DNA of 64,000 bases from Spirochaetales bacterium (lineage in GTDB: Bacteria; Spirochaetota; Spirochaetia; UBA9216), in assembly GCA_016342585.1 (NCBI GenBank), contig JAEINK010000006.1, positions 1 through 64,000 of the forward strand, written 5' to 3'. The notes under the pieces are model-generated. The model had not been told where the DNA came from, did no database searches, and saw nothing but the letters and a program-made list of their open reading frames with translations. Both the position numbers and the translations under genes were made by a program. Of the stretch, positions 1 through 64,000 are shown piece after piece (within the stretch, counting starts at the first letter, position 1; every line of letters begins with the position of its first letter).

Positions 1-71
1 CGATCTTTCATAGAAACAGTCTACAAGAAATTTCCCTTTATGTCTAGTTTTTTATACGTCGTCCTGAGTAG

Positions 72-1712
72 TTACCCCGAATATTCATATTCTCCGGTTA
101 CCCCTCTTTCTATTATCTGGATTTCATTATCCAGGAAGGTTATAACCCAGGTTCCCGGTACTGAATATCCTATTAATTGATAGGATATTTCAAATGTACT
201 CTCATCGATCCAGTGTCCTTTTGCGGCGTATCGGCCTTTTTCAGTGTCAGTAAAGTGGTATAGATTATCCAGGCCGACTGAATATGATATTATGCCTGAA
301 TCGCCTGTTGTATAGCTAAGAATGACTGAATTGCTGTCAGACAAAAAATCAAATGTAAAATTATCATAATCCCAGTTGTTTTCGTTCAATTTATATAATA
401 TCCCTGAAACCTCGGTTGTAACATCAGGATAAGTTTGTACCTGTTTATGTTCTAACTCAATTTCAGGAGGGTTTTGATAGAGCATCAAGTAATTTAAGGC
501 CTCTTCATTTTCTGCTAATGGAGAATCAGATTTAACAGCGTTCTTTATGTACTTTGAATACAATTCACTTGGAAAAAAGCTGCCCAATCCCTGAGATTGG
601 CTGGTAATAACAACTACCAGGTTATTTAAGGGTGAGACAATAATAAATTGGCCCCCGGTTCCAAGGGCAGTATATTCACCGGATTTATCCAGCCACCATT
701 GATACCCATATCCATCAGTAAAAGGCTTAAATAAATTGTATCCAACCCATTTATTTTTTGACAGTTCATTATCCTTAATGCCTTCCGCATTCAGTACATC
801 ATGATATTCTTTTGGAAAGGCATTGGCCGTGAGTGAATCTTCAATCCAGGATTCAGAAATTAATTGGACATTTCCCCATTTTCCTTTTTGAAGATACAGC
901 ATGCCGAATTTTGCCATATCATGGGGTTTCAGCCACATTCTGGCCCAGCCTATTCCAATTCCCTGAGGATTATTTTCCCAGGTTACATCTGTAATTCCCA
1001 ATGGATCAAACAGATTCTGATAGGCAAATGATAATGTATCCTGACCAGTTGATTTCATAATGATTGCAGAGAGCATAAAAGAACTTAAGTTGCTATAATC
1101 AAATCGAATGCCCGGTTCAACATCTATTGGTAAGTTCAAAAAATATTGTACCCAGTCATCAGATTTCTGAATTTCAAATATTCCTGTATACCCGAATAAA
1201 AAGGAATCCAGGCTTCGCATACCAGTTTCCATAGTAAGCAAATCTTTAATGGTTAATTCATCAATTCGGGGATCCATAGAGGTTTGATTCTTCTTGGGAA
1301 AGAATGAGACAACCTGCTGGTCAACACCCTGGATATATCCTTTGTCAATTGCAATTCCTATCAAGGCAGACATAATACTCTTTGTGCATGAATGAATAAT
1401 GTGGGGATAATCCTGAGGGTATAATGGGTCAAAATACAGGTCTGCAACAAGATATCCATTTCTGATAATATGAATGGAATCTATATCTACTTCCTTGTTC
1501 TTCTCCTGTTCTTTTTCATAAAAAATAATCATTTTCTGAAGGATTGCAGAATCCATTCCTTGTTCTTCGGGGGTACTTTGTCTGAATCCTTCAGTAGGTG
1601 AGTAGGTCATTTCCTGTGGAGTATATTCTACCGGAGCAAATGGTTTTCCGGACACACATCCCCATAGAAATAATGCAACCAGAATAGTAAACATCCATTT
1701 AAAGTATTTCAT
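72..1712 (-). CDS. Beta-lactamase-family serine hydrolase, predicted lipoprotein
   Basis: The 546-aa product carries the class C beta-lactamase/esterase fold. The nucleophile motif S-C-T-K lies in the stretch SCTKSIMSALIG near residue 108, and the YxN-type motif is YSN in FDYSNLSS near residue 206. A GTGG segment near residue 350 takes the place of the usual KTG box. The N-terminus is a hydrophobic signal ending in LFLWGC, so the protein is probably a lipoprotein outside the cytoplasmic membrane. After the catalytic domain there are about 150 residues of predicted beta-rich sequence of unknown role. The start ATG has a good purine-rich site (AAGGAAGGATG). It lies 87 bp downstream of the MalT-like regulator on the same strand. 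The substrate cannot be told: penicillin-binding, peptidase or esterase activity are all possible for this family. Confidence 0.85.
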   Translation of the reverse strand: MKYFKWMFTILVALFLWGCVSGKPFAPVEYTPQEMTYSPTEGFRQSTPEEQGMDSAILQKMIIFYEKEQEKNKEVDIDSIHIIRNGYLVADLYFDPLYPQDYPHIIHSCTKSIMSALIGIAIDKGYIQGVDQQVVSFFPKKNQTSMDPRIDELTIKDLLTMETGMRSLDSFLFGYTGIFEIQKSDDWVQYFLNLPIDVEPGIRFDYSNLSSFMLSAIIMKSTGQDTLSFAYQNLFDPLGITDVTWENNPQGIGIGWARMWLKPHDMAKFGMLYLQKGKWGNVQLISESWIEDSLTANAFPKEYHDVLNAEGIKDNELSKNKWVGYNLFKPFTDGYGYQWWLDKSGEYTALGTGGQFIIVSPLNNLVVVITSQSQGLGSFFPSELYSKYIKNAVKSDSPLAENEEALNYLMLYQNPPEIELEHKQVQTYPDVTTEVSGILYKLNENNWDYDNFTFDFLSDSNSVILSYTTGDSGIISYSVGLDNLYHFTDTEKGRYAAKGHWIDESTFEISYQLIGYSVPGTWVITFLDNEIQIIERGVTGEYEYSG

Positions 1713-1799
1713 AATTCATCCTTCCTTTAATTTGTTAATGTATAATAGTGTTAAGTGGGACGAGTCGTCATACCCTGAAAGGATTATTTGAGGGGTGAA

Positions 1800-4481
1800 T
1801 TATTGGATTATTCCAAGATTGCGTGCTTTTGCTATTGCCTGGGTAGCACTGTTTACTCCTAGCTTTTCATAGATATTACGCAAATGACTTTTTATCGTGT
1901 GGTGGGAAATGAAAAGAGTGTCTGCTATTTCCTGGCGGGGCATCCCTTCTACAAGCAGCTTAAGGACCGCCTGTTCTCTTTCACTCAGCATCTCAATCCT
2001 AATGGGTTCAGTGGTTTTTTCCTCGGCGGGGAAGGCTGCTAAAAGTACTCCTGCATAATCCGAAACTGTTTTTCTTTTTGTGGCTCGAAATAAAATTGCG
2101 GCCAGAGTCGGTCCTTCAGAGATAAACAGAGAAGTAAAACCTAATGGTTCAGCCTGAGAAAGTGCTTTTTCTAATTTGGACAGTGATTCATCTTCCTGCT
2201 CTTTTTCGTCGAGCAGGAGTGACTGTATGATGAGAATTTCAATGGTACGGGATATTAGGCTGCATTTTATTGAAATATTATACATGGCCTCGAGTAAAAC
2301 GGTACACTCGGAATACTTTTTCTGCATTAACAGGAACCGGGAAAATGAGATATATTCATAAATATTAAACGGTGTAATTTGAGTTTCAGAGTTAAGTTTT
2401 CTTTTTTTACACCAGCGTTCAGCTTCCTCCATTCTTTTTTGCTGCAGTAACAGCCGTATTTTCCATGCGGATAATGAGAAGGTAATAAATGGCGGAGTTC
2501 TGCGGCTTTGGGCAGCAGATTCAGTTTCCTTAAGAAGCTGCTCCATTTCTGTATATTGTTCATTTATAAAAAGAATACGGGCCAGACAAAGGTTACTCCA
2601 GCCGATTATTGATATATCACTGCTTCCTTTAATAAGTTTTTTTGCTGTTGCTGCTAATTGTTCTGACTCTGAAGTATTGTCCTGTTCAGCCTGCGCTTCA
2701 GCCCAAACAGCATAAAGCCAGCCGACAACAGACATATTTGAGATGCCTTTCTTTTCTGAATAGCTGATATATTTCCGGCACAGTCTGGATGTTTCTTTCA
2801 GGTTTCCAAGCATTCTGAAAGTTGTTGCCAGCTTGATCGCACTTAGAACTGTCATATAAATATTTCCAGAGGATTCACACTCCTCAAGAGCATCAATCCT
2901 TGCTTCTGTTGCTTCCTTCATTTTCCCGGACATCCCCAGTGCATCTCCAAGGGCTAAAGCAGCCATTGCTCGCCAATGAGTATCATCAGCCGAGAGTTTT
3001 TCTAGAGCATCAGTTGCAAGCTGAATGGTTTTTTGGAAATTCCCTGTAAAGGATGCAAGAAAGGCCCTGATAACAGCAATTTGATTTGTGGTTCCAATGT
3101 AATAAGGATTTTCAGTAGGGAGCGTTTCCAAATTTCTTTCTGTTGCCTGAAGGCTGTTTTCAGCAGATTCCATCCTTCCGCTTGTCATATAGCGCCAGGC
3201 CTGTAATAAACAGAGATCCGGTCTAACCTGGATAATCTCTTCCGGCAGGAGTTCAAGCCAGTTCCAGGCAAAGCCTGAGGATCCTGTATTTATCTTAAAA
3301 TAGTTTTCAATCAAATCGGCTGCATGATCCCAGAGTTCTGCCTTTAAGGCGTGTCTAATTGCTTCCTCCAGGCTGCCATACTTTTCGAACCATTGGCAGG
3401 CTCGCTTGTGCATCTCCTTTTTCTGGTTATCCGGGATCCTATCCAATTGTAAACGAAGGAGATCTGTAAATAGATGATCATATCTGAACCACTTTCCTTC
3501 CTGATTCAACTGTACCAGGAATAGATTGGAATGTTTTAGATATGACAGCATCTGGTGGCCGTTTTTTTTCTGCAATACTATATCGGATAGTTCGCTGTTA
3601 AAACGGTCAAATATTGAGGTCAAAATAAGAAACTCTCTAACCTCTTCCGGTTGATGCTCAAGTACTTCTGTGAGTAGAAAATCAAAAGCAAATCCAGAGT
3701 CAAAATCAATCGTTTTTGATTGGGAATGAGTTCTCTGTTCCTCTATCGCGGAAGCAGCTAATTGAATTCCAGTTATCCACCCCTCAGATTCTCGTTCGAA
3801 TTTATTTAATTCGAGGTTACTGGGTTCCTGTCCTGTAATAGTTTGAAGAAACCTAGAGATTTCAGATGTTCCAAACCGCAGATCAGCTGCTCTGAGTTCT
3901 GTAAGTTCTCCACGAGCCCTTAACCGGGGTATTGGAAGCATAGGGTCATCCCTGGTTGCCAGAACTATAGTCATATTCATTGGACTCCAATCAATAAGCA
4001 TTTCAATACAATTGATTGCCGCTGAATTTTCTATTACATGGAAATCATCAAGACACAAAATGATCTGTTTCTCAGATTCGGCCAGTTCATTCAGCAAGCC
4101 CCTTATAATTTCCTGAATTGGCGGATTTGGAGAAGAAAACATATTAACAATACTTTCGGCGAAAGCAGTTGATAGGCAATTATAATAGTTTAATGTGCCA
4201 GTAATATAAGCTGTAAATCTTACAGGATCATTATCGGCAATATCCAGGGAGACCCAGGCAAAACATGGTTTTTCGGTTTTGATTGAATCTTTGTCTAAAA
4301 GGTTTTTCTTCCACTCACTAAGCAGCGTGGATTTTCCAAAGCCAGCAGGAGCGGAAATCAATATTAGTTTTCCCTGTAAACCCTTTGTAAGTCTGTCAGT
4401 CAGTTGTGATCTGGAAATATGATTATTCTGACAATGGGGGATAAATAGTTTTGTTAATAACAGATTTTGATGAATGTCCAT
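1800..4481 (-). CDS. MalT-like LuxR-family transcriptional regulator (STAND ATPase)
   Basis: This 893-aa protein has the MalT layout. An N-terminal NTPase has a Walker [11 protein letters not shown] near residue 43 and a Walker [10 protein letters not shown] near residue 140. A long helical TPR-like sensor region follows (about 350-800). The C-terminal LuxR helix-turn-helix begins [12 protein letters not shown] and includes [17 protein letters not shown]. Such proteins bind ATP and an effector, oligomerise and activate nearby promoters. It is transcribed divergently from the small operon beginning at 4623, with about 140 bp between, so control of that operon is a reasonable guess. The inducer is unknown. 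The length is normal for the family. Confidence 0.93.
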
Positions 4482-4622
4482 ATATTTATATGAATTGTAT
4501 CATTAAATTGACAGGGGGCAAGTCTTTTTTATGGGAACTCATCCTTTAATTCATCCTTTAATCTGATTTCTGCTTCCAGGTATTTGGATTATATTTCAAT
4601 CATAAACAGACAGGAGGCAGAG

Positions 4623-4880
4623 ATGATACTTCAGAATAATTTTGACAGCAAGGTAGAATATGTTGTTGAAGTAGCCGGAAGTTTTGGTTCTGATTGGAGG
4701 GATTGGCTGGATAAACAGCAAGTTTCGCTTGTTGTCATTTCTTCAGAGAAATCAACTTTAACAGGGGTGTTTGACCAGGCCGGATTAATTGGGTTTATTC
4801 GCCGTCTTTATTATATGAGACTGCCTCTTCTGTCAGTAAATCGATTCGAATCAGTTGATCAAGAAGGAGAGATAGTATGA
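4623..4880 (+). CDS. Small conserved protein of unknown function (85 aa)
   Basis: I chose the ATG at 4623 because AGGAGG sits 5 bases upstream; the longer frame from a TTG at 4584 lacks a binding site. The 85-aa product ends with a recognisable pattern, TLTGVFDQAGLIGFIRRL then LPLLSV. I recall this from a family of small proteins common in Actinobacteria and Chloroflexi (TLTG...DQA.L.G...LPLLSV). No function is established that I know of. Its stop overlaps the ATG of the next gene (ATGA at 4877), indicating translational coupling with the condensation-like protein, and it faces the MalT-like regulator divergently. A role in sensing or in assisting the neighbouring enzyme is only inference. 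Confidence 0.7.
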   Translation: MILQNNFDSKVEYVVEVAGSFGSDWRDWLDKQQVSLVVISSEKSTLTGVFDQAGLIGFIRRLYYMRLPLLSVNRFESVDQEGEIV

Positions 4881-6261
4881 ATAATAATGTTTATGAAAGG
4901 CAAGTGACTCCAATAGAGAGTATTTTCTCTCTGTCCCTTTTTCGGTAGTGGCTTTGGTATTCAGAGTAAAAGGAAATATTGCAAAGACTGATTTTCACAA
5001 AGCGATTGATTCAATGAGGATAAAACATCCGCTTCTAAATTCAATTCAAATTATAGATGAAAAAGGCAGAAAAGTTTTTAAGCAGGAAAAGCAAAGCAAT
5101 ATCGACCTGGAAATAATTCCCAGAGATTCTGATAAACAGTGGATGGATGTTTATCATAAACACTGTAATACTCCATTTGAATTTGATAAAAAACCATGTA
5201 TCAGATTTTCCCTTATACAATCAGATGAGGTTTGTGAGCTCCTTATCTTTTCACACCATATTATTTGTGACGGACTATCATTAGCCTATCTCGGCCGGGA
5301 TATTTTAGAGTCTATAGGCAATCAGTCGGATAAAGAACCCGAGGTTCTGGATACCATCCCAGTTGCAAAAACAAATTTTTCTGAAGAGTTGAAGTTGAAT
5401 GGCTTTATGAAGAATATCCTTAAAAAGATGAACATGAAATTCCTTGCAGATAGAGAGTATTTTGATTTTGATAATTATAAGGAACTTCATGAAGCTTATT
5501 GGAATAATTTTTCTCATAAAATGCTGCCCGCTGTTCTATCTGAAGCAGAGACTTCTGAAATTATTGCCTCCTGTAAAAAAAATGAAGTAAGTGTTAATTC
5601 TGCAATTGCGGCAGCCATAGCTGGAGCCAGAAAATCTTCTTTAAATATTTCAAAACTCCCGAGCAGACAGGCAGTAGCTGTGAGTATCAGGAATAATATT
5701 CAAAATAATCCGATGCAGGGTATGGGGTTTTATGCAGGGAGCATTGATCCCTCTTTTACTTATAACCAAAATACAGATTTCTGGAATAATGCTGCAAAAT
5801 TTCATAAAAAGGTGAAATCCAGGATGAAAGTAAAACACATTTTCAAAAATCTTCAGAACTGGAGTTATCTTGATCCGAGGATTATGGAATCCTTAAATTT
5901 TAAAATTCTGGGATCATTATGCAGGAATAGTAAACTGAATTATTATTCCCGGAAAAAAGATTTAGTGGCTTCACTGGTTCGAAGAGAAAAAATGAACTCT
6001 CTGGATAATATAATAATGAGTACTGCGATTACGAATATAGGTAAGTTAAATTTTAAGGGACAGTATGGTGATTCGAAGCTTGATTCAATTGTAATGAATC
6101 CAGGAGGAGCTTTTCCTTTGGTCCAGGTTCAGCTGGTTATTGCTGTTGCAACAGTCTCGGGAAAGATGTCCATACTGTTTGAATATGAAAAGAGCCGTCT
6201 TAGTGATGAACAGGCTCAGAGAGTAATGGATAAAACGATTAAAATTTTGAAATCAAAGTAA
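4877..6261 (+). CDS. Condensation/acyltransferase-like (HHxxxDG) protein with an apparent frameshift near its start
   Basis: The family motif HHIICDG is present near residue 130 of the joined protein. The opening pattern (SPLE..FS.SLFS..ALVFRVKG, then KHPLL) is that of WES/PapA/NRPS-condensation-like acyltransferases. The natural start is the ATG at 4877, overlapping the previous stop. That frame gives 23 residues (MNNNVYERQVTPIESIFSLS...) and stops at TAG 4946. The rest is in another frame, open from GTG 4948 to 6261. One extra T in the T5 run at 4938-4942 would join both parts into a smooth family-like sequence, ...SLFSVVALVFRVKG. So the copy has a one-base deletion: a real mutation, phase variation or slippage, or a sequencing error. 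Internal initiation at GTG 4948 has no binding site. Confidence 0.72.
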
Positions 6262-6274
6262 TAAGGAGATTTTT

Positions 6275-6640
6275 ATGAGAGAAACTAACATTAAACTATC
6301 CGCGATCTGGATAGTACATTTTTTACTATGGTCTTTTGGTGATATTTTATCTCTAATGCAGGAGATAACAGTTCCTGCGAATAACAGCCTGCTCTTATTG
6401 GTAGCCGCTCCATTAGGGGTAATTCAGGTTGGTCTTATACTGATTCCCTTTTTCTTAAAAGATAGAGTAGTTAAGATTACTACTTATATTTTTGTTCCTG
6501 TTTATCTGTTTTTCAATATTCTGAATATTTTTGATATATCCAATGGCTGGGAATATCTTTTGACTTCAGTATACATTGCTCTGAACATTCTAACAGCGGT
6601 AGTTTTATTCAAGTGGAATGTTTCTAAAAAAAAGGCATGA
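6275..6640 (+). CDS. Small four-helix membrane protein (DUF6326-like)
   Basis: The 121-aa product has four hydrophobic segments, at about residues 8-28, 38-62, 68-88 and 94-114, and a basic tail (WNVSKKKA). The opening LSAIWIVHFLLWSFGDILSLM resembles small membrane proteins catalogued as DUF6326, from memory. It starts 13 bp after the condensation-like gene with AAGGAG upstream of the ATG, so it is the last gene of the operon 4623-6640. Function is unknown. In this setting it could be a partner of a lipid- or peptide-modifying enzyme, which is inference only. Confidence 0.7.
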   Translation: MRETNIKLSAIWIVHFLLWSFGDILSLMQEITVPANNSLLLLVAAPLGVIQVGLILIPFFLKDRVVKITTYIFVPVYLFFNILNIFDISNGWEYLLTSVYIALNILTAVVLFKWNVSKKKA

Positions 6641-6785
6641 AATTACACTTTAGAGTCTTTCGTATATCATATTTATTACCATTAGATGTATCTATAACAG
6701 ATAGTTGGCGTGCGTTACTTTTTCACATCTGTGATCAAATTCCATTTCTAATATGGTAAATTTTCCATATTCCGATAATACCAGT

Positions 6786-7022
6786 ATGTTCAACTTCTTA
6801 TGCTCTCTGCTCAGTTCAATATTTAACATATTATTCAAGAAAAGAAAAAATGTTATTCTCACCATGCTTCTCCTCAAAAAGGAGAATGAGATTTACAGAC
6901 GGCATCTCAATCTCCAGAACAAGAAACTGTATTTTAAGAAGAGAGATAAATTCACTCTTGCGATGATAAGGGCTTTATCTGCAAAAGCAATAAATCATCT
7001 GACAGTGGTCAAACCGGTGTAG
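6786..7022 (+). pseudogene. Remnant of an integrase-core (DDE) transposase, N-terminal part only
   Basis: The frame encodes MFNFLCSLLSSIFNILF, then KRKNVILTMLLLKKENEIYRR and ALSAKAINHLTVVKPV. This is the usual beginning of IS transposases with a C-terminal rve domain (LLRKENEIL.RQL ... RAINHLT.VKPET). It stops at TAG exactly where the intact proteins continue KPET-W, and no downstream catalytic domain is visible. It is therefore an isolated N-terminal fragment. No terminal inverted repeats were recognised. Confidence 0.55.
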
Positions 7023-7119
7023 AATCTCAGATTAAATTAAATAAAACAGCATAGAAAATATCAGAAACAGTTAAACAATCTCTCAGAAGAATTAGGTAAG
7101 ATTTTATATCAACCGACAT

Positions 7120-7166
7120 AAAAAAAGAGCAATGGTCTTGAAGTTTGGCCGCTTCCCATTGCTCTT
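7120..7166 (-). terminator. Rho-independent terminator, minus-strand reading
   Basis: Perfect 11-bp inverted arms AAGAGCAATGG (7125-7135) and CCATTGCTCTT (7156-7166) surround a 20-nt loop. On the minus strand the hairpin is followed by a T7 run. No intact gene feeds it now, so it may belong to a lost gene or stop read-through from the tRNA side. Confidence 0.7.
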
Positions 7167-7475
7167 AAAACTCATCCCCAGGGGAAATCAATATAATACC
7201 CGATGCTGAAATTCTTGAAAGCGCTGGAAAGAGCAAAAAGGTACAGATATTATCCGGTCTCCATCACCATTATTACCTTTAAAGTGCTTGAAGATGTAAA
7301 AAAATAACGGAAGGGCTTCCATCGGGACCAGTAATAAAGAAATTCTTCCACATTCAAAGGCACAATTACATTTCAATTGGCATCGATACTGGCATCAGTC
7401 CAAAATTTCACCGTAAATAAAAAAAGACAACCTCCATAGAATTTGTCTTAATCTCTTACCCTAAAAGGGTTTATG
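7167..7475. other. Gene-poor stretch with no supported gene
   Basis: Short frames occur on both strands (such as 7188-7376 minus), but none has a binding site or family motif. A plus-strand fragment near 7202 reads LERAKRYRYYPVSI, which faintly recalls the start of a GGDEF domain, but stops follow within 35 codons. Together with the transposase remnant upstream and tRNA fragments downstream, it reads as decayed DNA. Confidence 0.4.
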
Positions 7476-7611
7476 TTGCAGCAAAGAGGACTTGCCTTCC
7501 AATCGAAAACTTCATGTTTCCTCATTCCAGGCCGCCTCCGTTGCTAAACTGGCATCCATGCCGGGTTGCACTCCTCAGGTCGCGCCGCTCCTGCATTTCA
7601 AGTCCTCTTTG
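7476..7611. repeat. Element bounded by inverted fragments of the tRNA-Leu 3' end
   Basis: At 7476-7494 a 19-bp stretch (TTGCAGCAAAGAGGACTTG) is identical to the tRNA-Leu 3' end at 7666-7684. At 7599-7611 the complement CAAGTCCTCTTTG recurs in opposite orientation. Between them lies GC-rich sequence with a small palindrome GGCATCCATGCC (7551-7562). It could be a mobile repeat carrying a tRNA-derived end, or the scar of an integrative element at the tRNA. No coding frame is convincing. Confidence 0.5.
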
Positions 7612-7621
7612 TTCCGGGGTA

Positions 7622-7666
7622 TAAAAAAAACCGGAACCAGCCTCTCGGCTAATTCCGGTTTTTTTT
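7622..7666 (-). terminator. Terminator of the tRNA-Leu gene
   Basis: CCGGAACCAGCC (7631-7642) pairs with GGCTAATTCCGG (7647-7658) with two mismatches over a four-base loop. The hairpin is flanked by A8 on the left and T9 on the right, so it can stop transcription in both directions. It lies directly beyond the tRNA 3' end. Confidence 0.8.
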
Positions 7667-7751
7667 TGCAGCAAAGAGGACTTGAACCTCCACGGGCGTA
7701 ATGCCCACTAGCCCCTCAAGCTAGCGTGTCTACCAATTCCACCACTGCTGC
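7667..7751 (-). tRNA. tRNA-Leu (anticodon GAG)
   Basis: On the minus strand the cloverleaf begins GCAGCAGTGGTGGAATTGGT. The acceptor stem pairs GCAGCAG with TTGCTGC (one G-U), and the discriminator is A. The anticodon arm is CTAGC-TTGAGGG-GCTAG, which places GAG at positions 34-36. A long variable arm and the T-arm GTTCAAGTC are present, typical of class II leucine tRNAs. CCA is not encoded. Confidence 0.93.
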
Positions 7752-7762
7752 ATGGTTGGGAT

Positions 7763-7791
7763 AATATAGAGGAAATCCCATTTTCTGTCAA
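7763..7791 (-). promoter_or_regulatory. Sigma-70-type promoter of tRNA-Leu
   Basis: On the minus strand a perfect -35 TTGACA (7791-7786) is followed after 17 bp by TATATT (7768-7763). The predicted start is a few bases before the mature tRNA 5' end at 7751. Confidence 0.8.
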
Positions 7792-7802
7792 TATTTTTTA
7801 AG

Positions 7803-8342
7803 TTAAAAATAGAACCTAAATCCCAGCTTAAATGAAAATGGAAAGAGAACTCTGTTTGTATCTGTAAACAGGAAAATTCCAGTTCCCATGGCCGCTGTCA
7901 GACTCAGAGCAGTACTTGAACCATTATACAGAAAAGCTTCTCCTCCTGCGGAAAATCTTAATCGAATTCTATTATAATCGAATTCGATAGGAAAATAGTA
8001 TAAGAGTTCGGCAAAGGTATAGAATGGTAAACTGATACGTACTCCCACCGGAATGTACATATCATCATGAATCTCATCCCAGACATCCAGAAAATAGGTA
8101 AAGCCCACCCGGGGACTGATTATGATTCTCGGTCCAAGATTGAACCCGAGATCCATGAAAAACGTGAAATTGGGTGCGAATCCAAATGTGTTTGCTTCTA
8201 TCTCCAATGCCGGGGTGAGCCCCCGGACAGAGACTGCAGACGAACCTGACTTTTCTATCACCTCATTTTCCTGAGCTGATAGCATGAATATGAAGGAGGA
8301 TAAGATCAGAAAAGCCAGTATTATATATCTGTTTTTTATCAC
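7803..8342 (-). CDS. Hypothetical secreted protein, possible small outer-membrane beta-barrel
   Basis: The 179-aa product begins with a clear signal peptide (IILAFLILSSFIFMLSAQ). It continues as alternating aromatic and glycine-rich strands (FTFFMDLGFNLGPRIIISP, FKLGFRFYF at the end). The terminal aromatic residue and strand pattern suggest an eight-stranded outer-membrane barrel, but I recognise no family. It is the last gene of the operon that starts with the membrane pyrophosphatase, 22 bp after the gene at 8365-9156. Confidence 0.6.
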   Translation of the reverse strand: MIKNRYIILAFLILSSFIFMLSAQENEVIEKSGSSAVSVRGLTPALEIEANTFGFAPNFTFFMDLGFNLGPRIIISPRVGFTYFLDVWDEIHDDMYIPVGVRISLPFYTFAELLYYFPIEFDYNRIRLRFSAGGEAFLYNGSSTALSLTAAMGTGIFLFTDTNRVLFPFSFKLGFRFYF

Positions 8343-8364
8343 TCTTATCCTCCGTTACTCTTTA

Positions 8365-9156
8365 TCAGGTCATTCCCCGAAAAAATTTATAATTCGTTCT
8401 TTCAATCTCTTCCAGATTCGGAAGAGGGAAAAAGGCTTCCTTATCCTGGGAGGCAAACATAAAACCGTGCCGCAGCCTGCTGTAGGACTTCCGGTTAAGA
8501 TTACAATCGAGCCCCAGCCCCTTGGTATGCTTCAGGGTTGTCTGCTGCAACTCATGAATGGCATCCCTGAGTTTTGAGGGGTGAAGACTGGGCAGAGGGG
8601 GGTGCATGAGAGGATTCTCTTCGAAATCTTTAAGGAAATCATCAATGGTCAGATCTACCTGAGTATAAAGGACTTTTGGCGCCCCTTTGGGATTTGATGG
8701 TTCTGTTATCCATTTCCCATACTGGGAAAAGTTAAAATTGGTCAATACAAGCATGCGTAAGGGGGCAACTTCTGCCATAACTCTTAATAGATCAGGTTTA
8801 TGTACTTTCTCATAGGGTGCTTTATCAAGACCTAAACATGTCCCATCGGGGTTGGTAAGGTAGAGCTTCTTTAAGGCATCGAAATCAATAAATTCCAGGA
8901 CTCGATAGGTCGCAATGAATTTGGTCGCCTTGGGCCTGCCATCTTCGTGGGGAACCAGGGCCTGAAGTCCTGTTTCGATGTCAAAGAAGGGGTCACGAAA
9001 CTCAATATCAAGTTCAGCAAAGATGACTTTACCATCATAATGACGGGTTGACCCCATGGAGTAATGGCGGGCGAATTCCCGTGGTCCATATTGGGAGGCC
9101 ACAAGAGCAGGATTAGGATAAAGTATCATATATAGATGACTCTCATATTGCTTCAT
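8365..9156 (-). CDS. Conserved hypothetical cytoplasmic protein (263 aa)
   Basis: I do not recognise the family. There is no signal peptide or membrane segment. The sequence has a defined N-terminal region (HLYMILYPNPALVASQYGPREFARHY) and a C-terminal helical part rich in His and Leu (IHELQQTTLKHTKGLGLD). The start ATG is preceded by GGGGGTAAGAA and lies only 3 bp after the stop of the membrane pyrophosphatase, so they are cotranscribed. A link with pyrophosphate or ion metabolism is a guess based only on position. Confidence 0.6.
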   Translation of the reverse strand: MKQYESHLYMILYPNPALVASQYGPREFARHYSMGSTRHYDGKVIFAELDIEFRDPFFDIETGLQALVPHEDGRPKATKFIATYRVLEFIDFDALKKLYLTNPDGTCLGLDKAPYEKVHKPDLLRVMAEVAPLRMLVLTNFNFSQYGKWITEPSNPKGAPKVLYTQVDLTIDDFLKDFEENPLMHPPLPSLHPSKLRDAIHELQQTTLKHTKGLGLDCNLNRKSYSRLRHGFMFASQDKEAFFPLPNLEEIERTNYKFFRGMT

Positions 9157-9159
9157 TTC

Positions 9160-11229
9160 TTACCCCCAGAATGATTTCAGCATGGGTGCAATAACCAGTG
9201 AAACCATCGACATTAATTTTATCAGAATATTCAATGATGGACCAGCAGTATCTTTGAACGGGTCCCCAACAGTATCTCCAACAATGGAGGCTTTATGCGT
9301 AGCAGATCCTTTTCCCCCGGTGTCACTGCTCTCAATCATTTTCTTGGCATTATCCCAGGCGCCACCGGAGTTGGACATAAAAATGGCAAGAACGACACCA
9401 GAAGCGGTAACTCCTGTCAGGAGTCCGATAAGCATATGGGGTCCCCCTAAAAATCCCACAAGAATGGGAGAGGAAATGGCAATAATACCAGGGAGAAGCA
9501 TCTCGCGGAGGGCCGCGGAAGTGCTTATATCTACACATCTTTTATAGTCGGGCTCTTCTGTCTCGGTAAGGATACCCGGTTTTTCACGAAACTGCCGGCG
9601 AACCTCTTCTATCATTTTATAGGCAGCTCGTCCCACGGCTCCCATAGCCAGAGCGGAAAAGAGATAAGGGATAACGGCACCAACAAGGATCCCGGCGAGG
9701 ACAGGAACGGATGTCAGGTCCACAACTCCCGTACCGGAGGACTCCTTAAAGGAGGTGAAAAGTATTATTGCTGTAAGGGCAGCAGAACCAATGGCGAAAC
9801 CTTTACCGATGGCGGCAGTGGTATTCCCGACAGCATCAAGGTTATCGGTGATCATCCTCACCTTGCGTGGAAATTCGGCCATTTCAGCCATACCGCCGGC
9901 ATTGTCTGCGATGGGCCCATAGGCATCAACGGCAAGCTGGATACCGAGAGTTGTAAGCATACCCAGGGCGGCTATTGAAACGCCATAGAGTCCCGAAATC
10001 GAAAAGCTGCCAAGGATGGTTACAGCAATTATGATAATAATCGGGAAAGCACTCATCATCCCCACACTTATACCGGTGATGATAGTTGTTGCTTCGCCGG
10101 TCTGGCATGAGTTCATTATTGATCGGACAGGCAGGGTATCGGTTCCTGTGAAAAACTCGGTTATTATACCGATGATTACACCTGAAGCGAGTCCTAAAAC
10201 CGAAGCGGCAAAGATATTGTTGGCCCCTGCACCATCATTGAAAGTATCTGTTCCGATAAAAACCCGGAGAAGTATGAATATCAGGATGGAAGCAATAATT
10301 GCGGCGCCGAAAGTCCCCTGGTTAAGAGCCTTCTGAGGATTCTTCCCCGGCTTTGTCTTAACGAAAAACACGCCGATAACCGATGCGATAATTCCGGCAG
10401 TGACCATCAATAATGGAAAGAACATGAGTTTCAGGCGAACGGGGTCCGAAGCCTTCACAGCTAAACTTAAAATCATGGTCCCCACTATGGAGCCGACAAA
10501 GGACTCAAAAAGGTCGGCCCCCATTCCTGCCACATCACCGACATTATCGCCGACATTATCCGCAATGGTTGCCGGGTTTCGGGGGTCATCCTCAGGGATT
10601 CCTGCTTCAACCTTCCCGACAAGATCGGCCCCCACATCGGCCGCCTTGGTAAAGATTCCACCACCGACCCTGGAGAAAAGGGCAATGGATGAAGCACCCA
10701 GAGAGAAACCGGTAATAACCGGGAGGGACAGCTCTTTTAGTGTGGTAATATCGGTTCCCAGCATTCTTAACAGAACAGCAAGGATAATAACGATACCCAG
10801 CAGACCCAGCCCGACAACCGACATACCCATGACTGTACCACCCGAAAAGGCAACCTTTAAAGCACCGTTAACCCCTTTATCAGAGGCAGCCTGGGTTGTC
10901 CGGGCATTGGCGGCGGTGGCAATTCGCATGCCGATGAATCCTGCCAGGGCGGAAGCAATGGCTCCCAATAAAAAGGATAAGGCCTGGAATCTGAGTACAC
11001 CCTTATTCGCAACAGCCAGGAAGGCCGCAACTAGGAGGACAAACGGCAAAAGAACCCGGTACTCTCGGGAAAGAAATGCCATCGCTCCTTCGGCAATAAA
11101 CCCCTCAATTTTGGCCAGTTTGACATTTTTTACTTCCTGCTTTTTTATCCATATACTCTTATATAAAGCAAATGCAAGAGCAATCACACCACCTGCGAAA
11201 GCGGTTATCAGGATTAGTTTGGTATTCAT
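9160..11229 (-). CDS. hppA: Membrane-bound ion-pumping pyrophosphatase
   Basis: The enzyme hydrolyses cytoplasmic pyrophosphate and uses the energy to pump H+ or Na+ across the inner membrane. At 689 aa with about 16 membrane segments it has the family length. The substrate-binding signature GGGIFTKAADVGADLVGKVE lies near residue 190, followed by the acidic DDPRNPATIADNVGDNVGD loop. The lower signature GNTTAAIGKG has Ala, not Lys, at the position that separates K+-dependent from K+-independent enzymes, so this is the K+-dependent subclass. Whether it moves Na+, H+ or both cannot be decided by eye. GGGGAGAG lies before the ATG. It leads an operon with two unknown genes. Confidence 0.96.
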   Translation of the reverse strand: MNTKLILITAFAGGVIALAFALYKSIWIKKQEVKNVKLAKIEGFIAEGAMAFLSREYRVLLPFVLLVAAFLAVANKGVLRFQALSFLLGAIASALAGFIGMRIATAANARTTQAASDKGVNGALKVAFSGGTVMGMSVVGLGLLGIVIILAVLLRMLGTDITTLKELSLPVITGFSLGASSIALFSRVGGGIFTKAADVGADLVGKVEAGIPEDDPRNPATIADNVGDNVGDVAGMGADLFESFVGSIVGTMILSLAVKASDPVRLKLMFFPLLMVTAGIIASVIGVFFVKTKPGKNPQKALNQGTFGAAIIASILIFILLRVFIGTDTFNDGAGANNIFAASVLGLASGVIIGIITEFFTGTDTLPVRSIMNSCQTGEATTIITGISVGMMSAFPIIIIIAVTILGSFSISGLYGVSIAALGMLTTLGIQLAVDAYGPIADNAGGMAEMAEFPRKVRMITDNLDAVGNTTAAIGKGFAIGSAALTAIILFTSFKESSGTGVVDLTSVPVLAGILVGAVIPYLFSALAMGAVGRAAYKMIEEVRRQFREKPGILTETEEPDYKRCVDISTSAALREMLLPGIIAISSPILVGFLGGPHMLIGLLTGVTASGVVLAIFMSNSGGAWDNAKKMIESSDTGGKGSATHKASIVGDTVGDPFKDTAGPSLNILIKLMSMVSLVIAPMLKSFWG

Positions 11230-11362
11230 AAAAACTCTCCCCTTTTGTTATCCCCAGGTTATGAGATCCGGGATATGCATTCAAGTATACATGAATGAGA
11301 TTTCAACGCAAGGGTTATTTAAACGATTTGTTTATATATTTAAACTTTTTGTTTATTTATTG

Positions 11363-12385
11363 TTATTTTGCTGTGATGGTTATGGTAAGTCTATCCTGAT
11401 AGTAACCGGAAGGCTTGTTTGCCCCGGAGCCATATGTGATCCTAAGCTCCTTATCCAGCCAGGTAGTGCCTGAATCTGTTATAGTATTGGAATCTGTAAC
11501 CTTAGCTGAACCGGAATTCCATGCGTACACAGAGCCAACGAGTACTCCGCCATACGCTAATGTATATTCAATAGAATCAGGTTCAGTCTCATGAAGAAAG
11601 TAGGGTTGTGTATGTCCTGTTTGATTATCAGCAAAATTTTCGGAAGTGATACTGACATCATAACCGTCTGCCGCGTTACTTCTCTCATGGGTTGTCGCAA
11701 GGAGTATATTTGTCCCGGCAGAGGCAAGATCGAGGGATCTAATCCCAGGTTCCCTCTCCATATAGACATCCATAAGCCGGGCCATACGGACAGTGACCAG
11801 AACGGGGACTGACTCAACAAAGGTATAAGAATCATAGGTTCCTGTATACAGGCTTAAGGTAAGGGTGTCGGCATAACTCCCGGAGGGGATGAACTGCCCG
11901 GAGGCCACCGAAAAATAAAAATAGAATGATACGATCTCTGTGGTACCTGCTATGCTGCCGAAGTCTGAAGAGGTTATGACATTATCTGCCGTAGCACCTC
12001 CATCTACAGGATCCATGATAACAAAAGTATGAGCAGAGGAATCGTAAACCTGATATTCGATTTTATCCGGATTGGCACCCTGGTTCGCCTGTCGGATGGT
12101 GTATGTTGATGCCTGCCCTTTATCGATAGCCAGAAACCAACTGGGGATGGCGACACCTTCATGCTCAATCTGTACTTCCAACACCTCTTCACTATCCCAT
12201 TCATAGGTAGAATTGAGTGAAATGCTCCCCGGAGGGGCGTAAAGTCCGAAATTATCCTGAGAAAAAAGAAACATAGGGGAGATCACAATAGACATTAAGC
12301 ACAGTAAAAGGATCAAAGTTATCCGGGTATTAATAAAACCGAATATCTGCTTCCTGTTTCGGTTGTCAGGTCGACAATTCATCAT
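11363..12385 (-). CDS. Spore-coat-U-like pilus protein, probable tip or minor subunit
   Basis: The 340-aa secreted protein (signal around residues 20-42) shows two tandem pilin-like beta domains. The second ends SGYYQDRLTITITAK, matching the end of the major subunit at 15569-16078 (AGYYSDLLTITLRAK). A larger, two-domain subunit placed last in a chaperone-usher operon is usually the tip adhesin. It starts 4 bp after the usher stop, so it is translationally linked. Family assignment rests on the C-terminal donor/acceptor-strand pattern and context; ligand unknown. Confidence 0.72.
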   Translation of the reverse strand: MMNCRPDNRNRKQIFGFINTRITLILLLCLMSIVISPMFLFSQDNFGLYAPPGSISLNSTYEWDSEEVLEVQIEHEGVAIPSWFLAIDKGQASTYTIRQANQGANPDKIEYQVYDSSAHTFVIMDPVDGGATADNVITSSDFGSIAGTTEIVSFYFYFSVASGQFIPSGSYADTLTLSLYTGTYDSYTFVESVPVLVTVRMARLMDVYMEREPGIRSLDLASAGTNILLATTHERSNAADGYDVSITSENFADNQTGHTQPYFLHETEPDSIEYTLAYGGVLVGSVYAWNSGSAKVTDSNTITDSGTTWLDKELRITYGSGANKPSGYYQDRLTITITAK

Positions 12386-12389
12386 CCCA

Positions 12390-14822
12390 TTACTCTCCTA
12401 CCCTTTCAACATCACCCGTATCAAAATATCCATAAACATTATCCGGTATTGTTATTTCAAACTTCCCGGTTTTAATATTTTCAATTTCAATCTCCCAATC
12501 ACCGGGTCTTAAGTTATATATCTCAAAAAACCCATCTTCATCGGTGAAGAATTCGACAGATTCGATGGGAAATTCTCCAACCATGCCTGCTGCCGCAGGA
12601 TAGATCTTACCAAATCCAAACGACAAGGGCGTATTCTCATCCTCTATCAACCGCCCCCCGATATAAACATTCGACTGAACCTGTACCTTGATAACAGCAC
12701 CGGATCGGAAGGTCGGAGTAAAAACAAACTGTGTCGCATCGATTTCCACACCAGGGGGTAGTTCTCCCGGTTCAAGATAAACAGAAGCAGGACTATAGGC
12801 ACCAAGGCTTGGGAGAACCACGTTAAATTTACCGGCAATTCCCTTCTGGGAATTACCTGCAGGGTTTACTCTGACTCCAGAGTCCTTCAGAGCCTCCTCG
12901 ACGGATACAATAATAAAACTGTCCCGAATAGTGCGGGTAAACCCTATTGAATCTCCGGCAAACACAAAACCATTGGAAAACATAAATTGGGATGTATTTA
13001 AAGTATCTTCCGGGTAATCAATAATTGTAGCCATCCGATGATTGAAATCGGCATTACCATAGGGAAATGTATATCCAGCACCCAGATTGTAGGTGCTTCT
13101 TTCCATTGTATCAAAAGGGATCTGGGTTGAGACGTTAAGATCCAGACCGTATGTATTCTCTGGAAACTTGTTCCAATTCATATAAAATTTGCGCTCATCA
13201 ATATTCTGCTGGACCATGAGAGACTGATTCTGTTCAGGGAAAACAGTGGAAAAGGCAATGGTTCCTTTAAAGGAATTTCCTTCATTTTCATCCCAGATGT
13301 AGCTCATATCAAATGAAAGCGCATTACCTCCACTAATATTCTTACGTAAAAGAGCAGAGCCCCTTACCTTTTTACCTTCCTCATTGCCTGAAGAGTAAAT
13401 GATAGCAGGAGTTACGGAAAACCCATTAGGAAGAGGTCTTGCATAATAGAGTGAAACCGAAAGGTTGGAATCACCGACCTCATCCTGGTCTAAATCCTGT
13501 ATGATTAGATCATAATTCCCGACACCACCAAAGGTCCCCCAATGAGGTTTAAGGACATTAGAATAGGTATATTTCCCTGAAAGAGAAAGATCCGCACTCT
13601 CTTCAGGGACCGTAGAAAAAGCAGCCTTTAAATAGAAATTCCCAAGCAGGGTCGCCCCTATACCATTAAATTCAATATACATCTGCTTTGTATGAAAGGG
13701 TACAATCTCACGCAGCTCAAAGGTCAGGTTGTTCGTGATACCTGCCCGCTGATAGGAGGCCAGGACGGGGAGATCAATCTGCCTTTCCGGAATACCCACA
13801 GCAAGACCGAAATCAAACTCCTTCTCCCGGAGGAGGCTGGCAGAGGTGGGCAGCATGAGAGTCGTCTCTCGCCTGCCCTCAGAATCTGTAACAAAAATAT
13901 CAACCCGGTTAACGCCTTCGGAAAGTCCAAAATTCTCGAGACTGTACAGTCCGGCCCTTAGCTCGAACTCGCGAACACTCTTCCCGTTAACCTCTACCTC
14001 CACAATTGAATCCTCTTCAAGAAAGAGGGGTTCACGCCCCGATGGAACGCGGCTGATCTCAGGATTCATATTGAAATTTCGAACAAGACTTAGCCCGGTG
14101 ATAAAACTTACACCATCGGCTCCTTTTAATGAGTAGGATAGATCCCCCACTTCAAAACGGCAGGTAATGAGGGGGAGATCCTTGATAAGTCTGATATGAT
14201 CCAGAGAGAATATCTCATCCCCATTCGAGAGGGTGATTGAAGAATCTAAAACCCAGGATAAGAAATTGACGCCAAGAGCAAGTTCATTTTCTACAAGATA
14301 ATCAGAGTCCTCATAGACGAGCTTCATTAAAAGTTTATTGTTAGCCCAACCGCTTACAACGGAAGGTTCAACCTTAATTCCCGGATATTCAGCTTGCACA
14401 CCTTGAAAAGAGATCAACTCCTCCCGCTTAATTATTGGCGGGATATTCACAACAAGATCCAGATAATCTTCCCGGAAAACAGCCTCAAGTCCACAGGATT
14501 GGATATTAATAATATTTACCATATCCCGCCCTTCACCAATGGCATTCAATGCATTTAATGCTGAGGGATTAAGGTAAGCGCCTACATATTGCTCAAGTTG
14601 ATCATAGGAAAAAAAATGCTCGCCATTCTCTATCTGCATCAGAATTTCACCAAGATACTCATCCGTTAAAATAAAGGGGATGGATATCTCAATATTCTCA
14701 TCATCACTCTGACCATATGAAGAAAAAGAGACGCTGCCTATAATGAGTATTAATAATAGATATCTGATTTTGCTGGAACTAAAATACAGGGTCGAAGTCA
14801 ATTGCGACCTCCCACCCGTCAT
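12390..14822 (-). CDS. Outer-membrane usher of a chaperone-usher pilus
   Basis: The 810-aa protein has a signal peptide (YLLLILIIGSVSFSSYGQ) and then an usher layout. There is an N-terminal domain, a long beta-barrel (about 150-650, many alternating strands such as SLSGKYTYSNVLKPHWG), a plug-like insert and C-terminal beta domains. Short motifs such as FELRAGLYSLENF and NRVDIFVTDSEGRR fit the FimD/CsuD family, where the equivalent is F.L..G.Y.L..... It secretes and assembles subunits delivered by the periplasmic chaperone. The reading frame overlaps the chaperone stop by 44 nt, so either coupling is tight or translation starts at a codon further in. Confidence 0.88.
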   Translation of the reverse strand: MTGGRSQLTSTLYFSSSKIRYLLLILIIGSVSFSSYGQSDDENIEISIPFILTDEYLGEILMQIENGEHFFSYDQLEQYVGAYLNPSALNALNAIGEGRDMVNIINIQSCGLEAVFREDYLDLVVNIPPIIKREELISFQGVQAEYPGIKVEPSVVSGWANNKLLMKLVYEDSDYLVENELALGVNFLSWVLDSSITLSNGDEIFSLDHIRLIKDLPLITCRFEVGDLSYSLKGADGVSFITGLSLVRNFNMNPEISRVPSGREPLFLEEDSIVEVEVNGKSVREFELRAGLYSLENFGLSEGVNRVDIFVTDSEGRRETTLMLPTSASLLREKEFDFGLAVGIPERQIDLPVLASYQRAGITNNLTFELREIVPFHTKQMYIEFNGIGATLLGNFYLKAAFSTVPEESADLSLSGKYTYSNVLKPHWGTFGGVGNYDLIIQDLDQDEVGDSNLSVSLYYARPLPNGFSVTPAIIYSSGNEEGKKVRGSALLRKNISGGNALSFDMSYIWDENEGNSFKGTIAFSTVFPEQNQSLMVQQNIDERKFYMNWNKFPENTYGLDLNVSTQIPFDTMERSTYNLGAGYTFPYGNADFNHRMATIIDYPEDTLNTSQFMFSNGFVFAGDSIGFTRTIRDSFIIVSVEEALKDSGVRVNPAGNSQKGIAGKFNVVLPSLGAYSPASVYLEPGELPPGVEIDATQFVFTPTFRSGAVIKVQVQSNVYIGGRLIEDENTPLSFGFGKIYPAAAGMVGEFPIESVEFFTDEDGFFEIYNLRPGDWEIEIENIKTGKFEITIPDNVYGYFDTGDVERVGE

Positions 14823-15513
14823 TTTTCAGGAGTTCTACAGTCTCAGAATTCAGAGTAAAAATAATCTTCCGGGGAAATCCAGTCAAGAGATTTATCCCCG
14901 AACCTGGTGCCACCTCTTCCTCTGTAAGTGAATATATCTTTTCACCTTCATTTGAAACAATGGTAACCGAAAGGTTTGCAAGAACCGTATGGCGTGTTCC
15001 CTGGTTATCCAGCATAAGGGTTAATTCATCTCTATTCAGCTCGAATGAGTCAATGACGACCTCCGGCTTTCCACCTACAGGTAGAATGTAAATATTACCT
15101 ATATACTTATAAGATAACCGGATTCCACCCCCCTCTGTTCTTTCAGTGGGGTTAAAATCCACTGGAATTTGTTCGGCAATTATTCGAAAGGGGATTTCAA
15201 CATCGGGGTCCTGTTCTCCCAGCCACTTAACCCGGACACTCCTGGTTTCACCGGGATTCAGCATGGTTCTGGAAGGATAGATCATAAAGAGATCATCGGC
15301 TGGATTGTTAACCTCATTCCCCTCCAGGTCTGTTTCCCTGGTGGTGACCGAGATCTTAACAGCTATCCGGCTGGTTTCATTATTGGATATTCTGAACACC
15401 TGGTTTGAACGCGGACCCGATGGAGTGTAGTTTGTTGAAATAGGTTCAAATGTAAAGGAATAAAGAAAAAAAGAGGTAAGCAGAAATGGTAAAAGTATGA
15501 TTATTCTTTTCAT
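14779..15513 (-). CDS. Periplasmic pilus chaperone
   Basis: The 244-aa protein has a signal peptide (IIILLPFLLTSFFLYSF) and a two-domain immunoglobulin-like fold typical of PapD/CsuC chaperones. Domain 1 contains the exposed strand region RSNQVFRISNNE and YPSRTMLNPGETRSVRVKW, which matches the family pattern P....L.PG..Q.VRV. Such chaperones fold and cap pilin subunits before handing them to the usher. It sits between the major subunit gene and the usher gene in one operon. Confidence 0.88.
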   Translation of the reverse strand: MKRIIILLPFLLTSFFLYSFTFEPISTNYTPSGPRSNQVFRISNNETSRIAVKISVTTRETDLEGNEVNNPADDLFMIYPSRTMLNPGETRSVRVKWLGEQDPDVEIPFRIIAEQIPVDFNPTERTEGGGIRLSYKYIGNIYILPVGGKPEVVIDSFELNRDELTLMLDNQGTRHTVLANLSVTIVSNEGEKIYSLTEEEVAPGSGINLLTGFPRKIIFTLNSETVELLKNDGWEVAIDFDPVF

Positions 15514-15568
15514 TGTATAATATTGGCTCCTTCGGGTATTATACCAGAAGAAGCCTTTTACATGGATG

Positions 15569-16078
15569 CTATTTGGCTCGAAGTGTTATGGTCAAAAGAT
15601 CTGAATAGTAACCGGCGGCATAAGTAAGAGAACGAGGATAGGAAATAGTCAGATTTGCTACTTCGGGAGTACTTTCACCAGTCCGTGCATCTGAATCTGC
15701 AATATCTGTACCTGTGGATAACAATAGCGCATCAGTAGCTACTGTAGTACTTACTCCTCCTGATGTAGTAGCATACGACATTGTATAGGCAATGGAATCT
15801 GTTTCTTCATTGATCAGATTGCTTCCATTTTCCGACATGACGACAAGGGTCCACCCCGCAGAACTGTTTGTCGCAATAGTTGTTGTAGCAATTACAACAT
15901 CTTCTGTATCAACTCCAGTTTTGAGAGTAAGATCATCTGCCGTCCCGGCCTGAACCAAAGTCAAATCCAGAACCAGAGGTACAACCCCACCAATCGTCAT
16001 ACTGTCGCCGCTTGCGGCGGTAACCGTCCCTATAGAGAATATCAGCACTATTGTTAATAATAAGAGTTTCTTCTTCAT
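15569..16078 (-). CDS. Major pilin subunit, spore-coat-U/archaic chaperone-usher type
   Basis: I start at ATG 16078, preceded by AAGGAGAGAC; the longer frame to 16135 adds a leader unlike a signal peptide. The 169-aa product has a signal peptide (LLLLTIVLIFSIGTVTAA) and a Thr/Ser/Ala-rich beta domain ending AGYYSDLLTITLRAK. This is a typical subunit terminus for the archaic (Csu-like) pilus family. It is first in the operon, consistent with the most abundant subunit. Codon use looks like its neighbours. Confidence 0.8.
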   Translation of the reverse strand: MKKKLLLLTIVLIFSIGTVTAASGDSMTIGGVVPLVLDLTLVQAGTADDLTLKTGVDTEDVVIATTTIATNSSAGWTLVVMSENGSNLINEETDSIAYTMSYATTSGGVSTTVATDALLLSTGTDIADSDARTGESTPEVANLTISYPRSLTYAAGYYSDLLTITLRAK

Positions 16079-16193
16079 ATGTCTCTCCTTGAAGTTATTT
16101 CCCCTTCCCAATATAAGTATAATGATATAAATCAAATTTCAAAATTTTTTTAGAGTAAAATTCATGATATACTTCAAAAAAAGGAGAATTCCA

Positions 16194-17123
16194 GTGAAAA
16201 AGACTGATTTTACGTACAATGCTGCCGATGGTAAGGAAATTTTTGCATCGAAATGGGAACCCGAGGATACAGTTAAACCAAAAGGCTTAATTCAGATAGT
16301 CCACGGGATGGCTGAACATAGACATCGATATGATGAATTTGCCGCTTTTCTGACCAGGGCCGGATTTATTTGTTTTGGAGAAGATCACCGGGGGCACGGC
16401 GAAACCATTACCCATCCTTCAGAACAGGGATTCTTTGCTGATGATGACGGCTGGAACACGGTTATAAATGATATAAGTCTCCTCACCGATAAAATGATAG
16501 AAGAGCATCCGGATCTGCCGGTATTCATCTATGGGCATAGTATGGGGAGTCTTTTGTCCAGAACTTACCTGATAAAAGATCCTGAAAAATTTGCGGGTGT
16601 CATACTGACAGGAACCGCGGCCGGTCAGGGGGTCCTAGGGAAAATCGGAAAACTCGTCAGCCGTGTGGAAATGCGGGTGAAAGGTCCTCGAACCCCCAGT
16701 CCCCTCCTGGATAAACTCTCCTTTGGGGCATTCAATGATGCCTTTAAACCAAACAGGACTCAATTTGACTGGCTTTCCCGGGATGACGCAAAGGTCGATG
16801 CTTATATAAAGGATCCTCTCTGTGGTTTTATCTGTACCCCTAATCTCTTCTTCAATATGATAGACGGCGTTGAATATATTTCAGCTCAGGGAAATGTAAA
16901 TACCATCCCTGCGGATGTGCCCGTCTTCATCGCTTCAGGAGCCTCAGACCCCGTCGGTGGCATGGGAAAGGGTGTAGAAAAGGTTTACAACTCCTACCTG
17001 AAGGCGGGGCTTAAGGATGTCAAAATGAAACTTTATCCCGACTCCCGGCATGAAATCCTGAACGAAACCAACAGGGAAGAGATTTATGCAGATATTCTGA
17101 AGTGGATCAAAGAAAAGCTCTAA
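16194..17123 (+). CDS. Alpha/beta hydrolase, monoacylglycerol-lipase-like
   Basis: The start is GTG 16194, with AAGGAG 7 bases upstream. The upstream ATG at 16164 has no such site. The 309-aa enzyme has the oxyanion segment IVHGMAEH, the catalytic elbow GHSMGS (Ser near residue 115), an acid in ASGASDPVGG and a His in DSRHEILNE. It matches the serine aminopeptidase S33/monoglyceride lipase group. There is no signal peptide, so it is cytoplasmic. It is monocistronic, divergent from the pilus operon and followed by a strong hairpin. Confidence 0.88.
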   Translation: MKKTDFTYNAADGKEIFASKWEPEDTVKPKGLIQIVHGMAEHRHRYDEFAAFLTRAGFICFGEDHRGHGETITHPSEQGFFADDDGWNTVINDISLLTDKMIEEHPDLPVFIYGHSMGSLLSRTYLIKDPEKFAGVILTGTAAGQGVLGKIGKLVSRVEMRVKGPRTPSPLLDKLSFGAFNDAFKPNRTQFDWLSRDDAKVDAYIKDPLCGFICTPNLFFNMIDGVEYISAQGNVNTIPADVPVFIASGASDPVGGMGKGVEKVYNSYLKAGLKDVKMKLYPDSRHEILNETNREEIYADILKWIKEKL

Positions 17124-17145
17124 GGAGTCTTTCTTAATATTGATA

Positions 17146-17197
17146 GAGCCGCTTTTCATGATTCGGTAGAGGGATTTGCTCTCATGAAAGTCGGCTC
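17146..17197 (+). terminator. Long hairpin after the hydrolase gene
   Basis: Arms at 17146-17161 (GAGCCGCTTTTCATGA) and 17182-17197 (TCATGAAAGTCGGCTC) pair with two mismatches. No T tract follows, so it may protect the mRNA 3' end or act as a weak terminator. Confidence 0.45.
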
Positions 17198-17263
17198 AGT
17201 TGTTAAAATTCCGCTACCAAGCTCTTCATACCTTACCTTGTCCTTACTGCATAAAAGATTTTA

Positions 17264-17321
17264 TTGACAATTTTATCTTTCCGTTATTAAATAGTATTTA
17301 TCATACTAAACACCGTTTAGT
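17264..17321 (+). promoter_or_regulatory. Promoter and TetR-type operator of the esterase/symporter/TetR operon
   Basis: A perfect -35 TTGACA (17264-17269) is followed after 17 bp by a weak TTAAAT -10. Just downstream is a perfect palindrome ACTAAAC-ACC-GTTTAGT (17305-17321), which would overlap the transcribed start region. The size and position suit a TetR repressor. The obvious candidate is the TetR gene at the end of the same operon. Confidence 0.65.
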
Positions 17322-17345
17322 CAGATATATTATCAGGATGGATCA

Positions 17346-18122
17346 ATGAAAACAATAACAAAAGCAAGACAGACAGCCCTTCCCCTCTACCTTGAAGGAA
17401 CCAACAATAAGGCGGTACTCATCCAGCACGGCTACAATGGTTACCCCGGAGATATGTATGAGCTGGCAAAAAGGGTAAATGCCGAAGGGTATACGGTTGT
17501 TCTCCCCAGGCTTCCGGGCCATGGAACGAATGGAGCCGATTTCCGGAAAACCGACTGGAAATTGTGGTTAAGCCATACCCGTAATGAATATATAAACCTG
17601 CAGAGCCGGTATGAATCGGTTTCAATTATAGGATTATCCATGGGCGGGGTCCTCGCTCTCCTTATATCCGCCGAATTCTCTCCCCAAAAGACTATACTGC
17701 TGGCACCGGCCATGGCCGTTTCGGCAAAGATTATGAACTACACCCCTATTCTTAAGTATTTTGTTCCCCGGATCGATAGAAACTGGACTCCCTCTCCTGA
17801 TGACAGTGAAGATCGCCTTTTCCTTGCCCAGGAGTACTGGCGTTACCATTTTACGGCTCAGATCGCCAGCCTGAATAAATTGATGAGAATGGCCAGGAAA
17901 AGGCTTATGGATGTTGAATCTCATGTATACCTGATGCTGTCGGAGAAAGATCAGTCGGTTCCCTTAAAAGCGGGAGATATTATAGAAAATGGATTACGCG
18001 TACCCGTTGTTAAAAGGGTTTTGAAAAACAGCCCTCATGTCTTCTTTGAAGGTGAGGAGAAAGAGACAGCCATAGATCAGGTGATTGAATGGCTTAAGAT
18101 TGATGAGAAAAAGGGGAATTAA
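17346..18122 (+). CDS. Carboxylesterase-type alpha/beta hydrolase
   Basis: The 258-aa cytoplasmic enzyme has an HGYNGYPGD oxyanion region, PGHGTNG, and the nucleophile elbow GLSMGG with Ser near residue 98. The late acid is in LSEKDQSVP and the His in NSPHVFFE. It is close to the Est30-like carboxylesterases that cleave short-chain esters. It leads a three-gene operon with a symporter and a TetR regulator, behind a palindromic operator. This suggests it deacylates an ester substrate brought in by the symporter, or detoxifies the inducer. Confidence 0.87.
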   Translation: MKTITKARQTALPLYLEGTNNKAVLIQHGYNGYPGDMYELAKRVNAEGYTVVLPRLPGHGTNGADFRKTDWKLWLSHTRNEYINLQSRYESVSIIGLSMGGVLALLISAEFSPQKTILLAPAMAVSAKIMNYTPILKYFVPRIDRNWTPSPDDSEDRLFLAQEYWRYHFTAQIASLNKLMRMARKRLMDVESHVYLMLSEKDQSVPLKAGDIIENGLRVPVVKRVLKNSPHVFFEGEEKETAIDQVIEWLKIDEKKGN

Positions 18123-18123
18123 G

Positions 18124-19500
18124 ATGTCAAACAAAATTGAAAGCCTGCCTTTCGGGAAGAAGGTAATTTATGCGCTGGGACAGTTGGGCTGGTCCCTGGG
18201 ATCATTTGGAGTCATGAATCTTCTTTACTATTTTTATGATTCCAATATCAATCCCGATGGAAGTCGAATGTTTCCGGTGTTTATAATCTCTGCGGCCATC
18301 CTTGGGATCATTGCCGCGTTAAGCAGGGTGTTCGATGGGATTACAGATCCCCTCATCGCAGGCCTTTCCGATAGAAGCAACTCGAAATTCGGGAGAAGGC
18401 GAATATTTATGGCCATAGGGGCCCTCCCCTTTGCCGTCCTTTCAATCCTGATATTCATTCCCCTCTCGGGGAGCGCCATTGTGAACAGTGTATTGCTGAT
18501 GGTATTCACCTTCCTTTTCTATCTGTTCATGACCATGTATGTTACCCCCTTCTTTGCCCTGTTGAGCGAATTGGGACATACACCCGATGAAAGGCTGGGA
18601 CTGAGTACCATGATCTCCATCACCTGGGCCCTGGGCTTTATGATTGGGAATGGGGCCTACGCTTTTCAGGGAATGCTTGAGGGAGCGGGCTTCGCCCCCC
18701 TTAAGGCATTTCAGATGGTCGTTGTACTCTTTGCCGTCGTATCAGTTATTTTGATGTATCTTCCTGTCATATTTATCGATGAAAAACGGTACTGCGAAAC
18801 CCACTCATCGAGTGAGGGTTCCTTCAAAGCGGTTATCAATGCCTTTAAGAACAGGAACTTCCTCTTTTTTACCCTCTCTGATCTGACGTACTTCCTGGCC
18901 CTGACGTTTATTCAGACGGGAATCAGCTTTTATATAATTCAGCTTCTCGGGCTGCCCAAGGAGATGGCGACCCTGATGATGTCCGTTCTCTTCATCATGA
19001 GCTTCCTTTTCTACATACCTGTCAGCCTGGCAGCTAAGAATTTCGGGAAGAAAAAACTGCTCTGTTTCGCTTTTGGTATGTTCTCCCTCAGCTGGATAGT
19101 CCTCTCCCTCTGGGGTATTCTCCCTATCCCCGCGGGTGTTCAGGCGGGTATCGCCGTAGTTTTCGCAGCCCTGCCCATGGCGATCTTCGGGATCCTTCCC
19201 AATGCAATTGTGGCAGATATTGCCGAAGCGGACGGCATTAAAACCGGCAACTTCAAGGCGGCTGTATTCTTCGGCGCTAGAACCTTCATGAGCAAGATGG
19301 GCGCTTCTGTCACCCTTCTCATATTCCCCTTCATAAGCCATTTCGGAGGCGAATCAGGAGGTGCCCCAACGGTTGCGGGAATAAGATTAACCACCCTGAC
19401 GGCTATGATATTTTTGGTTTTAGGGCTTATCCTCTTTCTGAAATACGATGAAAAAGCCATCCTCGAAACACTTAAATCAAAAGAGACCATGGAGAAATAG
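18124..19500 (+). CDS. GPH-family (MFS_2) sugar/cation symporter
   Basis: I start at ATG 18124, one base after the esterase stop, with an AAGGGG site. The 458-aa protein has 12 predicted membrane helices and the glycoside-pentoside-hexuronide symporter hallmarks FGKKVIYALGQLG near the start and the loop LAGLSDRSNSKFGRRR near residue 85 (D..N...G.RR). It probably imports a glycoside or uronide with Na+ or H+. Substrate is not readable from sequence. It belongs to the operon 17346-20163. Confidence 0.9.
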   Translation: MSNKIESLPFGKKVIYALGQLGWSLGSFGVMNLLYYFYDSNINPDGSRMFPVFIISAAILGIIAALSRVFDGITDPLIAGLSDRSNSKFGRRRIFMAIGALPFAVLSILIFIPLSGSAIVNSVLLMVFTFLFYLFMTMYVTPFFALLSELGHTPDERLGLSTMISITWALGFMIGNGAYAFQGMLEGAGFAPLKAFQMVVVLFAVVSVILMYLPVIFIDEKRYCETHSSSEGSFKAVINAFKNRNFLFFTLSDLTYFLALTFIQTGISFYIIQLLGLPKEMATLMMSVLFIMSFLFYIPVSLAAKNFGKKKLLCFAFGMFSLSWIVLSLWGILPIPAGVQAGIAVVFAALPMAIFGILPNAIVADIAEADGIKTGNFKAAVFFGARTFMSKMGASVTLLIFPFISHFGGESGGAPTVAGIRLTTLTAMIFLVLGLILFLKYDEKAILETLKSKETMEK

Positions 19501-19506
19501 GACAAA

Positions 19507-20163
19507 ATGGCAAGTAGAGACAGGGTTGAAAGGGAAAAAGCAGAACACAGGAAAAGGCGGGAGGAGTTAATCCTGAATACCGCCGAAAAACTTTTCCTGG
19601 AAAAGGGCTTTATTGCCACAACAATTGGTGACATCGCTGCCGGCTGTGAACTGACAAACGGAGCGATCTATCTCTACTATAAAAATAAGAATGAATTGAT
19701 CCTGAAAGTGATGACCGGGATAAGTTTATCTTTTGGTGATCTCCTCAACGAAAAAGCGGAGGAGACGAAATCCCTTTCGGGGTTCAAGCAGGTTGAAAAA
19801 TTACTGGGTATCTACAATAGATCCTACAGTGAGTTCCGCAGCTATCATCTGCTGGATGCCCAGTTCAACCTGATGTTCTGTGAGGCCTATCCTGACACCC
19901 CCCTCCTTGCCGAGTATTTCCAGGCCAATCAAAGGGTACTTGAGATCCTGTCCGAGGCTGTCGGGAAGGGGATGGGTGATGGCAGCATAAAATCCCGCCT
20001 CTCTGCCCGCAGGACGGCGGGGCTCCTGCTGAACACGGTAAACTCCTATGTTGAGAAAATCAGCATCAGGAAAAAACTCATGGAAGAGGAACAGGGGATT
20101 CGTATGGAGGAGGAGCTGAGAAGCTTTATCGATCTGCTCATTTCGGCTCTCACCGCAGAATAG
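19507..20163 (+). CDS. TetR-family transcriptional regulator
   Basis: The 218-aa protein has an N-terminal TetR helix-turn-helix (AEKLFLEKGFIATTIGDIAAG, then TNGAIYLYYKNKNEL) and a helical ligand-binding C-terminus. It is the last gene of the operon with the esterase and symporter, 6 bp after the symporter stop. It probably represses its own operon through the palindrome at 17305-17321. The ligand is unknown. Confidence 0.92.
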   Translation: MASRDRVEREKAEHRKRREELILNTAEKLFLEKGFIATTIGDIAAGCELTNGAIYLYYKNKNELILKVMTGISLSFGDLLNEKAEETKSLSGFKQVEKLLGIYNRSYSEFRSYHLLDAQFNLMFCEAYPDTPLLAEYFQANQRVLEILSEAVGKGMGDGSIKSRLSARRTAGLLLNTVNSYVEKISIRKKLMEEEQGIRMEEELRSFIDLLISALTAE

Positions 20164-20187
20164 GGGCGTTTCTATCAGGTTTGAACC

Positions 20188-21150
20188 CTATTCAAAATAT
20201 TCAAAGCCATCGATTATATCCAGATATACACCGTCAAAACCGGCATCCAGAATTTTTCCAAGGTAGGAAGTGCTGCTGCCAAAGATTATCCCCTGCCAGA
20301 GAGAATCCCAGTATTTAACCTTATAGTTCCCCTCCCATTCGGGATTTTCTTCCTCCAGCCATGAGGGTTCATCCCGGTCCCAATCGTCAAGCCAGTAGTA
20401 TCTGTAATCTTCAGCCTCCCCGATGGACATATAACAGATGACAAGCCTTGTCCCGCCATTCGCCTTGGTCTTAAGCTGCATCACCTCCCCGGCAGTAAAA
20501 GGGGTATCGTCATTAAAAAAGAGGTCCATGATCAGGAGGTCATAATTTGTGGCAATAATGGAGTTAATGAACTCTGTTTTACTGCTGTATTCTTCGGGAT
20601 TAATCAGGTAAAGAAAATTCCGGGCAGCAGCCAAAGTGGTGATATCGAGATCATTTTCCCCATAGGGGGATGCCGGATAGACCGGGATATTATACAGGTC
20701 CCGTTGATCCGCCGCAAAGGAGATATACCCTGAATCATTATTGCTCGAATAGGAACCATCCATATAAGCGGGGGTCGAACAGTAGTCTGTCACGAGGATG
20801 GTGTTCCCTGCATTGAGGGAGACATCAAGCAGGGCGGTGAGGTATGTATTTTCCTCTACGGGAGTCGGCTCATCATCACGATTGTATCCATAGAAGAGGT
20901 CCTCCTGACCGTTACCGTCAATGGCGGCCAGGTAGGCATCGTTCAAGGGACCCTCCGGCTCCCCGTTTTCCGAAACCAGTTCAATCCCATTCTGGGGGAT
21001 GATATAAAAACCGGGATGTATGTTCTTTGCATATTCACTGATCCCGATAACCAACTTTCGCATCTCCTGCCTGTAGTCCACCTCTTCGCTGAGGGTACCG
21101 CAGGAGGATAGAAATATTATAGCTGTCATAAATAGAATGATCTTTTTCAT
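20188..21150 (-). CDS. TM1410/GH114-like putative endo-alpha-1,4-polygalactosaminidase, lipoprotein
   Basis: The N-terminus MKKIILFMTAIIFLSSCG is a lipoprotein signal. The rest fits the MJ1477/TM1410 family (TIM-barrel glycosidase-like, GH114 relatives). It includes YNIPVYPASPYG, DLLIMDLFF, YMSIGEAEDYRYYW and the C-terminal GFDGVYLDIIDGFEYFE, with acidic residues in the usual places. The protein stops right after the last motif, whereas I remember relatives having some further residues. Either it is naturally short or it has lost its tail. It lies between the TetR operon and the KDG kinase, on the same strand as the latter. Confidence 0.8.
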   Translation of the reverse strand: MKKIILFMTAIIFLSSCGTLSEEVDYRQEMRKLVIGISEYAKNIHPGFYIIPQNGIELVSENGEPEGPLNDAYLAAIDGNGQEDLFYGYNRDDEPTPVEENTYLTALLDVSLNAGNTILVTDYCSTPAYMDGSYSSNNDSGYISFAADQRDLYNIPVYPASPYGENDLDITTLAAARNFLYLINPEEYSSKTEFINSIIATNYDLLIMDLFFNDDTPFTAGEVMQLKTKANGGTRLVICYMSIGEAEDYRYYWLDDWDRDEPSWLEEENPEWEGNYKVKYWDSLWQGIIFGSSTSYLGKILDAGFDGVYLDIIDGFEYFE

Positions 21151-21191
21151 GATAGAACCTCCCTCTCTATGACAATTATATCACAGTCTGA

Positions 21192-22298
21192 TCAGCGTTT
21201 AACCCGGCCGGATCCATTTCCCTTCATAAGAGACAGCACCTCATCCCGGCTCGAATAGTTAAAATCCCCTTGAATTGAGTGGCAAAGACAGGAAGCGGCC
21301 ACCCCATAGGCCAGAGCATCTTGAAGATTGCCAGACAATTCATCATCGGTCAGGGCAAAGATCAATCCGGCGGAGAAGGCATCTCCACCACCAACCCTGT
21401 CTACAATATTTTTTATCTTATAGGGAGTGTATTTTTCACCGGCCAGCGGAGCAAAGAAAGGGATTTTAGTTTCACCATCGTAGAGCATGGCGCCCCAGTT
21501 ATTATGACTTGCCGAAATGCTTTCACGAAGAGTAATAGCCACCTTTTTAACATTGGGAAACTGTTTGATTATTTGAGCCGCCACATGGGGATAGCGTTCG
21601 ATATTAAGCCTACCCGAATTGACATCCGTATCCCCCGCCTTTATCCGTAAAATATCCCAGGCATCCTCCTCATTGCCAACAACAATATCGACATACGGCA
21701 AGATCGCCCTCATTGTTTTCTCGGCCAGCTCTCTATGGGTAAATTCCGAATTCCACTTCCACAGTTTTTTTCGATAGTTCAGATCACAGGATACGGTGAG
21801 TCCCGCCGCCTGTGCGGCCTTTACAGCCTGGAGTGATGCCTCTGCGGCGAATTCCGACACGGCAGGAGTTATACCGCTGATATGAAACCATTCCGCTTCT
21901 CTAAAGCCGCCTTCCCAGTCGTAGGAATCCCCGGGAGTCTCGGCTATAACCGAATGCTCCCGATCATAGATGACACTGCTCGGTCTCTGATTCGCTCCGG
22001 TCTCCACAAAATAGAGGCCCAGTCGCCCCTCACCAATCCGGACAAAAGAGGTATCGACACCGTATCTCCGGACAGAATCCAGGCAGGCCTCTCCCAGTCC
22101 ATTGGAGGGGAGAGCCGATATAAACCGGGCAGGACGCCCCATCATTTGATTGGAGACAGCCACATTGGCCTCGGCCCCGGAAAAACTTATAGAGAGGTGA
22201 CCGGGCATTCCCTGGCTAAAGCGCATGAGACCTTCAGGTTCAATACGGCCCATGATTTCGCCAAAGGTTACTAATGTTTTGCCTCTTGTCTTTACCAT
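21192..22298 (-). CDS. kdgK: 2-keto-3-deoxygluconate (KDG) kinase, PfkB family
   Basis: The enzyme phosphorylates 2-keto-3-deoxygluconate (or the galacto epimer) to KDPG. The start is the ATG that overlaps the aldolase stop (TAATG), giving 368 aa; the longer frame is unsupported. PfkB marks are the N-terminal LVTFGEIMGR, the substrate-binding SFSGAEANVA, and the C-terminal signature RVGGGDAFSAG with catalytic Asp near residue 315. It is cotranscribed with the KDPG aldolase, so both steps of the lower Entner-Doudoroff branch are adjacent. Related sugar kinases (fructokinase-like) cannot be fully excluded. Confidence 0.9.
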   Translation of the reverse strand: MVKTRGKTLVTFGEIMGRIEPEGLMRFSQGMPGHLSISFSGAEANVAVSNQMMGRPARFISALPSNGLGEACLDSVRRYGVDTSFVRIGEGRLGLYFVETGANQRPSSVIYDREHSVIAETPGDSYDWEGGFREAEWFHISGITPAVSEFAAEASLQAVKAAQAAGLTVSCDLNYRKKLWKWNSEFTHRELAEKTMRAILPYVDIVVGNEEDAWDILRIKAGDTDVNSGRLNIERYPHVAAQIIKQFPNVKKVAITLRESISASHNNWGAMLYDGETKIPFFAPLAGEKYTPYKIKNIVDRVGGGDAFSAGLIFALTDDELSGNLQDALAYGVAASCLCHSIQGDFNYSSRDEVLSLMKGNGSGRVKR

Positions 22299-22957
22299 TA
22301 TCCTCGTACCTCCCTTAAGACTCTCACAGCCTGGTCGGCATTCCTTGCGATGGCATCCCAATCATCTGCATTAATAAGATTGGCAGGGGCAATCCAGGAC
22401 CCACCCAGGGCAATGATTTCCGGTGCTTCTAAATAGGCCCGCATATTGTCCCTGTTTAATCCCCCGAGGGGGATATACCGCAGGCCCAGAAAGCCATAGG
22501 GAGAGTTGATCCCCTTAAGATATTTTAGCCCCCCCATCCCTTCGGCATGAAAGTATTTAAGGACCCGGCAACCGGAAGCAACTGCCGCTTCGATTTCCGA
22601 AGGGATGCATATCCCCGGTGCAAAAGGGAGCGAAGCCGTAACGGCAGCCTCCATAACATCGGGATTGAGTCCCGGAGCCACGGCGAACTCTACACCGGCG
22701 GCTTTTACTTCATTTATCTGATTTGGTCTAAGGACAGTGCCCGCTCCGGCCAGCATCTCAGGAACTTCTGTGGCAATATTCTTTAAGGCATCCATGGCCG
22801 CACCGGTTCTTAAGGTTAATTCCATGGCGGAAATGCCGCTGTTTATAAGAGTCTTTGCCAGTTTCACAGCTTTTCCGGCATCGTCTATAACCAGAACGGC
22901 AATGATCCCGGCTTCTTCTATCTTTTTCTCAAGATTTTCGGGAATGAGTTTATCCAT
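22298..22957 (-). CDS. eda: KDPG/KHG aldolase
   Basis: This 219-aa class I aldolase cleaves 2-keto-3-deoxy-6-phosphogluconate to pyruvate and glyceraldehyde 3-phosphate. The catalytic Glu is in MELTLRT near residue 46, and the Schiff-base Lys in VLKYFHAEGMGG near residue 137. The glycine-rich AGAGTVL and IPLGGLN phosphate-binding segments are present. It is the first gene of the eda-kdgK operon and is transcribed divergently from an IclR regulator, with inverted repeats between. Confidence 0.94.
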   Translation of the reverse strand: MDKLIPENLEKKIEEAGIIAVLVIDDAGKAVKLAKTLINSGISAMELTLRTGAAMDALKNIATEVPEMLAGAGTVLRPNQINEVKAAGVEFAVAPGLNPDVMEAAVTASLPFAPGICIPSEIEAAVASGCRVLKYFHAEGMGGLKYLKGINSPYGFLGLRYIPLGGLNRDNMRAYLEAPEIIALGGSWIAPANLINADDWDAIARNADQAVRVLREVRG

Positions 22958-23010
22958 AAAATTCTCCTGATATTATAATGATTGTGTTTTTGCATCCCCA
23001 CAATACCAAC

Positions 23011-23049
23011 AATTGAGACATCTGTCAATTTTTTGAGACTTTAATCTCA
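23011..23049. promoter_or_regulatory. Two inverted repeats between eda and the IclR gene
   Basis: AATTGA (23011-23016) and TCAATT (23025-23030) form one inverted repeat. TGAGA (23034-23038) and TCTCA (23045-23049) form a second right beside it. Their place in the divergent promoter region makes them candidate IclR-type operators. The arms are short, so chance is possible. Confidence 0.4.
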
Positions 23050-23123
23050 CATAACGCGACAAAATACAATTCCTATCCTGTTTTCTGTTGTTATCGAGCA
23101 GGGTCACTGATATACTTTGACCC

Positions 23124-23879
23124 ATGGATACTGCACAAACCGTAACCCGGGCCTTAGGCCTTCTTGAACTTTTAAGCAAACATAAAAACCTCACGGCAAC
23201 TCAGATCATCGAAATGACGGAAATACACAGATCCACGACCTACCGGCTTTTGGGGACATTGATCCAGCTAGGGTATATCAGAAAGGGTGAGGATAGCGGG
23301 TACTACTCCCTCTCTCCGAAGATCCTGACCCTGGCCTCCAGTGTAAAAGAGACAAGGGATATCAAAGAGATTGCCCAGCCATTCTTTGATGAGCTTCACA
23401 AGAAAACCCAGGAGACTCTCCACCTGGCTGTCCTGGATGAAGATGAGCTGGTCTATCTGGATAAGCGGGAATCCACCAGAAACCTGAGGGTTGTTATGGG
23501 CTCCAAAACAGGCAGCCATGCCCCCCTCTACTGTACAGGTATAGGAAAAGTACTCCTTTCCGGTATGGATGAGATCCGGTTCAGGGAGTATATCAAGACA
23601 GTACAATTCGTCAAATATACGGGGAACACCATTTCGGGGATACAGGAACTTATGAACGAGATAGATATTATCAGGGAGCAGGGTTATGCGGAGGACAGGG
23701 AGGAACACGAGGAGGGTGTGTTCTGCGTGGCGGCCCCCATCCTCGGGCCGGAAGGAAAAACCCTGGCAGCCTTCAGCGTCTCACTTCCTATGGTTAGGAA
23801 TACGGGTGTGTTCAGGCAGGATATAATTCAGGCCGTAAAAACCGCCTCACAGGAGATCTCCCGGGCGGTTGATATTTAA
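23124..23879 (+). CDS. IclR-family regulator, probable KdgR-like
   Basis: The 251-aa protein has an N-terminal winged helix (ALGLLELLSKHKNLTATQI, TTYRLLGTL) and the IclR effector domain (PLYCTGIGKVLLSG, EGVFCVAAPI). This group often senses KDG or other small acids. Divergence from eda-kdgK suggests it controls that operon, as KdgR does in other bacteria. The effector is inferred, not seen. Confidence 0.92.
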   Translation: MDTAQTVTRALGLLELLSKHKNLTATQIIEMTEIHRSTTYRLLGTLIQLGYIRKGEDSGYYSLSPKILTLASSVKETRDIKEIAQPFFDELHKKTQETLHLAVLDEDELVYLDKRESTRNLRVVMGSKTGSHAPLYCTGIGKVLLSGMDEIRFREYIKTVQFVKYTGNTISGIQELMNEIDIIREQGYAEDREEHEEGVFCVAAPILGPEGKTLAAFSVSLPMVRNTGVFRQDIIQAVKTASQEISRAVDI

Positions 23880-23897
23880 ACAGACAGGGCTTCGAAT

Positions 23898-25073
23898 TTA
23901 ATAGGCGGCGTTGGCAAGTCCTGTCCGGGCAAATGCTTCCACATTCTCAAGGGGAGTCCCATATTCAAGAAAGTCGGCACTCTGAAGGATGTAGCGGCCC
24001 AACTTTTTGCCCCTGGTTATTGTATCGAGGGTTACCCTTTCAACATCCCGGACACTCCCTTTTTGAATAACATTAACCTGATCCACCCCTCCTGTCACGG
24101 TAAACTCACCACTCATCACATTTGCAAGAGCCTCTAAGTCGCCGTCTCCAAGGGGCCGGGGGCTGAATGGTTCAATATTTTTTATCCCCATCTTTTTGTA
24201 GGGTTCAATGAGCCCCATTAGCTCACCACAATTATGATAGATAACCGGTTTCCCCTGATCCTGAATATGAGCGATCAACTCAGTCTCATAGGGGCGGACA
24301 TAATCGTTAAAACATGTTTCCCCCAGGAATCCGCCGGCCACATTCCCCCCCACACAGAGTCCATCGACACCGGTTTCGATGATGGCATCCACATAATTGT
24401 AGACCCTCTTTTTCGCAAAGGCCATCAATCCCGCATAGTATTCCGGATCGAGGAGAAAAATAGAATAGAGCACATTCGCATCAATAAAACCCGAGACATT
24501 ATTAAACAAGCCGCCGTTGGTCCAGGCGGAGAGGATCCCCGCATCTCCTATTTCTGCTTTGACAGCAGCCACACTCTTCTTCATGTCACTCTTAATCGCA
24601 TCAGTATAGGGAGGTTCATACTTCATGGCCATCTTAAGATCTTCCGGACCGTTTATCGGTTTTTCGGTACACGCATACATATAGGTACCGGGCCTGAGCT
24701 CATTGATAGAGAAGGTTTGATTCAGGGTGCCGTCCGGGGTTTTTATCTCATATTTATGGAGGATCGTATTACCGTTGGCCTCTTCCTTATGTTTTACCTC
24801 CCAGTTTTCGGTCTCCACCTCTGCGTTCAGATGGCCGAAGTGGGCGAACACAGGTTTATGCGGATTGAAGAAGAGCATCCTGGCATGAACATCCAGACCA
24901 AGGCCCTTCTGATAATCGATTACATTCTTCTGAAGGGCCACAAAATCCCAGGGGTCCGTATCGGGATAAACCTGGCTGATAAAATGCCCCTGCCCCTGAA
25001 TAAAAAGTGTGACAGGTACCCGGTCGGCCCTGTTACCGTTTATTACAGTCAGTAATCGTTCTTGTCCGTTCAT
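23898..25073 (-). CDS. URO-D/MtaA-CmuA superfamily protein, copy 1
   Basis: The 391-aa TIM-barrel protein belongs to the uroporphyrinogen decarboxylase superfamily that also holds corrinoid methyltransferases. It has the HxCG element VIYHNCGELMGL near residue 285 and GVDGLCVGGNVAGG near residue 240. The C-terminus lacks the second Cys of canonical MtaA-type zinc sites, and I see no corrinoid protein in the window. It is a close paralogue of the next gene (same length, near-identical blocks). In this catabolic cluster a sugar-related role is likely, but the reaction is unknown. True heme biosynthesis (hemE) is unlikely from context. Confidence 0.82.
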   Translation of the reverse strand: MNGQERLLTVINGNRADRVPVTLFIQGQGHFISQVYPDTDPWDFVALQKNVIDYQKGLGLDVHARMLFFNPHKPVFAHFGHLNAEVETENWEVKHKEEANGNTILHKYEIKTPDGTLNQTFSINELRPGTYMYACTEKPINGPEDLKMAMKYEPPYTDAIKSDMKKSVAAVKAEIGDAGILSAWTNGGLFNNVSGFIDANVLYSIFLLDPEYYAGLMAFAKKRVYNYVDAIIETGVDGLCVGGNVAGGFLGETCFNDYVRPYETELIAHIQDQGKPVIYHNCGELMGLIEPYKKMGIKNIEPFSPRPLGDGDLEALANVMSGEFTVTGGVDQVNVIQKGSVRDVERVTLDTITRGKKLGRYILQSADFLEYGTPLENVEAFARTGLANAAY

Positions 25074-25118
25074 CTCATCTCCTGAAACCTGAATTGTATT
25101 TTGCTTGTTTGTATCAAA

Positions 25119-25244
25119 ACGTTATTTTGCTAAACCTGAGCTTTAAAGCCGCATAACACTCATAAAGTATCAGATTGTTGCGTTCATTTGCACGCTTTGA
25201 TTTAACCATGAAGCTCCGGGCTTGTCAAGCGTTCTTTTGCACAC
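25119..25244. repeat. Three spaced copies of an operator-like motif upstream of URO-D copy 1
   Basis: Related 16-17-mers occur at 25119-25135 (ACGTTATTTTGCTAAAC), 25180-25195 (GCGTTCATTTGCACGC) and 25229-25244 (GCGTTCTTTTGCACAC). Shared core is CGTT-ATTTTGC-A-C. Another close copy lies upstream of the second URO-D gene. The spacing (about 50-60 bp) and place between the start codon and upstream gene point to a regulator-binding site, LacI/AraC type unknown. Confidence 0.5.
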
Positions 25245-25279
25245 ACAGGAGTTCTATGATTAAATTAATATAGCTGTGT

Positions 25280-26455
25280 TTAATATTCGGCATGGGCAAG
25301 TCCTGTCCGGGCATATGCCTCTACGTTTTCAAGGGGGGTTCCATACTCAAGGAAATCGGCATTCTGCAGGATATACCGGTCAAACTTTTTCCCCCTGCTG
25401 ATGGTATCAAGTGTGACTCTCTCAACATCCGCAACCGTTCCTCCTTGAATAATGTTAACCTGATCAATTCCCCCTGTCACGGTGAACTCTCCCTTCATCC
25501 TGGTGGCAAGCATCTCTAAATCTCCATCTCCCAGGGGCTCCGGACTGAAGGGTTCGATGTTTTTTATCCCCATCTTCTTATAGGGTTCAATAAGGCCCAT
25601 TATCGCCCCGCAGTTATGATAGATAACAGGTTTCCCCTGGTCCTGAATATGGGAAATATACTCGACCTCGTGCGGCCGGATATATTCATCAAAACAGTTT
25701 GCCCCAAGGAATCCTCCGGCAACATTCCCCCCCACACATAGGGCGTCCACACCTGCCTGGATTATGGCATCTGTAAAATCAACCACCCTCTTCTTTGCGA
25801 AGGCCATCAGATCACCATAATACCCGGGATCAAGAAGAAAAATAGAATAGAGAACATTCGCATCTATAAAGCCCGAAATGTTATTAAAAAGCCCCCCATT
25901 CGTCCAGGCAGAAAGGATCCCGGAATCGCCTATCTCGGCTTTAACTATACCAACATTCTTCTTCATCTCACCCTTTATCTCATCCGAACAGGAGGGTTCA
26001 TACTTCATGGCTATTTTCAGATCATCGGGACCGTTTATCGGTTTTTCCGTACAGGCATACATGTATGTCTTAGGCCGCAGCTCATTGATAGAGAAGGTCT
26101 GCTTCAGGCTGCCTTCCGGAGTTTTTATCTCATATTTATGGAGGATGGTATTTCCATTTTTCTCTTCCTTATGTGTAACTTCCCAGTTTTCGGTCTGCAC
26201 GTCCACATTCAGATGGCCGCAAAAAGCAAAAACCGGCTTATGAGGATTAAAAAAGAGCATGCGGGCATGAACATCCAGGCCCAGACTCTTCTGGTAATCG
26301 ATAACATCCTTCTGTATGGCGATAAAATCCCAGGGGTCAGTTTCAGGCTTGACCTGTGTAATGAAGTGTCCCTGTCCCTGAATGAAAGCGGTAACCGGAA
26401 TACGATCCGCCCGTTCACCATTTAAAACTGTCAGTAATCTTTTTCTACCGTTCAT
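25280..26455 (-). CDS. URO-D/MtaA-CmuA superfamily protein, copy 2
   Basis: This is the tandem paralogue of the gene at 23898-25073, also 391 aa, with the same motifs (VIYHNCGAIMGL, GVDALCVGGNVAGG, ILSAWTNGGLFNN). The two differ mainly by conservative changes and by spacing between genes (206 bp with three repeat motifs). Either each serves a different substrate or one is a backup under separate control. It is the last gene of the block that contains lactonase, dehydrogenase and dehydratase, with a copy of the operator-like motif just upstream. Function unknown. Confidence 0.82.
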   Translation of the reverse strand: MNGRKRLLTVLNGERADRIPVTAFIQGQGHFITQVKPETDPWDFIAIQKDVIDYQKSLGLDVHARMLFFNPHKPVFAFCGHLNVDVQTENWEVTHKEEKNGNTILHKYEIKTPEGSLKQTFSINELRPKTYMYACTEKPINGPDDLKIAMKYEPSCSDEIKGEMKKNVGIVKAEIGDSGILSAWTNGGLFNNISGFIDANVLYSIFLLDPGYYGDLMAFAKKRVVDFTDAIIQAGVDALCVGGNVAGGFLGANCFDEYIRPHEVEYISHIQDQGKPVIYHNCGAIMGLIEPYKKMGIKNIEPFSPEPLGDGDLEMLATRMKGEFTVTGGIDQVNIIQGGTVADVERVTLDTISRGKKFDRYILQNADFLEYGTPLENVEAYARTGLAHAEY

Positions 26456-26469
26456 ATCTTCTCCTGTTT

Positions 26470-26485
26470 ACGTTCATTTGCACGC
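26470..26485. promoter_or_regulatory. Fourth copy of the operator-like motif, upstream of URO-D copy 2
   Basis: ACGTTCATTTGCACGC matches the copy at 25180-25195 in all but the first base and lies 15 bp upstream of the URO-D copy 2 start. Conservation of a non-coding 15-mer before both paralogues is hard to explain by chance. Confidence 0.5.
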
Positions 26486-26548
26486 TCATTTCAAAAAAAA
26501 AGGAAGTACGATGCCTTCTTATGACATGGCCCTCCGAAACCATGAAAT

Positions 26549-27502
26549 TCAGATCACGGCTATATAGATCTTCCCACCCAGAAACTCGCCCTGGGGTGAC
26601 AAACCATTATCCCCATCCACGGCACCATAGGCTGCCGTTGTCACCAGGATCATTCTTCGGTCATCGAAAACCGGGGAGAGAGCAATACTGGTGGGCTGTA
26701 AGGCAGGACACTCAATTTTCCCCAGGATCCTTCCCTCGCTCCTTCCCATGTTTTTGCCCCAGGCCACGCCTTCGGTTGATAAAAGAAGGATGGCAGAACC
26801 ACCCCAGAGGGCCGTCCAGAGAACACCGTCATCCATGATCATCCCGTCTGGCCCACCCATCTCCGGCTCAATTTTAATGACATCCTGAATACCGCCCAGG
26901 AGTCCCTCTTCCTCCAAATACTCATAGGAGATTATGGTTCCCCTGGCCGTATCGGTATGATAGAAGCGCCTGCCGTCGGCTGAAAAAGCCATTCCATTCG
27001 AAATTTTTATTCCCGAAAGGAGCTCTTCTCCTTTGAAAAATCCCCCCTTCCCATCGGGCGAGAATGAGAAGAGTGCTCCCCCCTCATGATCCGGATAGAG
27101 GGTACCGGCAAGAATCCTTCCCGAAGGATCCACGATGCAATCGTTAAACCGGCCCCCCTTTTTAAAGGATACAGGAAGCAGCAGCCGACTCTCCCCCTCC
27201 CCTTCATAGAGTTCCAGACCCTTTTCTGTCAAAAGGATGAGTCGCTCTTCTCTATCGAAACAGAAAGCCCCGACCATGGAGGAGGCCTTTACGAGGAGCT
27301 CCGGTTTGGAAAGGGCGGGGAGTAAAGGCTTTTCAGCAGAATCTGCATTAAAAAAATGTAAATCGGGAGTCCATTTCCACACCTCCCCCCGGGTTATATT
27401 ACACCAGTAAAAACTCCCCCCCTGCCACCGCGGCCCCTCGGCCAGTTCCTGAAGGGAAAGGGAAAGTTCCGAAAAATCAACATCCTGTAAAGCATAGTCC
27501 AT
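26549..27502 (-). CDS. SMP-30/gluconolactonase-family lactonase
   Basis: The 317-aa six-bladed beta-propeller has the family metal ligands: Glu in AEGPRWQGG near residue 23, the Asn in RFNDCIVDPSGRILAGT, and the Asp in GGPDGMIMDD. It hydrolyses sugar lactones (for example galactono- or arabinono-lactone) to the aldonic acids. The neighbours are the dehydrogenase that would make the lactone (27506-28261, 3 bp away) and the dehydratase that would use the acid. Together they form an oxidative sugar pathway. No signal peptide, so it acts in the cytoplasm. Confidence 0.9.
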   Translation of the reverse strand: MDYALQDVDFSELSLSLQELAEGPRWQGGSFYWCNITRGEVWKWTPDLHFFNADSAEKPLLPALSKPELLVKASSMVGAFCFDREERLILLTEKGLELYEGEGESRLLLPVSFKKGGRFNDCIVDPSGRILAGTLYPDHEGGALFSFSPDGKGGFFKGEELLSGIKISNGMAFSADGRRFYHTDTARGTIISYEYLEEEGLLGGIQDVIKIEPEMGGPDGMIMDDGVLWTALWGGSAILLLSTEGVAWGKNMGRSEGRILGKIECPALQPTSIALSPVFDDRRMILVTTAAYGAVDGDNGLSPQGEFLGGKIYIAVI

Positions 27503-27505
27503 CTG

Positions 27506-28261
27506 TCAAACCTCCTGAAGTACAGCAGTCCTCCCGCCGTCAATAATAATTGTCTCTCCGGTCATGAAGGCGGCATAGGGAGAGGATAAAAAGAGGGAAA
27601 AACCGCCAATCTGCTCAATCGTTCCCAAAGCCTTCAAAGGATGAATCGCCATGGTCTTCTCCCTCTCCGCCATGGGGTTCTCAAAACTGCGGAACCATTT
27701 TTCACTGCCTTCCGTTTCGATAAATCCGGGGGCAAGCCCCAGGACACGAATGGAAGGGGCAAGATCCAGGGCCATGGCCCGGACAAGTCCCATGAGCGCC
27801 GTCTTTGTCACATTATAGGGAAAACACCCTTTCATTGTCTGATACCCGTGATTCGAAGACATTATTTGAATCACGGGATTGTCCCCCCGGCGAAGAAGGG
27901 GGGCCGCAGCCTTTGCCACTCGCCAATGGCTCGTCAGATTCAGGTCCATATTCAATGACCAATCCTCTTCGGAACACCCCTCTGTCCCCTTGAAAACATT
28001 ACCGCCCGCATTGGAAACAAGGATATCCAGTTTCCCGAAATCATTATCAATGTTTTTTAAAAGCTCTTCAATCTCTTCCCGGGAGGTGACATCACATCGA
28101 TGGTAAGCGACACCCGCCGGAAGAGTCAACTCCCCGGAGGACCGCCTCCCGCACCCGATTACCTCTGCCCCGGATTGGGTAAGGGCATCCAGGATCCCCC
28201 TGCCGATTCCCCCGCCGGCCCCTGTTACCAGGGCTGTTTTCCCCTTCAAAGAAAGATTCAT
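27506..28261 (-). CDS. SDR-family dehydrogenase, probable sugar or sugar-acid dehydrogenase
   Basis: The 251-aa short-chain dehydrogenase has the nucleotide-binding VTGAGGGIGRG near residue 12, NAGGN near residue 84, catalytic Ser in IMSSN and Tyr/Lys in YNVTK near residue 149. The end IIIDGGRT is standard. In this operon it may oxidise the free sugar to a lactone or act on an intermediate. NAD versus NADP preference is not certain. The 9 bp to the dehydratase and 3 bp to the lactonase show cotranscription. Confidence 0.9.
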   Translation of the reverse strand: MNLSLKGKTALVTGAGGGIGRGILDALTQSGAEVIGCGRRSSGELTLPAGVAYHRCDVTSREEIEELLKNIDNDFGKLDILVSNAGGNVFKGTEGCSEEDWSLNMDLNLTSHWRVAKAAAPLLRRGDNPVIQIMSSNHGYQTMKGCFPYNVTKTALMGLVRAMALDLAPSIRVLGLAPGFIETEGSEKWFRSFENPMAEREKTMAIHPLKALGTIEQIGGFSLFLSSPYAAFMTGETIIIDGGRTAVLQEV

Positions 28262-28270
28262 ACCGGCCTC

Positions 28271-29434
28271 CTAAACATAATAATCCTTACGACTCATATC
28301 CCGGACACCCGGATGAGCTTCCATTTCCTCCTCCACAAGATCGACACCCAGACCCGGTTTATCGGAAAGGATGAAGTACCCATCCTCAACACGGAGCGGT
28401 ACATCAATAATGGTATCCCGCCAGGGGACATCATTCAGCATGAACTCCTGCCGGAAGAAGTTGGGAACCGATGCACAGACATGGGCACTGGCAATGGTCG
28501 AAAGCGGGCCATTGGGATTGTGAGGCGCCAGCTGAACATTGTAGATTTCCATCATGGTCGCCATCCGTTTCATCTCGGAAGGACCGCCGCATCGGGTTAT
28601 ATCAGGCATGATTATATCGGCAATACCATTCTCAAGGAGCTCCCGGATACCGTATCGGGTGTAGTGGCGTTCCCCCACACAGATAGAAACCGATGGATCC
28701 AGCCGTTCCCGAACAGCTTTCAGACTCTTCCAGTTCTCAGGCCCGACAGGCTCCTCATACCAGGTGATATCCAGATCGGCCAAGCGCTGAGCCATGGAAA
28801 GGGCTGTCTTCATATTAAGCAGGGCATGGGTTTCGATCATCAGATCCGCCTCAGCCCCCATGGCCTCACGGACAGCCCTGCTCACCGCATAGGCCCTGTC
28901 CTGTGCCTCGGGGGAAAGGGAGAGATTGCTGGAGAGATCATCCCCATAGAAATAGTTAACATGGGCAAAGGGATCAAACTTGCAGCCCGTGAATCCCAGC
29001 TCCCGGACCCTTTTTGCCTGGGAACCATAGTTTTCCGGGGTCAACTCCCCATGGGTAAACCAATAATTGGCATAGAGCTTTATCTTCTTCCGGAAGGCCC
29101 CGCCCAGGAGTTCATAAACAGGGATCCCCAGGACCTTCCCTTTAAGATCCAGAAGGGCCATATCGATGCCGCTGATGGCACAGAGTGAGGCTCCGGCGGG
29201 ACCAACCCAGTTTAAATCCCGGTAAAGTTTAGTCCAGATATAATCTGTCTTCATGGGATCCAGCCCCAGAATCCTCTCTCCGGCATGTTTTGCCGCCGCC
29301 TCCACCAGGGGACTGCCTGGCCAGTTTGTCGCCTCGCCAACCCCGGTAGCCCCTTCATCGGTATAGATCTTTATCATTGTCCAGTTATATTTAATCCCCT
29401 CAACAAGCCAGACTTTTACGTCGGTTATCTTCAT
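28271..29434 (-). CDS. Mandelate racemase/muconate-lactonizing enzyme-family sugar-acid dehydratase
   Basis: The 387-aa enolase-superfamily enzyme has the capping domain and a (beta/alpha)7 barrel with ETH near residue 200, the metal ligands in WYEEP and VGERHYTRYG, and a catalytic His in APHNPNGP. Such enzymes dehydrate aldonic acids to 2-keto-3-deoxy acids. Its partners (lactonase, dehydrogenase, KDG kinase, aldolase) fit exactly. The ETH replaces the usual D.(N/H) metal ligand in relatives, so substrate class is open. A second enolase-superfamily dehydratase with a different motif lies at 44664-45800. Confidence 0.9.
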   Translation of the reverse strand: MKITDVKVWLVEGIKYNWTMIKIYTDEGATGVGEATNWPGSPLVEAAAKHAGERILGLDPMKTDYIWTKLYRDLNWVGPAGASLCAISGIDMALLDLKGKVLGIPVYELLGGAFRKKIKLYANYWFTHGELTPENYGSQAKRVRELGFTGCKFDPFAHVNYFYGDDLSSNLSLSPEAQDRAYAVSRAVREAMGAEADLMIETHALLNMKTALSMAQRLADLDITWYEEPVGPENWKSLKAVRERLDPSVSICVGERHYTRYGIRELLENGIADIIMPDITRCGGPSEMKRMATMMEIYNVQLAPHNPNGPLSTIASAHVCASVPNFFRQEFMLNDVPWRDTIIDVPLRVEDGYFILSDKPGLGVDLVEEEMEAHPGVRDMSRKDYYV

Positions 29435-29456
29435 CCATTTTTCTCCTTACAATCCT

Positions 29457-30155
29457 TTACAGTATTCCATACTTATCCCAGGCTTCCCTGGCGGTCAAAC
29501 CACCTTCGATGGCCTTTTGCACGGTTTTCTCACCAGTGGCCTTCTCATAGGCCAGCCGGATCACCTCTTCTTCGATAGCCCGGGGAACAATAACCACCCC
29601 ATCGATATCGGCCACAATCAAATCCCCGGATTCGACCTGCACATTTCCAATCCGGAGGGGGCACCTGAAATCGATGACCTTTCCCCGGGGGGCCTGATCC
29701 TGAGCGTAATTACCATAGGAAAAAACAGGGAATCCTATTTCCAGAATACCTTTGGTATCCCGGTGATACCCATCCATGATGGCCCCCCTGCTGCCGCAGG
29801 CTTTTGCCCTTGTGCTCATAAGTTCACCCCAGAGTGCATAATTGGGAGAGGCCCCGGCACAGAGGTAAATCTCCCCCTCTTTCAGTCCATCTAAAGCATC
29901 AAGCATTCGCCCGAAGGGCTGGCCGACCTCTTCAGGATCGATTCCCCGCCCTGCGGCCATCGCCGCAGCCTGATGAATGTCAGCCTCTAAAACGGTCATG
30001 GCCCGGCCTGTCAGGATGGAGACATCACCGAGGGGTCTGATCTGTGGGGATAAAAATTGATTCAAGAAACCCATGCTGTCCATCACATCACCGATGACAG
30101 CGGTATATAGAGACCTTTCAACCAGTTCAAATAGTTCCCTATCACTCTTATACAT
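29457..30155 (-). CDS. RraA-family protein (HMG aldolase/oxaloacetate decarboxylase-like)
   Basis: I start at ATG 30155, which has AGAGGAG upstream; the longer frame (30176) lacks it. The 232-aa protein has the family's characteristic GDVMDSMG near residue 21, YNAL-like ASPNYALWGELMS near residue 100 and the metal-binding RGAIMDGYHRD near residue 123. RraA proteins include aldolases that split 4-hydroxy-2-oxo acids, which would suit the end of a sugar-acid pathway. It is the first gene in the operon and divergent from an AraC regulator. Confidence 0.88.
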   Translation of the reverse strand: MYKSDRELFELVERSLYTAVIGDVMDSMGFLNQFLSPQIRPLGDVSILTGRAMTVLEADIHQAAAMAAGRGIDPEEVGQPFGRMLDALDGLKEGEIYLCAGASPNYALWGELMSTRAKACGSRGAIMDGYHRDTKGILEIGFPVFSYGNYAQDQAPRGKVIDFRCPLRIGNVQVESGDLIVADIDGVVIVPRAIEEEVIRLAYEKATGEKTVQKAIEGGLTAREAWDKYGIL

Positions 30156-30223
30156 GCTTATCTCCTCTGAATTCATACTTGAGAGAAGGATAGTTTAGTT
30201 CTATAGTGAAAGGAATACAGACA

Positions 30224-31075
30224 ATGGGACAAATGATGGACAAAATGATTAAATCCTTCAGATATTACATCGATCCGCCACCGGGAAACGAAGGCTGGGG
30301 TCTTTCGGTTCACGGGGTCGGAGGATACAGCGGAAATCGGGGAGAAGTGGGGCGCTCAGGCCGTATTTTCCCCCATTTTGCCCTGGTTTATATCACCGAT
30401 GGGGGAGGAACCTGGTTAACCGCAGAAAAAGAGTCGCAGGAGCTCATCCCCGGAGATTGTCTCCTGATAATCCCGGAGGTTTGGCACTCCTATTTCCCCG
30501 ATAAACAAAAGGGGTGGAGTCAGTACTGGGTATTGTTTAATGGATATTATGCCCGGGAACTCTTAAAAAAGGGGATCTTCGATCCGAATGAAACCCACTT
30601 CCATGCCGGTCTTGATTATTCAGTGATCGATCACTACAAATCCCTGAAAAGCCTGGCTGAAACCAACCCCATACCGCCATTCCGTCCTATGGCCACGGGA
30701 CTCTACAACCTGATAAACCTTTTGTGGCAGCTCAAAGAGAAGGCCCTTAACCCGTCTTCGTCGAACAGGGAGATAGCCGAAGCCCAGGCCCTCATCAGGG
30801 AGAGGTGGAACAGGGATATCGATTATAAGGATCTGGCTGAAAACCTTAACATGAGCTATTCGAACTTCAGAAGGTTATTTAAGCAAGTGACGGGCTACTC
30901 CCCCCATAATTTTCAAATCTCGTTACGGATCAACAAGGCAAAACATCTCCTCGACACCTCGGACTTCTCAATAAAGGAGCTGTCCCTTCAGACGGGATTC
31001 AAGGATCCCTACTATTTTTCAAGGATATTCAAGGAGAAGACAGGAATTGCCCCTAGCAAATGGCATACTTTCTGA
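30224..31075 (+). CDS. AraC-family regulator with N-terminal cupin
   Basis: The 283-aa protein has an N-terminal cupin-type effector domain (IPEVWHSYFPD, QYWVLFNGYY) and a C-terminal double helix-turn-helix (LAENLNMSYSNFRRLFKQVTGYSP, LSLQTGFKDPYYFSRIFKEKTG). I prefer ATG 30224 to the GTG at 30206, because AAAGGA lies just before it, but this is not certain. It is transcribed away from the RraA operon, with 68 bp between, so it is the likely activator of that operon. Ligand unknown. Confidence 0.88.
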   Translation: MGQMMDKMIKSFRYYIDPPPGNEGWGLSVHGVGGYSGNRGEVGRSGRIFPHFALVYITDGGGTWLTAEKESQELIPGDCLLIIPEVWHSYFPDKQKGWSQYWVLFNGYYARELLKKGIFDPNETHFHAGLDYSVIDHYKSLKSLAETNPIPPFRPMATGLYNLINLLWQLKEKALNPSSSNREIAEAQALIRERWNRDIDYKDLAENLNMSYSNFRRLFKQVTGYSPHNFQISLRINKAKHLLDTSDFSIKELSLQTGFKDPYYFSRIFKEKTGIAPSKWHTF

Positions 31076-31135
31076 TTAACCCGTATTCGGCTCAATTCAT
31101 ATTTTGATCAATTACATCAGTACAGCTTTACAGAT

Positions 31136-32176
31136 TCAAAAGAGTTCGGTGTGATTACGAAAAAAATCGATATTCTCACGAAAGTATATATCGATAGGAA
31201 CCTGTACCCCTTCTTCCGGGGGTATCATATTATCGGCCAGGGATTTGAGAAGCCATTTAACCGCAAGATAGCCCTGAAGCTCAGGAGACTGAAAGATGAG
31301 GGAGGTAACAGCACCGGCCCTAAGCAGAGCCCTGTTCGATTCGGTACAGTCATTCCCGATAAGGGGGCAGCTGAATTTATTTTCCGCAAGAAAACTTCCG
31401 GCCCCTTCGGTAGCCTGACCACTCACGGCATAGATCCCCTTGAACGTCCCCCTGTTCCGGGAGAGAATTTCAAAGGTCTGTGCCCTATCCTCATGCATGA
31501 AGAAAGGCCCGAGGATCTCACTTTCCCGGCCACTCTCCCGGTATATATCAAGGAACCCCTTCACACGCTCTTCATGGGCCCAAATCCGTTCATATCCGCT
31601 CATCAATAGAACAGGTCCGGCGGTCATGTTCATAAGGAGCTCACCGGCAACCCGGCCGGAAGCATAAAGGTCCTGACCGATAAAAGCAGAACGCCCGCTC
31701 CCGGGGGCATCGGTGTTTACCGTAACAACACGCGTTCCCCCCTGCTCAAGCTTTGCGATGGGGCCGTTCAAACTGGTCCTGTCGGCAGGGATAACCACAA
31801 CGCCGCTCAATTCCTCCCGGATTTTCAGGAGACCTTCAAGGCAAACCTTTTCATCCTCCGGATCCTCCAGAGAGATGTGTTTTATCTGTAATGTGAACTC
31901 GGGAGAAGCATCATCTATCCCCTTCTGCAGTCCCTCTTCGATCTTCCTGAAAAAGGGGACATCTCCCGGAATCAGGGCAACTATTCTCTTTTTCTGCTGA
32001 AGGGGCAGAAAGGATTCGATCTTCCGATCGATATATCCGAGCCGGCGGGCTTCGGAGAGAACCCGCTCTTTGGTTTCGATGTTAATCCGTCCCCGGTTAT
32101 GAATGGCCCGGTCAACAGTCCCCCTGGAGATCTTTAGGGAGTCGGCAATATCCTGAAGTGACACTCTCTTTGACAT
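31136..32176 (-). CDS. LacI-family transcriptional regulator
   Basis: The 346-aa protein has the LacI helix-turn-helix (VSLQDIADSLKISRGTVDRAIHNRGRI) and a periplasmic-binding-protein-like sugar sensor (IVALIPGDVPFF, AFIGQDLYASGRVAGELL, IGNDCTESNRALL). It lies between two AraC genes in the sugar-acid cluster and is convergent with the first. Binding sites are not assigned; the repeated motif near 25119-25244 is one candidate. Confidence 0.92.
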   Translation of the reverse strand: MSKRVSLQDIADSLKISRGTVDRAIHNRGRINIETKERVLSEARRLGYIDRKIESFLPLQQKKRIVALIPGDVPFFRKIEEGLQKGIDDASPEFTLQIKHISLEDPEDEKVCLEGLLKIREELSGVVVIPADRTSLNGPIAKLEQGGTRVVTVNTDAPGSGRSAFIGQDLYASGRVAGELLMNMTAGPVLLMSGYERIWAHEERVKGFLDIYRESGRESEILGPFFMHEDRAQTFEILSRNRGTFKGIYAVSGQATEGAGSFLAENKFSCPLIGNDCTESNRALLRAGAVTSLIFQSPELQGYLAVKWLLKSLADNMIPPEEGVQVPIDIYFRENIDFFRNHTELF

Positions 32177-32218
32177 GGTAAAATTATAACCGAGGAGGCT
32201 GATTTATAGAAGCGGGGT

Positions 32219-33064
32219 TTATTCGTAAGAGATAATCGACCTGCGGTACTGGCCGGGGCTTAAACCGGTAGTCTTCCTGAACATCCGGCTGAAATACTGG
32301 GGGTCATCAAAACCCGCATTATAGGCGATCTCTTTTATGGGCTGGCTGGAAAATGAGAGCTGTTCACAGACATACTCGATACGGATACGATTCAGATATT
32401 GTATGGGAGAGTATCCGGTCACAGCTTTAAAGAGGGCCCGGAGGTAGTTATAGGAATAACCGCGAATGGCCACAATGTCCTTAACTGGACGCCTGGTAAG
32501 AAGATTTTCCTGAAGCCGGGTTTTGATCTCCTCGGCGAGAGCCTCCTTCACACCGATTTTTTTCCCGGCTCCGGAGACCCCCGGCACAACCGAAAGGAGC
32601 ATCCGGTAGAGGATGGCAGAGGATTGAATCTGATAATCGAGGGGTTTTCGCTCGGAGAGGAGTATGAGTTCTTCAAAGGAGGACTGAACATCCCATCGCA
32701 TGACTTTTGACAGAACGGGAGCGTTTCTATCAAGATACCCCCCTTTTTCAAGCAGTTCACCTATCTCCCCCGTAAAAATAACCCAGTACTGAGTCCAGCT
32801 CCCCCCCACAGGACCATAGCGATGAGGCTGACCGGGGAAGAGAAAAAAGAGAGACCCCGCCTCAAGGGGGAGAGGCTCCTTCCTCTCAGATCCATAATAG
32901 GCCCCCTTCCCCCGGGAGATAAAGACAGCCGCAAAGAAGTTTAAGACACGCATTCCATAGATATTTACATCTTCATGGGTAATCCTGCCCGAGCCTATAA
33001 CGGTAAGACCTGGAATCAGCTTTCCCGGCATGATGAAACTGTCATTCCTTTCATTTTCGATCAT
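32219..33064 (-). CDS. AraC-family regulator, cupin type
   Basis: The open frame extends to a GTG at 33142, but its first 26 residues are hydrophobic and unlike the family, so I take the ATG at 33064 (MIENERND). Neither start has a good ribosome site. The 281-aa protein has a cupin N-domain (FPGQPHRYGPVGGSWTQYWVIFTG) and a C-terminal AraC HTH (IVAIRGYSYNYLRALFKAVTGYSP, IAYNAGFDDPQYFSRMFRKTTGLSP). It is divergent from the third URO-D gene, a likely target. Confidence 0.88.
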   Translation of the reverse strand: MIENERNDSFIMPGKLIPGLTVIGSGRITHEDVNIYGMRVLNFFAAVFISRGKGAYYGSERKEPLPLEAGSLFFLFPGQPHRYGPVGGSWTQYWVIFTGEIGELLEKGGYLDRNAPVLSKVMRWDVQSSFEELILLSERKPLDYQIQSSAILYRMLLSVVPGVSGAGKKIGVKEALAEEIKTRLQENLLTRRPVKDIVAIRGYSYNYLRALFKAVTGYSPIQYLNRIRIEYVCEQLSFSSQPIKEIAYNAGFDDPQYFSRMFRKTTGLSPGQYRRSIISYE

Positions 33065-33199
33065 AATCAAATAATACAATTTTTTCATAACAAAACAACT
33101 GATATTACCGCTAAACCATAAAAAGACAATCAAAAAGTCCACTATTTTATATCAAAATATCTCTATACGAACAGGGAATCCCGATCTAATAATGACAGC

Positions 33200-34282
33200 A
33201 TGAATAAGAGAGAAGCCTTTATACGAGTATTAAAGAGAGAGGAAGTGGAAAATACCCCCCGGATATTTCCACCGGATATTGATTTAACTCCTCCAAAGAT
33301 GGATGAGTTTAAGAAGATAAAAACAGATAAAAGCGTAGAAGAGTATTTTGGACTTTTTCATCGAACGGTAGCGTGCAGAATGGAAAAAACCTATTCCGGT
33401 GACGGGAAACAACTCTTTACCGGAAAAGAGATGCCCGCCGAATATGAGGTTGATCCTTTCGGGACCGGAGAGTCTAAAGGTTCCGCCGCCTGCCTGCATA
33501 TGGTCCACTTTCACCCGCCTCTTGCGGGAGAAGGCACCACCATGGAGGACCTGGCGAACCATCCTCTTCCGGTTATCGGCCCCGGTGAAAAAGAGAGGTT
33601 GACGAAACTGATCGGGGAGCTCCACGATAAAAATATCGCAGTGAGAGCATGGCTGGAACAGACGATATGGGAAAGATCCTGGCTTATCCGCGGAATGGAA
33701 GATCTGATGATGGATATGGTGATGGAGGCCCCCAAAGCTGAACTCCTGCTGGACAGGATCACCGAACACTCCTGCCGGACGGCAGCCTTCCTTGCCGGTA
33801 CAGGGGTAGATCTGATTGCCCTGGGTGATGATATAGGGATGCAATCCACTCCCTTGATAGACCCGAAAATGTGGATGAAATTCCTCCAGCCCCGCCTGGC
33901 AAAGGTAATCGCCGCGGCAAAAGCGGTTAATCCGGATGTGCTCATATCCTACCACTCCTGCGGATTTGCCACCCCCTTCATAGACGGGCTGATCGAAGCG
34001 GGTGTTGAGGTTCTGAACCCCCTCCAGCCGGAGAGTATGAATGTTGAAGAGGTTTATAATAAATATAATGACAGGCTTGCCTTCTGGGGAGCCATTGGAA
34101 CCCAGACCACAATGCCCTTTGGAACACCGGAGGATGTCAGACAGGCCGTACTTGATATTGCCCGATTGAGTGAACAGAAGAGAGGATTTCTGATCTCCCC
34201 CACCCATGTCATCGAACCGGAAGTGTCCTGGGACAATCTCCATACCTATATTATCACGATGAAAGAGTTAAACGGACTCTGA
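33200..34282 (+). CDS. URO-D superfamily protein, copy 3 (distant)
   Basis: The 360-aa protein belongs to the uroporphyrinogen decarboxylase superfamily. Its HxC element ISYHSCGFATPFI lies near residue 250, and it has GVDLIALGDDIGMQ near residue 210. It is much more divergent from copies 1 and 2 than they are from each other, and it has no second Cys near the C-terminus. It is divergent from the AraC gene at 32219-33064. A role in sugar or methylated-sugar catabolism is only inference. Confidence 0.8.
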   Translation: MNKREAFIRVLKREEVENTPRIFPPDIDLTPPKMDEFKKIKTDKSVEEYFGLFHRTVACRMEKTYSGDGKQLFTGKEMPAEYEVDPFGTGESKGSAACLHMVHFHPPLAGEGTTMEDLANHPLPVIGPGEKERLTKLIGELHDKNIAVRAWLEQTIWERSWLIRGMEDLMMDMVMEAPKAELLLDRITEHSCRTAAFLAGTGVDLIALGDDIGMQSTPLIDPKMWMKFLQPRLAKVIAAAKAVNPDVLISYHSCGFATPFIDGLIEAGVEVLNPLQPESMNVEEVYNKYNDRLAFWGAIGTQTTMPFGTPEDVRQAVLDIARLSEQKRGFLISPTHVIEPEVSWDNLHTYIITMKELNGL

Positions 34283-34329
34283 TTTATAATATGAATTTAT
34301 AATATAAATTCGTCCTTTTTTTATTATCC

Positions 34330-36132
34330 TTAAATCCCCGATGGAAGGGCCACAGTGAAACGTGTGCCTTTTCCGGGGGTGCTCTGGAAGGTAATAACCC
34401 CGCCGTGGGCTTCTGCTATATTCTGACAGATGGAAAGTCCCAGGCCGGTGTTGGTTCGTGTTACCTTGGTAGTATAAAAGGGAGTAAAGATATCATCCTG
34501 AATTTCCAGAGGGATGCCATAACCATCATCAATAACTGAAACCCGTACAGCCCTCTCTTTTCTATCCTCTTCAATTTCCAGCCTGATTTTCCCCCGCTCA
34601 AGAACGGCATCGATTGAGTTGGATATAAGATTCAGAAATAACTGTTTTAACTTATTCTCTTCCCCCATGATGAACACAGGATGTGAAGGAAAGCTTTTTT
34701 CCAGATTTATCCGGTTCTTGTTCAACTGATGCCCCAGAAGCATGGCGATCTCATCCAACAGGCTTATGATATTCAGTTTCGCAACATCGGACTGGCGGAC
34801 CCTGGAAAAAGAGAGCAGATTTCCAATAATCTCAACAATTCGTTTTAACTCACTTTCGATAAATCCCACATACTCTTTTTCCGACTCGCCCTCCAGGGAG
34901 AGTTTCAGAAGCTCAAGGTAATTCTGAATAATGGCCAGCGGGTTTTTAATCTCATGGGCGACACCGGCGGCAAGCTCTGCCGTGGAAGCGACTTTTTTAA
35001 CCTGCATTAAATACTCCCGGGTATGGTAATCAAAGGAGACATCCTGAAGCATTATATTCGTACCGATGGAATTGCGGTTTTTATTGTAGATAGGAGCCAG
35101 GGTGAGGTTGATAAAATGGTCCCCCACAGCAAGTCCCTGAAAGGTATGACGTTCCTCCTGGAAGATTATCTTCTTAATCTCCTCCTGATCAGAAACTTTA
35201 AAACTGTTTAGAATCTTCTGAAGAGGATCGCCTTTCTCTACTGGGTGTTCAAGTAGAGCCGAGGCAGCCTGATTGATAATGACAACCCGCCCCTTTTCAC
35301 TGATAATAACATCCCCGATGGGAAGCTCATTGATAATATGTTCCTGACTTGAACCCAGGGGAATGGGGTCCTGATCGGCTTCCAGAGATTCGATGGATGT
35401 GGAAAAATTGAATGCCATATTCAGGATACGTGAAGGGTCCACAGCACCGACGGACTCGGTTCCCTGCCTTAGCCCATCCTTGAAGATAGTGACCCTGTCG
35501 GCGACTTTGAAGATTTCATTAAAATTAGATGTTATATAGATTATGGATTTCCCCTGATTCCTCAGCATAAAGAGAAGAGCATAGATCTGCTCCATCTCCC
35601 GGGGTGTCATGCTCTGGGAGATCTCATCCACAATCAGCACCTCAGGCTCCCTGGCGAGAGCCTTGGCAATGTTTACAAAAAGTTTCTGATGTTCTGAAAG
35701 TTTATAAACGGGAAGATCCATGGGAAGTCCGGGATAGATAAGCTGAATCAGCTCCCGGGCCTTCTGAACTCTTCTTAGCTTCTCTTTTCTGGAGAGGATA
35801 AACCGGGGACCTGTGCCGATGAAGATATTATCCACCACATTCATGGCGGGGATCAGCTCCTTATCCTGCTGAACCATACCGATCCCCTTAGAAAGAGAAG
35901 CGCCAAGTGAAAAATTCCCGAGTTTCTCCCCTTTATAATAATAATTCCCTTTCTGTATTTTCCTGTAACCGCCTATCAGCTTGGCAAGGGTGGACTTACC
36001 TGAACGATGGTCCCCGACCAGGGCATGAATCTCTCCGTATTGAAGATCAAAATCAATACCACGAAGAGCGGGGATATCACCGTAGGCGTATTCGATTCCA
36101 TGAAGACTTAATATGGTTCGTTCGCTTGTCAT
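34330..36132 (-). CDS. ABC-ATPase/PAS/histidine-kinase fusion protein (ara copy)
   Basis: A 600-aa cytoplasmic protein with no membrane segment. Residues 1-250 are an RbsA-like ABC domain: Walker A GDHRSGKS (40-47), Q-loop VQQD, a degenerate signature LSEHQ (145-149, normally LSGGQ), and Walker B LIVDE (166-170). The H-loop His is replaced (YITSN, 199-203). Residues 265-370 look PAS-like. HisKA follows with the H-box VAHEIKNP (His 393), then HATPase with N-box LISNSIDA, DDGYGIP, FTPFYTTK and GLGLSI. Its ATG overlaps the stop of the sigma-54 activator gene (ATGA), so the two are coupled. The ABC part seems able to bind ATP but is doubtful as an efficient ATPase. It probably senses the state of the neighbouring sugar transporter (inference). 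Confidence 0.93.
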   Translation of the reverse strand: MTSERTILSLHGIEYAYGDIPALRGIDFDLQYGEIHALVGDHRSGKSTLAKLIGGYRKIQKGNYYYKGEKLGNFSLGASLSKGIGMVQQDKELIPAMNVVDNIFIGTGPRFILSRKEKLRRVQKARELIQLIYPGLPMDLPVYKLSEHQKLFVNIAKALAREPEVLIVDEISQSMTPREMEQIYALLFMLRNQGKSIIYITSNFNEIFKVADRVTIFKDGLRQGTESVGAVDPSRILNMAFNFSTSIESLEADQDPIPLGSSQEHIINELPIGDVIISEKGRVVIINQAASALLEHPVEKGDPLQKILNSFKVSDQEEIKKIIFQEERHTFQGLAVGDHFINLTLAPIYNKNRNSIGTNIMLQDVSFDYHTREYLMQVKKVASTAELAAGVAHEIKNPLAIIQNYLELLKLSLEGESEKEYVGFIESELKRIVEIIGNLLSFSRVRQSDVAKLNIISLLDEIAMLLGHQLNKNRINLEKSFPSHPVFIMGEENKLKQLFLNLISNSIDAVLERGKIRLEIEEDRKERAVRVSVIDDGYGIPLEIQDDIFTPFYTTKVTRTNTGLGLSICQNIAEAHGGVITFQSTPGKGTRFTVALPSGI

Positions 36133-37448
36133 AACTCTATGTTCAATTTTTTCAATTTGGCATAAAGGGTTTTTCGGCTGATGTTCAGATAATCTGCAGC
36201 ATGGGATTTATTCCCATGGGCCTTCTCCAGAGCCCCCAGAACAACCTCCCGATCCACCTTTTCGTAGAAAGAAGACAAGGGTTCATTCTCCTGGGGAATC
36301 ATCACTTTGTACTGACTGGGAAGATCCTCACGGGTGATCTCTTTCCCCTTTGAAAAAATCACAGTTCTTTCTATAGTATTTTTTAACTCTCTGATATTTC
36401 CGGGCCAGCTGTGGTTTTGAAAAATCGCCCCCACCTCATCCGAAAGGAGAATGGCCGGTTTATTATACCGGACACAATACAAGGCCAGGAAATAGTCACA
36501 AAGGGGGATAATATCTTTATTTCGTTCCCGCAGGGGTGGAATCTCCAGGCAGATAACACTCAGCCGGTAATAGAGGTCCTGCCGAAATGTTCCGTTAGCG
36601 ATCATCTTTTCCAGGTTGCGGTGGGTCGCGGCAACAAAACGAACATCCGCTTTTCGAACCTGATTTGAACCAACAGGCTCATACTCCTTCTCCTGAAGAA
36701 CACGAAGGAGTTTGGCCTGAATGTTCAGACTCATATCCCCGATCTCATCGAAAAAAAGGGTCCCCCCCTCGGCGGCTTCAAACTTACCTTTTCGGCTGCT
36801 CTTCGCATCGGTAAAGGCACCCTTTTCATGACCGAAGAGTTCACTCTCAAGCAGGGCTTCCGGGAGAGCTGCACAATTTATCTTGATGAATGGCTTCTCC
36901 TTTCTGTTACTGTTTTCATGGAGGGTTGTGGCAAAATGCTCTTTTCCTGTTCCGCTTTCGCCTGTGATAATCACAGGAACATCCGTTAAGGCTGCCGTAT
37001 GGGCCATCTGAAGACAATGCTTCATTTTCTCATCATGAATGATCATCTCCCCCTCTTTCGGAAAAGGGGGGTGCTCATCATTATTCACAACCTTTTTCAC
37101 CTCTTCGACCAGCCTGGGAATATCCAGAGGCTTTTCATAGAAGTTCAGGGCGCCCAGCTTCATAGCTTCCACGACCATATCGGTAGAGGCATAGCCGGAG
37201 ATCATTATAACCTTAAGTTTTTTGGCACATTGACTAATCTGTTCAAGTAGGGACAAACCGGAAATACCAGGCATTTTGATATCGGAAATAATAAGCTGAT
37301 ATTGATTCTCCTTTATCATTGAAAGGGCGGTAACAGAATTATCGGTATACTCACAGGGCAGGTTATGAGCCGTGAGTATTTTTGAAAGTGATTCACAAAG
37401 CTTTAATTCATCATCGACAACAAGTATGGACGGATTCATTAGGGCCAT
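36129..37448 (-). CDS. NtrC-type sigma-54-dependent response regulator (ara copy)
   Basis: The 439-aa protein has a receiver domain (Asp 56 in LIISDIKMPG, Lys in YEKPLD). Its AAA+ domain has Walker A GESGTGKE, the sigma-54 contact loop GAFTDA (normally GAFTGA), FFDEIGDM and LRERNKDI. A Fis-type C-terminal helix-turn-helix (AADYLNISRKTLYAKL) follows. It would be phosphorylated by the coupled ABC-kinase and activate sigma-54 promoters. A sigma-54 promoter faces away from it before araF. No ribosome site is seen upstream of the start: a TATAAT (37455-37450) overlaps the first ATG, and a start at the second ATG (37439) would make the mRNA leaderless. Confidence 0.95.
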   Translation of the reverse strand: MALMNPSILVVDDELKLCESLSKILTAHNLPCEYTDNSVTALSMIKENQYQLIISDIKMPGISGLSLLEQISQCAKKLKVIMISGYASTDMVVEAMKLGALNFYEKPLDIPRLVEEVKKVVNNDEHPPFPKEGEMIIHDEKMKHCLQMAHTAALTDVPVIITGESGTGKEHFATTLHENSNRKEKPFIKINCAALPEALLESELFGHEKGAFTDAKSSRKGKFEAAEGGTLFFDEIGDMSLNIQAKLLRVLQEKEYEPVGSNQVRKADVRFVAATHRNLEKMIANGTFRQDLYYRLSVICLEIPPLRERNKDIIPLCDYFLALYCVRYNKPAILLSDEVGAIFQNHSWPGNIRELKNTIERTVIFSKGKEITREDLPSQYKVMIPQENEPLSSFYEKVDREVVLGALEKAHGNKSHAADYLNISRKTLYAKLKKLNIEL

Positions 37449-37483
37449 TATACATGGATTCCCAAAATCTGTATATTATGCAG

Positions 37484-37530
37484 ATCTGTTTCCGTATGGT
37501 AACAGATCTGTTACCATAAGTAACAGATGG
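37484..37530. promoter_or_regulatory. Candidate enhancer sites for the sigma-54 activator upstream of araF
   Basis: Two overlapping inverted repeats built from GATCTGTTAC/GTAACAGATC half-sites. The central perfect palindrome spans 37496-37517 (22 bp), with ATCTGTTAC/GTAACAGAT arms spaced by 5 bp reaching 37528. They lie 105-150 bp upstream of the -24/-12 promoter at 37633, the normal place for NtrC-type enhancers. Confidence 0.75.
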
Positions 37531-37632
37531 AAACAAAAACCTTCCACTTCAAAAAAATTGAAAATTACATTAATGTATAATAAATCCCCAACAAACAAGG
37601 AGTTAGCTTTTTTATTAAAAAAATGCACTTTT

Positions 37633-37648
37633 TGGCACTATTTTTGCT
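37633..37648 (+). promoter_or_regulatory. Sigma-54 (-24/-12) promoter of araF
   Basis: TGGCAC-TATTT-TTGCT matches the sigma-54 consensus TGGCAC-N5-TTGCW at every conserved base, with 10 bp between GG and GC. Transcription should start near 37659, about 55 bp before the GTG start of araF. Confidence 0.88.
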
Positions 37649-37714
37649 TTATCTATGGCAAAGCAGAAAACTCGAACAAGTTTCGGGGACTATGTAAATT
37701 TTAAGGAGGGACTT

Positions 37715-38719
37715 GTGAAAAAAAGTCTAATTGTTGTTGCATTAATTATTTTGGTTGTAACCGGCGTATTTGCCGGAGGTCAGAAGGATTCATCATCCGA
37801 TGCTGTAAAGATCGGTTTCCTTGTAAAAATGCCTGAAGAACCCTGGTTTCAGAATGAGTGGATGTTTGCAGATGTTGCCGGTGAAGATTATGGTTTTGAG
37901 GTTCTGAAAATCGGAACACAGGATGGAGAAAAAGTTCTTGCCGCTATTGATAATATCGCAGCTCAGGGCGCACAGGGATTTGTAATTTGTACTCCCGATG
38001 TAAAGCTTGGTTCAGCAATCGTAGCCAAAGCAGAAGCAAACGGCCTTAAGGTTTTCTCGGTAGATGATAGATTCATAGGTGCTGACGGTAATCCTATCAA
38101 AGCAGTTCCCCACATGGGAATCTCCGCTTACGAAATTGGAAAGCAGGTTGGATACACAATGGCCGAACAGATGGCAGCAAGAGGCTGGGCACAGGAAGAG
38201 ACAGGTTTCATGAGGATCTCTTTCAACGAACTCCCTACTGCTGTTGATAGAACAACAGGTATGACAGATGCTCTCATCGAAAAAGGTTTTGATGCCGCTT
38301 ATGTTTTTGAATCACCCGAAAAAACAACCGATACAGAAGGTGGATTTAACGCCGCAAGTATTACTATCACAAAGAACCCCCAGATTAAACACTGGCTGGT
38401 AGGTGGACTCAATGATGAAGCAGCTCTCGGTGCTATCCGGGCCATGGAAGGTAACGGTTTCGCAGTAGATGACATTTGCGGTGTTGGAATCGGCGGAAGC
38501 GGAACAGCCGTAAGCGAATTCCAGAAAGAAGAAGTAACCGGTTTCTACGCAACAGCCCTTATCAGTCCTAAAAGACATGGTTATGAAACCAGTGAGTTTC
38601 TTTACAAATGGATCACAGAGGGTGTTGAGCCTCCTGCCACCACTTGGACTACAGCTGTAATGATTGGCCGTGACAACTTTATTGAAGAAATGAAAGCTAA
38701 CGGTCTCTGGACTGAATAG
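37715..38719 (+). CDS. araF: L-arabinose-type periplasmic sugar-binding protein
   Basis: I start at GTG 37715, with AAGGAGGG 5 bases upstream; the frame from 37655 has no site and overlaps the expected transcription start. The 334-aa protein has a signal (IVVALIILVVTGVFAGGQKD) and follows E. coli AraF closely: FLVKMPEEPWFQNEW, FEVLKIGTQDGEK, GFVICTPDVKLGSAIVAKA, INHWL-like IKHWLVGGLND, and the TTG motif of the hinge. It would deliver arabinose or galactose to AraGH. The GGQKD start is common in spirochaete binding proteins. Confidence 0.94.
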   Translation: MKKSLIVVALIILVVTGVFAGGQKDSSSDAVKIGFLVKMPEEPWFQNEWMFADVAGEDYGFEVLKIGTQDGEKVLAAIDNIAAQGAQGFVICTPDVKLGSAIVAKAEANGLKVFSVDDRFIGADGNPIKAVPHMGISAYEIGKQVGYTMAEQMAARGWAQEETGFMRISFNELPTAVDRTTGMTDALIEKGFDAAYVFESPEKTTDTEGGFNAASITITKNPQIKHWLVGGLNDEAALGAIRAMEGNGFAVDDICGVGIGGSGTAVSEFQKEEVTGFYATALISPKRHGYETSEFLYKWITEGVEPPATTWTTAVMIGRDNFIEEMKANGLWTE

Positions 38720-38744
38720 AACATTTTATAGAATTTGATTGAGG

Positions 38745-38770
38745 AAGGCCGCCAGACCCGGCGGCCTTTT
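38745..38770 (+). terminator. Intra-operon hairpin after araF
   Basis: AAGGCCGCC (38745-38753) and GGCGGCCTT (38760-38768) form a perfect 9-bp stem followed by TTTT. It sits between araF and araG. A partial terminator of this kind is usual where binding protein must exceed transporter subunits. Confidence 0.75.
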
Positions 38771-38808
38771 ATTAAGACTATTTGCTTTGTTTAAGTAAGA
38801 GAGAAAAG

Positions 38809-40329
38809 ATGACACCATATTTAGAATTCAATTCAGTCGGTAAATCCTTCCCGGGTGTCCGAGCATTAAACAACATAACTTTTCAGGTTAAACAGGGAGA
38901 AGTTCACGGCTTAGTAGGCGAAAACGGAGCAGGAAAGTCTACACTGCTTAAGATTTTAAGCGGCGCCCATGCTCCGACAGAAGGAAGCCTCTCCATAAAT
39001 GGAGAGCAGCAGGATTTCAAGAATACCCGTTCCGCCATAGACGCAGGGGTCGCCATAATATATCAGGAGTTATATCTTGTTCCGGATATGTCGGTAGCTG
39101 AAAACCTCCTGCTTGGTCACATGCCCTTGAAAAGAGGCTTTGTTGATCATAAGAAAATGAAAAAAATCGCACAGGATCAGCTCGACTTTATTATGGAAGA
39201 CATTGATCCGTCGCAGAAAATAAAAGAACTATCCATTGCCCAGAGACAGATGATCGAAATCGCAAAAGCACTCCTTCAGGATTCACAGATCATTGCCTTT
39301 GACGAACCGACCAGTTCACTTTCCGACAAGGAAACCAAACGGCTGTTCAAGATCATCAAAAACCTGAGTGCGGCCGGAAAATCCATCATCTATGTCTCCC
39401 ATCGAATGGAAGAGATATTTGGAATATGTGACCGCGTTACGGTTTTTCGTGATGGGGAAAAAGTAGAAACCTTTGAGGATATGACCGATGTTAACCATGA
39501 TGTTCTGGTCAGCCGAATGGTTGGACGCGATATTGCAGATGTCTACAGCTATCGTGAAAGGCCCCAGGGAAAATGCATCCTTAAAGTAACCGATATGATG
39601 GGACCGCAGTTGAAAAAACCGGCCTCCTTCGAAGTTAAAGAGGGCGAGATCCTCGGGTTCTTCGGTCTGGTGGGCGCTGGCAGAACTGAACTCATGCGCC
39701 TTATCTATGGTATTGATCGCAGGGAGACCGGGGAGGTTGAAATCAGCGGCAAAGTTGCCAAAGTCACCTGTCCCCGGGATTCGATTGAAAGCGGGCTTGT
39801 ATACTGCCCTGAGGACAGAAAGTTTGAAGGGATTGTTCCGGTTCGAAGTGTCGATGAAAATATAAACATCAGCTCCAGAAGACATTATGTCAAAGCTGGT
39901 ATTTTCATCGATAAAAAACGGGAAACCGCAAATACCATGAAGTTCATCGATAGTCTGGATATAAAAACCCCTTCAAAAGAACAGCAGGTAGGGAATCTAT
40001 CGGGAGGAAACCAGCAGAAGGTTATTCTTGCCAGGTGGCTCAGCGAAGAGGTGCAGCTCCTTATAATGGATGAACCGACTCGTGGAATAGATGTGGGCAC
40101 CAAAAATGAAATTTATCATCTTATGTATGATCTTACCGAAGAAAAAAAAGGGATAATATGTGTGTCCAGTGATCTCCCGGAAGTTATGGGAGTCTCCGAT
40201 CGCATCATCATAATGCGTGAAGGTGAAATTGTTGCCTCTTTGAATAGAGATGAGTTTTCAGAAGAAAAAATACTGTCCCTGGCCCTGCCCGTGGATGATG
40301 ATAAGAACAGGAGCAAGATAAATGATTAA
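38809..40329 (+). CDS. araG: Arabinose ABC transporter ATPase (two ABC domains)
   Basis: I start at ATG 38809 (AGAGAGAAAAG upstream); the frame from 38782 is longer but unneeded. The 506-aa protein has two ABC domains as in AraG/RbsA. Domain 1 has Walker A GENGAGKST, signature ELSIAQRQM, Walker B IIAFDEPTSSLS and VSHRMEEIF. Domain 2 has a degenerate Walker A (GLVGAGRTE) but an intact LSGGNQQKV and LLIMDEPTRGID. It energises sugar import with AraH. It is the normal ATPase beside the degenerate ABC domain of the kinase. Confidence 0.95.
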   Translation: MTPYLEFNSVGKSFPGVRALNNITFQVKQGEVHGLVGENGAGKSTLLKILSGAHAPTEGSLSINGEQQDFKNTRSAIDAGVAIIYQELYLVPDMSVAENLLLGHMPLKRGFVDHKKMKKIAQDQLDFIMEDIDPSQKIKELSIAQRQMIEIAKALLQDSQIIAFDEPTSSLSDKETKRLFKIIKNLSAAGKSIIYVSHRMEEIFGICDRVTVFRDGEKVETFEDMTDVNHDVLVSRMVGRDIADVYSYRERPQGKCILKVTDMMGPQLKKPASFEVKEGEILGFFGLVGAGRTELMRLIYGIDRRETGEVEISGKVAKVTCPRDSIESGLVYCPEDRKFEGIVPVRSVDENINISSRRHYVKAGIFIDKKRETANTMKFIDSLDIKTPSKEQQVGNLSGGNQQKVILARWLSEEVQLLIMDEPTRGIDVGTKNEIYHLMYDLTEEKKGIICVSSDLPEVMGVSDRIIIMREGEIVASLNRDEFSEEKILSLALPVDDDKNRSKIND

Positions 40330-41305
40330 CACCGCTGTAAAGAATACAAACAGGACAGTGATGAAGCTGTTCAAGGATCTCTGGGAAAAGTCAGGAATGG
40401 TTGTCATCTACCTGATCCTTTTCATTGCCCTTTCACTTTTCGTACCATATTTCTTCACCATGAGGAATATGATTGGACTTGGTCTTTCGGTATCCATGGT
40501 TGGTATGGTGGCCTGTACCATGCTTTTCTGCCTGGCCTCCGGTGATTTCGACCTTTCTGTTGAAAACATTGTTGCCTTCTCCGGTGTTTTCTGTGCGGTT
40601 ATTATCAATACCACAGGAAGTGTATTCCTCGGTGTGGCTGGAGGAATCCTCGGAGGAGCCTTCTTCGGTCTTGTAAATGGAACAATCATTGCCAAGGCGG
40701 GAATTAACGCCCTGATCACAACCCTGGGTATGGCTCAGATCATAAGAGGTTTGGGATTCATCGTCTCGGGCGGAAGTGCTGTTGGAATCCAGAAGGTAAG
40801 TTTCTTTACAATTGGAAACGGCTCATTTCTCGGTCTTCCCAACCCAATCTGGATTACCATTGTCTGTTTCATCGTATTCGGGATACTCCTGAACAATACA
40901 ACCTATGGAAAGAACACACTGGCAATGGGTGGTAATATGGAAGCAGCCCGCCTTGCAGGTATCGGTGTCAATAAAGTAAAGATCATGATTTTTTCCATCC
41001 AGGGTGCTATGGCAGGGTTCGCCGGCGTTGTTTTAGCAAGCAGAATGACAAGTGGCCAGCCAAACACCTCTGTCGGGTTTTCCCTTGATGTCATCTCCGC
41101 CTGTGTCCTCGGTGGTGTATCGCTCTCCGGTGGTATTGCCCCCATCCAGGGAGCCATAGTCGGTGTTCTCATCATGGGTACTGTTCAGAACTCCATGAAC
41201 CTGATGAACATTCCAACTTTTTATCAGTATGTTGTTCGCGGAGCCATCCTCCTGATCGCCGTACTCGTTGATAAATTCAAAGAGACACATAGAACAAGCG
41301 TATAA
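40322..41305 (+). CDS. araH: Arabinose ABC transporter permease
   Basis: The 327-aa membrane protein has about 8-10 helices and the RbsC/AraH signature (GDFDLSVENIVAFSG, GMAQIIRGLGFIVSGG, YAIGG-like NTLAMGGNMEAARLAGI, GFSLDVISACVLGG). It overlaps the araG stop by 8 nt, indicating coupling. It forms the channel that AraF feeds and is a candidate docking partner for the ABC domain of the kinase at 34330-36132. Confidence 0.94.
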   Translation: MINTAVKNTNRTVMKLFKDLWEKSGMVVIYLILFIALSLFVPYFFTMRNMIGLGLSVSMVGMVACTMLFCLASGDFDLSVENIVAFSGVFCAVIINTTGSVFLGVAGGILGGAFFGLVNGTIIAKAGINALITTLGMAQIIRGLGFIVSGGSAVGIQKVSFFTIGNGSFLGLPNPIWITIVCFIVFGILLNNTTYGKNTLAMGGNMEAARLAGIGVNKVKIMIFSIQGAMAGFAGVVLASRMTSGQPNTSVGFSLDVISACVLGGVSLSGGIAPIQGAIVGVLIMGTVQNSMNLMNIPTFYQYVVRGAILLIAVLVDKFKETHRTSV

Positions 41306-41324
41306 TTTCATCTTATTCCCCTTT

Positions 41325-41363
41325 AAGGCTGTCCTGATATATTATGAGGACAGCCTTTCTTTT
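41325..41363 (+). terminator. Terminator after araH
   Basis: AAGGCTGTCCT (41325-41335) pairs perfectly with AGGACAGCCTT (41347-41357), and TTCTTTT follows. It lies before the mutarotase-like gene, so read-through or a separate promoter must feed that gene. Confidence 0.82.
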
Positions 41364-41381
41364 CAGGGCAGGGAGAACCAA

Positions 41382-42341
41382 ATGACCAACTATAAATCCG
41401 AACCCGCCGACTTACTGGAGAATGATTTTTATAAGGCAGCTATCCTGAAGCAGCGGGGAGCAAAGATTGCTTCCATATTCAGTAAATCGATCCAAAAAGA
41501 ACTCCTTTATCAGGTTGAAGGAAACTATGATTCCCCCGCCGCTTATGATACCCCCTTCGGCCCGGATGACTCCAGCGGATTCGATGATATGTTTCCATCA
41601 ATAAACCCGGAAGCCTGCCCCGATGCCCCCTGGAAAAACAGTCATTACCCTGACCATGGTGAAGTATGGTCTCTTCCCTGGCAATCGATTACAAATCAGC
41701 TTTCCCCGGACAGCAGGACTTCGGCAGATGCTGTGGCGGCATACAGGGTTTATGGAATACGTTTCCCCTACGCCCTGATGAAGACTGTAGAACTGATAGA
41801 AGATAAAATCCGGTTCTCCTACAAGGCTGAAAACAACAGCCCTTTCCCCCTCCCCTACCTCTGGGCAGCCCACGCCATATTCCGGATGGAGGCAGGGATG
41901 GAACTCCTACCTCCGAAAGGAAGTATCGAAATACTTAATGCTCTTGAAGGCAAACTGGGAAAAGTCGGGGATACTCACAATTTCCCGAAAACATTAAACA
42001 GGAATAAAAAAAAAATTGATCTCTCAATTATCCCGGAAAAAAATCCGGAAGGAATGCAGAAGTACTATTTTAAAGACAGGGTAAAAGAAGGGATCTGCAG
42101 TCTGCACAACCCTCAGGATGGTATGAGTATCAATCTCGAATGGAATCCGGAGAAACTCCCCTACCTGGGGATCTGGGTAAATGAAGGCGGATGGGCGAAT
42201 CAGTTTAACATTGGAATAGAACCGGCCACAGCCGGCATGGACAGCCCGACAGCTGGCAGAAAGTATGGAATGGAATCGATTCTGAAACCATATAGTTCAT
42301 TTGAATGGAGTCTGGATATTTCGGTCTGTTCTTCCAGATAA
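41382..42341 (+). CDS. Aldose 1-epimerase (galactose mutarotase)-like protein
   Basis: The frame opens earlier, but the GGGAGAA site before ATG 41382 marks the start, giving 319 aa. The mutarotase-like beta-sandwich fold is suggested by AKIASIFSK near residue 27, the DDSSGFDDMFPSINP region, the PLPYLWAAHAIFRM strand, and a C-terminal NEGGWANQFNIGIEPATAG that holds a catalytic-type Glu. Mutarotases convert alpha and beta anomers, which helps a binding protein or dehydrogenase specific for one form. Position right after araFGH supports this. Exact substrate unknown. Confidence 0.75.
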   Translation: MTNYKSEPADLLENDFYKAAILKQRGAKIASIFSKSIQKELLYQVEGNYDSPAAYDTPFGPDDSSGFDDMFPSINPEACPDAPWKNSHYPDHGEVWSLPWQSITNQLSPDSRTSADAVAAYRVYGIRFPYALMKTVELIEDKIRFSYKAENNSPFPLPYLWAAHAIFRMEAGMELLPPKGSIEILNALEGKLGKVGDTHNFPKTLNRNKKKIDLSIIPEKNPEGMQKYYFKDRVKEGICSLHNPQDGMSINLEWNPEKLPYLGIWVNEGGWANQFNIGIEPATAGMDSPTAGRKYGMESILKPYSSFEWSLDISVCSSR

Positions 42342-42461
42342 GGTTGTTGCCTACCTTGGCTTCTTCATTTTAGCTTCTTCATTCAGCCTGGTAAGAGAAA
42401 GTATGGTCGTAAAATCATCAGAAATGTGATAAAATTCCTTTGAATCCCGGAAGGAGTTTTT

Positions 42462-43367
42462 TTGGAACATTTCGTATCCTTTCTCACAGTTATTGCCATT
42501 TCACTATCTTCAGTCTCTTCTGCCCTGACACTCTGGCTGTATAAAATGTATCACAATAAAGCTTCACTATGGTTTGCCGCGTCTATTGCCGGACTGGGCT
42601 GCTTCCTGATCGAGATCCTTATATGGCGATATGCCGCGATGATTCAACCAATAATCTCTGATCATTTGTATAAGGGGATGTTGTCATTCAGCAACATCTG
42701 GGCATTAGCAGGCGGGGTTCTTGTGTGCTCATCCATGCCAAGATTTGCCATGATTCAGACAGGCGCTTCTCCCTGTTTAAAATGGATCCTTCTGAAATGG
42801 ATACCACCTATCCTTGCATTCATTTCCGGGTTCATGTTTCTAATGAATATATTATATGGCATTGCATTGATAACACTTCAATCCCTGTTATTTTCAACCC
42901 TGACCTTATCCATAATAATTGTAATTTTTTATAGTCATGGAAAAATTCGTCAAAAAAGCAGAAATTATTTTAAGTCAATTATTATTCTTTCCGTGATTTG
43001 CCTTCCTTTTATAATCCTCGATGCCACCGGTCATCCACTTCCATTTTTACCAGCCGATATTATTATTTCACTTTATGCCATTGGAATCTGCATAACCTCC
43101 CTGAATGAAGCAAAGAAATTATTCGGGCAGCCTACCTATCTGCAGAGTAATAAAATCAGCTCCTATTTTTTTGAAAATTATGGTATTTCCAAAAGGGAAA
43201 GAGATGTGGTTGAATTGGTACTCGAAGGTGATTCGAACCAGCAAATTGGAGAGAAATTATTTATTTCTGAAAAAACAGTTGAAAACCATTTAACTTCAAT
43301 CTTTCGTAAAACGAATATAAAAAACAGAATAGAACTCTTCAGGTTGATCCATTCTTCCCGAGATTAG
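42462..43367 (+). CDS. Membrane-anchored LuxR-family regulator
   Basis: The TTG start has AAGGAG 5 bases upstream. The 301-aa protein has about seven hydrophobic segments in residues 1-215 and then a LuxR helix-turn-helix (GISKRERDVVELVLEGDSNQ, FISEKTVENHLTSIFRKTNI). This combination suggests a membrane sensor with a cytoplasmic DNA-binding domain, without phosphorelay parts. The signal and target are unknown; the next gene, a serine hydrolase, is the nearest candidate. Confidence 0.82.
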   Translation: MEHFVSFLTVIAISLSSVSSALTLWLYKMYHNKASLWFAASIAGLGCFLIEILIWRYAAMIQPIISDHLYKGMLSFSNIWALAGGVLVCSSMPRFAMIQTGASPCLKWILLKWIPPILAFISGFMFLMNILYGIALITLQSLLFSTLTLSIIIVIFYSHGKIRQKSRNYFKSIIILSVICLPFIILDATGHPLPFLPADIIISLYAIGICITSLNEAKKLFGQPTYLQSNKISSYFFENYGISKRERDVVELVLEGDSNQQIGEKLFISEKTVENHLTSIFRKTNIKNRIELFRLIHSSRD

Positions 43368-43466
43368 GTTGATACGCAGAAACTTGGACAGAACAGGGGG
43401 AATCCCCTATTAAAATCAATGGATACCCGGATATGAAAAAGACCAAAAGACTCCCATAATCATCAA

Positions 43467-44663
43467 ATGAAAACAACAAGAAATAAATATCGAAGAACCA
43501 GTAAACCGAAGCTGAAAATCGGACTGAAGTTAATTCTGGCCTGGCCTATTGGGATGAGTATTTTATTAACATCCGGATGTACGAGTAATATCCTTTATTT
43601 ACCGCCCCCCGATCATCCATCTACCGCCTTTGAAGAATTACTAACCAATGCTGTTAATGAATTCGAGCTACCGGGAGTTCAGGCAGGTTATCAAATCTCG
43701 GGACAGCTTCCCGTACTGGCCGCCAGCGGTACCTATGATCTAAAACACAATGAGACCAGGATTCATAGTGAACATTCGTTTCATGTGGGCAGCACAACCA
43801 AAATGATAATGGCCGCATTAATAATGCATATGATTGAGCAGGGCAATCTCAGACTGAACGATACAATTGATCAGTGGTTTCCTGATTATCAAGGAGCCTC
43901 CTGCATTACAATTCTACAGTTACTCAATCATACGAGCGGTATAGAAGAGTCAATGTTTAAAAATGTCTGGATTCTGATTGTAACCACTTTGAATAAGAAT
44001 AAAATATGGGATGCAGAAGAGGTAATGGACAGGTTATGGAAACCAAATAAGCTGATAGCCGAATCCGATAGAAGCTTCATTTATTCGAATAATAATTATA
44101 TCCTTCTTGGAATAATTGCTGAGAAAATATACGGAATCAGCTTATCTGACATATTAAATCGGGAGTTTTTTTCCCCTCTGGAAATGTATCATACAGCTCT
44201 CATGCCGGGTTCCGGAGAATCAGCAATTCAACTTGTTCCCGGTTATGATGAATACATTCCCTTTGGTCCTCACCGGATTGGACCTGATAATAAGTCATGG
44301 GACAGCCTAAGTTTTGCGGCAGGAGGGATAGTTTCAAACAGTGCAGATCTCCTTATACTGATGGATGCCCTGTTCCGGGGAGATTTACTGGCTGAAGATT
44401 CCATAAGCAGAATGATGGAGTGGACAGACAGTCGTGATAATGGCAGAGATGACGCCATGATAGGTTACGGCCTGGGGCTGGCACTTTATCAATTAGGAGA
44501 TAAACAGCTCATTGGTCACCCGGGAGGAGGTTTTGGTGGAGAATGTTTTCCCTTCTGGTCACCGGAGACAGATAATACCTACGTGGTGATGTACAACCTG
44601 TCAAGAAAAGACAATCCGGCAGGTAAAGAATTATTAAAAAGAATTATGGAGTTGGGAAAATAA
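43467..44663 (+). CDS. Beta-lactamase-family serine hydrolase, predicted lipoprotein
   Basis: The 398-aa protein has a basic start, a hydrophobic signal and a lipobox ILLTSGC near residue 38. The active-site S-T-T-K is in HVGSTTKM near residue 112, YSN in FIYSNNNY near residue 209, and HPGGG replaces the KTG box. Like the protein at 72-1712, it is a penicillin-binding-protein/esterase-like hydrolase. It is convergent with the dgoD operon: only one base position separates their ends. Confidence 0.86.
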   Translation: MKTTRNKYRRTSKPKLKIGLKLILAWPIGMSILLTSGCTSNILYLPPPDHPSTAFEELLTNAVNEFELPGVQAGYQISGQLPVLAASGTYDLKHNETRIHSEHSFHVGSTTKMIMAALIMHMIEQGNLRLNDTIDQWFPDYQGASCITILQLLNHTSGIEESMFKNVWILIVTTLNKNKIWDAEEVMDRLWKPNKLIAESDRSFIYSNNNYILLGIIAEKIYGISLSDILNREFFSPLEMYHTALMPGSGESAIQLVPGYDEYIPFGPHRIGPDNKSWDSLSFAAGGIVSNSADLLILMDALFRGDLLAEDSISRMMEWTDSRDNGRDDAMIGYGLGLALYQLGDKQLIGHPGGGFGGECFPFWSPETDNTYVVMYNLSRKDNPAGKELLKRIMELGK

Positions 44664-45800
44664 CTACCAATCAATAATCGTATTATCATCCTCTGAATAT
44701 AACCGGGGAGAATCCCAATCTCCGGAGAACGCCCTCTCCTTGATCACACCCTCATTTACAGTTATTCCCAGGCCCGGCCTGTCGGTCAGCTTGATATACC
44801 CATCCTCCACCTCAAAAGGTTTCTCCAGATACCCTTCCCCGAGATCCCACTCCTCCTTCATCCCAAAATGTTCAGCTATCAGGAAGTTGGGAGTACAGGC
44901 AGCCAGCTGAATATTGGCCGCAAGAGAGACAGGCCCCAGGGGGTTATGCGGAGAGAGTTTACAGTAGTAGGTCTCTGCCATGGCGGCAATTTTCTTCACC
45001 TCAAGAATCCCCCCCGCATGGCATAGATCCGGCTGAACAACCGCAACCGTTCCCGACTCGAAGAGGGACCTGAAGGCGCCCCTCCCCACAAGGCGCTCCC
45101 CCGTGGCAATCGACGCCGAAACTGAACTCGTTATACGAGCCATGGCGTCCGTATTCTCGGGCAGGCAGGGCTCCTCGACGAAGAGAGGATAGTAGGCCTC
45201 AATACCTTGAATAACCTGAATGGCCATATCCGGGGAGAGCCGGCCGTGAAAATCAATGGCTATATCCATCTCATCGCCCACCGCCTCACGGATCGCCTTA
45301 AACCGTGCGATCTGGGATTCAATATAGGTTTTTACCCCCCTGTTGGCCATGAAGGGTTCGACTAGAATCTTGATGGCCGTAAACCCCTTCTCCTTTCGTT
45401 CGAGGGCTCTATCTATAATCTTTTCGGTGGTAGCCCCCCAGCAGTGGCCATAGATTCGGATCCGATCCCGGTACATACCGCCAAGCATCTCATAAACAGG
45501 CATATTGTAGTATTTCCCCTTTATATCCCAGAGGGCCTGCTCGATGCCACTTATGGCACTCATAAGGATGACACCTCCGCGATAGAAGGTATTCCGGTAC
45601 ATGGACTGCCAGAGATACTCTATACGCAGGGGATCCTCTCCTATTAAAAAAGAGGCCTGTTCCATGACAGCCGCCTCTACAGTTCTGGCCCGCCCTTCGA
45701 GGATGGGTTCACCCCACCCGATTATCCCCTCATCCGTTGTGATTTTTAAAAAACTCCACCGGGGTTTTACATGAAATACTTCAAGATTTGTTATTTTCAT
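44664..45800 (-). CDS. dgoD: D-galactonate dehydratase-like enolase-superfamily enzyme
   Basis: The 378-aa protein has the DgoD-like pattern: IDFHGR (metal Asp and catalytic His), FVEEPCLPEN, TGERLVGR and SPHNPLGP (second catalytic His), and a C-terminal DWDSPRLYSEDDNTIIDW that parallels E. coli DgoD. It removes water from D-galactonate to give 2-keto-3-deoxygalactonate. It is the last gene of an operon with a DUF5107-TPR protein and an SDR enzyme. Activity toward a related aldonic acid is possible. Confidence 0.87.
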   Translation of the reverse strand: MKITNLEVFHVKPRWSFLKITTDEGIIGWGEPILEGRARTVEAAVMEQASFLIGEDPLRIEYLWQSMYRNTFYRGGVILMSAISGIEQALWDIKGKYYNMPVYEMLGGMYRDRIRIYGHCWGATTEKIIDRALERKEKGFTAIKILVEPFMANRGVKTYIESQIARFKAIREAVGDEMDIAIDFHGRLSPDMAIQVIQGIEAYYPLFVEEPCLPENTDAMARITSSVSASIATGERLVGRGAFRSLFESGTVAVVQPDLCHAGGILEVKKIAAMAETYYCKLSPHNPLGPVSLAANIQLAACTPNFLIAEHFGMKEEWDLGEGYLEKPFEVEDGYIKLTDRPGLGITVNEGVIKERAFSGDWDSPRLYSEDDNTIIDW

Positions 45801-45857
45801 TATTCATACTCACTTTGGTACCGCTCTTCGGAAGTCATGTACCTTGGAATTTACACA

Positions 45858-46673
45858 TTAGAATTTTGTAGAGGACCAGTCTGTGTCCAGATCATTTTCT
45901 GTGATTACGGGCAAGAGGGAGCCTCCATCGATATCCAGACAGGAACCGGTCATGTAGGCAAAATCATCGGAGATAAGATGACCGATCACACGAGCAATTT
46001 CTTCGGGACGGGCAAACCGTTTTAAGGGGATCATCTCCGCCGCCTGATGGATGGGGTCCCCGGCAGGCCACCCCACATCGGTATAACCGGGAGCAATGGA
46101 AACCGCCCGGATATTGTGGGGAGCCAGCTCCATGGCAATATGCCTGGTAAACTTCGCCACGGCCGCCTTGGTAGGCCCATAAATACTGGCCGTAGGCCAG
46201 CAGCCATCCTTCTGATTGGAAGACATATTTAAAATGACCCCGCCGGCTTCCTTCTCAATCATCAGCTGAGCAGCCCGCTGAGCACAAAAAAAAGTACCCT
46301 TCCAGTCAATATTTGTAATCTCATCCCACATATCCTCGGTCACGCCGAGGAAGGGTTTGAATGCGCTGATCCCCGCATTATTTATCAGAAGATCTATCTG
46401 GCCGAAGCGTTCCATAAATTGATCAAAAAGGGAATCGATCTCCCCCTTAATCCCCACATTGGCTCGAAAGACCTCGGCTTCCACACCCAGCTCCCCGGCC
46501 GCCTGTTTTACCTCCAGGGCGGCCTTCCTGCTGCTGTTATAGTTTATACCGACATCCCATCCCCGCCGGGCAAGTTCAAGGATAACCGCCCGGCCGATCC
46601 CCCGGCCCCCGCCGGTAACAAGGGCTTTTTTTCTCACCAAACCGGGGCCCGAATGGTTCTCCATCTTTTTCAC
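45858..46673 (-). CDS. SDR-family dehydrogenase
   Basis: The 271-aa protein has VTGGGRGIGRA near residue 20, INNAGIS near residue 97, catalytic Ser in LNMSSN, and Tyr/Lys in YGPTK near residue 167. The start codon overlaps the stop of the DUF5107 gene by 4 nt (ATGA). It probably oxidises galactose-type sugars before DgoD. Cofactor: the sequence INYNSS after the second strand fits NADP more than NAD, but weakly. Confidence 0.88.
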   Translation of the reverse strand: MKKMENHSGPGLVRKKALVTGGGRGIGRAVILELARRGWDVGINYNSSRKAALEVKQAAGELGVEAEVFRANVGIKGEIDSLFDQFMERFGQIDLLINNAGISAFKPFLGVTEDMWDEITNIDWKGTFFCAQRAAQLMIEKEAGGVILNMSSNQKDGCWPTASIYGPTKAAVAKFTRHIAMELAPHNIRAVSIAPGYTDVGWPAGDPIHQAAEMIPLKRFARPEEIARVIGHLISDDFAYMTGSCLDIDGGSLLPVITENDLDTDWSSTKF

Positions 46674-49600
46674 AGGATTTCTCTTGATAGAAAGCCGGCC
46701 ATATGATGATTTTCGGCTTCCAGGATCTCCTGCAGATACTTCTGACTGAACTCCGCCTGCTCTGTTCCGGCATAACCAAGGCAGAGCATGAAGAGGCAGT
46801 GAATCCTGTTCTTTTCATTGATATCCATATCGAACACCAGAAAGTCCGGGAGGGAGACAGCGAAATAGTCGATCACAAGGTCATCCTCTATATGTTTCTG
46901 CCCATAGTCGAGGAGTTTGTTGAACCGACTGGCGGCATCCTCACCCTTGCCCAGGGCCTTCAGAGCCAGGCCCTGAAAAAAGATCATATGGGGCGGCTGA
47001 TCGTTATAATACATGGCCGAAACAGGTTCGGAAGGTCCCCGGGAAGCAGCCAGAAAGAAAGCCGCAGCCTCTTCCTCCTTTCCGGCCTTTCGGCAAATGA
47101 TTCCGCTAAGGTAATCCAGATCGTTCTCCAGAGTACCGTATAGCTTCCCCTCCCCAAGGTTGTGGGGATAAGCCCGGCATCGTTCAAGTAGTTCCAGGGC
47201 TTTCTCAAAGGCCCCCCGGTTCATCTCCTTAACCGCCAATCCCATAAGCGTCATCTTATACTGAGCCGGCACCTTGCCTTCCCCCCCCTCCCAGGGGTGG
47301 AACTGCCGTGAAGAGATCATCTGCCAGGCCGTCTCATATGCCCCGGTCCCGTTAAGAAGAGAAATATATTCAAGGCAGAGGTCATCCCGCTCCTGGACAG
47401 CCGGCTTGTTCCTGTTCAAAAAACTCAACCGTTCATCCAGAGGATGGTTCATCTTCTTATAGAACTGATCCAGCTCATAGAGGACACGGGCATCGGAAGG
47501 ATCCAGCTCAAAAGCCCGGCCCAGATGGTGGCCGCAGGCCTCACTGTCATTACATTTATTCATCAAAGCCAGAGCAAGGTTTCGATGAACCGTCGGAAAG
47601 CTGTCATCGATTTCGATAGACTTTTTCCACTGGGCGATGGCTTCATCATAGTTTCTAAGACCATAGTTGTAATTGCCAAGATAGTAGTAGGCCCGGCTAT
47701 CTTCCTGATTAACAGCGACACAATCTTTCAGGATACGCATACTCTCATTTTTGGAGGGAAAACATCCATCGGGTGATATTTCTGCCGCGGTCTTCCAGGC
47801 CGCGGGAGCCTTATCACTCTTCATGCGCTCCAGGAGCCAGGCCCGGTGGTAGCTGATAAGAGGTGAGCAGGTCTTCGCGGGCTTGAGGGTGAGGAGTGTA
47901 TCAAGGATTTTTAAACTGTCCTGATAGAAACCTGCCGCCGCATAATCCTGGGAAAGTTCCAGATAATTATTATCGCCTGTTCGCATCAGGGCAATAAAAC
48001 GCCTGCGATAATCATTGGCCTTTACAGGGTCATCCCCGGAAATTTCCATCAGCTCATACAGGGAAGCCCAGTCACCCGGATCAATTGAGCGGGTTAATTC
48101 CGTCAGTGCCCGCACCTTATCGGTGCGTCCCAGTTTTCTGTAAACAGAAGAGAGCAGATTTCGCGCCTTGTGATTATGATAATTCCCCTGGAGGGAGAGC
48201 TTTAAATGTTCTGAAGCGGTCACAAACTCCCCCTTCAGGCAGGTGATGAGACCAAGCTGATAGAAACCCGCGCTCTTGAACGCACTGTTCCAGACTGATT
48301 TATAGAAGGCCGCATAGGCTTCATCCAGGCGGTCCTGATGATAGAGGGCCAGCCCCAGATTAAAGTAGGGTTCCCCGTCATAGGGATTGGGATTCCGGTA
48401 GGTCATTCGCTTTATAGCACGTCTGAAATGGAGTTCCGCCTCCTCATACAGACACCTGCCAAGCAGAAGCCTTCCCATGGCATTGTTATTTCGGATATCA
48501 TCTTCATCCCGGCTCAAAGCCTCTTTATAATAATCCTCGGCCCTTCGGGTGGCGTGCCGATACTGCTCAATATGGAGCCCGGTCAAATAGAGTTCCTCTA
48601 TACTCTTTATCTCAGACGGGGACAGGGCCGCTTCGGCGGGATCCGGCAGGGGTTTGATCCCGGGCGCCTCGGGTGAATAACCGAGCAGGAGATCAGAACC
48701 ACTGTAAAGGAGGATCTTCAGCTCATACGCCTCAACCCCTTCCGGAAGGGGGAGGGAGTGTTCCCAGGATTCTCCCGGGGCAAGAGGCAGCGCCTTCTCA
48801 TAAAGGAGCTCCCCGGACTTAAGGAGTACCACTTTCAGGGCCTCCTGTTTTACAGCCGCATATACCCCGAGACGTATCACCCCCTCTTCCACTTCAAGAT
48901 TTATCGCTCCGTTTTTATCGGCATTCTTTACAGCCCCGATTGAATAATAGGGCATGAAGTACTGGGTGAAAGTTTTCTCCTCGTAGGGTGACAGCCAGGA
49001 GAAATCCGGCTGATTATCGGTAAACATACCGGTCATCAATTCGGCGTAGGGACCATCCTCATCGGTCAGGTTCCGATCCCAGGCCTGCCCGAAGTCACCG
49101 CTCCCCCATACCCACTGTTTCTTGCCTGGAGAGACATGGCGGTCCGCCACATGAAGCATCCCGGCTTTCCTCCCATGGTCATACCCGCCTATGAAGTTGT
49201 AATCCGATTTATGACACATATAGGATGTGGGCACTTTGATATTCTTGTACCGGGAGATATCGACACCCGCCGAATAGTCCATTTTATAGTAGGTCCCCAT
49301 GGCGATGGGGAATCGGGAAACATCCCGTTTGCCATGATCCATTACAGCATTCACATCCGGCGGAAAGACGGACTGATAATCGTCATTAACAACCAGGGCA
49401 GGGTTCGCCCACCAGAGGAACGTACGGGGAAGGTCTGTTCTGTTATAAAGTTTCCCCTTTATCTCAAGGTATGCCTTATCGGGGTGAAGGGTGAACCCGG
49501 CCATTCCCTTGGTTCGGGTCATGAGTTCAACCTCACTCACCCAGAGGGTCATGCTCCCATCATCACACTTCTCAATGGTATAATCCACAGGCTCAAAGGT

Positions 49601-49984
49601 TGAAGGCCTGTGATGCTGAGGCCAGTTGAATTCGATCCCTCCGGAAATCCAGGGACCGGTCAAACCGACAAGGGCGGGTTTTATAACCTGATTATAGTAA
49701 ACAAAATGGTAATCATTTTTCTTATCATAGGCCATCTGGACCCGTCCCCCCAGAGAGGGCATGACCATTATCTTCAGGTATTCATTTTCAAGAAATACAG
49801 CCTCATACTCCTTATCAACCTTCTCATCATGAATCTTATCAATCACCTGATGCGGATAGACAACACCACTGCTCCCCTGATACACCCTCTTCTCCAGGAA
49901 CATGGGGTTCTTATTCGGCTTTCCGGTTTCATAGGTGGGAATGGAGACTCTCTCCTCCCATATCTTCACTCTATTATCTTTCAT
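46670..49984 (-). CDS. DUF5107 protein with long TPR array
   Basis: At 1104 aa from ATG 49984 (AGAGG site upstream; a TTG two codons earlier is less likely). Residues 1-350 match DUF5107 (LKIMVMPSLGGRV, GPWISGGIEFNWPQHHRP, PRTFLWWANPALVVND). This is a beta-sandwich domain of mutarotase-like appearance, with His and Glu clusters that could bind sugar. Residues 460-1100 are helical TPR repeats (EAELHFRRAIKR, YYLGNYNYGLRNYDEAIAQWKKSIE, YELDQFYKK). No signal peptide, so it is cytoplasmic. In the operon with SDR and DgoD it may be a sugar-processing enzyme or a scaffold. Confidence 0.85.
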   Translation of the reverse strand: MKDNRVKIWEERVSIPTYETGKPNKNPMFLEKRVYQGSSGVVYPHQVIDKIHDEKVDKEYEAVFLENEYLKIMVMPSLGGRVQMAYDKKNDYHFVYYNQVIKPALVGLTGPWISGGIEFNWPQHHRPSTFEPVDYTIEKCDDGSMTLWVSEVELMTRTKGMAGFTLHPDKAYLEIKGKLYNRTDLPRTFLWWANPALVVNDDYQSVFPPDVNAVMDHGKRDVSRFPIAMGTYYKMDYSAGVDISRYKNIKVPTSYMCHKSDYNFIGGYDHGRKAGMLHVADRHVSPGKKQWVWGSGDFGQAWDRNLTDEDGPYAELMTGMFTDNQPDFSWLSPYEEKTFTQYFMPYYSIGAVKNADKNGAINLEVEEGVIRLGVYAAVKQEALKVVLLKSGELLYEKALPLAPGESWEHSLPLPEGVEAYELKILLYSGSDLLLGYSPEAPGIKPLPDPAEAALSPSEIKSIEELYLTGLHIEQYRHATRRAEDYYKEALSRDEDDIRNNNAMGRLLLGRCLYEEAELHFRRAIKRMTYRNPNPYDGEPYFNLGLALYHQDRLDEAYAAFYKSVWNSAFKSAGFYQLGLITCLKGEFVTASEHLKLSLQGNYHNHKARNLLSSVYRKLGRTDKVRALTELTRSIDPGDWASLYELMEISGDDPVKANDYRRRFIALMRTGDNNYLELSQDYAAAGFYQDSLKILDTLLTLKPAKTCSPLISYHRAWLLERMKSDKAPAAWKTAAEISPDGCFPSKNESMRILKDCVAVNQEDSRAYYYLGNYNYGLRNYDEAIAQWKKSIEIDDSFPTVHRNLALALMNKCNDSEACGHHLGRAFELDPSDARVLYELDQFYKKMNHPLDERLSFLNRNKPAVQERDDLCLEYISLLNGTGAYETAWQMISSRQFHPWEGGEGKVPAQYKMTLMGLAVKEMNRGAFEKALELLERCRAYPHNLGEGKLYGTLENDLDYLSGIICRKAGKEEEAAAFFLAASRGPSEPVSAMYYNDQPPHMIFFQGLALKALGKGEDAASRFNKLLDYGQKHIEDDLVIDYFAVSLPDFLVFDMDINEKNRIHCLFMLCLGYAGTEQAEFSQKYLQEILEAENHHMAGFLSREIL

Positions 49985-50094
49985 ACACAAGACCTCTACT
50001 AAATTAAAAAATTGTAATTCTATATTAAATCAGGAATAAGCAGATTAAAATGGATAGAATTGCACAAATAACTGGATTATATTAATATAAGATT

Positions 50095-50955
50095 ATGAAA
50101 AAGAAAGACGGGTTCTCCAACCAGATAATGATAGTGGTACCACCGGAGAACTATCAGAAATCAGATGATATAACAGGACAACTCTACCTTACGGATATAG
50201 GAATCTTCCCAAAAGCCGAAGATCATCTCGTTTCAAGGCTGAACGGCTGTGAGTCCGAGGTAATGATAATCTGTACCGGCGGAAACGGATGGTTTGAATT
50301 CGAGGGGAGGCGTTTTGAACTTAAAAAGGATGAAGCCATCATTCTGCCTGCAGGAATACCTCATGAATACGGAACGGCCGAAGGTGAATGGTGGGAGATA
50401 TTCTGGATCCATTTTGGGGGAAATCTATCCGGGGCAATTCGTGACGGGATAAGAGAAAATGAAACCATCGCCCCCTTCCCCCTGCCCTTTGGACAGGAGA
50501 GCAGGCATATTTTTTCACTCATCTGCAGCTCACTTCAGGTGGGAATAAGCCCCATGAAATATGACCTGGCCTGCGCGAGACTCTGGCATTTAATGGGTTC
50601 CATCCGTACCGATCGAAAGGCCGGCTCCGAACTATCCCGGGGAACAATTAATGAGTGCATCTCCATGATGGAGGACAGGATAAACGGCAGCCTGACCCTC
50701 GAAGAGTTAAGTCACCGGATATCCATGACCCCCCAATACCTCTGCCGGCTCTTCAAACAGAAAACAGGGCATACCCCCATGGAGCACTTCACCAGACTCA
50801 AAATCCAGAAGGCCTGCTATCTGCTCGATATGACCTCGGATCAAGTTAATGAAATAAGCAGTCAGATTGGTATCGATGACCCCTACTATTTTACCCGCAC
50901 CTTCAAACGCATCATGGGCACCCCACCCCGAGACTACAGAAACCGTCAGAAATAA
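50095..50955 (+). CDS. AraC-family regulator, cupin type
   Basis: The 286-aa protein has the cupin N-domain (LPAGIPHEYGTAEGEWWEIFWIHFGG) and the AraC HTH (LSHRISMTPQYLCRLFKQKTGHTP, ISSQIGIDDPYYFTRTFKRIMGTPP). It is divergent from the DUF5107-SDR-dgoD operon with 110 bp between, so it probably activates it in response to the sugar. No operator was recognised. Confidence 0.9.
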   Translation: MKKKDGFSNQIMIVVPPENYQKSDDITGQLYLTDIGIFPKAEDHLVSRLNGCESEVMIICTGGNGWFEFEGRRFELKKDEAIILPAGIPHEYGTAEGEWWEIFWIHFGGNLSGAIRDGIRENETIAPFPLPFGQESRHIFSLICSSLQVGISPMKYDLACARLWHLMGSIRTDRKAGSELSRGTINECISMMEDRINGSLTLEELSHRISMTPQYLCRLFKQKTGHTPMEHFTRLKIQKACYLLDMTSDQVNEISSQIGIDDPYYFTRTFKRIMGTPPRDYRNRQK

Positions 50956-51049
50956 TAATTCAATGATTCATCTCCAGGGTGGTTTATAGGCCGTTCCGCC
51001 CGGAGCGCCTGTCCTGTAATGAAATCTGTGCCCGGGGGTAGATATTCAA

Positions 51050-51610
51050 TCATTCCCAGCTGGAAATTAACGCCTCAGTAGCACAATTGAAAGACTCAAC
51101 ACCACCATGTGCCCTGGCGGAAATTTGTGCACCCAAAAGAAAAGAGTAGTAAGCATAAGCCATATTTTCATCGGTATCTGAGAACGTCAACGACCTCTCT
51201 TCCCGTCCCTGTGTAAAAGCGTGTTTATAAATATCTACAGTATTTTTAATTGTAGATTCAAGAACCATACGTGAATTATCCTGAAGAGTGTTCAGATCAG
51301 AACTAATTGTCCCGACAAGACAGAGCTGCTGCTTTACTAAACCTTCCGCAAATATGCCAGCCAATAACCGAAGCTTCGCAGGTGCAGTGCCGGGTCCCTC
51401 TACTATAGTCTTATAACTATTTCCATATGAGTTTTGACATCGCGTTAATAACGCTTCAACAAGATTATTTTTTTTCGGAAAATGATGATGAATGCTAGCC
51501 TTTCGTATACCAACAGCATCACTGATATGCTGATAACTCATTGCATTAAGACCCTGGCGACGAATCAGGTCCTCAGCTACTTCCAGAATTTGATTTTTTG
51601 TATCTATCAT
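51050..51610 (-). CDS. TetR-family regulator
   Basis: I start at ATG 51610 (MIDTKNQIL) because this sits at the usual distance before the HTH; the longer frame to 51628 is also open. The 186-aa protein has the TetR HTH (AEDLIRRQGLNAMSYQHIS, IRKASIHHHFPKKNNL) and a helical ligand domain. It follows the nitroreductase gene on the same strand, separated by a terminator. The likely operator lies before the nitroreductase (52406-52425). Confidence 0.88.
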   Translation of the reverse strand: MIDTKNQILEVAEDLIRRQGLNAMSYQHISDAVGIRKASIHHHFPKKNNLVEALLTRCQNSYGNSYKTIVEGPGTAPAKLRLLAGIFAEGLVKQQLCLVGTISSDLNTLQDNSRMVLESTIKNTVDIYKHAFTQGREERSLTFSDTDENMAYAYYSFLLGAQISARAHGGVESFNCATEALISSWE

Positions 51611-51658
51611 AATTATCGAGGTTACCAACTAGTAAAGGGGATGTCAATATAAGGAAAA

Positions 51659-51699
51659 AAACCCGGCTGTTATAGTGCCATAAAGACAACAACCGGGTT
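51659..51699. terminator. Bidirectional terminator between nitroreductase and TetR genes
   Basis: AACCCGGCTGTT and AACAACCGGGTT form a 12-bp stem with one G-U. A/T runs lie on both sides, with T7 on the minus strand. Confidence 0.78.
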
Positions 51700-51740
51700 T
51701 CTCATTCATATTACTATAGGGGTGTAATAATTATTATCCG

Positions 51741-52370
51741 TTAAACAGTTTCCCAAAAGGCAATATCTTCAATGACCTTTCTGGGACGGGGTTTGGGGGA
51801 TTCCGCGGGATATCCGATGGGCAGTAAATCATGAACAAACCAATCTTTGGGAAGATTTAAATATTCTCCAACACCCTTGCAGTCTGTTGCTCCCACCCAG
51901 CATGAGCCGAGCCCCTGCTGAACAGCCTCAACCGTCATGAAAGAGATAGCAATCATGACATTTTCACCTGCTTTTACTTCCATGATCTCTTTACCCTTTC
52001 TATAGGGGGCAAACATATCATTTTCCATAACAACATCATCGAGAAAATCAACTGTCCAATCGAAACCATCAACATCCATGACAGATTTCAAAGCAGCTCT
52101 CTGCAGATTTTTATTAAAATCTCCAGCTACTCCACAACAAACGATAACAGCCCCTGCTTTACTGACAGCATCCTGATCTCCAGACATCTCACCCATTTTT
52201 TCGATTTTTGCTCTATCCTGAACAACAACAAATCTCCAGGGCTGGACATTACCCCAGGAAGGAGCACGCCTGGCAGCCTCCAGGACTTTTTCAATCTTTT
52301 CCTTTTCAATTGGTTTGTCTTCCCATTTTCTGATACTCACCCTTTCAACAATTAACTGCTCAAGTTCCAT
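51741..52370 (-). CDS. Nitroreductase-family flavoprotein
   Basis: I start at ATG 52370, preceded by GGAGAGG. The 209-aa protein has the FMN-binding family marks: RVSIRKWEDKPIE near the start, ARRAPSWGNVQPWRFVVV near residue 34, and GLGSCWVGA near residue 155. It reduces nitro compounds, quinones or similar electrophiles with NAD(P)H. A TetR regulator next door and a palindrome upstream suggest induction by such compounds. Confidence 0.9.
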   Translation of the reverse strand: MELEQLIVERVSIRKWEDKPIEKEKIEKVLEAARRAPSWGNVQPWRFVVVQDRAKIEKMGEMSGDQDAVSKAGAVIVCCGVAGDFNKNLQRAALKSVMDVDGFDWTVDFLDDVVMENDMFAPYRKGKEIMEVKAGENVMIAISFMTVEAVQQGLGSCWVGATDCKGVGEYLNLPKDWFVHDLLPIGYPAESPKPRPRKVIEDIAFWETV

Positions 52371-52405
52371 AAACCTCTCCATATATTAGTGTTTCTGTCA
52401 TCTAT

Positions 52406-52425
52406 CCTACCTTCCTATAGGTAGG
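52406..52425. promoter_or_regulatory. Palindromic operator before the nitroreductase gene
   Basis: CCTACC (52406-52411) and GGTAGG (52420-52425) are perfect inverted arms with 8 bp between, 36 bp upstream of the ATG. The size and position suit the TetR protein encoded downstream. Confidence 0.6.
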
Positions 52426-52509
52426 TTGTCAAGAAAAAAGTTTCACTCCATTAAAAAAAAATCCCACAGAGTCTTTAAAAGATCTGCGGGATTACTAATA
52501 TAATTCTCT

Positions 52510-53535
52510 TTATTCTATAGCTTTTGCTTCACCCCGGGCAAGCTTTGATGAGTTTGAAGTTATATATGTCTGGATCAGGATAAATCCAAGAACCATCAAA
52601 CCTACCAGTATTTGAGCCCACCATTCCCGGAAAGAGGAAATATAGGCTGGAAGTTTGAAAATCAGTCCATATATAAGAACTCCAAAAAAGCTCCCGATTA
52701 CCCGCCCGGAACCACCTGTCAACAAAGTACCTCCAATTACAACGGCAGCAATTACATCAAGCTCAAGTCCAAGTGCATTATGGGGTTTTCCGGAAGCGAG
52801 GTGGATTGTAAAAACTATACCGCCCAGAGCACTCAGAAATCCGCTTAAAGTGTAGATCATAACCTGAGTCTTCTTAACCGGCAGTCCCATTAAAACAGCC
52901 GAGTTTTGGTTTCCACCGATAGCATAAACTGTCCTGCCGAATTTCGTATATTTTGAAATATAGATTCCTGCCAGTAATACTATAAAAAAGACCAGAACAT
53001 ACAGACTGAAATTTCCGGCACCTATTTTGATTCCTGTTTTCTTCATGAAAATAATAAAAGGATCTTCCATGATACTGATCGTTCCCTGGTGAATCATATA
53101 CGCAAGACCACGCATCAGAAACATGGCCACCAGTGTAACAAGAAAGGCAGGCAGTTCAAAAAAGGAGATGAGACAGCCTACCAGAAATCCCAGGGAGGCT
53201 CCGATAACAAGGCAGATAAGCATGGAGATCCAACAGGGAACCCCATAAGCCTCATTTAATTTGGCGATTAAAATAGTCGTAAACGCAACAACTGATCCGA
53301 CAGATAGATCGATCCCTCCTGAAATTATGACAAAAGTCATCCCTACCGCGATGATTCCAATATACGCATTGGCCTTAAAAATATTCACATAATTGTACAG
53401 GCTGAAAAAGCCGGGAAACGCCAGAGACGCTGCACTGTACATTACAAGAAAGATTGCAATGGTTGTTAGAATTGGGACATTGTTTACAGTTAGTCTGAAT
53501 CCTTTTATTCTGTACATCAACTTATTCGGCATCAC
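52510..53535 (-). CDS. yjfF: CUT2 sugar ABC transporter permease, YjfF-like
   Basis: The 341-aa membrane protein has about ten helices and the RbsC-type segments FVIISGGIDLSVGSVVAFT, VTLVAMFLMRGLAYM, YAIGGNQNSAVLMGLP and LELDVIAAVVIGGTLLTGG. It is the second permease of the operon and overlaps the first by 14 nt. The pairing of two permeases with a YtfQ-like binding protein is the pattern of the galactofuranose system YtfQRT-YjfF. Confidence 0.9.
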   Translation of the reverse strand: MMPNKLMYRIKGFRLTVNNVPILTTIAIFLVMYSAASLAFPGFFSLYNYVNIFKANAYIGIIAVGMTFVIISGGIDLSVGSVVAFTTILIAKLNEAYGVPCWISMLICLVIGASLGFLVGCLISFFELPAFLVTLVAMFLMRGLAYMIHQGTISIMEDPFIIFMKKTGIKIGAGNFSLYVLVFFIVLLAGIYISKYTKFGRTVYAIGGNQNSAVLMGLPVKKTQVMIYTLSGFLSALGGIVFTIHLASGKPHNALGLELDVIAAVVIGGTLLTGGSGRVIGSFFGVLIYGLIFKLPAYISSFREWWAQILVGLMVLGFILIQTYITSNSSKLARGEAKAIE

Positions 53536-54592
53536 TTAACCTCTGCTGTTTTTTTCCTGATTTCACCAGACTTCTTACTTTTTCTCTGAAAATTTCAGAC
53601 TGAATGAGAGCCACAAAGATAATTACCAATGCTTTGAAAACAAGGGAGTACTCGAACGGCCAGCGTTGAAAGTAAACTGTCGTTGTTAGACTCTGGATTA
53701 TGAGTGCCCCAACCAGAGATCCAGTGAGAGTAAATCGGCCTCCCCACATGGTTCCTCCAATTATTACAGCCGCTATTGCGTCGAGTTCAATCATGAAGCC
53801 TGTTGTATAGGGACTTGCACTTGATTCACCGGCTACATGTATCAGACCGGCAATCCCGGCACAGAATGCACAGAAGATATAGGTGAATACAGTAATGATG
53901 GTGGTTCGAATTCCAACATATCTGCTTGCTGCTCTATTTTCACCAATCGACTCGATGAAAATACCTATTGCCGTTCTTTTGGTAACTATCAAAGTAATCA
54001 CAAAAATGGTAGCTCCAATCCAGACCGGAACAGGAAGTCCGGCAAAAAACCCGGTCCCGAGTTTAGTAAAAGGTACCTCGTGATAAGTTGGGGTTTGACC
54101 TTGAACCATGAGAACAGCAAGACCTCTTGCCGAATACATCATGATCAAAGTGGCAATAATCGGCTGAACTTTGACAACCGCGACAAGTAGCCCATTGATT
54201 AAACCAAGAAGTAAAGCTATCAACAGGGGCAGTAAAATTATAAGTAAAAACGGAGACTGCGGATCGGCTACCGGAAGTCCTGCAAGGTACCCCGGCCGGA
54301 TGATCAAGGCTGCCATGGCTCCTGAAACAGCCATTACCGAACCTACCGACAGGTCGATACCGCCGGTGGCATATACAAGGGTCATCCCCACCGCAAGAAT
54401 ACAAACCCTGGCTCCATTGTTCAGGATATTTATCAGATTACCTCGAATCTTCCCGTCAGCATGAAGAGTAACTTCAAAGAATTCGGGAGAAATAATCAGA
54501 TTCAGCATTAATATGGCAAACAATCCTATAAGGGCCCAGAGGAACCTCTTGGTCAATGGATCTTCAATTTTAAGAAGCTTATTATTCATCAT
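53522..54592 (-). CDS. ytfT: CUT2 sugar ABC transporter permease, YtfT-like
   Basis: The 356-aa protein shows the RbsC-type helices with LVYATGGIDLSVGSVMAVSGA, VQPIIATLIMMYSARGLAVL, GENRAASRYVGIRT and GFMIELDAIAAVIIGGTMWGG. It lies 8 bp after the ATPase gene. Gene order binding protein, ATPase, two permeases is the E. coli ytf order. It probably forms the channel with YjfF. Confidence 0.9.
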   Translation of the reverse strand: MMNNKLLKIEDPLTKRFLWALIGLFAILMLNLIISPEFFEVTLHADGKIRGNLINILNNGARVCILAVGMTLVYATGGIDLSVGSVMAVSGAMAALIIRPGYLAGLPVADPQSPFLLIILLPLLIALLLGLINGLLVAVVKVQPIIATLIMMYSARGLAVLMVQGQTPTYHEVPFTKLGTGFFAGLPVPVWIGATIFVITLIVTKRTAIGIFIESIGENRAASRYVGIRTTIITVFTYIFCAFCAGIAGLIHVAGESSASPYTTGFMIELDAIAAVIIGGTMWGGRFTLTGSLVGALIIQSLTTTVYFQRWPFEYSLVFKALVIIFVALIQSEIFREKVRSLVKSGKKQQRLSDAE

Positions 54593-54600
54593 TATTATTC

Positions 54601-56100
54601 CTATGTCTCAGCTATTGTCTTCATAATAACCTGCTCATTTATATCCTTGCCAGTCAGTTCCTTAACAACATTCCGATCCCGCAGGACTGCAATCCGGGTT
54701 GCACAACGAACAACCTCTTCAAGCTCTGAAGAAATAAACAATATGGCCAAACCATCATCTTTAAGCTTTAAAATCAGCTTCTGGATCTCAACCTTGGCTC
54801 CAATATCTATCCCTCTTGTCGGTTCGTCAAGAATCAGGAGTTCAGGATTCGCCGCCAGCCATCGGGCAAGTATAACCTTCTGCTGGTTACCACCACTTAA
54901 ATTTTTCACACTCTGGTCAGTTCCAGGAGTGACGATATTCAAGGTTTCAATAAACTTTTCAGCAACTTCATTCCGTTGTTTTTTGCTGAGAAACCGGAAA
55001 ATGCCTCTCTTTGCCTGTAGTGCAAGAATTATATTTTCACGAACACTCAATTCAGGGATTATTCCAACAGCCTTTCTATCTTCCGGGCAAAATCCCATAC
55101 CATATTCAATGGCGTGTTTCGGTCCCCGAATTACAACAGGTTTTCCATGAATCTTCATTTTACCGGAATCCGGTTTTTCAACCCCATAAAAAAGCTGGGC
55201 AACCTCTGTCCTGCCGGAACCAAGGAGGCCAGCCAGGCCAAGCACCTCTCCTTTATAAATTGTCATATCAAACTCATTTATATATTCAGCCTTACTCGCC
55301 TTCTCTATAGATAAATATTCTTCTCCATGAACAGAATCTTTATGATGCCAGATATCAGTATCAAATTCACCCAATTCTTTTCCCAGCATACTGGATATCA
55401 GTTCAAGTCTGGTGATTTCCGCTGTCTTAAACACTCCAACTTTGGCTCCGTTTCTCAGGACAGTTATCCTGTCGGTTACTTCGAAAACCTGATCAAGGAA
55501 ATGGGTTACAAAAATGATACCCATACCCTGATTTTTTAATTTATTCATAACCTTGAAAAGCTGTGCTGCTTCCGCAGCATCTAAACTTGAAGTTGGCTCA
55601 TCAAGAATAAGAATATCAGCTGAAATATCCAGAGCACGGGCAATAGAAACCATTTGTTGAACCGCAACTGAGAAAGAACCTAAAGGCATAGTCACATCAA
55701 GATCCAATTCCAGGAGGGCTAATGCTTTTTGAGCCCGATCATTGAGGGTTTTCCAATCGATCGCATGAAACCCGTTTTTAAAAGGCTGTCTTCCAAGAAA
55801 CATATTTTCTGCCACGGACAGCATAGGTATCAGGTTTATTTCCTGATAGACCGTACTAATTCCATGCTTAACAGCCTCATTAGGTGATGTAAAATTTACA
55901 TCCGCACCATTGTAGACGATTTTACCGTCGTCCCTGGAAAAAAAACCGGTTATTACTTTTATCAGGGTCGACTTCCCTGCACCGTTCTCACCCATCAAGC
56001 CATGGATTTCACCTTTTTTTAAGTCGAAACTTATTGAAGTAAGAGCTTTCACTCCAGGAAAGCTCTTACTCAAATTAGTTACATTCAGGATTTCTCCCAT
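54601..56100 (-). CDS. ytfR: CUT2 sugar ABC transporter ATPase, YtfR-like
   Basis: The 499-aa protein (ATG 56100; a GTG at 56109 is an alternative) has two ABC domains. The first has GENGAGKST, SVAVQQMVSIARAL in place of LSGGQ, LILDEPTSSLD and VTHFLDQVF. The second has GLLGSGRTEVA, LSGGNQQKVILARWL and LLILDEPTRGIDIGA. It powers sugar import with the two permeases. It belongs to the operon controlled by the sigma-54 promoter at 57114-57130. Confidence 0.93.
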   Translation of the reverse strand: MGEILNVTNLSKSFPGVKALTSISFDLKKGEIHGLMGENGAGKSTLIKVITGFFSRDDGKIVYNGADVNFTSPNEAVKHGISTVYQEINLIPMLSVAENMFLGRQPFKNGFHAIDWKTLNDRAQKALALLELDLDVTMPLGSFSVAVQQMVSIARALDISADILILDEPTSSLDAAEAAQLFKVMNKLKNQGMGIIFVTHFLDQVFEVTDRITVLRNGAKVGVFKTAEITRLELISSMLGKELGEFDTDIWHHKDSVHGEEYLSIEKASKAEYINEFDMTIYKGEVLGLAGLLGSGRTEVAQLFYGVEKPDSGKMKIHGKPVVIRGPKHAIEYGMGFCPEDRKAVGIIPELSVRENIILALQAKRGIFRFLSKKQRNEVAEKFIETLNIVTPGTDQSVKNLSGGNQQKVILARWLAANPELLILDEPTRGIDIGAKVEIQKLILKLKDDGLAILFISSELEEVVRCATRIAVLRDRNVVKELTGKDINEQVIMKTIAET

Positions 56101-56129
56101 AATTTTCACTAATCCTTTAATTAAATTTA

Positions 56130-57077
56130 TTAGAATCCCATTGTTGGATGATCTTTGTAGTTATCCAGATCATAGAGACCATCAGGATTAATTATGTACT
56201 TATCAACTGGTTTTCCGTCGATTGTTTTCATAATAGCTTCAAAACCGAGGGGTCCAAGAAGAGGACTACACTCAACAGTAGCATTCATATCACCTCGCTC
56301 CATGGCCTCAAAGGCGGCCTTTATGGCATCTACGGAAATGATGAGCACATCATCACCAGGATCCATTCCTGCAGCTTTAAGAGCATCAATTGCTCCAAGT
56401 GCCATACCATCGTTGTGAGCATAAATAACATCAAACTTAACACCTGCTGCGAGCCAGGCTTCTACAACCTGACGGCCCTTATCCTGACTCCACTCTCCGG
56501 TTTTTGATTCCACAACCTCAATATCAGGAAATGACGCCATTACTTCCATAAATCCTTCACTTCTGAGAATCGCAGGATCTGCGGCAGGATCTCCAAAGAG
56601 TTCCGCAACCTTACCTTTTCCATTCAATTTTTCAGCTACCCAGTTACCGGCGACACGGCCTTCATATGCAAAATCTGAGGAGATCTGTGTTACCCAGAGT
56701 GATTCGGGAGCATCTACTCCGCGGTCCAGCATAACAACAGGTATTCCTGCATCTTTGGCTTCCTGAAGAACTTCATCCCAGCCGCTTCTGGTCTGAGGAG
56801 CTAAAAGGATTCCATCTACGCCCTGTGCAATAAAATCTCTTAAGGCAGCAATCTGCCCAGCCTGCTCGGTAACAGAAAGTTTCAATTCAATCCCAAGCCT
56901 CTCTGCTTCCTGCTGAACTGAATTGGTCTCTGTTGTTCTCCAGGGACTGTCTTCTTTTATCTGTGCGAATCCAACAGTCAGGCTTCCATCATCTTTCTGC
57001 CCACCGGCTGTAAGAGAAGGAACAAGCAGTAAAAGAGCTGCTGCCAAAACGATTAAAAATCCCATTTTTCTTTTCAT
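56130..57077 (-). CDS. ytfQ: YtfQ-like periplasmic sugar-binding protein
   Basis: I start at ATG 57077 (AAAGGAG upstream); the frame to 57137 runs over the sigma-54 promoter and is not used. The 315-aa protein has a signal ending LTAGGQKDDG and follows YtfQ closely: LTVGFAQIKEDSPWRTTETNS, DFIAQGVDGILLAPQTRSGW, VMLDRGVD, YAHNDGMALGAIDALKAAG. YtfQ binds galactofuranose and galactose, so this transporter probably takes up a galactose-type sugar. It is the first gene of the operon. Confidence 0.92.
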   Translation of the reverse strand: MKRKMGFLIVLAAALLLLVPSLTAGGQKDDGSLTVGFAQIKEDSPWRTTETNSVQQEAERLGIELKLSVTEQAGQIAALRDFIAQGVDGILLAPQTRSGWDEVLQEAKDAGIPVVMLDRGVDAPESLWVTQISSDFAYEGRVAGNWVAEKLNGKGKVAELFGDPAADPAILRSEGFMEVMASFPDIEVVESKTGEWSQDKGRQVVEAWLAAGVKFDVIYAHNDGMALGAIDALKAAGMDPGDDVLIISVDAIKAAFEAMERGDMNATVECSPLLGPLGFEAIMKTIDGKPVDKYIINPDGLYDLDNYKDHPTMGF

Positions 57078-57113
57078 AAAAACTCCTTTAAAAAATATTA
57101 TTGAATATATGAA

Positions 57114-57130
57114 AGCAAACAACATGCCAA
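57114..57130 (-). promoter_or_regulatory. Sigma-54 (-24/-12) promoter of ytfQ
   Basis: On the minus strand TTGGCAT-GTTGT-TTGCT reads TGGCAT-N5-TTGCT, one base off the consensus TGGCAC, with 10 bp between GG (57128-57127) and GC (57116-57115). Transcription should begin near 57103, about 26 bp before the ATG at 57077. Confidence 0.82.
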
Positions 57131-57246
57131 TGATCATTTTTTCAACAATAAAAAATTATTATTTTAACTAATTATATATTATATAAAGATATATATAATC
57201 AAAAAAAGTAAATTATAAGAAGCAGGAAGATTATACATGTTTAGAG

Positions 57247-57287
57247 TGTGTATATATTACACAATAGAAGCCATTTTACATGTGTAA
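57247..57287. promoter_or_regulatory. Candidate enhancer sites for the sigma-54 activator upstream of ytfQ
   Basis: Two inverted repeats: TGTGTA-TATAT-TACACA (57247-57263) and TTACA-TG-TGTAA (57276-57287). They lie about 115-160 bp upstream of the -24/-12 promoter and are separated from it by very AT-rich, bendable DNA. The arms are weaker than those before araF. Confidence 0.55.
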
Positions 57288-57321
57288 TTAGGAAACAGAA
57301 AACAGCAGAAAAAATTAACTC

Positions 57322-57350
57322 TTGACAGGTGACTCTTCTGAATGTAACTA
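57322..57350 (+). promoter_or_regulatory. Possible sigma-70 promoter of the second activator gene
   Basis: A perfect -35 TTGACA (57322-57327) is followed after 17 bp by a poor -10 TAACTA (or TGTAAC after 15 bp). The start would be within about 5-10 bases of the ATG at 57360, and no ribosome site fits in between, so the mRNA may be leaderless. Confidence 0.4.
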
Positions 57351-57359
57351 TTTCTATAC

Positions 57360-58649
57360 ATGCACGAAATAATACTTGTTATTGATGATAAAGAAAAACT
57401 CTGTAAGAGTCTCGGATTGAATTTCAGACAGTTAGGTTATAAATATAACTATTGCCTTAATGGAGAGTCGGCAAAAAATTTCATTAACCAGACAGAACCG
57501 GACATTGTGCTTCTTGACCAGGCGCTTGGCGACGAAGATGGTTTGGAAATTCTGATTCATATAAAGAGAAAGAGACCGACAGTCCCTGTTATCATGATCA
57601 CAGGTTACGGTTCTATCGACAATGCGGTTAAAGCTATAAAAATAGGGGCATCCGATTATATTCAGAAACCTCTGAATTTCGAAAAATTACATAAAATAGT
57701 TGAGTATAGTCTATTTAAAAAAGACAACAGAGAGAATCATTCTTCGAAAGGAATTATTACAAAAAGTATTCATATGAAGGAACTGCTTCAAAAAGCAGAA
57801 AAGCTGGCCCAGACGAATTTTCCGATTCTTATTATTGGCGAAAGTGGAACAGGAAAAGAACGGGTTGCCCATTATATACATGAAGCGTCAAAAAGATCTG
57901 CAATTGATATGAACTGCATTAACTGTGCAGCCTTCCCGGAGAACCTTCTGGATAATGAGCTTTTCGGGCATGAAAAGGGATCCTATACAGGTGCTGAATC
58001 ACAATTTCAAGGGATATTTGAGCGCTCAGATAAAAGCACATTATTTATGGATGAAATCGGCGACATGTCTCTTCAGACACAGGCAAAGATTTTAAGGACA
58101 TTACAGAACAATGAAATACGCCGTATCGGCGGCAAGGAAAATATCAGTATTGATGTACGGGTAATAGGTGCAACAAATAAAGACCTGACCGATATGATAA
58201 AAAACAAGCGGTTCCGGGAAGATCTGTATTACAGAATAAATACTGCTGTTATTAAGATTCCACCTTTAAGAGAAAGAAAAGAGGATATCATTCCCTTAGC
58301 AGATTTTTTCCTGAATGATGATTCTCCAGCCGTTAACAGAACACTTTCATCCGAAGTCGGTGATATCTTTATAAATTACAGTTGGCCTGGCAATGTGAGA
58401 GAAGTAAGGAATTCAATCCATTACGCAAGGGCAATGTCATCATCAAGCATCATTGAGATTTCGGATCTTCCCAATCAATTCAACAAACATTCCGAGGAGA
58501 CTTTTCAGGAGGGGTCTTTGGAGGATTATGAAAAAACCTTAATTATAAAAACCCTCAAGGATTCCGGAGATAATAAAAAAAGGGCCGCCGAGCTGCTGAA
58601 TATCAGCCGGAAAACACTTTACAACAAGCTGGAGAAGTATGGACTCTAA
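57360..58649 (+). CDS. NtrC-type sigma-54-dependent response regulator (ytf copy)
   Basis: The 429-aa protein has a receiver domain (Asp 53 in IVLLDQALGD, Lys in YIQKPLN). Its AAA+ domain has GESGTGKERV, the sigma-54 loop GSYTGA in place of GAFTGA, FMDEIGDMS and LRERKEDI. A Fis-type helix-turn-helix (AAELLNISRKTLYNKL) follows. The DNA-reading helix is almost the same as in the regulator at 36129-37448, so the two are close paralogues. It is divergent from ytfQ and overlaps the start of the second ABC-kinase by 11 nt. Confidence 0.95.
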   Translation: MHEIILVIDDKEKLCKSLGLNFRQLGYKYNYCLNGESAKNFINQTEPDIVLLDQALGDEDGLEILIHIKRKRPTVPVIMITGYGSIDNAVKAIKIGASDYIQKPLNFEKLHKIVEYSLFKKDNRENHSSKGIITKSIHMKELLQKAEKLAQTNFPILIIGESGTGKERVAHYIHEASKRSAIDMNCINCAAFPENLLDNELFGHEKGSYTGAESQFQGIFERSDKSTLFMDEIGDMSLQTQAKILRTLQNNEIRRIGGKENISIDVRVIGATNKDLTDMIKNKRFREDLYYRINTAVIKIPPLRERKEDIIPLADFFLNDDSPAVNRTLSSEVGDIFINYSWPGNVREVRNSIHYARAMSSSSIIEISDLPNQFNKHSEETFQEGSLEDYEKTLIIKTLKDSGDNKKRAAELLNISRKTLYNKLEKYGL

Positions 58650-60450
58650 AATAACAGAGACGCCACTGCTCGAACTTAGAAATGTAAGTTATATCCAAAA
58701 GCAGCAGACCATAGTTAAAGATATTAATCTTAAACTATATCCAGGGGAAATCCATGCATTTGTGGGCGACCGAGGTACCGGTAAATCGACACTTGGAAAA
58801 TTAATGGCCTTAATGGAGACACCGTCCACAGGAAATATTTTCTGGGAAGGCAAAGAAGTGTCTAATTTTAAATCATTTAAAACAACAGGTATACAGGTTG
58901 TTCATCAGGAAGGTGGTTTGATTGACTACTTTTGTGTGGCCGAAAACCTGTTCCTTCCGGAAAAAATATTCAAACCCTTTCCATTTACAAATAAACGAAA
59001 AATGGGATTAATGGCCGCAGACTTTTTTAAGAAATATGGATTTTCCTTGAACCCTGCAAGTCCTGTAAACAGTCTTAACCTATCCGAAAAAACAACTGTT
59101 ACACTTCTGAGGTCAATCTACAGAAAACCTAAACTCCTAATTATTGATGAAGCCCTGGAAAAACTGTCAGGAATGGACCATGATAAAATTCTTTGTCTTC
59201 TTCAAGAATTAGCAAGGCAGAAAGTAGCAATTGTCTGTATAAGTCACAGAATTGATGATATCTATAACCTTGCTGAAACAATTTCAGTAATAAGAGATGG
59301 ACGAATACTATTAACCGATGCAACAAAAAACATTGATCGTCTGAACCTGATAAAAATGTGTTACACCCAGGTAACACGGAATAAAAAAACTGAAGATATT
59401 AATAAAGAGTTTTATCAACTGCTTCGTTACAATGAGGCGATATTAAAGAACCTTCCTATCACCCTTATAGTTACCGATGATCAAAATAATATTAAAATGA
59501 TAAACGATCAGGGACAGGGATTTTTCAAACTTCAACCTGAGGAGTATTTAAATCAACCGATCTCGAAAATTATATCAGAACAGGAAACTCTAAAAGAGAT
59601 CAATAAACTTTTGGAACAAAACATTGAATCTATAATATTTAATCAGCAAATAGGTGAAGTCATTGTCAATATTAAAACCTATCCGATTTTTGATGGAACT
59701 TTTAGAATCGGAAGTATTATTATAATTGAAGATATTACAGAACAGGAAAAAATGCGTCAAAGACTTAACCTATCAGAGAACCTATCATCCCTGGGCCTTC
59801 TTGCAGCAGGAGTTGCTCATGAAATAAATAATCCCCTGGAGATCATCTACAACTATTTGAGTTTTTTACGGAGGAATTCCGAACACAATAAAGTAAGCGA
59901 AGCCATCGATCAGCTTGAAGAAGAGATAGATGGTATTAAAAATATTGTATCAGATCTTGTTTCATTCTCCGGAGACAAGGGACATGACTCGGACTATTTT
60001 GATGTTAATAATCTAATAGAACAAACACTTACTCTTTTGCGACCTGCCGCAAAAGAGCGGGGAATAAACTGCAGTTTTAAATCCTCAATTGATGAGATAT
60101 TTCTTCTTGCAAAAAAAACCGAAATCAGGCAGGTAATTCTCAATCTTATAAGAAACAGTTTTGAAGTGCTTGCTAAGGATGGACAATTAATAATCGAAAC
60201 AGATCAGACAGATAATAACATTATCATAAAAATTAAAGATAATGGTCCTGGAATTTTATCTCCCAATCCGGAACAGATATTTCTTCCGTTCTTTTCTACT
60301 AAAAAAAATGATAATAATAACAATCTTGGGTTGGGAATCCCCATGAGTTATGGAATAATCAGTAAATACAACGGGGAACTGACATTCCAAAACATCGCTG
60401 AAGGGGGATGCGAATTTACAATTACTCTCCCGCCAGGAAATTCTAAATAA
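58639..60450 (+). CDS. ABC-ATPase/PAS/histidine-kinase fusion protein (ytf copy)
   Basis: A 603-aa protein with no membrane segment, built like the one at 34330-36132. The ABC domain has Walker A GDRGTGKS (43-50), VVHQEGG as Q-loop, a degenerate signature LSEKT (148-152), Walker B LLIIDE (166-171) and an intact His in CISHR (203). A PAS-like part covers about 260-370. The kinase core has the H-box VAHEINNP (His 394), LIRNSFEV as N-box, KDNGPGIL, FLPFFSTK and LGLGIPM. The start is coupled to the activator gene (GGAG upstream). Compared with the ara copy, this one keeps the H-loop His, so some ATPase activity is more plausible. Function as transporter-state sensor is inferred. Confidence 0.93.
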   Translation: MDSKITETPLLELRNVSYIQKQQTIVKDINLKLYPGEIHAFVGDRGTGKSTLGKLMALMETPSTGNIFWEGKEVSNFKSFKTTGIQVVHQEGGLIDYFCVAENLFLPEKIFKPFPFTNKRKMGLMAADFFKKYGFSLNPASPVNSLNLSEKTTVTLLRSIYRKPKLLIIDEALEKLSGMDHDKILCLLQELARQKVAIVCISHRIDDIYNLAETISVIRDGRILLTDATKNIDRLNLIKMCYTQVTRNKKTEDINKEFYQLLRYNEAILKNLPITLIVTDDQNNIKMINDQGQGFFKLQPEEYLNQPISKIISEQETLKEINKLLEQNIESIIFNQQIGEVIVNIKTYPIFDGTFRIGSIIIIEDITEQEKMRQRLNLSENLSSLGLLAAGVAHEINNPLEIIYNYLSFLRRNSEHNKVSEAIDQLEEEIDGIKNIVSDLVSFSGDKGHDSDYFDVNNLIEQTLTLLRPAAKERGINCSFKSSIDEIFLLAKKTEIRQVILNLIRNSFEVLAKDGQLIIETDQTDNNIIIKIKDNGPGILSPNPEQIFLPFFSTKKNDNNNNLGLGIPMSYGIISKYNGELTFQNIAEGGCEFTITLPPGNSK

Positions 60451-60596
60451 ATTGATCTGGAATAATCCTGATTTTCTTTTCCCGCACCCAAGCCAGACTT
60501 TGGTTCCATGTCAGTCTAACTATAATCACATGTCGTTATTTAATTGATATGTTGTGAATTACAACCTTTCATGCTAACGTAATCCCGGAGGAATCA

Positions 60597-61859
60597 ATGA
60601 CTAAAATATTAACAAGCTGGATCAAATCCTTTGGATTTTCCGACTCTGTTTCGGGTTTAATATTAACCGCATCCCTCAGTCTTATCGCTCTCATCGTCGC
60701 TATAGCAGCAGACCAGATTACCAAGCGGGCCCTGATTACGATAATCTCATCCATTGTGAAAAAGACCAAAACCAAATGGGATGATATCCTTCTGGAAAAA
60801 CAGGTCCTCAACCGTTTAAGCCATATTGTCCCGGCCATTATAATCAACATCTTTCTCCCGATTATCTTCTCATCAAATCCCGATTTAACAGCATTCCTGC
60901 AGCACTGTACAATTGCCTATATAATCGCCATCGCCACCATGGTGATTCTCGCAGGCCTCGATGCGGCAAACGAGATATACCTGACTTTCAAATCTTCTAA
61001 AACAAGACCCATTAAAGGGTATATCCAGCTGATTCAGATTTTCACAACGATTGTCGGGGTCATCCTGGCTATAACCACCATCCTTCAGAAATCCCCTCTG
61101 GGGCTTCTCTCGGGAATAGGGGCCATGACGGCCGTCCTGCTTCTGGTCTTCCGGGATACCATCCTCGGTCTGGTTTCAAGTATTCAAATCGGCGCTAATG
61201 ATATGGTCAGGATCGGAGACTGGATAGAGATGCCAAAATATGGGGCCGATGGGGATGTTATCGATGTAACCCTGCAGTCGATCAAAGTCCAGAACTGGGA
61301 TAAGACCATCACCACCATCCCTATCTACACCCTGGTATCAGATTCGTTCAAAAACTGGCGGGGGATGCAGGATTCCGGGGGGAGGCGTATCAAAAGATCC
61401 ATTAATATTGATATGCGGAGTATCAAATTCTGTGATGAAAAGGATATTCAGAAATATACCCGGTTTATCCTTTTGAAGGATTATATAGAGCAAAAAGATA
61501 AAGAGATCGAGGCCTGGAATTCCGATCAAAAGATCGATACAACCGAACTGGTCAACGGTAGACGCATGACAAATATCGGCACATTCAGGGCATATATCTC
61601 GGCCTACCTGAAGAGCCAGCCGAATATCAGCCGTGACATGACCTTTCTGGTAAGACAGCTTCAACCCACAGCAGATGGTTTACCCATAGAGATTTATGTC
61701 TTCTCATGTGATCAGGTTTGGGCCAATTATGAGGCAATCCAGTCGGATATTTTCGATCACCTCCTGGCCTCCCTGCCCCTCTTTGATCTGGAAGTATTCC
61801 AGTCACCCAGCGGAGCAGATTTCAAGCGTATAGCAGCCTCATTAAATCGGGAATATTGA
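60597..61859 (+). CDS. ybdG: Mechanosensitive channel of the MscS family, YbdG-like
   Basis: The 420-aa protein has an N-terminal membrane part of about five helices and the MscS domain with the YbdG pattern: SPLGLLSGIGAMTAVLLLVFRDTILG as pore region, then NDMVRIGDWIEMPKYGADGDVI, TIPIYTLVSDSFKNWRGM and SGGRRIKRSI. YbdG-type channels open under mild osmotic downshock and protect the cell. The start ATG follows CCCGGAGGAATCA. It is a single gene with a promoter region of about 140 bp behind the ABC-kinase. Confidence 0.92.
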   Translation: MTKILTSWIKSFGFSDSVSGLILTASLSLIALIVAIAADQITKRALITIISSIVKKTKTKWDDILLEKQVLNRLSHIVPAIIINIFLPIIFSSNPDLTAFLQHCTIAYIIAIATMVILAGLDAANEIYLTFKSSKTRPIKGYIQLIQIFTTIVGVILAITTILQKSPLGLLSGIGAMTAVLLLVFRDTILGLVSSIQIGANDMVRIGDWIEMPKYGADGDVIDVTLQSIKVQNWDKTITTIPIYTLVSDSFKNWRGMQDSGGRRIKRSINIDMRSIKFCDEKDIQKYTRFILLKDYIEQKDKEIEAWNSDQKIDTTELVNGRRMTNIGTFRAYISAYLKSQPNISRDMTFLVRQLQPTADGLPIEIYVFSCDQVWANYEAIQSDIFDHLLASLPLFDLEVFQSPSGADFKRIAASLNREY

Positions 61860-61958
61860 GAGAACAGAAGAGATTAGTATTTGAATTATTTTATAGAAAA
61901 TGATAATATCCGGCAATCACCAAAATAAGTACAGAGATTAATATATCGGCGGTTCAGC

Positions 61959-64000
61959 GTGCGAAAGTTGTTGAGTTTCATCATCAGGCGATCCTGGTTG
62001 TTTATTTCAATCATCATTGCGATCACCATTTTCTTCTCGTTCTTTGCTTTTAAAGTAAGGGTAAATCCTGATTTTTATACGGTTCTGCCAGCCTCAACTC
62101 AGAGGGTTAAGACCTTGTTTGAAGAAACAGGGATCGAAGACAAACTTGAAATGCACATGATGCTTTCGGTGGTCGCTGACGATGCCCTGTCCCTTAAAAA
62201 GCTGGCGCTCCTTCATGACACTATTGAAAAAATCGAGGCCATGGATGAAATTGAAAGCAGTGTCAATCCATTCAATTTCCTGACCTTTGCCAATGAGCGT
62301 GGTCGTTTTGCCGTAAAACTCATGACCCCAAACGAACACCCCCCCGAGACCGAAGAAGAACTCCGAATATATAAGGATTCATTATTAAATGAACCTCTGG
62401 CCCAGGGTGTTGTGGTCGGGAAAAACGGAACAGCTCTCAATGTCCTTTTGGTTGTAGAACCTATAGATTTTCCCAAACCTTTTATGAACAGGTTCAAGGA
62501 GATTATAAGCCCCCTGGAAGATGAGTTTGAGGTCTATTATACGGGGGATGCTCCCATCGGGGATGCCGTAGCCGATTATATTCAGAAAGACCTCTTCTAC
62601 CTGGCAATTCTATCCCTGATTGCCATCCTGGCCTGCTTTTTCGGGGGGTTCCGATCGGTAAGATCGATATTCATACCTGTCAGCACCATTATAATTTCAA
62701 TTATATGGGGTCTTGGTTTTACCAGTCTTATAGGCTTCCAATTAACACTTGTCAGTATCATCCTGCCGACCTTCCTGCTTGCCATCGGCTCATCCTATGC
62801 CCTCCATTTATTAAATGAATACTATCGGAATATACCCTCTCATGAGACGGAAGAGGGGAAGGTCGATAAAATTATTGATGCTGTTGTTCACTCTACCCAT
62901 ACAATCAGCCTGGCAGGACTGACCACAATTTTCGGATTTGCCGGCCTTTTCTTTACCTCGATTACATCATTAAAAGAGTTTGGAATTTCTATTTCATTCG
63001 GGATCTTTGCCTGCGTGCTTTTATCACTCTTTTTTCTCCCCGCCTTACTGATAAAGATGCCCTATCCCAAGCAGCACTCTACCAAAATCGTCCAGCAGGG
63101 GAATTTAGTACAGTTTATTAAGTGGCTGGCAGTGTTTGTAACAAAGAAATACAAATTGCTTGTTCTACTCTTCTTTGCTACAATCGGCCTGTTTATTGTT
63201 CTCTATCCTAGAATCGGTCATAATGTTGACTACACCGAATATTTCCCTGAAAACGATATCGTAAAAGAGTCCCTGAAGGTAATCATCGAAAACTCGGGAA
63301 GCGGGGCCAGTCAGGCCATCAACATTACCTTAAAAGCTCCGGCGGGAGAGAAAAATTTCTTCCTGGAACCTGAAAATCTAAAAAACCTCGATCTGCTTGA
63401 GCAGGAGTTATTAACTGTTAAAAATGTGGCTGGTTCTACATCATTTGCCTCCATTCTAAAGAATATTAATGGTGTCATGACAGGAAAATCCGAAATACCG
63501 GAAGGCAGAGGACTTATCCGCCTCCTTTCACGATATTTCAGCCTTCTCGGTGAACATAATTTGACCTACTCGGCCAATGCCGAATTTATCACTGATGACA
63601 GTTCCACAGCGACCATTTTCCTTAAGGTATACAATATGGATACCGGCCGCTATATTGCCGATAAGGAAATCGAAAATCTTATTATGACCATTGAACGGGT
63701 AACCTCCAGGTTCTATGGGAATGATATTGAAACCTATACATGGGGTACGGTGGTACTTCTTTATGAGGGTGGGCAGAACATTCAAAGCGAGCAGCTTCGC
63801 GCCAGTCTTCTATCCATACTATTTGTGCTGGTACTGGCCTGGATTGTGTTCCGCAAATTTTCTCATGGGATCCTGGCAATTATCCCCCTTTTCTTCGCCA
63901 TATTCTTTAATTTTATCCTGATGGTTCTCTTCGGGATCCCTCTGGATATAACAACGATCCTGGTTTCAAACGTCGCCATCGGGGTAGGAGTCGATGATGC
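61959..64000 (+). CDS. RND/MMPL-superfamily exporter, partial at window end
   Basis: The frame opens at GTG 61959 (last upstream stop at 61926) and runs to the edge at 64000, about 680 codons, so the C-terminus is missing. It has an N-terminal helix (SWLFISIIIAITIFFSFFAF), a periplasmic loop, then a helix cluster with FLLAIGSSYALHLLNEYYR, the sterol-sensing-like pattern of MMPL/HpnN RND proteins. A second loop and helices follow, ending SNVAIGVGVDD. RND proteins of this group export lipids or related molecules with proton drive. No ribosome site is obvious before the GTG. It follows ybdG by 99 bp. Confidence 0.85.
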   Translation, partial: MRKLLSFIIRRSWLFISIIIAITIFFSFFAFKVRVNPDFYTVLPASTQRVKTLFEETGIEDKLEMHMMLSVVADDALSLKKLALLHDTIEKIEAMDEIESSVNPFNFLTFANERGRFAVKLMTPNEHPPETEEELRIYKDSLLNEPLAQGVVVGKNGTALNVLLVVEPIDFPKPFMNRFKEIISPLEDEFEVYYTGDAPIGDAVADYIQKDLFYLAILSLIAILACFFGGFRSVRSIFIPVSTIIISIIWGLGFTSLIGFQLTLVSIILPTFLLAIGSSYALHLLNEYYRNIPSHETEEGKVDKIIDAVVHSTHTISLAGLTTIFGFAGLFFTSITSLKEFGISISFGIFACVLLSLFFLPALLIKMPYPKQHSTKIVQQGNLVQFIKWLAVFVTKKYKLLVLLFFATIGLFIVLYPRIGHNVDYTEYFPENDIVKESLKVIIENSGSGASQAINITLKAPAGEKNFFLEPENLKNLDLLEQELLTVKNVAGSTSFASILKNINGVMTGKSEIPEGRGLIRLLSRYFSLLGEHNLTYSANAEFITDDSSTATIFLKVYNMDTGRYIADKEIENLIMTIERVTSRFYGNDIETYTWGTVVLLYEGGQNIQSEQLRASLLSILFVLVLAWIVFRKFSHGILAIIPLFFAIFFNFILMVLFGIPLDITTILVSNVAIGVGVDD

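Follow-up and report, generated by a model that had tools for sequence, protein, structure and literature searches.

Several described systems resemble parts of the locus analysed here. In Bce modules (BceAB-BceRS), an ABC transporter is read by the two-component system that governs expression of its genes; BceS is a separate membrane kinase with two transmembrane helices and no ABC domain, and BceAB handles antimicrobial peptides (PMC10314905; PMC8534201). KsAmt5, an ammonium transporter-kinase fusion, joins a membrane channel, and hence a transporter component, to a histidine kinase (PMC8534201, in excerpt)—which makes the view of the initial annotation, that known transport-sensing kinases are separate proteins, too broad. 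Among the RbsA/AraG-type (CUT2) importer ATPases, Bacillus subtilis RbsA and NupO have one degenerate site, according to an excerpt of PMC11466899. AtoS-AtoC and NtrB-NtrC, in turn, are the closest counterparts of the kinase-regulator pair itself.

The fusion kinase reported here departs from each of these systems. Like the Bce modules, it belongs to a two-component system tied to an ABC transporter, which it is here predicted to read; unlike BceS with its two transmembrane helices, it shows no clear transmembrane segment, has an ABC domain and is associated with a sugar importer and with sigma-54. Whereas KsAmt5 incorporates the channel, only an ATPase domain is fused in this case and the permease remains separate. 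The ABC domain resembles the first nucleotide-binding domain (NBD1) of RbsA/AraG-type proteins, weak signature included, but PAS and kinase parts take the position of NBD2, and the protein scores 151.4 bits against the NCBIfam AraG model (cut-off 689). The best NCBIfam match of the kinase is AtoS (223.9 bits, equivalog cut-off 646) and those of the regulator are NtrC and AtoC, with all matches under the equivalog cut-offs and an ABC domain at the N-terminal input position. No ABC-kinase fusion of this layout appeared among the titles and abstract openings listed by searches of an open-access library, and the excerpted text of a paper on two-component organisation (PMC3018481) mentions neither ABC_tran nor ABC transporters. 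Transport-sensing two-component systems as such are already known (Bce, KsAmt5). To our knowledge, all known cases of uptake sensing use a membrane-bound sensor.

Architecture of the fusion kinase and its partners

The features of the window, i.e., the whole 64-kb stretch of DNA analysed, are collected in the table.

Table. Features of the two fusion kinase loci in the window (strand: +, -, or. for none).
Feature	Position	Strand	Basis
ABC-histidine kinase fusion, 600 aa, without clear transmembrane segment	34330..36132	-	domain search, Kyte-Doolittle
HATPase_c domain, aa 491-598	34339..34662	-	domain search
HisKA domain with His393, aa 386-446	34795..34977	-	domain search
PAS-like region, aa 262-372	35017..35349	-	secondary structure of predicted model
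NBD1-type ABC nucleotide-binding domain, aa 4-243	35404..36123	-	domain search, motif alignment, structure match
NtrC-type response regulator, 4 nt overlap with kinase gene	36129..37448	-	domain search, NCBIfam
Palindrome GGTAACAGATCTGTTACC = GGTAACAG-nn-CTGTTACC, putative site for the regulator, 117 nt before the -24 element	37498..37515	.	
Second inverted repeat ATCTGTTAC-N5-GTAACAGAT, overlapping the first palindrome	37506..37528	.	
Sigma-54 -24/-12 element TGGCACTATTTTTGCT, facing araF	37633..37648	+	
araF ORF; likely start GTG 37715 behind AAGGAGG	37655..38719	+	
araG, double-NBD ATPase	38782..40329	+	domain search, NCBIfam
araH-like permease (BPD_transp_2)	40322..41305	+	domain search
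YtfQ/R/T/YjfF-like CUT2 importer, divergent from paralogue	52510..57137	-	
Sigma-54-like element TGGCATGTTGTTTGCT, 1 mismatch, facing YtfQ-like gene	57114..57129	-	
NtrC-type regulator paired with paralogue	57360..58649	+	
Paralogous ABC-histidine kinase fusion, 603 aa	58639..60450	+	

A single open frame encodes ABC_tran, HisKA and HATPase_c; the chain holds one ABC_tran match, followed by the kinase domains, and not two NBDs. HisKA and HATPase_c exceed the Pfam cut-offs with intact His and N/G boxes, and His393, Asn501, Asn505, Asp535, Gly537 and Gly539 are present in 86/86 aligned fusions. PAS exceeds its cut-off in the paralogue only, and the corresponding region of the window kinase is PAS-like by the secondary structure of the predicted model. 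Domain search and model thus bear out the arrangement proposed in the initial annotation, in which an RbsA-like ABC domain, a PAS-like part and a complete kinase core share one chain. The chain was also taken to be soluble; a clear membrane kinase was rejected at a 19-residue Kyte-Doolittle maximum of 1.23, and a value of 1.8 is reached somewhere in 4/86 fusions.

The ABC assignment holds up as well. The predicted model (mean pLDDT 81.4, pTM 0.48, with unreliable domain placement) matches solved ABC domains over residues 4-272, in structure alignments (VIA-align) whose rows are single-domain matches barely covering the kinase part; together with the domain search, this led us to reject an unrelated NTPase. 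The 86 fusions have lost the LSGGQ signature but retain the Lys of Walker A in 99%, the Gln of the Q-loop in 99% and, in Walker B, the Asp in 100% and the Glu that follows it in 92%. An H-loop His is kept in 62% of them, the window kinase having Ser202 at this position. In 71 linked ATPases, NBD1 has the Lys and Gln in 100%, the His in 96% and an LSVAQQQ-like signature, and NBD2 reads LSGGNQQK in 71/71, its Walker Lys being replaced by Arg in 80%. The fusion possesses an NBD1-type Walker half and therefore carries the NBD1 half of the competent site. Moreover, a tree built from 82 NBDs sampled from the loci groups 34/34 fusion domains in one clade (SH-aLRT 97), placed beside or within NBD1.

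The adjoining regulator combines a receiver, a sigma-54 AAA+ domain and HTH_8 (a Fis-type HTH), the composition of NtrC-type proteins. Its receiver Asp56 is present in 77/77 relatives having a residue there, and the GAFTGA loop reads GAFTDA. The regulator adjoins the kinase on the same strand in 76/84 loci by rule; one further locus was missed because the kinase ORF had been called long, and the regulator is there. Six of the other seven have ≤411 bp upstream, and one (L046) has no regulator. The genes overlap in 61/78 pairs of the family, most commonly by 4 nt (21/78). The window pair, as originally described, overlaps by that length and is divergent from araFGH. Finally, the window contains a paralogue of identical domain layout (28% identity, E 3e-68), and the YtfQ-like and YtfR-like genes beside it both score under the YtfQ and YtfR equivalog cut-offs.

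Distribution of the fusion and linkage to CUT2 importers

The paralogue, together with matches in many genomes and proteins, led us to reject an isolated fusion. At E≤1e-90, a 22-row alignment detected the fusion in 5/7 genomes of the order, in 59/394 genomes sampled from the class and in 17/392 of the phylum, the class and phylum counts being lower bounds because three candidates alone were scored per genome. Matches at E≤1e-50 occurred in 15/41 genomes (the source genome and relatives), and a contig scan with exact short peptides returned one full-length relative and six partial matches. Protein database searches, with 8000 scored candidates each, gave 777 proteins in one case (E≤1e-40) and 1074 in the other (E≤1e-60); ABC, HisKA and HATPase_c were all present in 120/120 among the matches listed for each search, and the organism was always a spirochaete wherever the source of these matches names one. 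A chance fusion or an assembly artefact is practically discounted by these numbers and by the catalytic residues kept in the 86 aligned fusions.

To survey the gene neighbourhood, 84 fusion loci were examined together with ≤9 kb of flanking sequence per side, the ORFs being classed by phmmer with seeds from the window, such that the CUT2 label denotes similarity to AraFGH and YtfQRT/YjfF only. Linkage was counted in the 65 loci with ≥4.5 kb upstream of the kinase. Both a CUT2-type ATPase and a permease lay within 9 kb in 57/65, some CUT2-class gene in 62/65 and a divergent one in 52/65; a double-NBD ATPase was found at 60/65, and at three loci (L109-L111) the ATPase was present with no permease recognised. 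Controls were NtrC-type activators without the fusion: nine other NtrC-family activators of the source genome, three of them matching only beyond the receiver, and 40 of 91 listed rows from eight relatives, hand-picked for a receiver in the match and a position not beside a known fusion. One of these 40 (L130) was dropped because it proved to hold an additional fusion together with a CUT2 importer, leaving 48. CUT2 ATPase and permease occurred together in 5/48 controls and any CUT2 gene in 6/48 (Fisher's test for 57/65 versus 5/48, p=2e-17, with loci from related genomes that are not independent). Random placement of the fusion genes was rejected on this comparison, and the linkage to CUT2 importers that the initial annotation had named as support for its idea is there; its interpretation is borne out in part.

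The kinases at the five control CUT2 loci are conventional. Three contain HAMP (L141, L153, L166) and one has transmembrane-like segments (L165), while the fifth (L169) is without such segments and carries PocR and PAS; transmembrane-like segments thus occur in 4/5 and PAS in two. Given the membrane segments of these four, the ABC domain would hold the input place of the fusion. Three fusion loci stand apart. Two of them (L042 and L052) have no CUT2 gene within 9 kb on each side and adjoin a glycyl-radical enzyme operon, as assigned with Pfam on L042 only; alcohol dehydrogenases adjoin both, as well as L045, a locus on a short contig with no CUT2 gene seen. The third (L119) has no CUT2 importer; nearby are genes of arabinose catabolism only (araA, FGGY kinase, class II aldolase). 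In L042, L052 and L119, the importer may be encoded elsewhere, or the sensor may need none. An ENIF-like motif behind the Q-loop is lost in the glycyl-radical-linked members, a difference confounded by descent; L060, which is alike in that stretch and has a CUT2 operon, is likewise without it.

Sigma-54 promoters and candidate regulator sites

The importer next to the window kinase has the sequence hallmarks of AraFGH, with AraG above its curated cut-off and AraF akin to solved arabinose-binding proteins; by sequence, it is a putative arabinose importer. The -24/-12 element facing araF is perfect and constitutes the sole exact match within the window, and its position makes the GTG behind AAGGAGG, rather than ATG 37655, the likely araF start. 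When one mismatch is allowed, the window contains two matches versus 1.5 expected by chance, and weight was therefore placed on a family-wide promoter test. In addition, rpoN was found in the source genome. A comparison of the upstream region of the window with two orthologues (L038, L039) identified the first palindrome and the promoter as the conserved blocks.

Divergent intergenic regions were scanned for sites scoring ≥14/15 (n=53, both window regions included, three more skipped for length). Importer-facing sigma-54 sites were present in 37/53, versus one in the reverse direction and a shuffled mean of 0.37. Over 1.28 Mb, 79 sites scored ≥14, of which 51 lay ≤400 bp from the gene pair, 4 inside it and 24 farther away; 50/51 of the near sites point away from the pair. 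An outward site within 400 bp was thus recorded in 47/84 loci and none in 37/84, partly from short contigs. Some importer-facing sites lie 1.0-1.4 kb before the recognised ATPase. Ten such gaps were inspected, nine of which hold an ORF of 317-419 aa (none in L071); several of these ORFs, judged by eye, resemble binding proteins or lipoproteins, and those of L056, L116 and L044 do not. Where the importer is downstream of the pair, a site precedes it in six loci (L054, L077, L082, L088, L104, L117), with no preceding site in L060, L075 and L090.

Perfect 8+8 palindromes occurred in 11/40 regions, against a mean of 2.0 and a maximum of 7 in mononucleotide shuffles, which are lenient. The pattern TGTGYA-n-TRCACA was found in 7/40 regions versus 0.008 expected, a post hoc count of a pattern first noticed by eye. 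Taken as sequence patterns, these data give good support to the view, absent from the initial annotation, that the fusion two-component pair controls the linked importer genes. In an excerpt of a survey of sigma-54 regulons (PMC12316311), Spirochaetia are mentioned in connection with nitrogen-fixation genes and with a chaperone cluster, and CUT2 importers are not named in that excerpt.

Possible roles of the ABC domain

We propose that the kinase docks on the araFGH importer via its NBD1-type ABC domain, senses the state of the importer and phosphorylates the regulator, which would switch on araFGH from the sigma-54 promoter—a scheme to which we give roughly even chances. Here, the ABC domain would serve as the input module, substituting for a periplasmic sensor, and it would most likely dock on the permease AraH, at the seat of the AraG NBD1. 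The kinase would then read importer state and pass phosphate to the NtrC-type regulator, which may bind the candidate palindrome and likely activates araFGH. Binding of the ABC domain to the importer is the simplest reading. The domain has an intact Walker half-site and no LSGGQ to complete a second one, which would make it a docking switch that depends on nucleotide rather than a pump; a retained Q-loop with a lost signature fits docking without pumping. In a more specific version, which we hold more tentatively, the kinase would be a part-time importer subunit occupying the AraG NBD1 seat on the permease, and importers that are motorless or changing state would drive phosphorylation and, in turn, the production of more importer.

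Covariation of distance matrices was analysed in a first run of 49 loci (10 dropped by an H-box rule) and a second of 58 (28 skipped), using partial Mantel tests, which are lenient. With the kinase core accounted for, ABC and permease distances were correlated (r=0.22, p=0.002), as they were after kinase, receiver, AAA+ and PAS were removed together (r=0.16, p=0.010). However, we count this as no support for docking because the AAA+ domain of the regulator, a control that should not touch the permease, covaried with it as strongly beyond the kinase core (r=0.25, p=0.001). The helical subdomain, where contact was expected, gave r=0.05 (p=0.16) against the permease.

Alternatively, as the initial annotation also suggested, the ABC domain might pair with AraG and not with AraH, the LSGGNQQK of the AraG NBD2 completing its Walker site such that the kinase measures free or idle AraG. 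The halves are complementary, given an NBD1-like fusion domain without LSGGQ and the invariant signature of the linked NBD2, and ABC distances retain a weak correlation with those of NBD2 once the kinase core is accounted for (r=0.14, p=0.013, 58-locus run). Yet AraG has its own NBD1 in the same chain, and no correlation with the ATPase was left given the kinase core in the 49-locus run (r=0.07, p=0.16), so that we regard such pairing as unlikely.

It is also rather improbable that the ABC domain works without transporter contact, either as a sensor of ATP/ADP or of a cytoplasmic ligand or simply to keep the kinase dimer together, with the linkage reflecting a regulated operon only. The retained Walker A, Q-loop and Walker B would suit such a role, as would L042 and L052, where sigma-54 sites lie on both sides of the gene pair and no CUT2 gene occurs within 9 kb in either direction. 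Against it, the domain is akin to NBD1 of the very transporter class to which it is linked, a kinship that a generic ATP sensor does not need, and other NtrC-type activators are far less tightly linked to this class. Sensing of the imported sugar or a metabolite by the PAS region, with the ABC domain only tuning the response, appears very unlikely: a PAS-like region is present and invariant residues fall within it (22 aligned fusions), but PAS, found in only two of the five kinases at the control CUT2 loci, is not what distinguishes the fusion, and its distances show no correlation with those of the permease (r=0.03, p=0.32).

It is an old question how bacteria detect uptake itself and not just a ligand that is present. 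In this family, a motor domain is copied into a kinase without a clear membrane segment, and one importer class is indicated by domain resemblance, linkage and promoters alike. The two paralogues of the window, each with a different importer, offer a swappable test system. Our analysis also proposes regulators and sigma-54 promoters for the sugar importers of many uncultured spirochaetes. If the part-time subunit reading is true, transport itself would be what a whole family of spirochaete regulators reads, through a motor domain taken from the transporter.

Second module, araF start and neighbouring genes

The window holds another full module, in which an ABC-kinase fusion, an NtrC-type regulator, a sigma-54-like site and a YtfQ/R/T/YjfF-like importer occur together, with a TGTGTA-N5-TACACA repeat in between. 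At araF, the -12 element of the facing sigma-54 promoter lies 6 nt upstream of the ATG of the ORF; translation likely begins at a downstream GTG preceded by AAGGAGG, an arrangement shared by two orthologues. In the regulator at 36129-37448, the GAFTGA loop reads GAFTDA, as it does in 24 of 79 aligned relatives. The gene set at 25280-34282 resembles a pathway for sugar acids, or else a non-phosphorylative sugar pathway.

Window features discussed in this part
Feature	Position (strand)	Content
Gene set	25280-34282	gluconolactonase-like, SDR, enolase-superfamily, RraA-like, two URO-D-like genes; AraC- and LacI-type regulators
Regulator	36129-37448 (-)	GAFTDA
araF ORF, ATG	37655	
araF, GTG	37715	likely start
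Second module	52510-60450	fusion, regulator, importer

Fusion loci with unusual neighbours

A fusion subgroup (L042, L045, L052) adjoins alcohol dehydrogenases and a DJ-1/PfpI-type gene, is flanked on both sides by sigma-54 sites and, in L042 and L052, is accompanied by a glycyl-radical enzyme and its activase; no CUT2 gene was seen around these three fusions. At L109, L110 and L111, the importer comprises a double-NBD ATPase and a lipoprotein-like ORF, no CUT2 permease being recognised in it, and by eye is perhaps of nucleoside type. Importer genes also adjoin the fusion at L046, a locus where no regulator was recognised.

Conventional kinases at CUT2 importers

At five control loci (L141, L153, L165, L166, L169), NtrC-type regulators and conventional kinases adjoin CUT2 importers, with kinase inputs that are HAMP/Cache, TM-like or PocR. 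At these loci the position of the ABC-kinase is taken by a conventional kinase instead.
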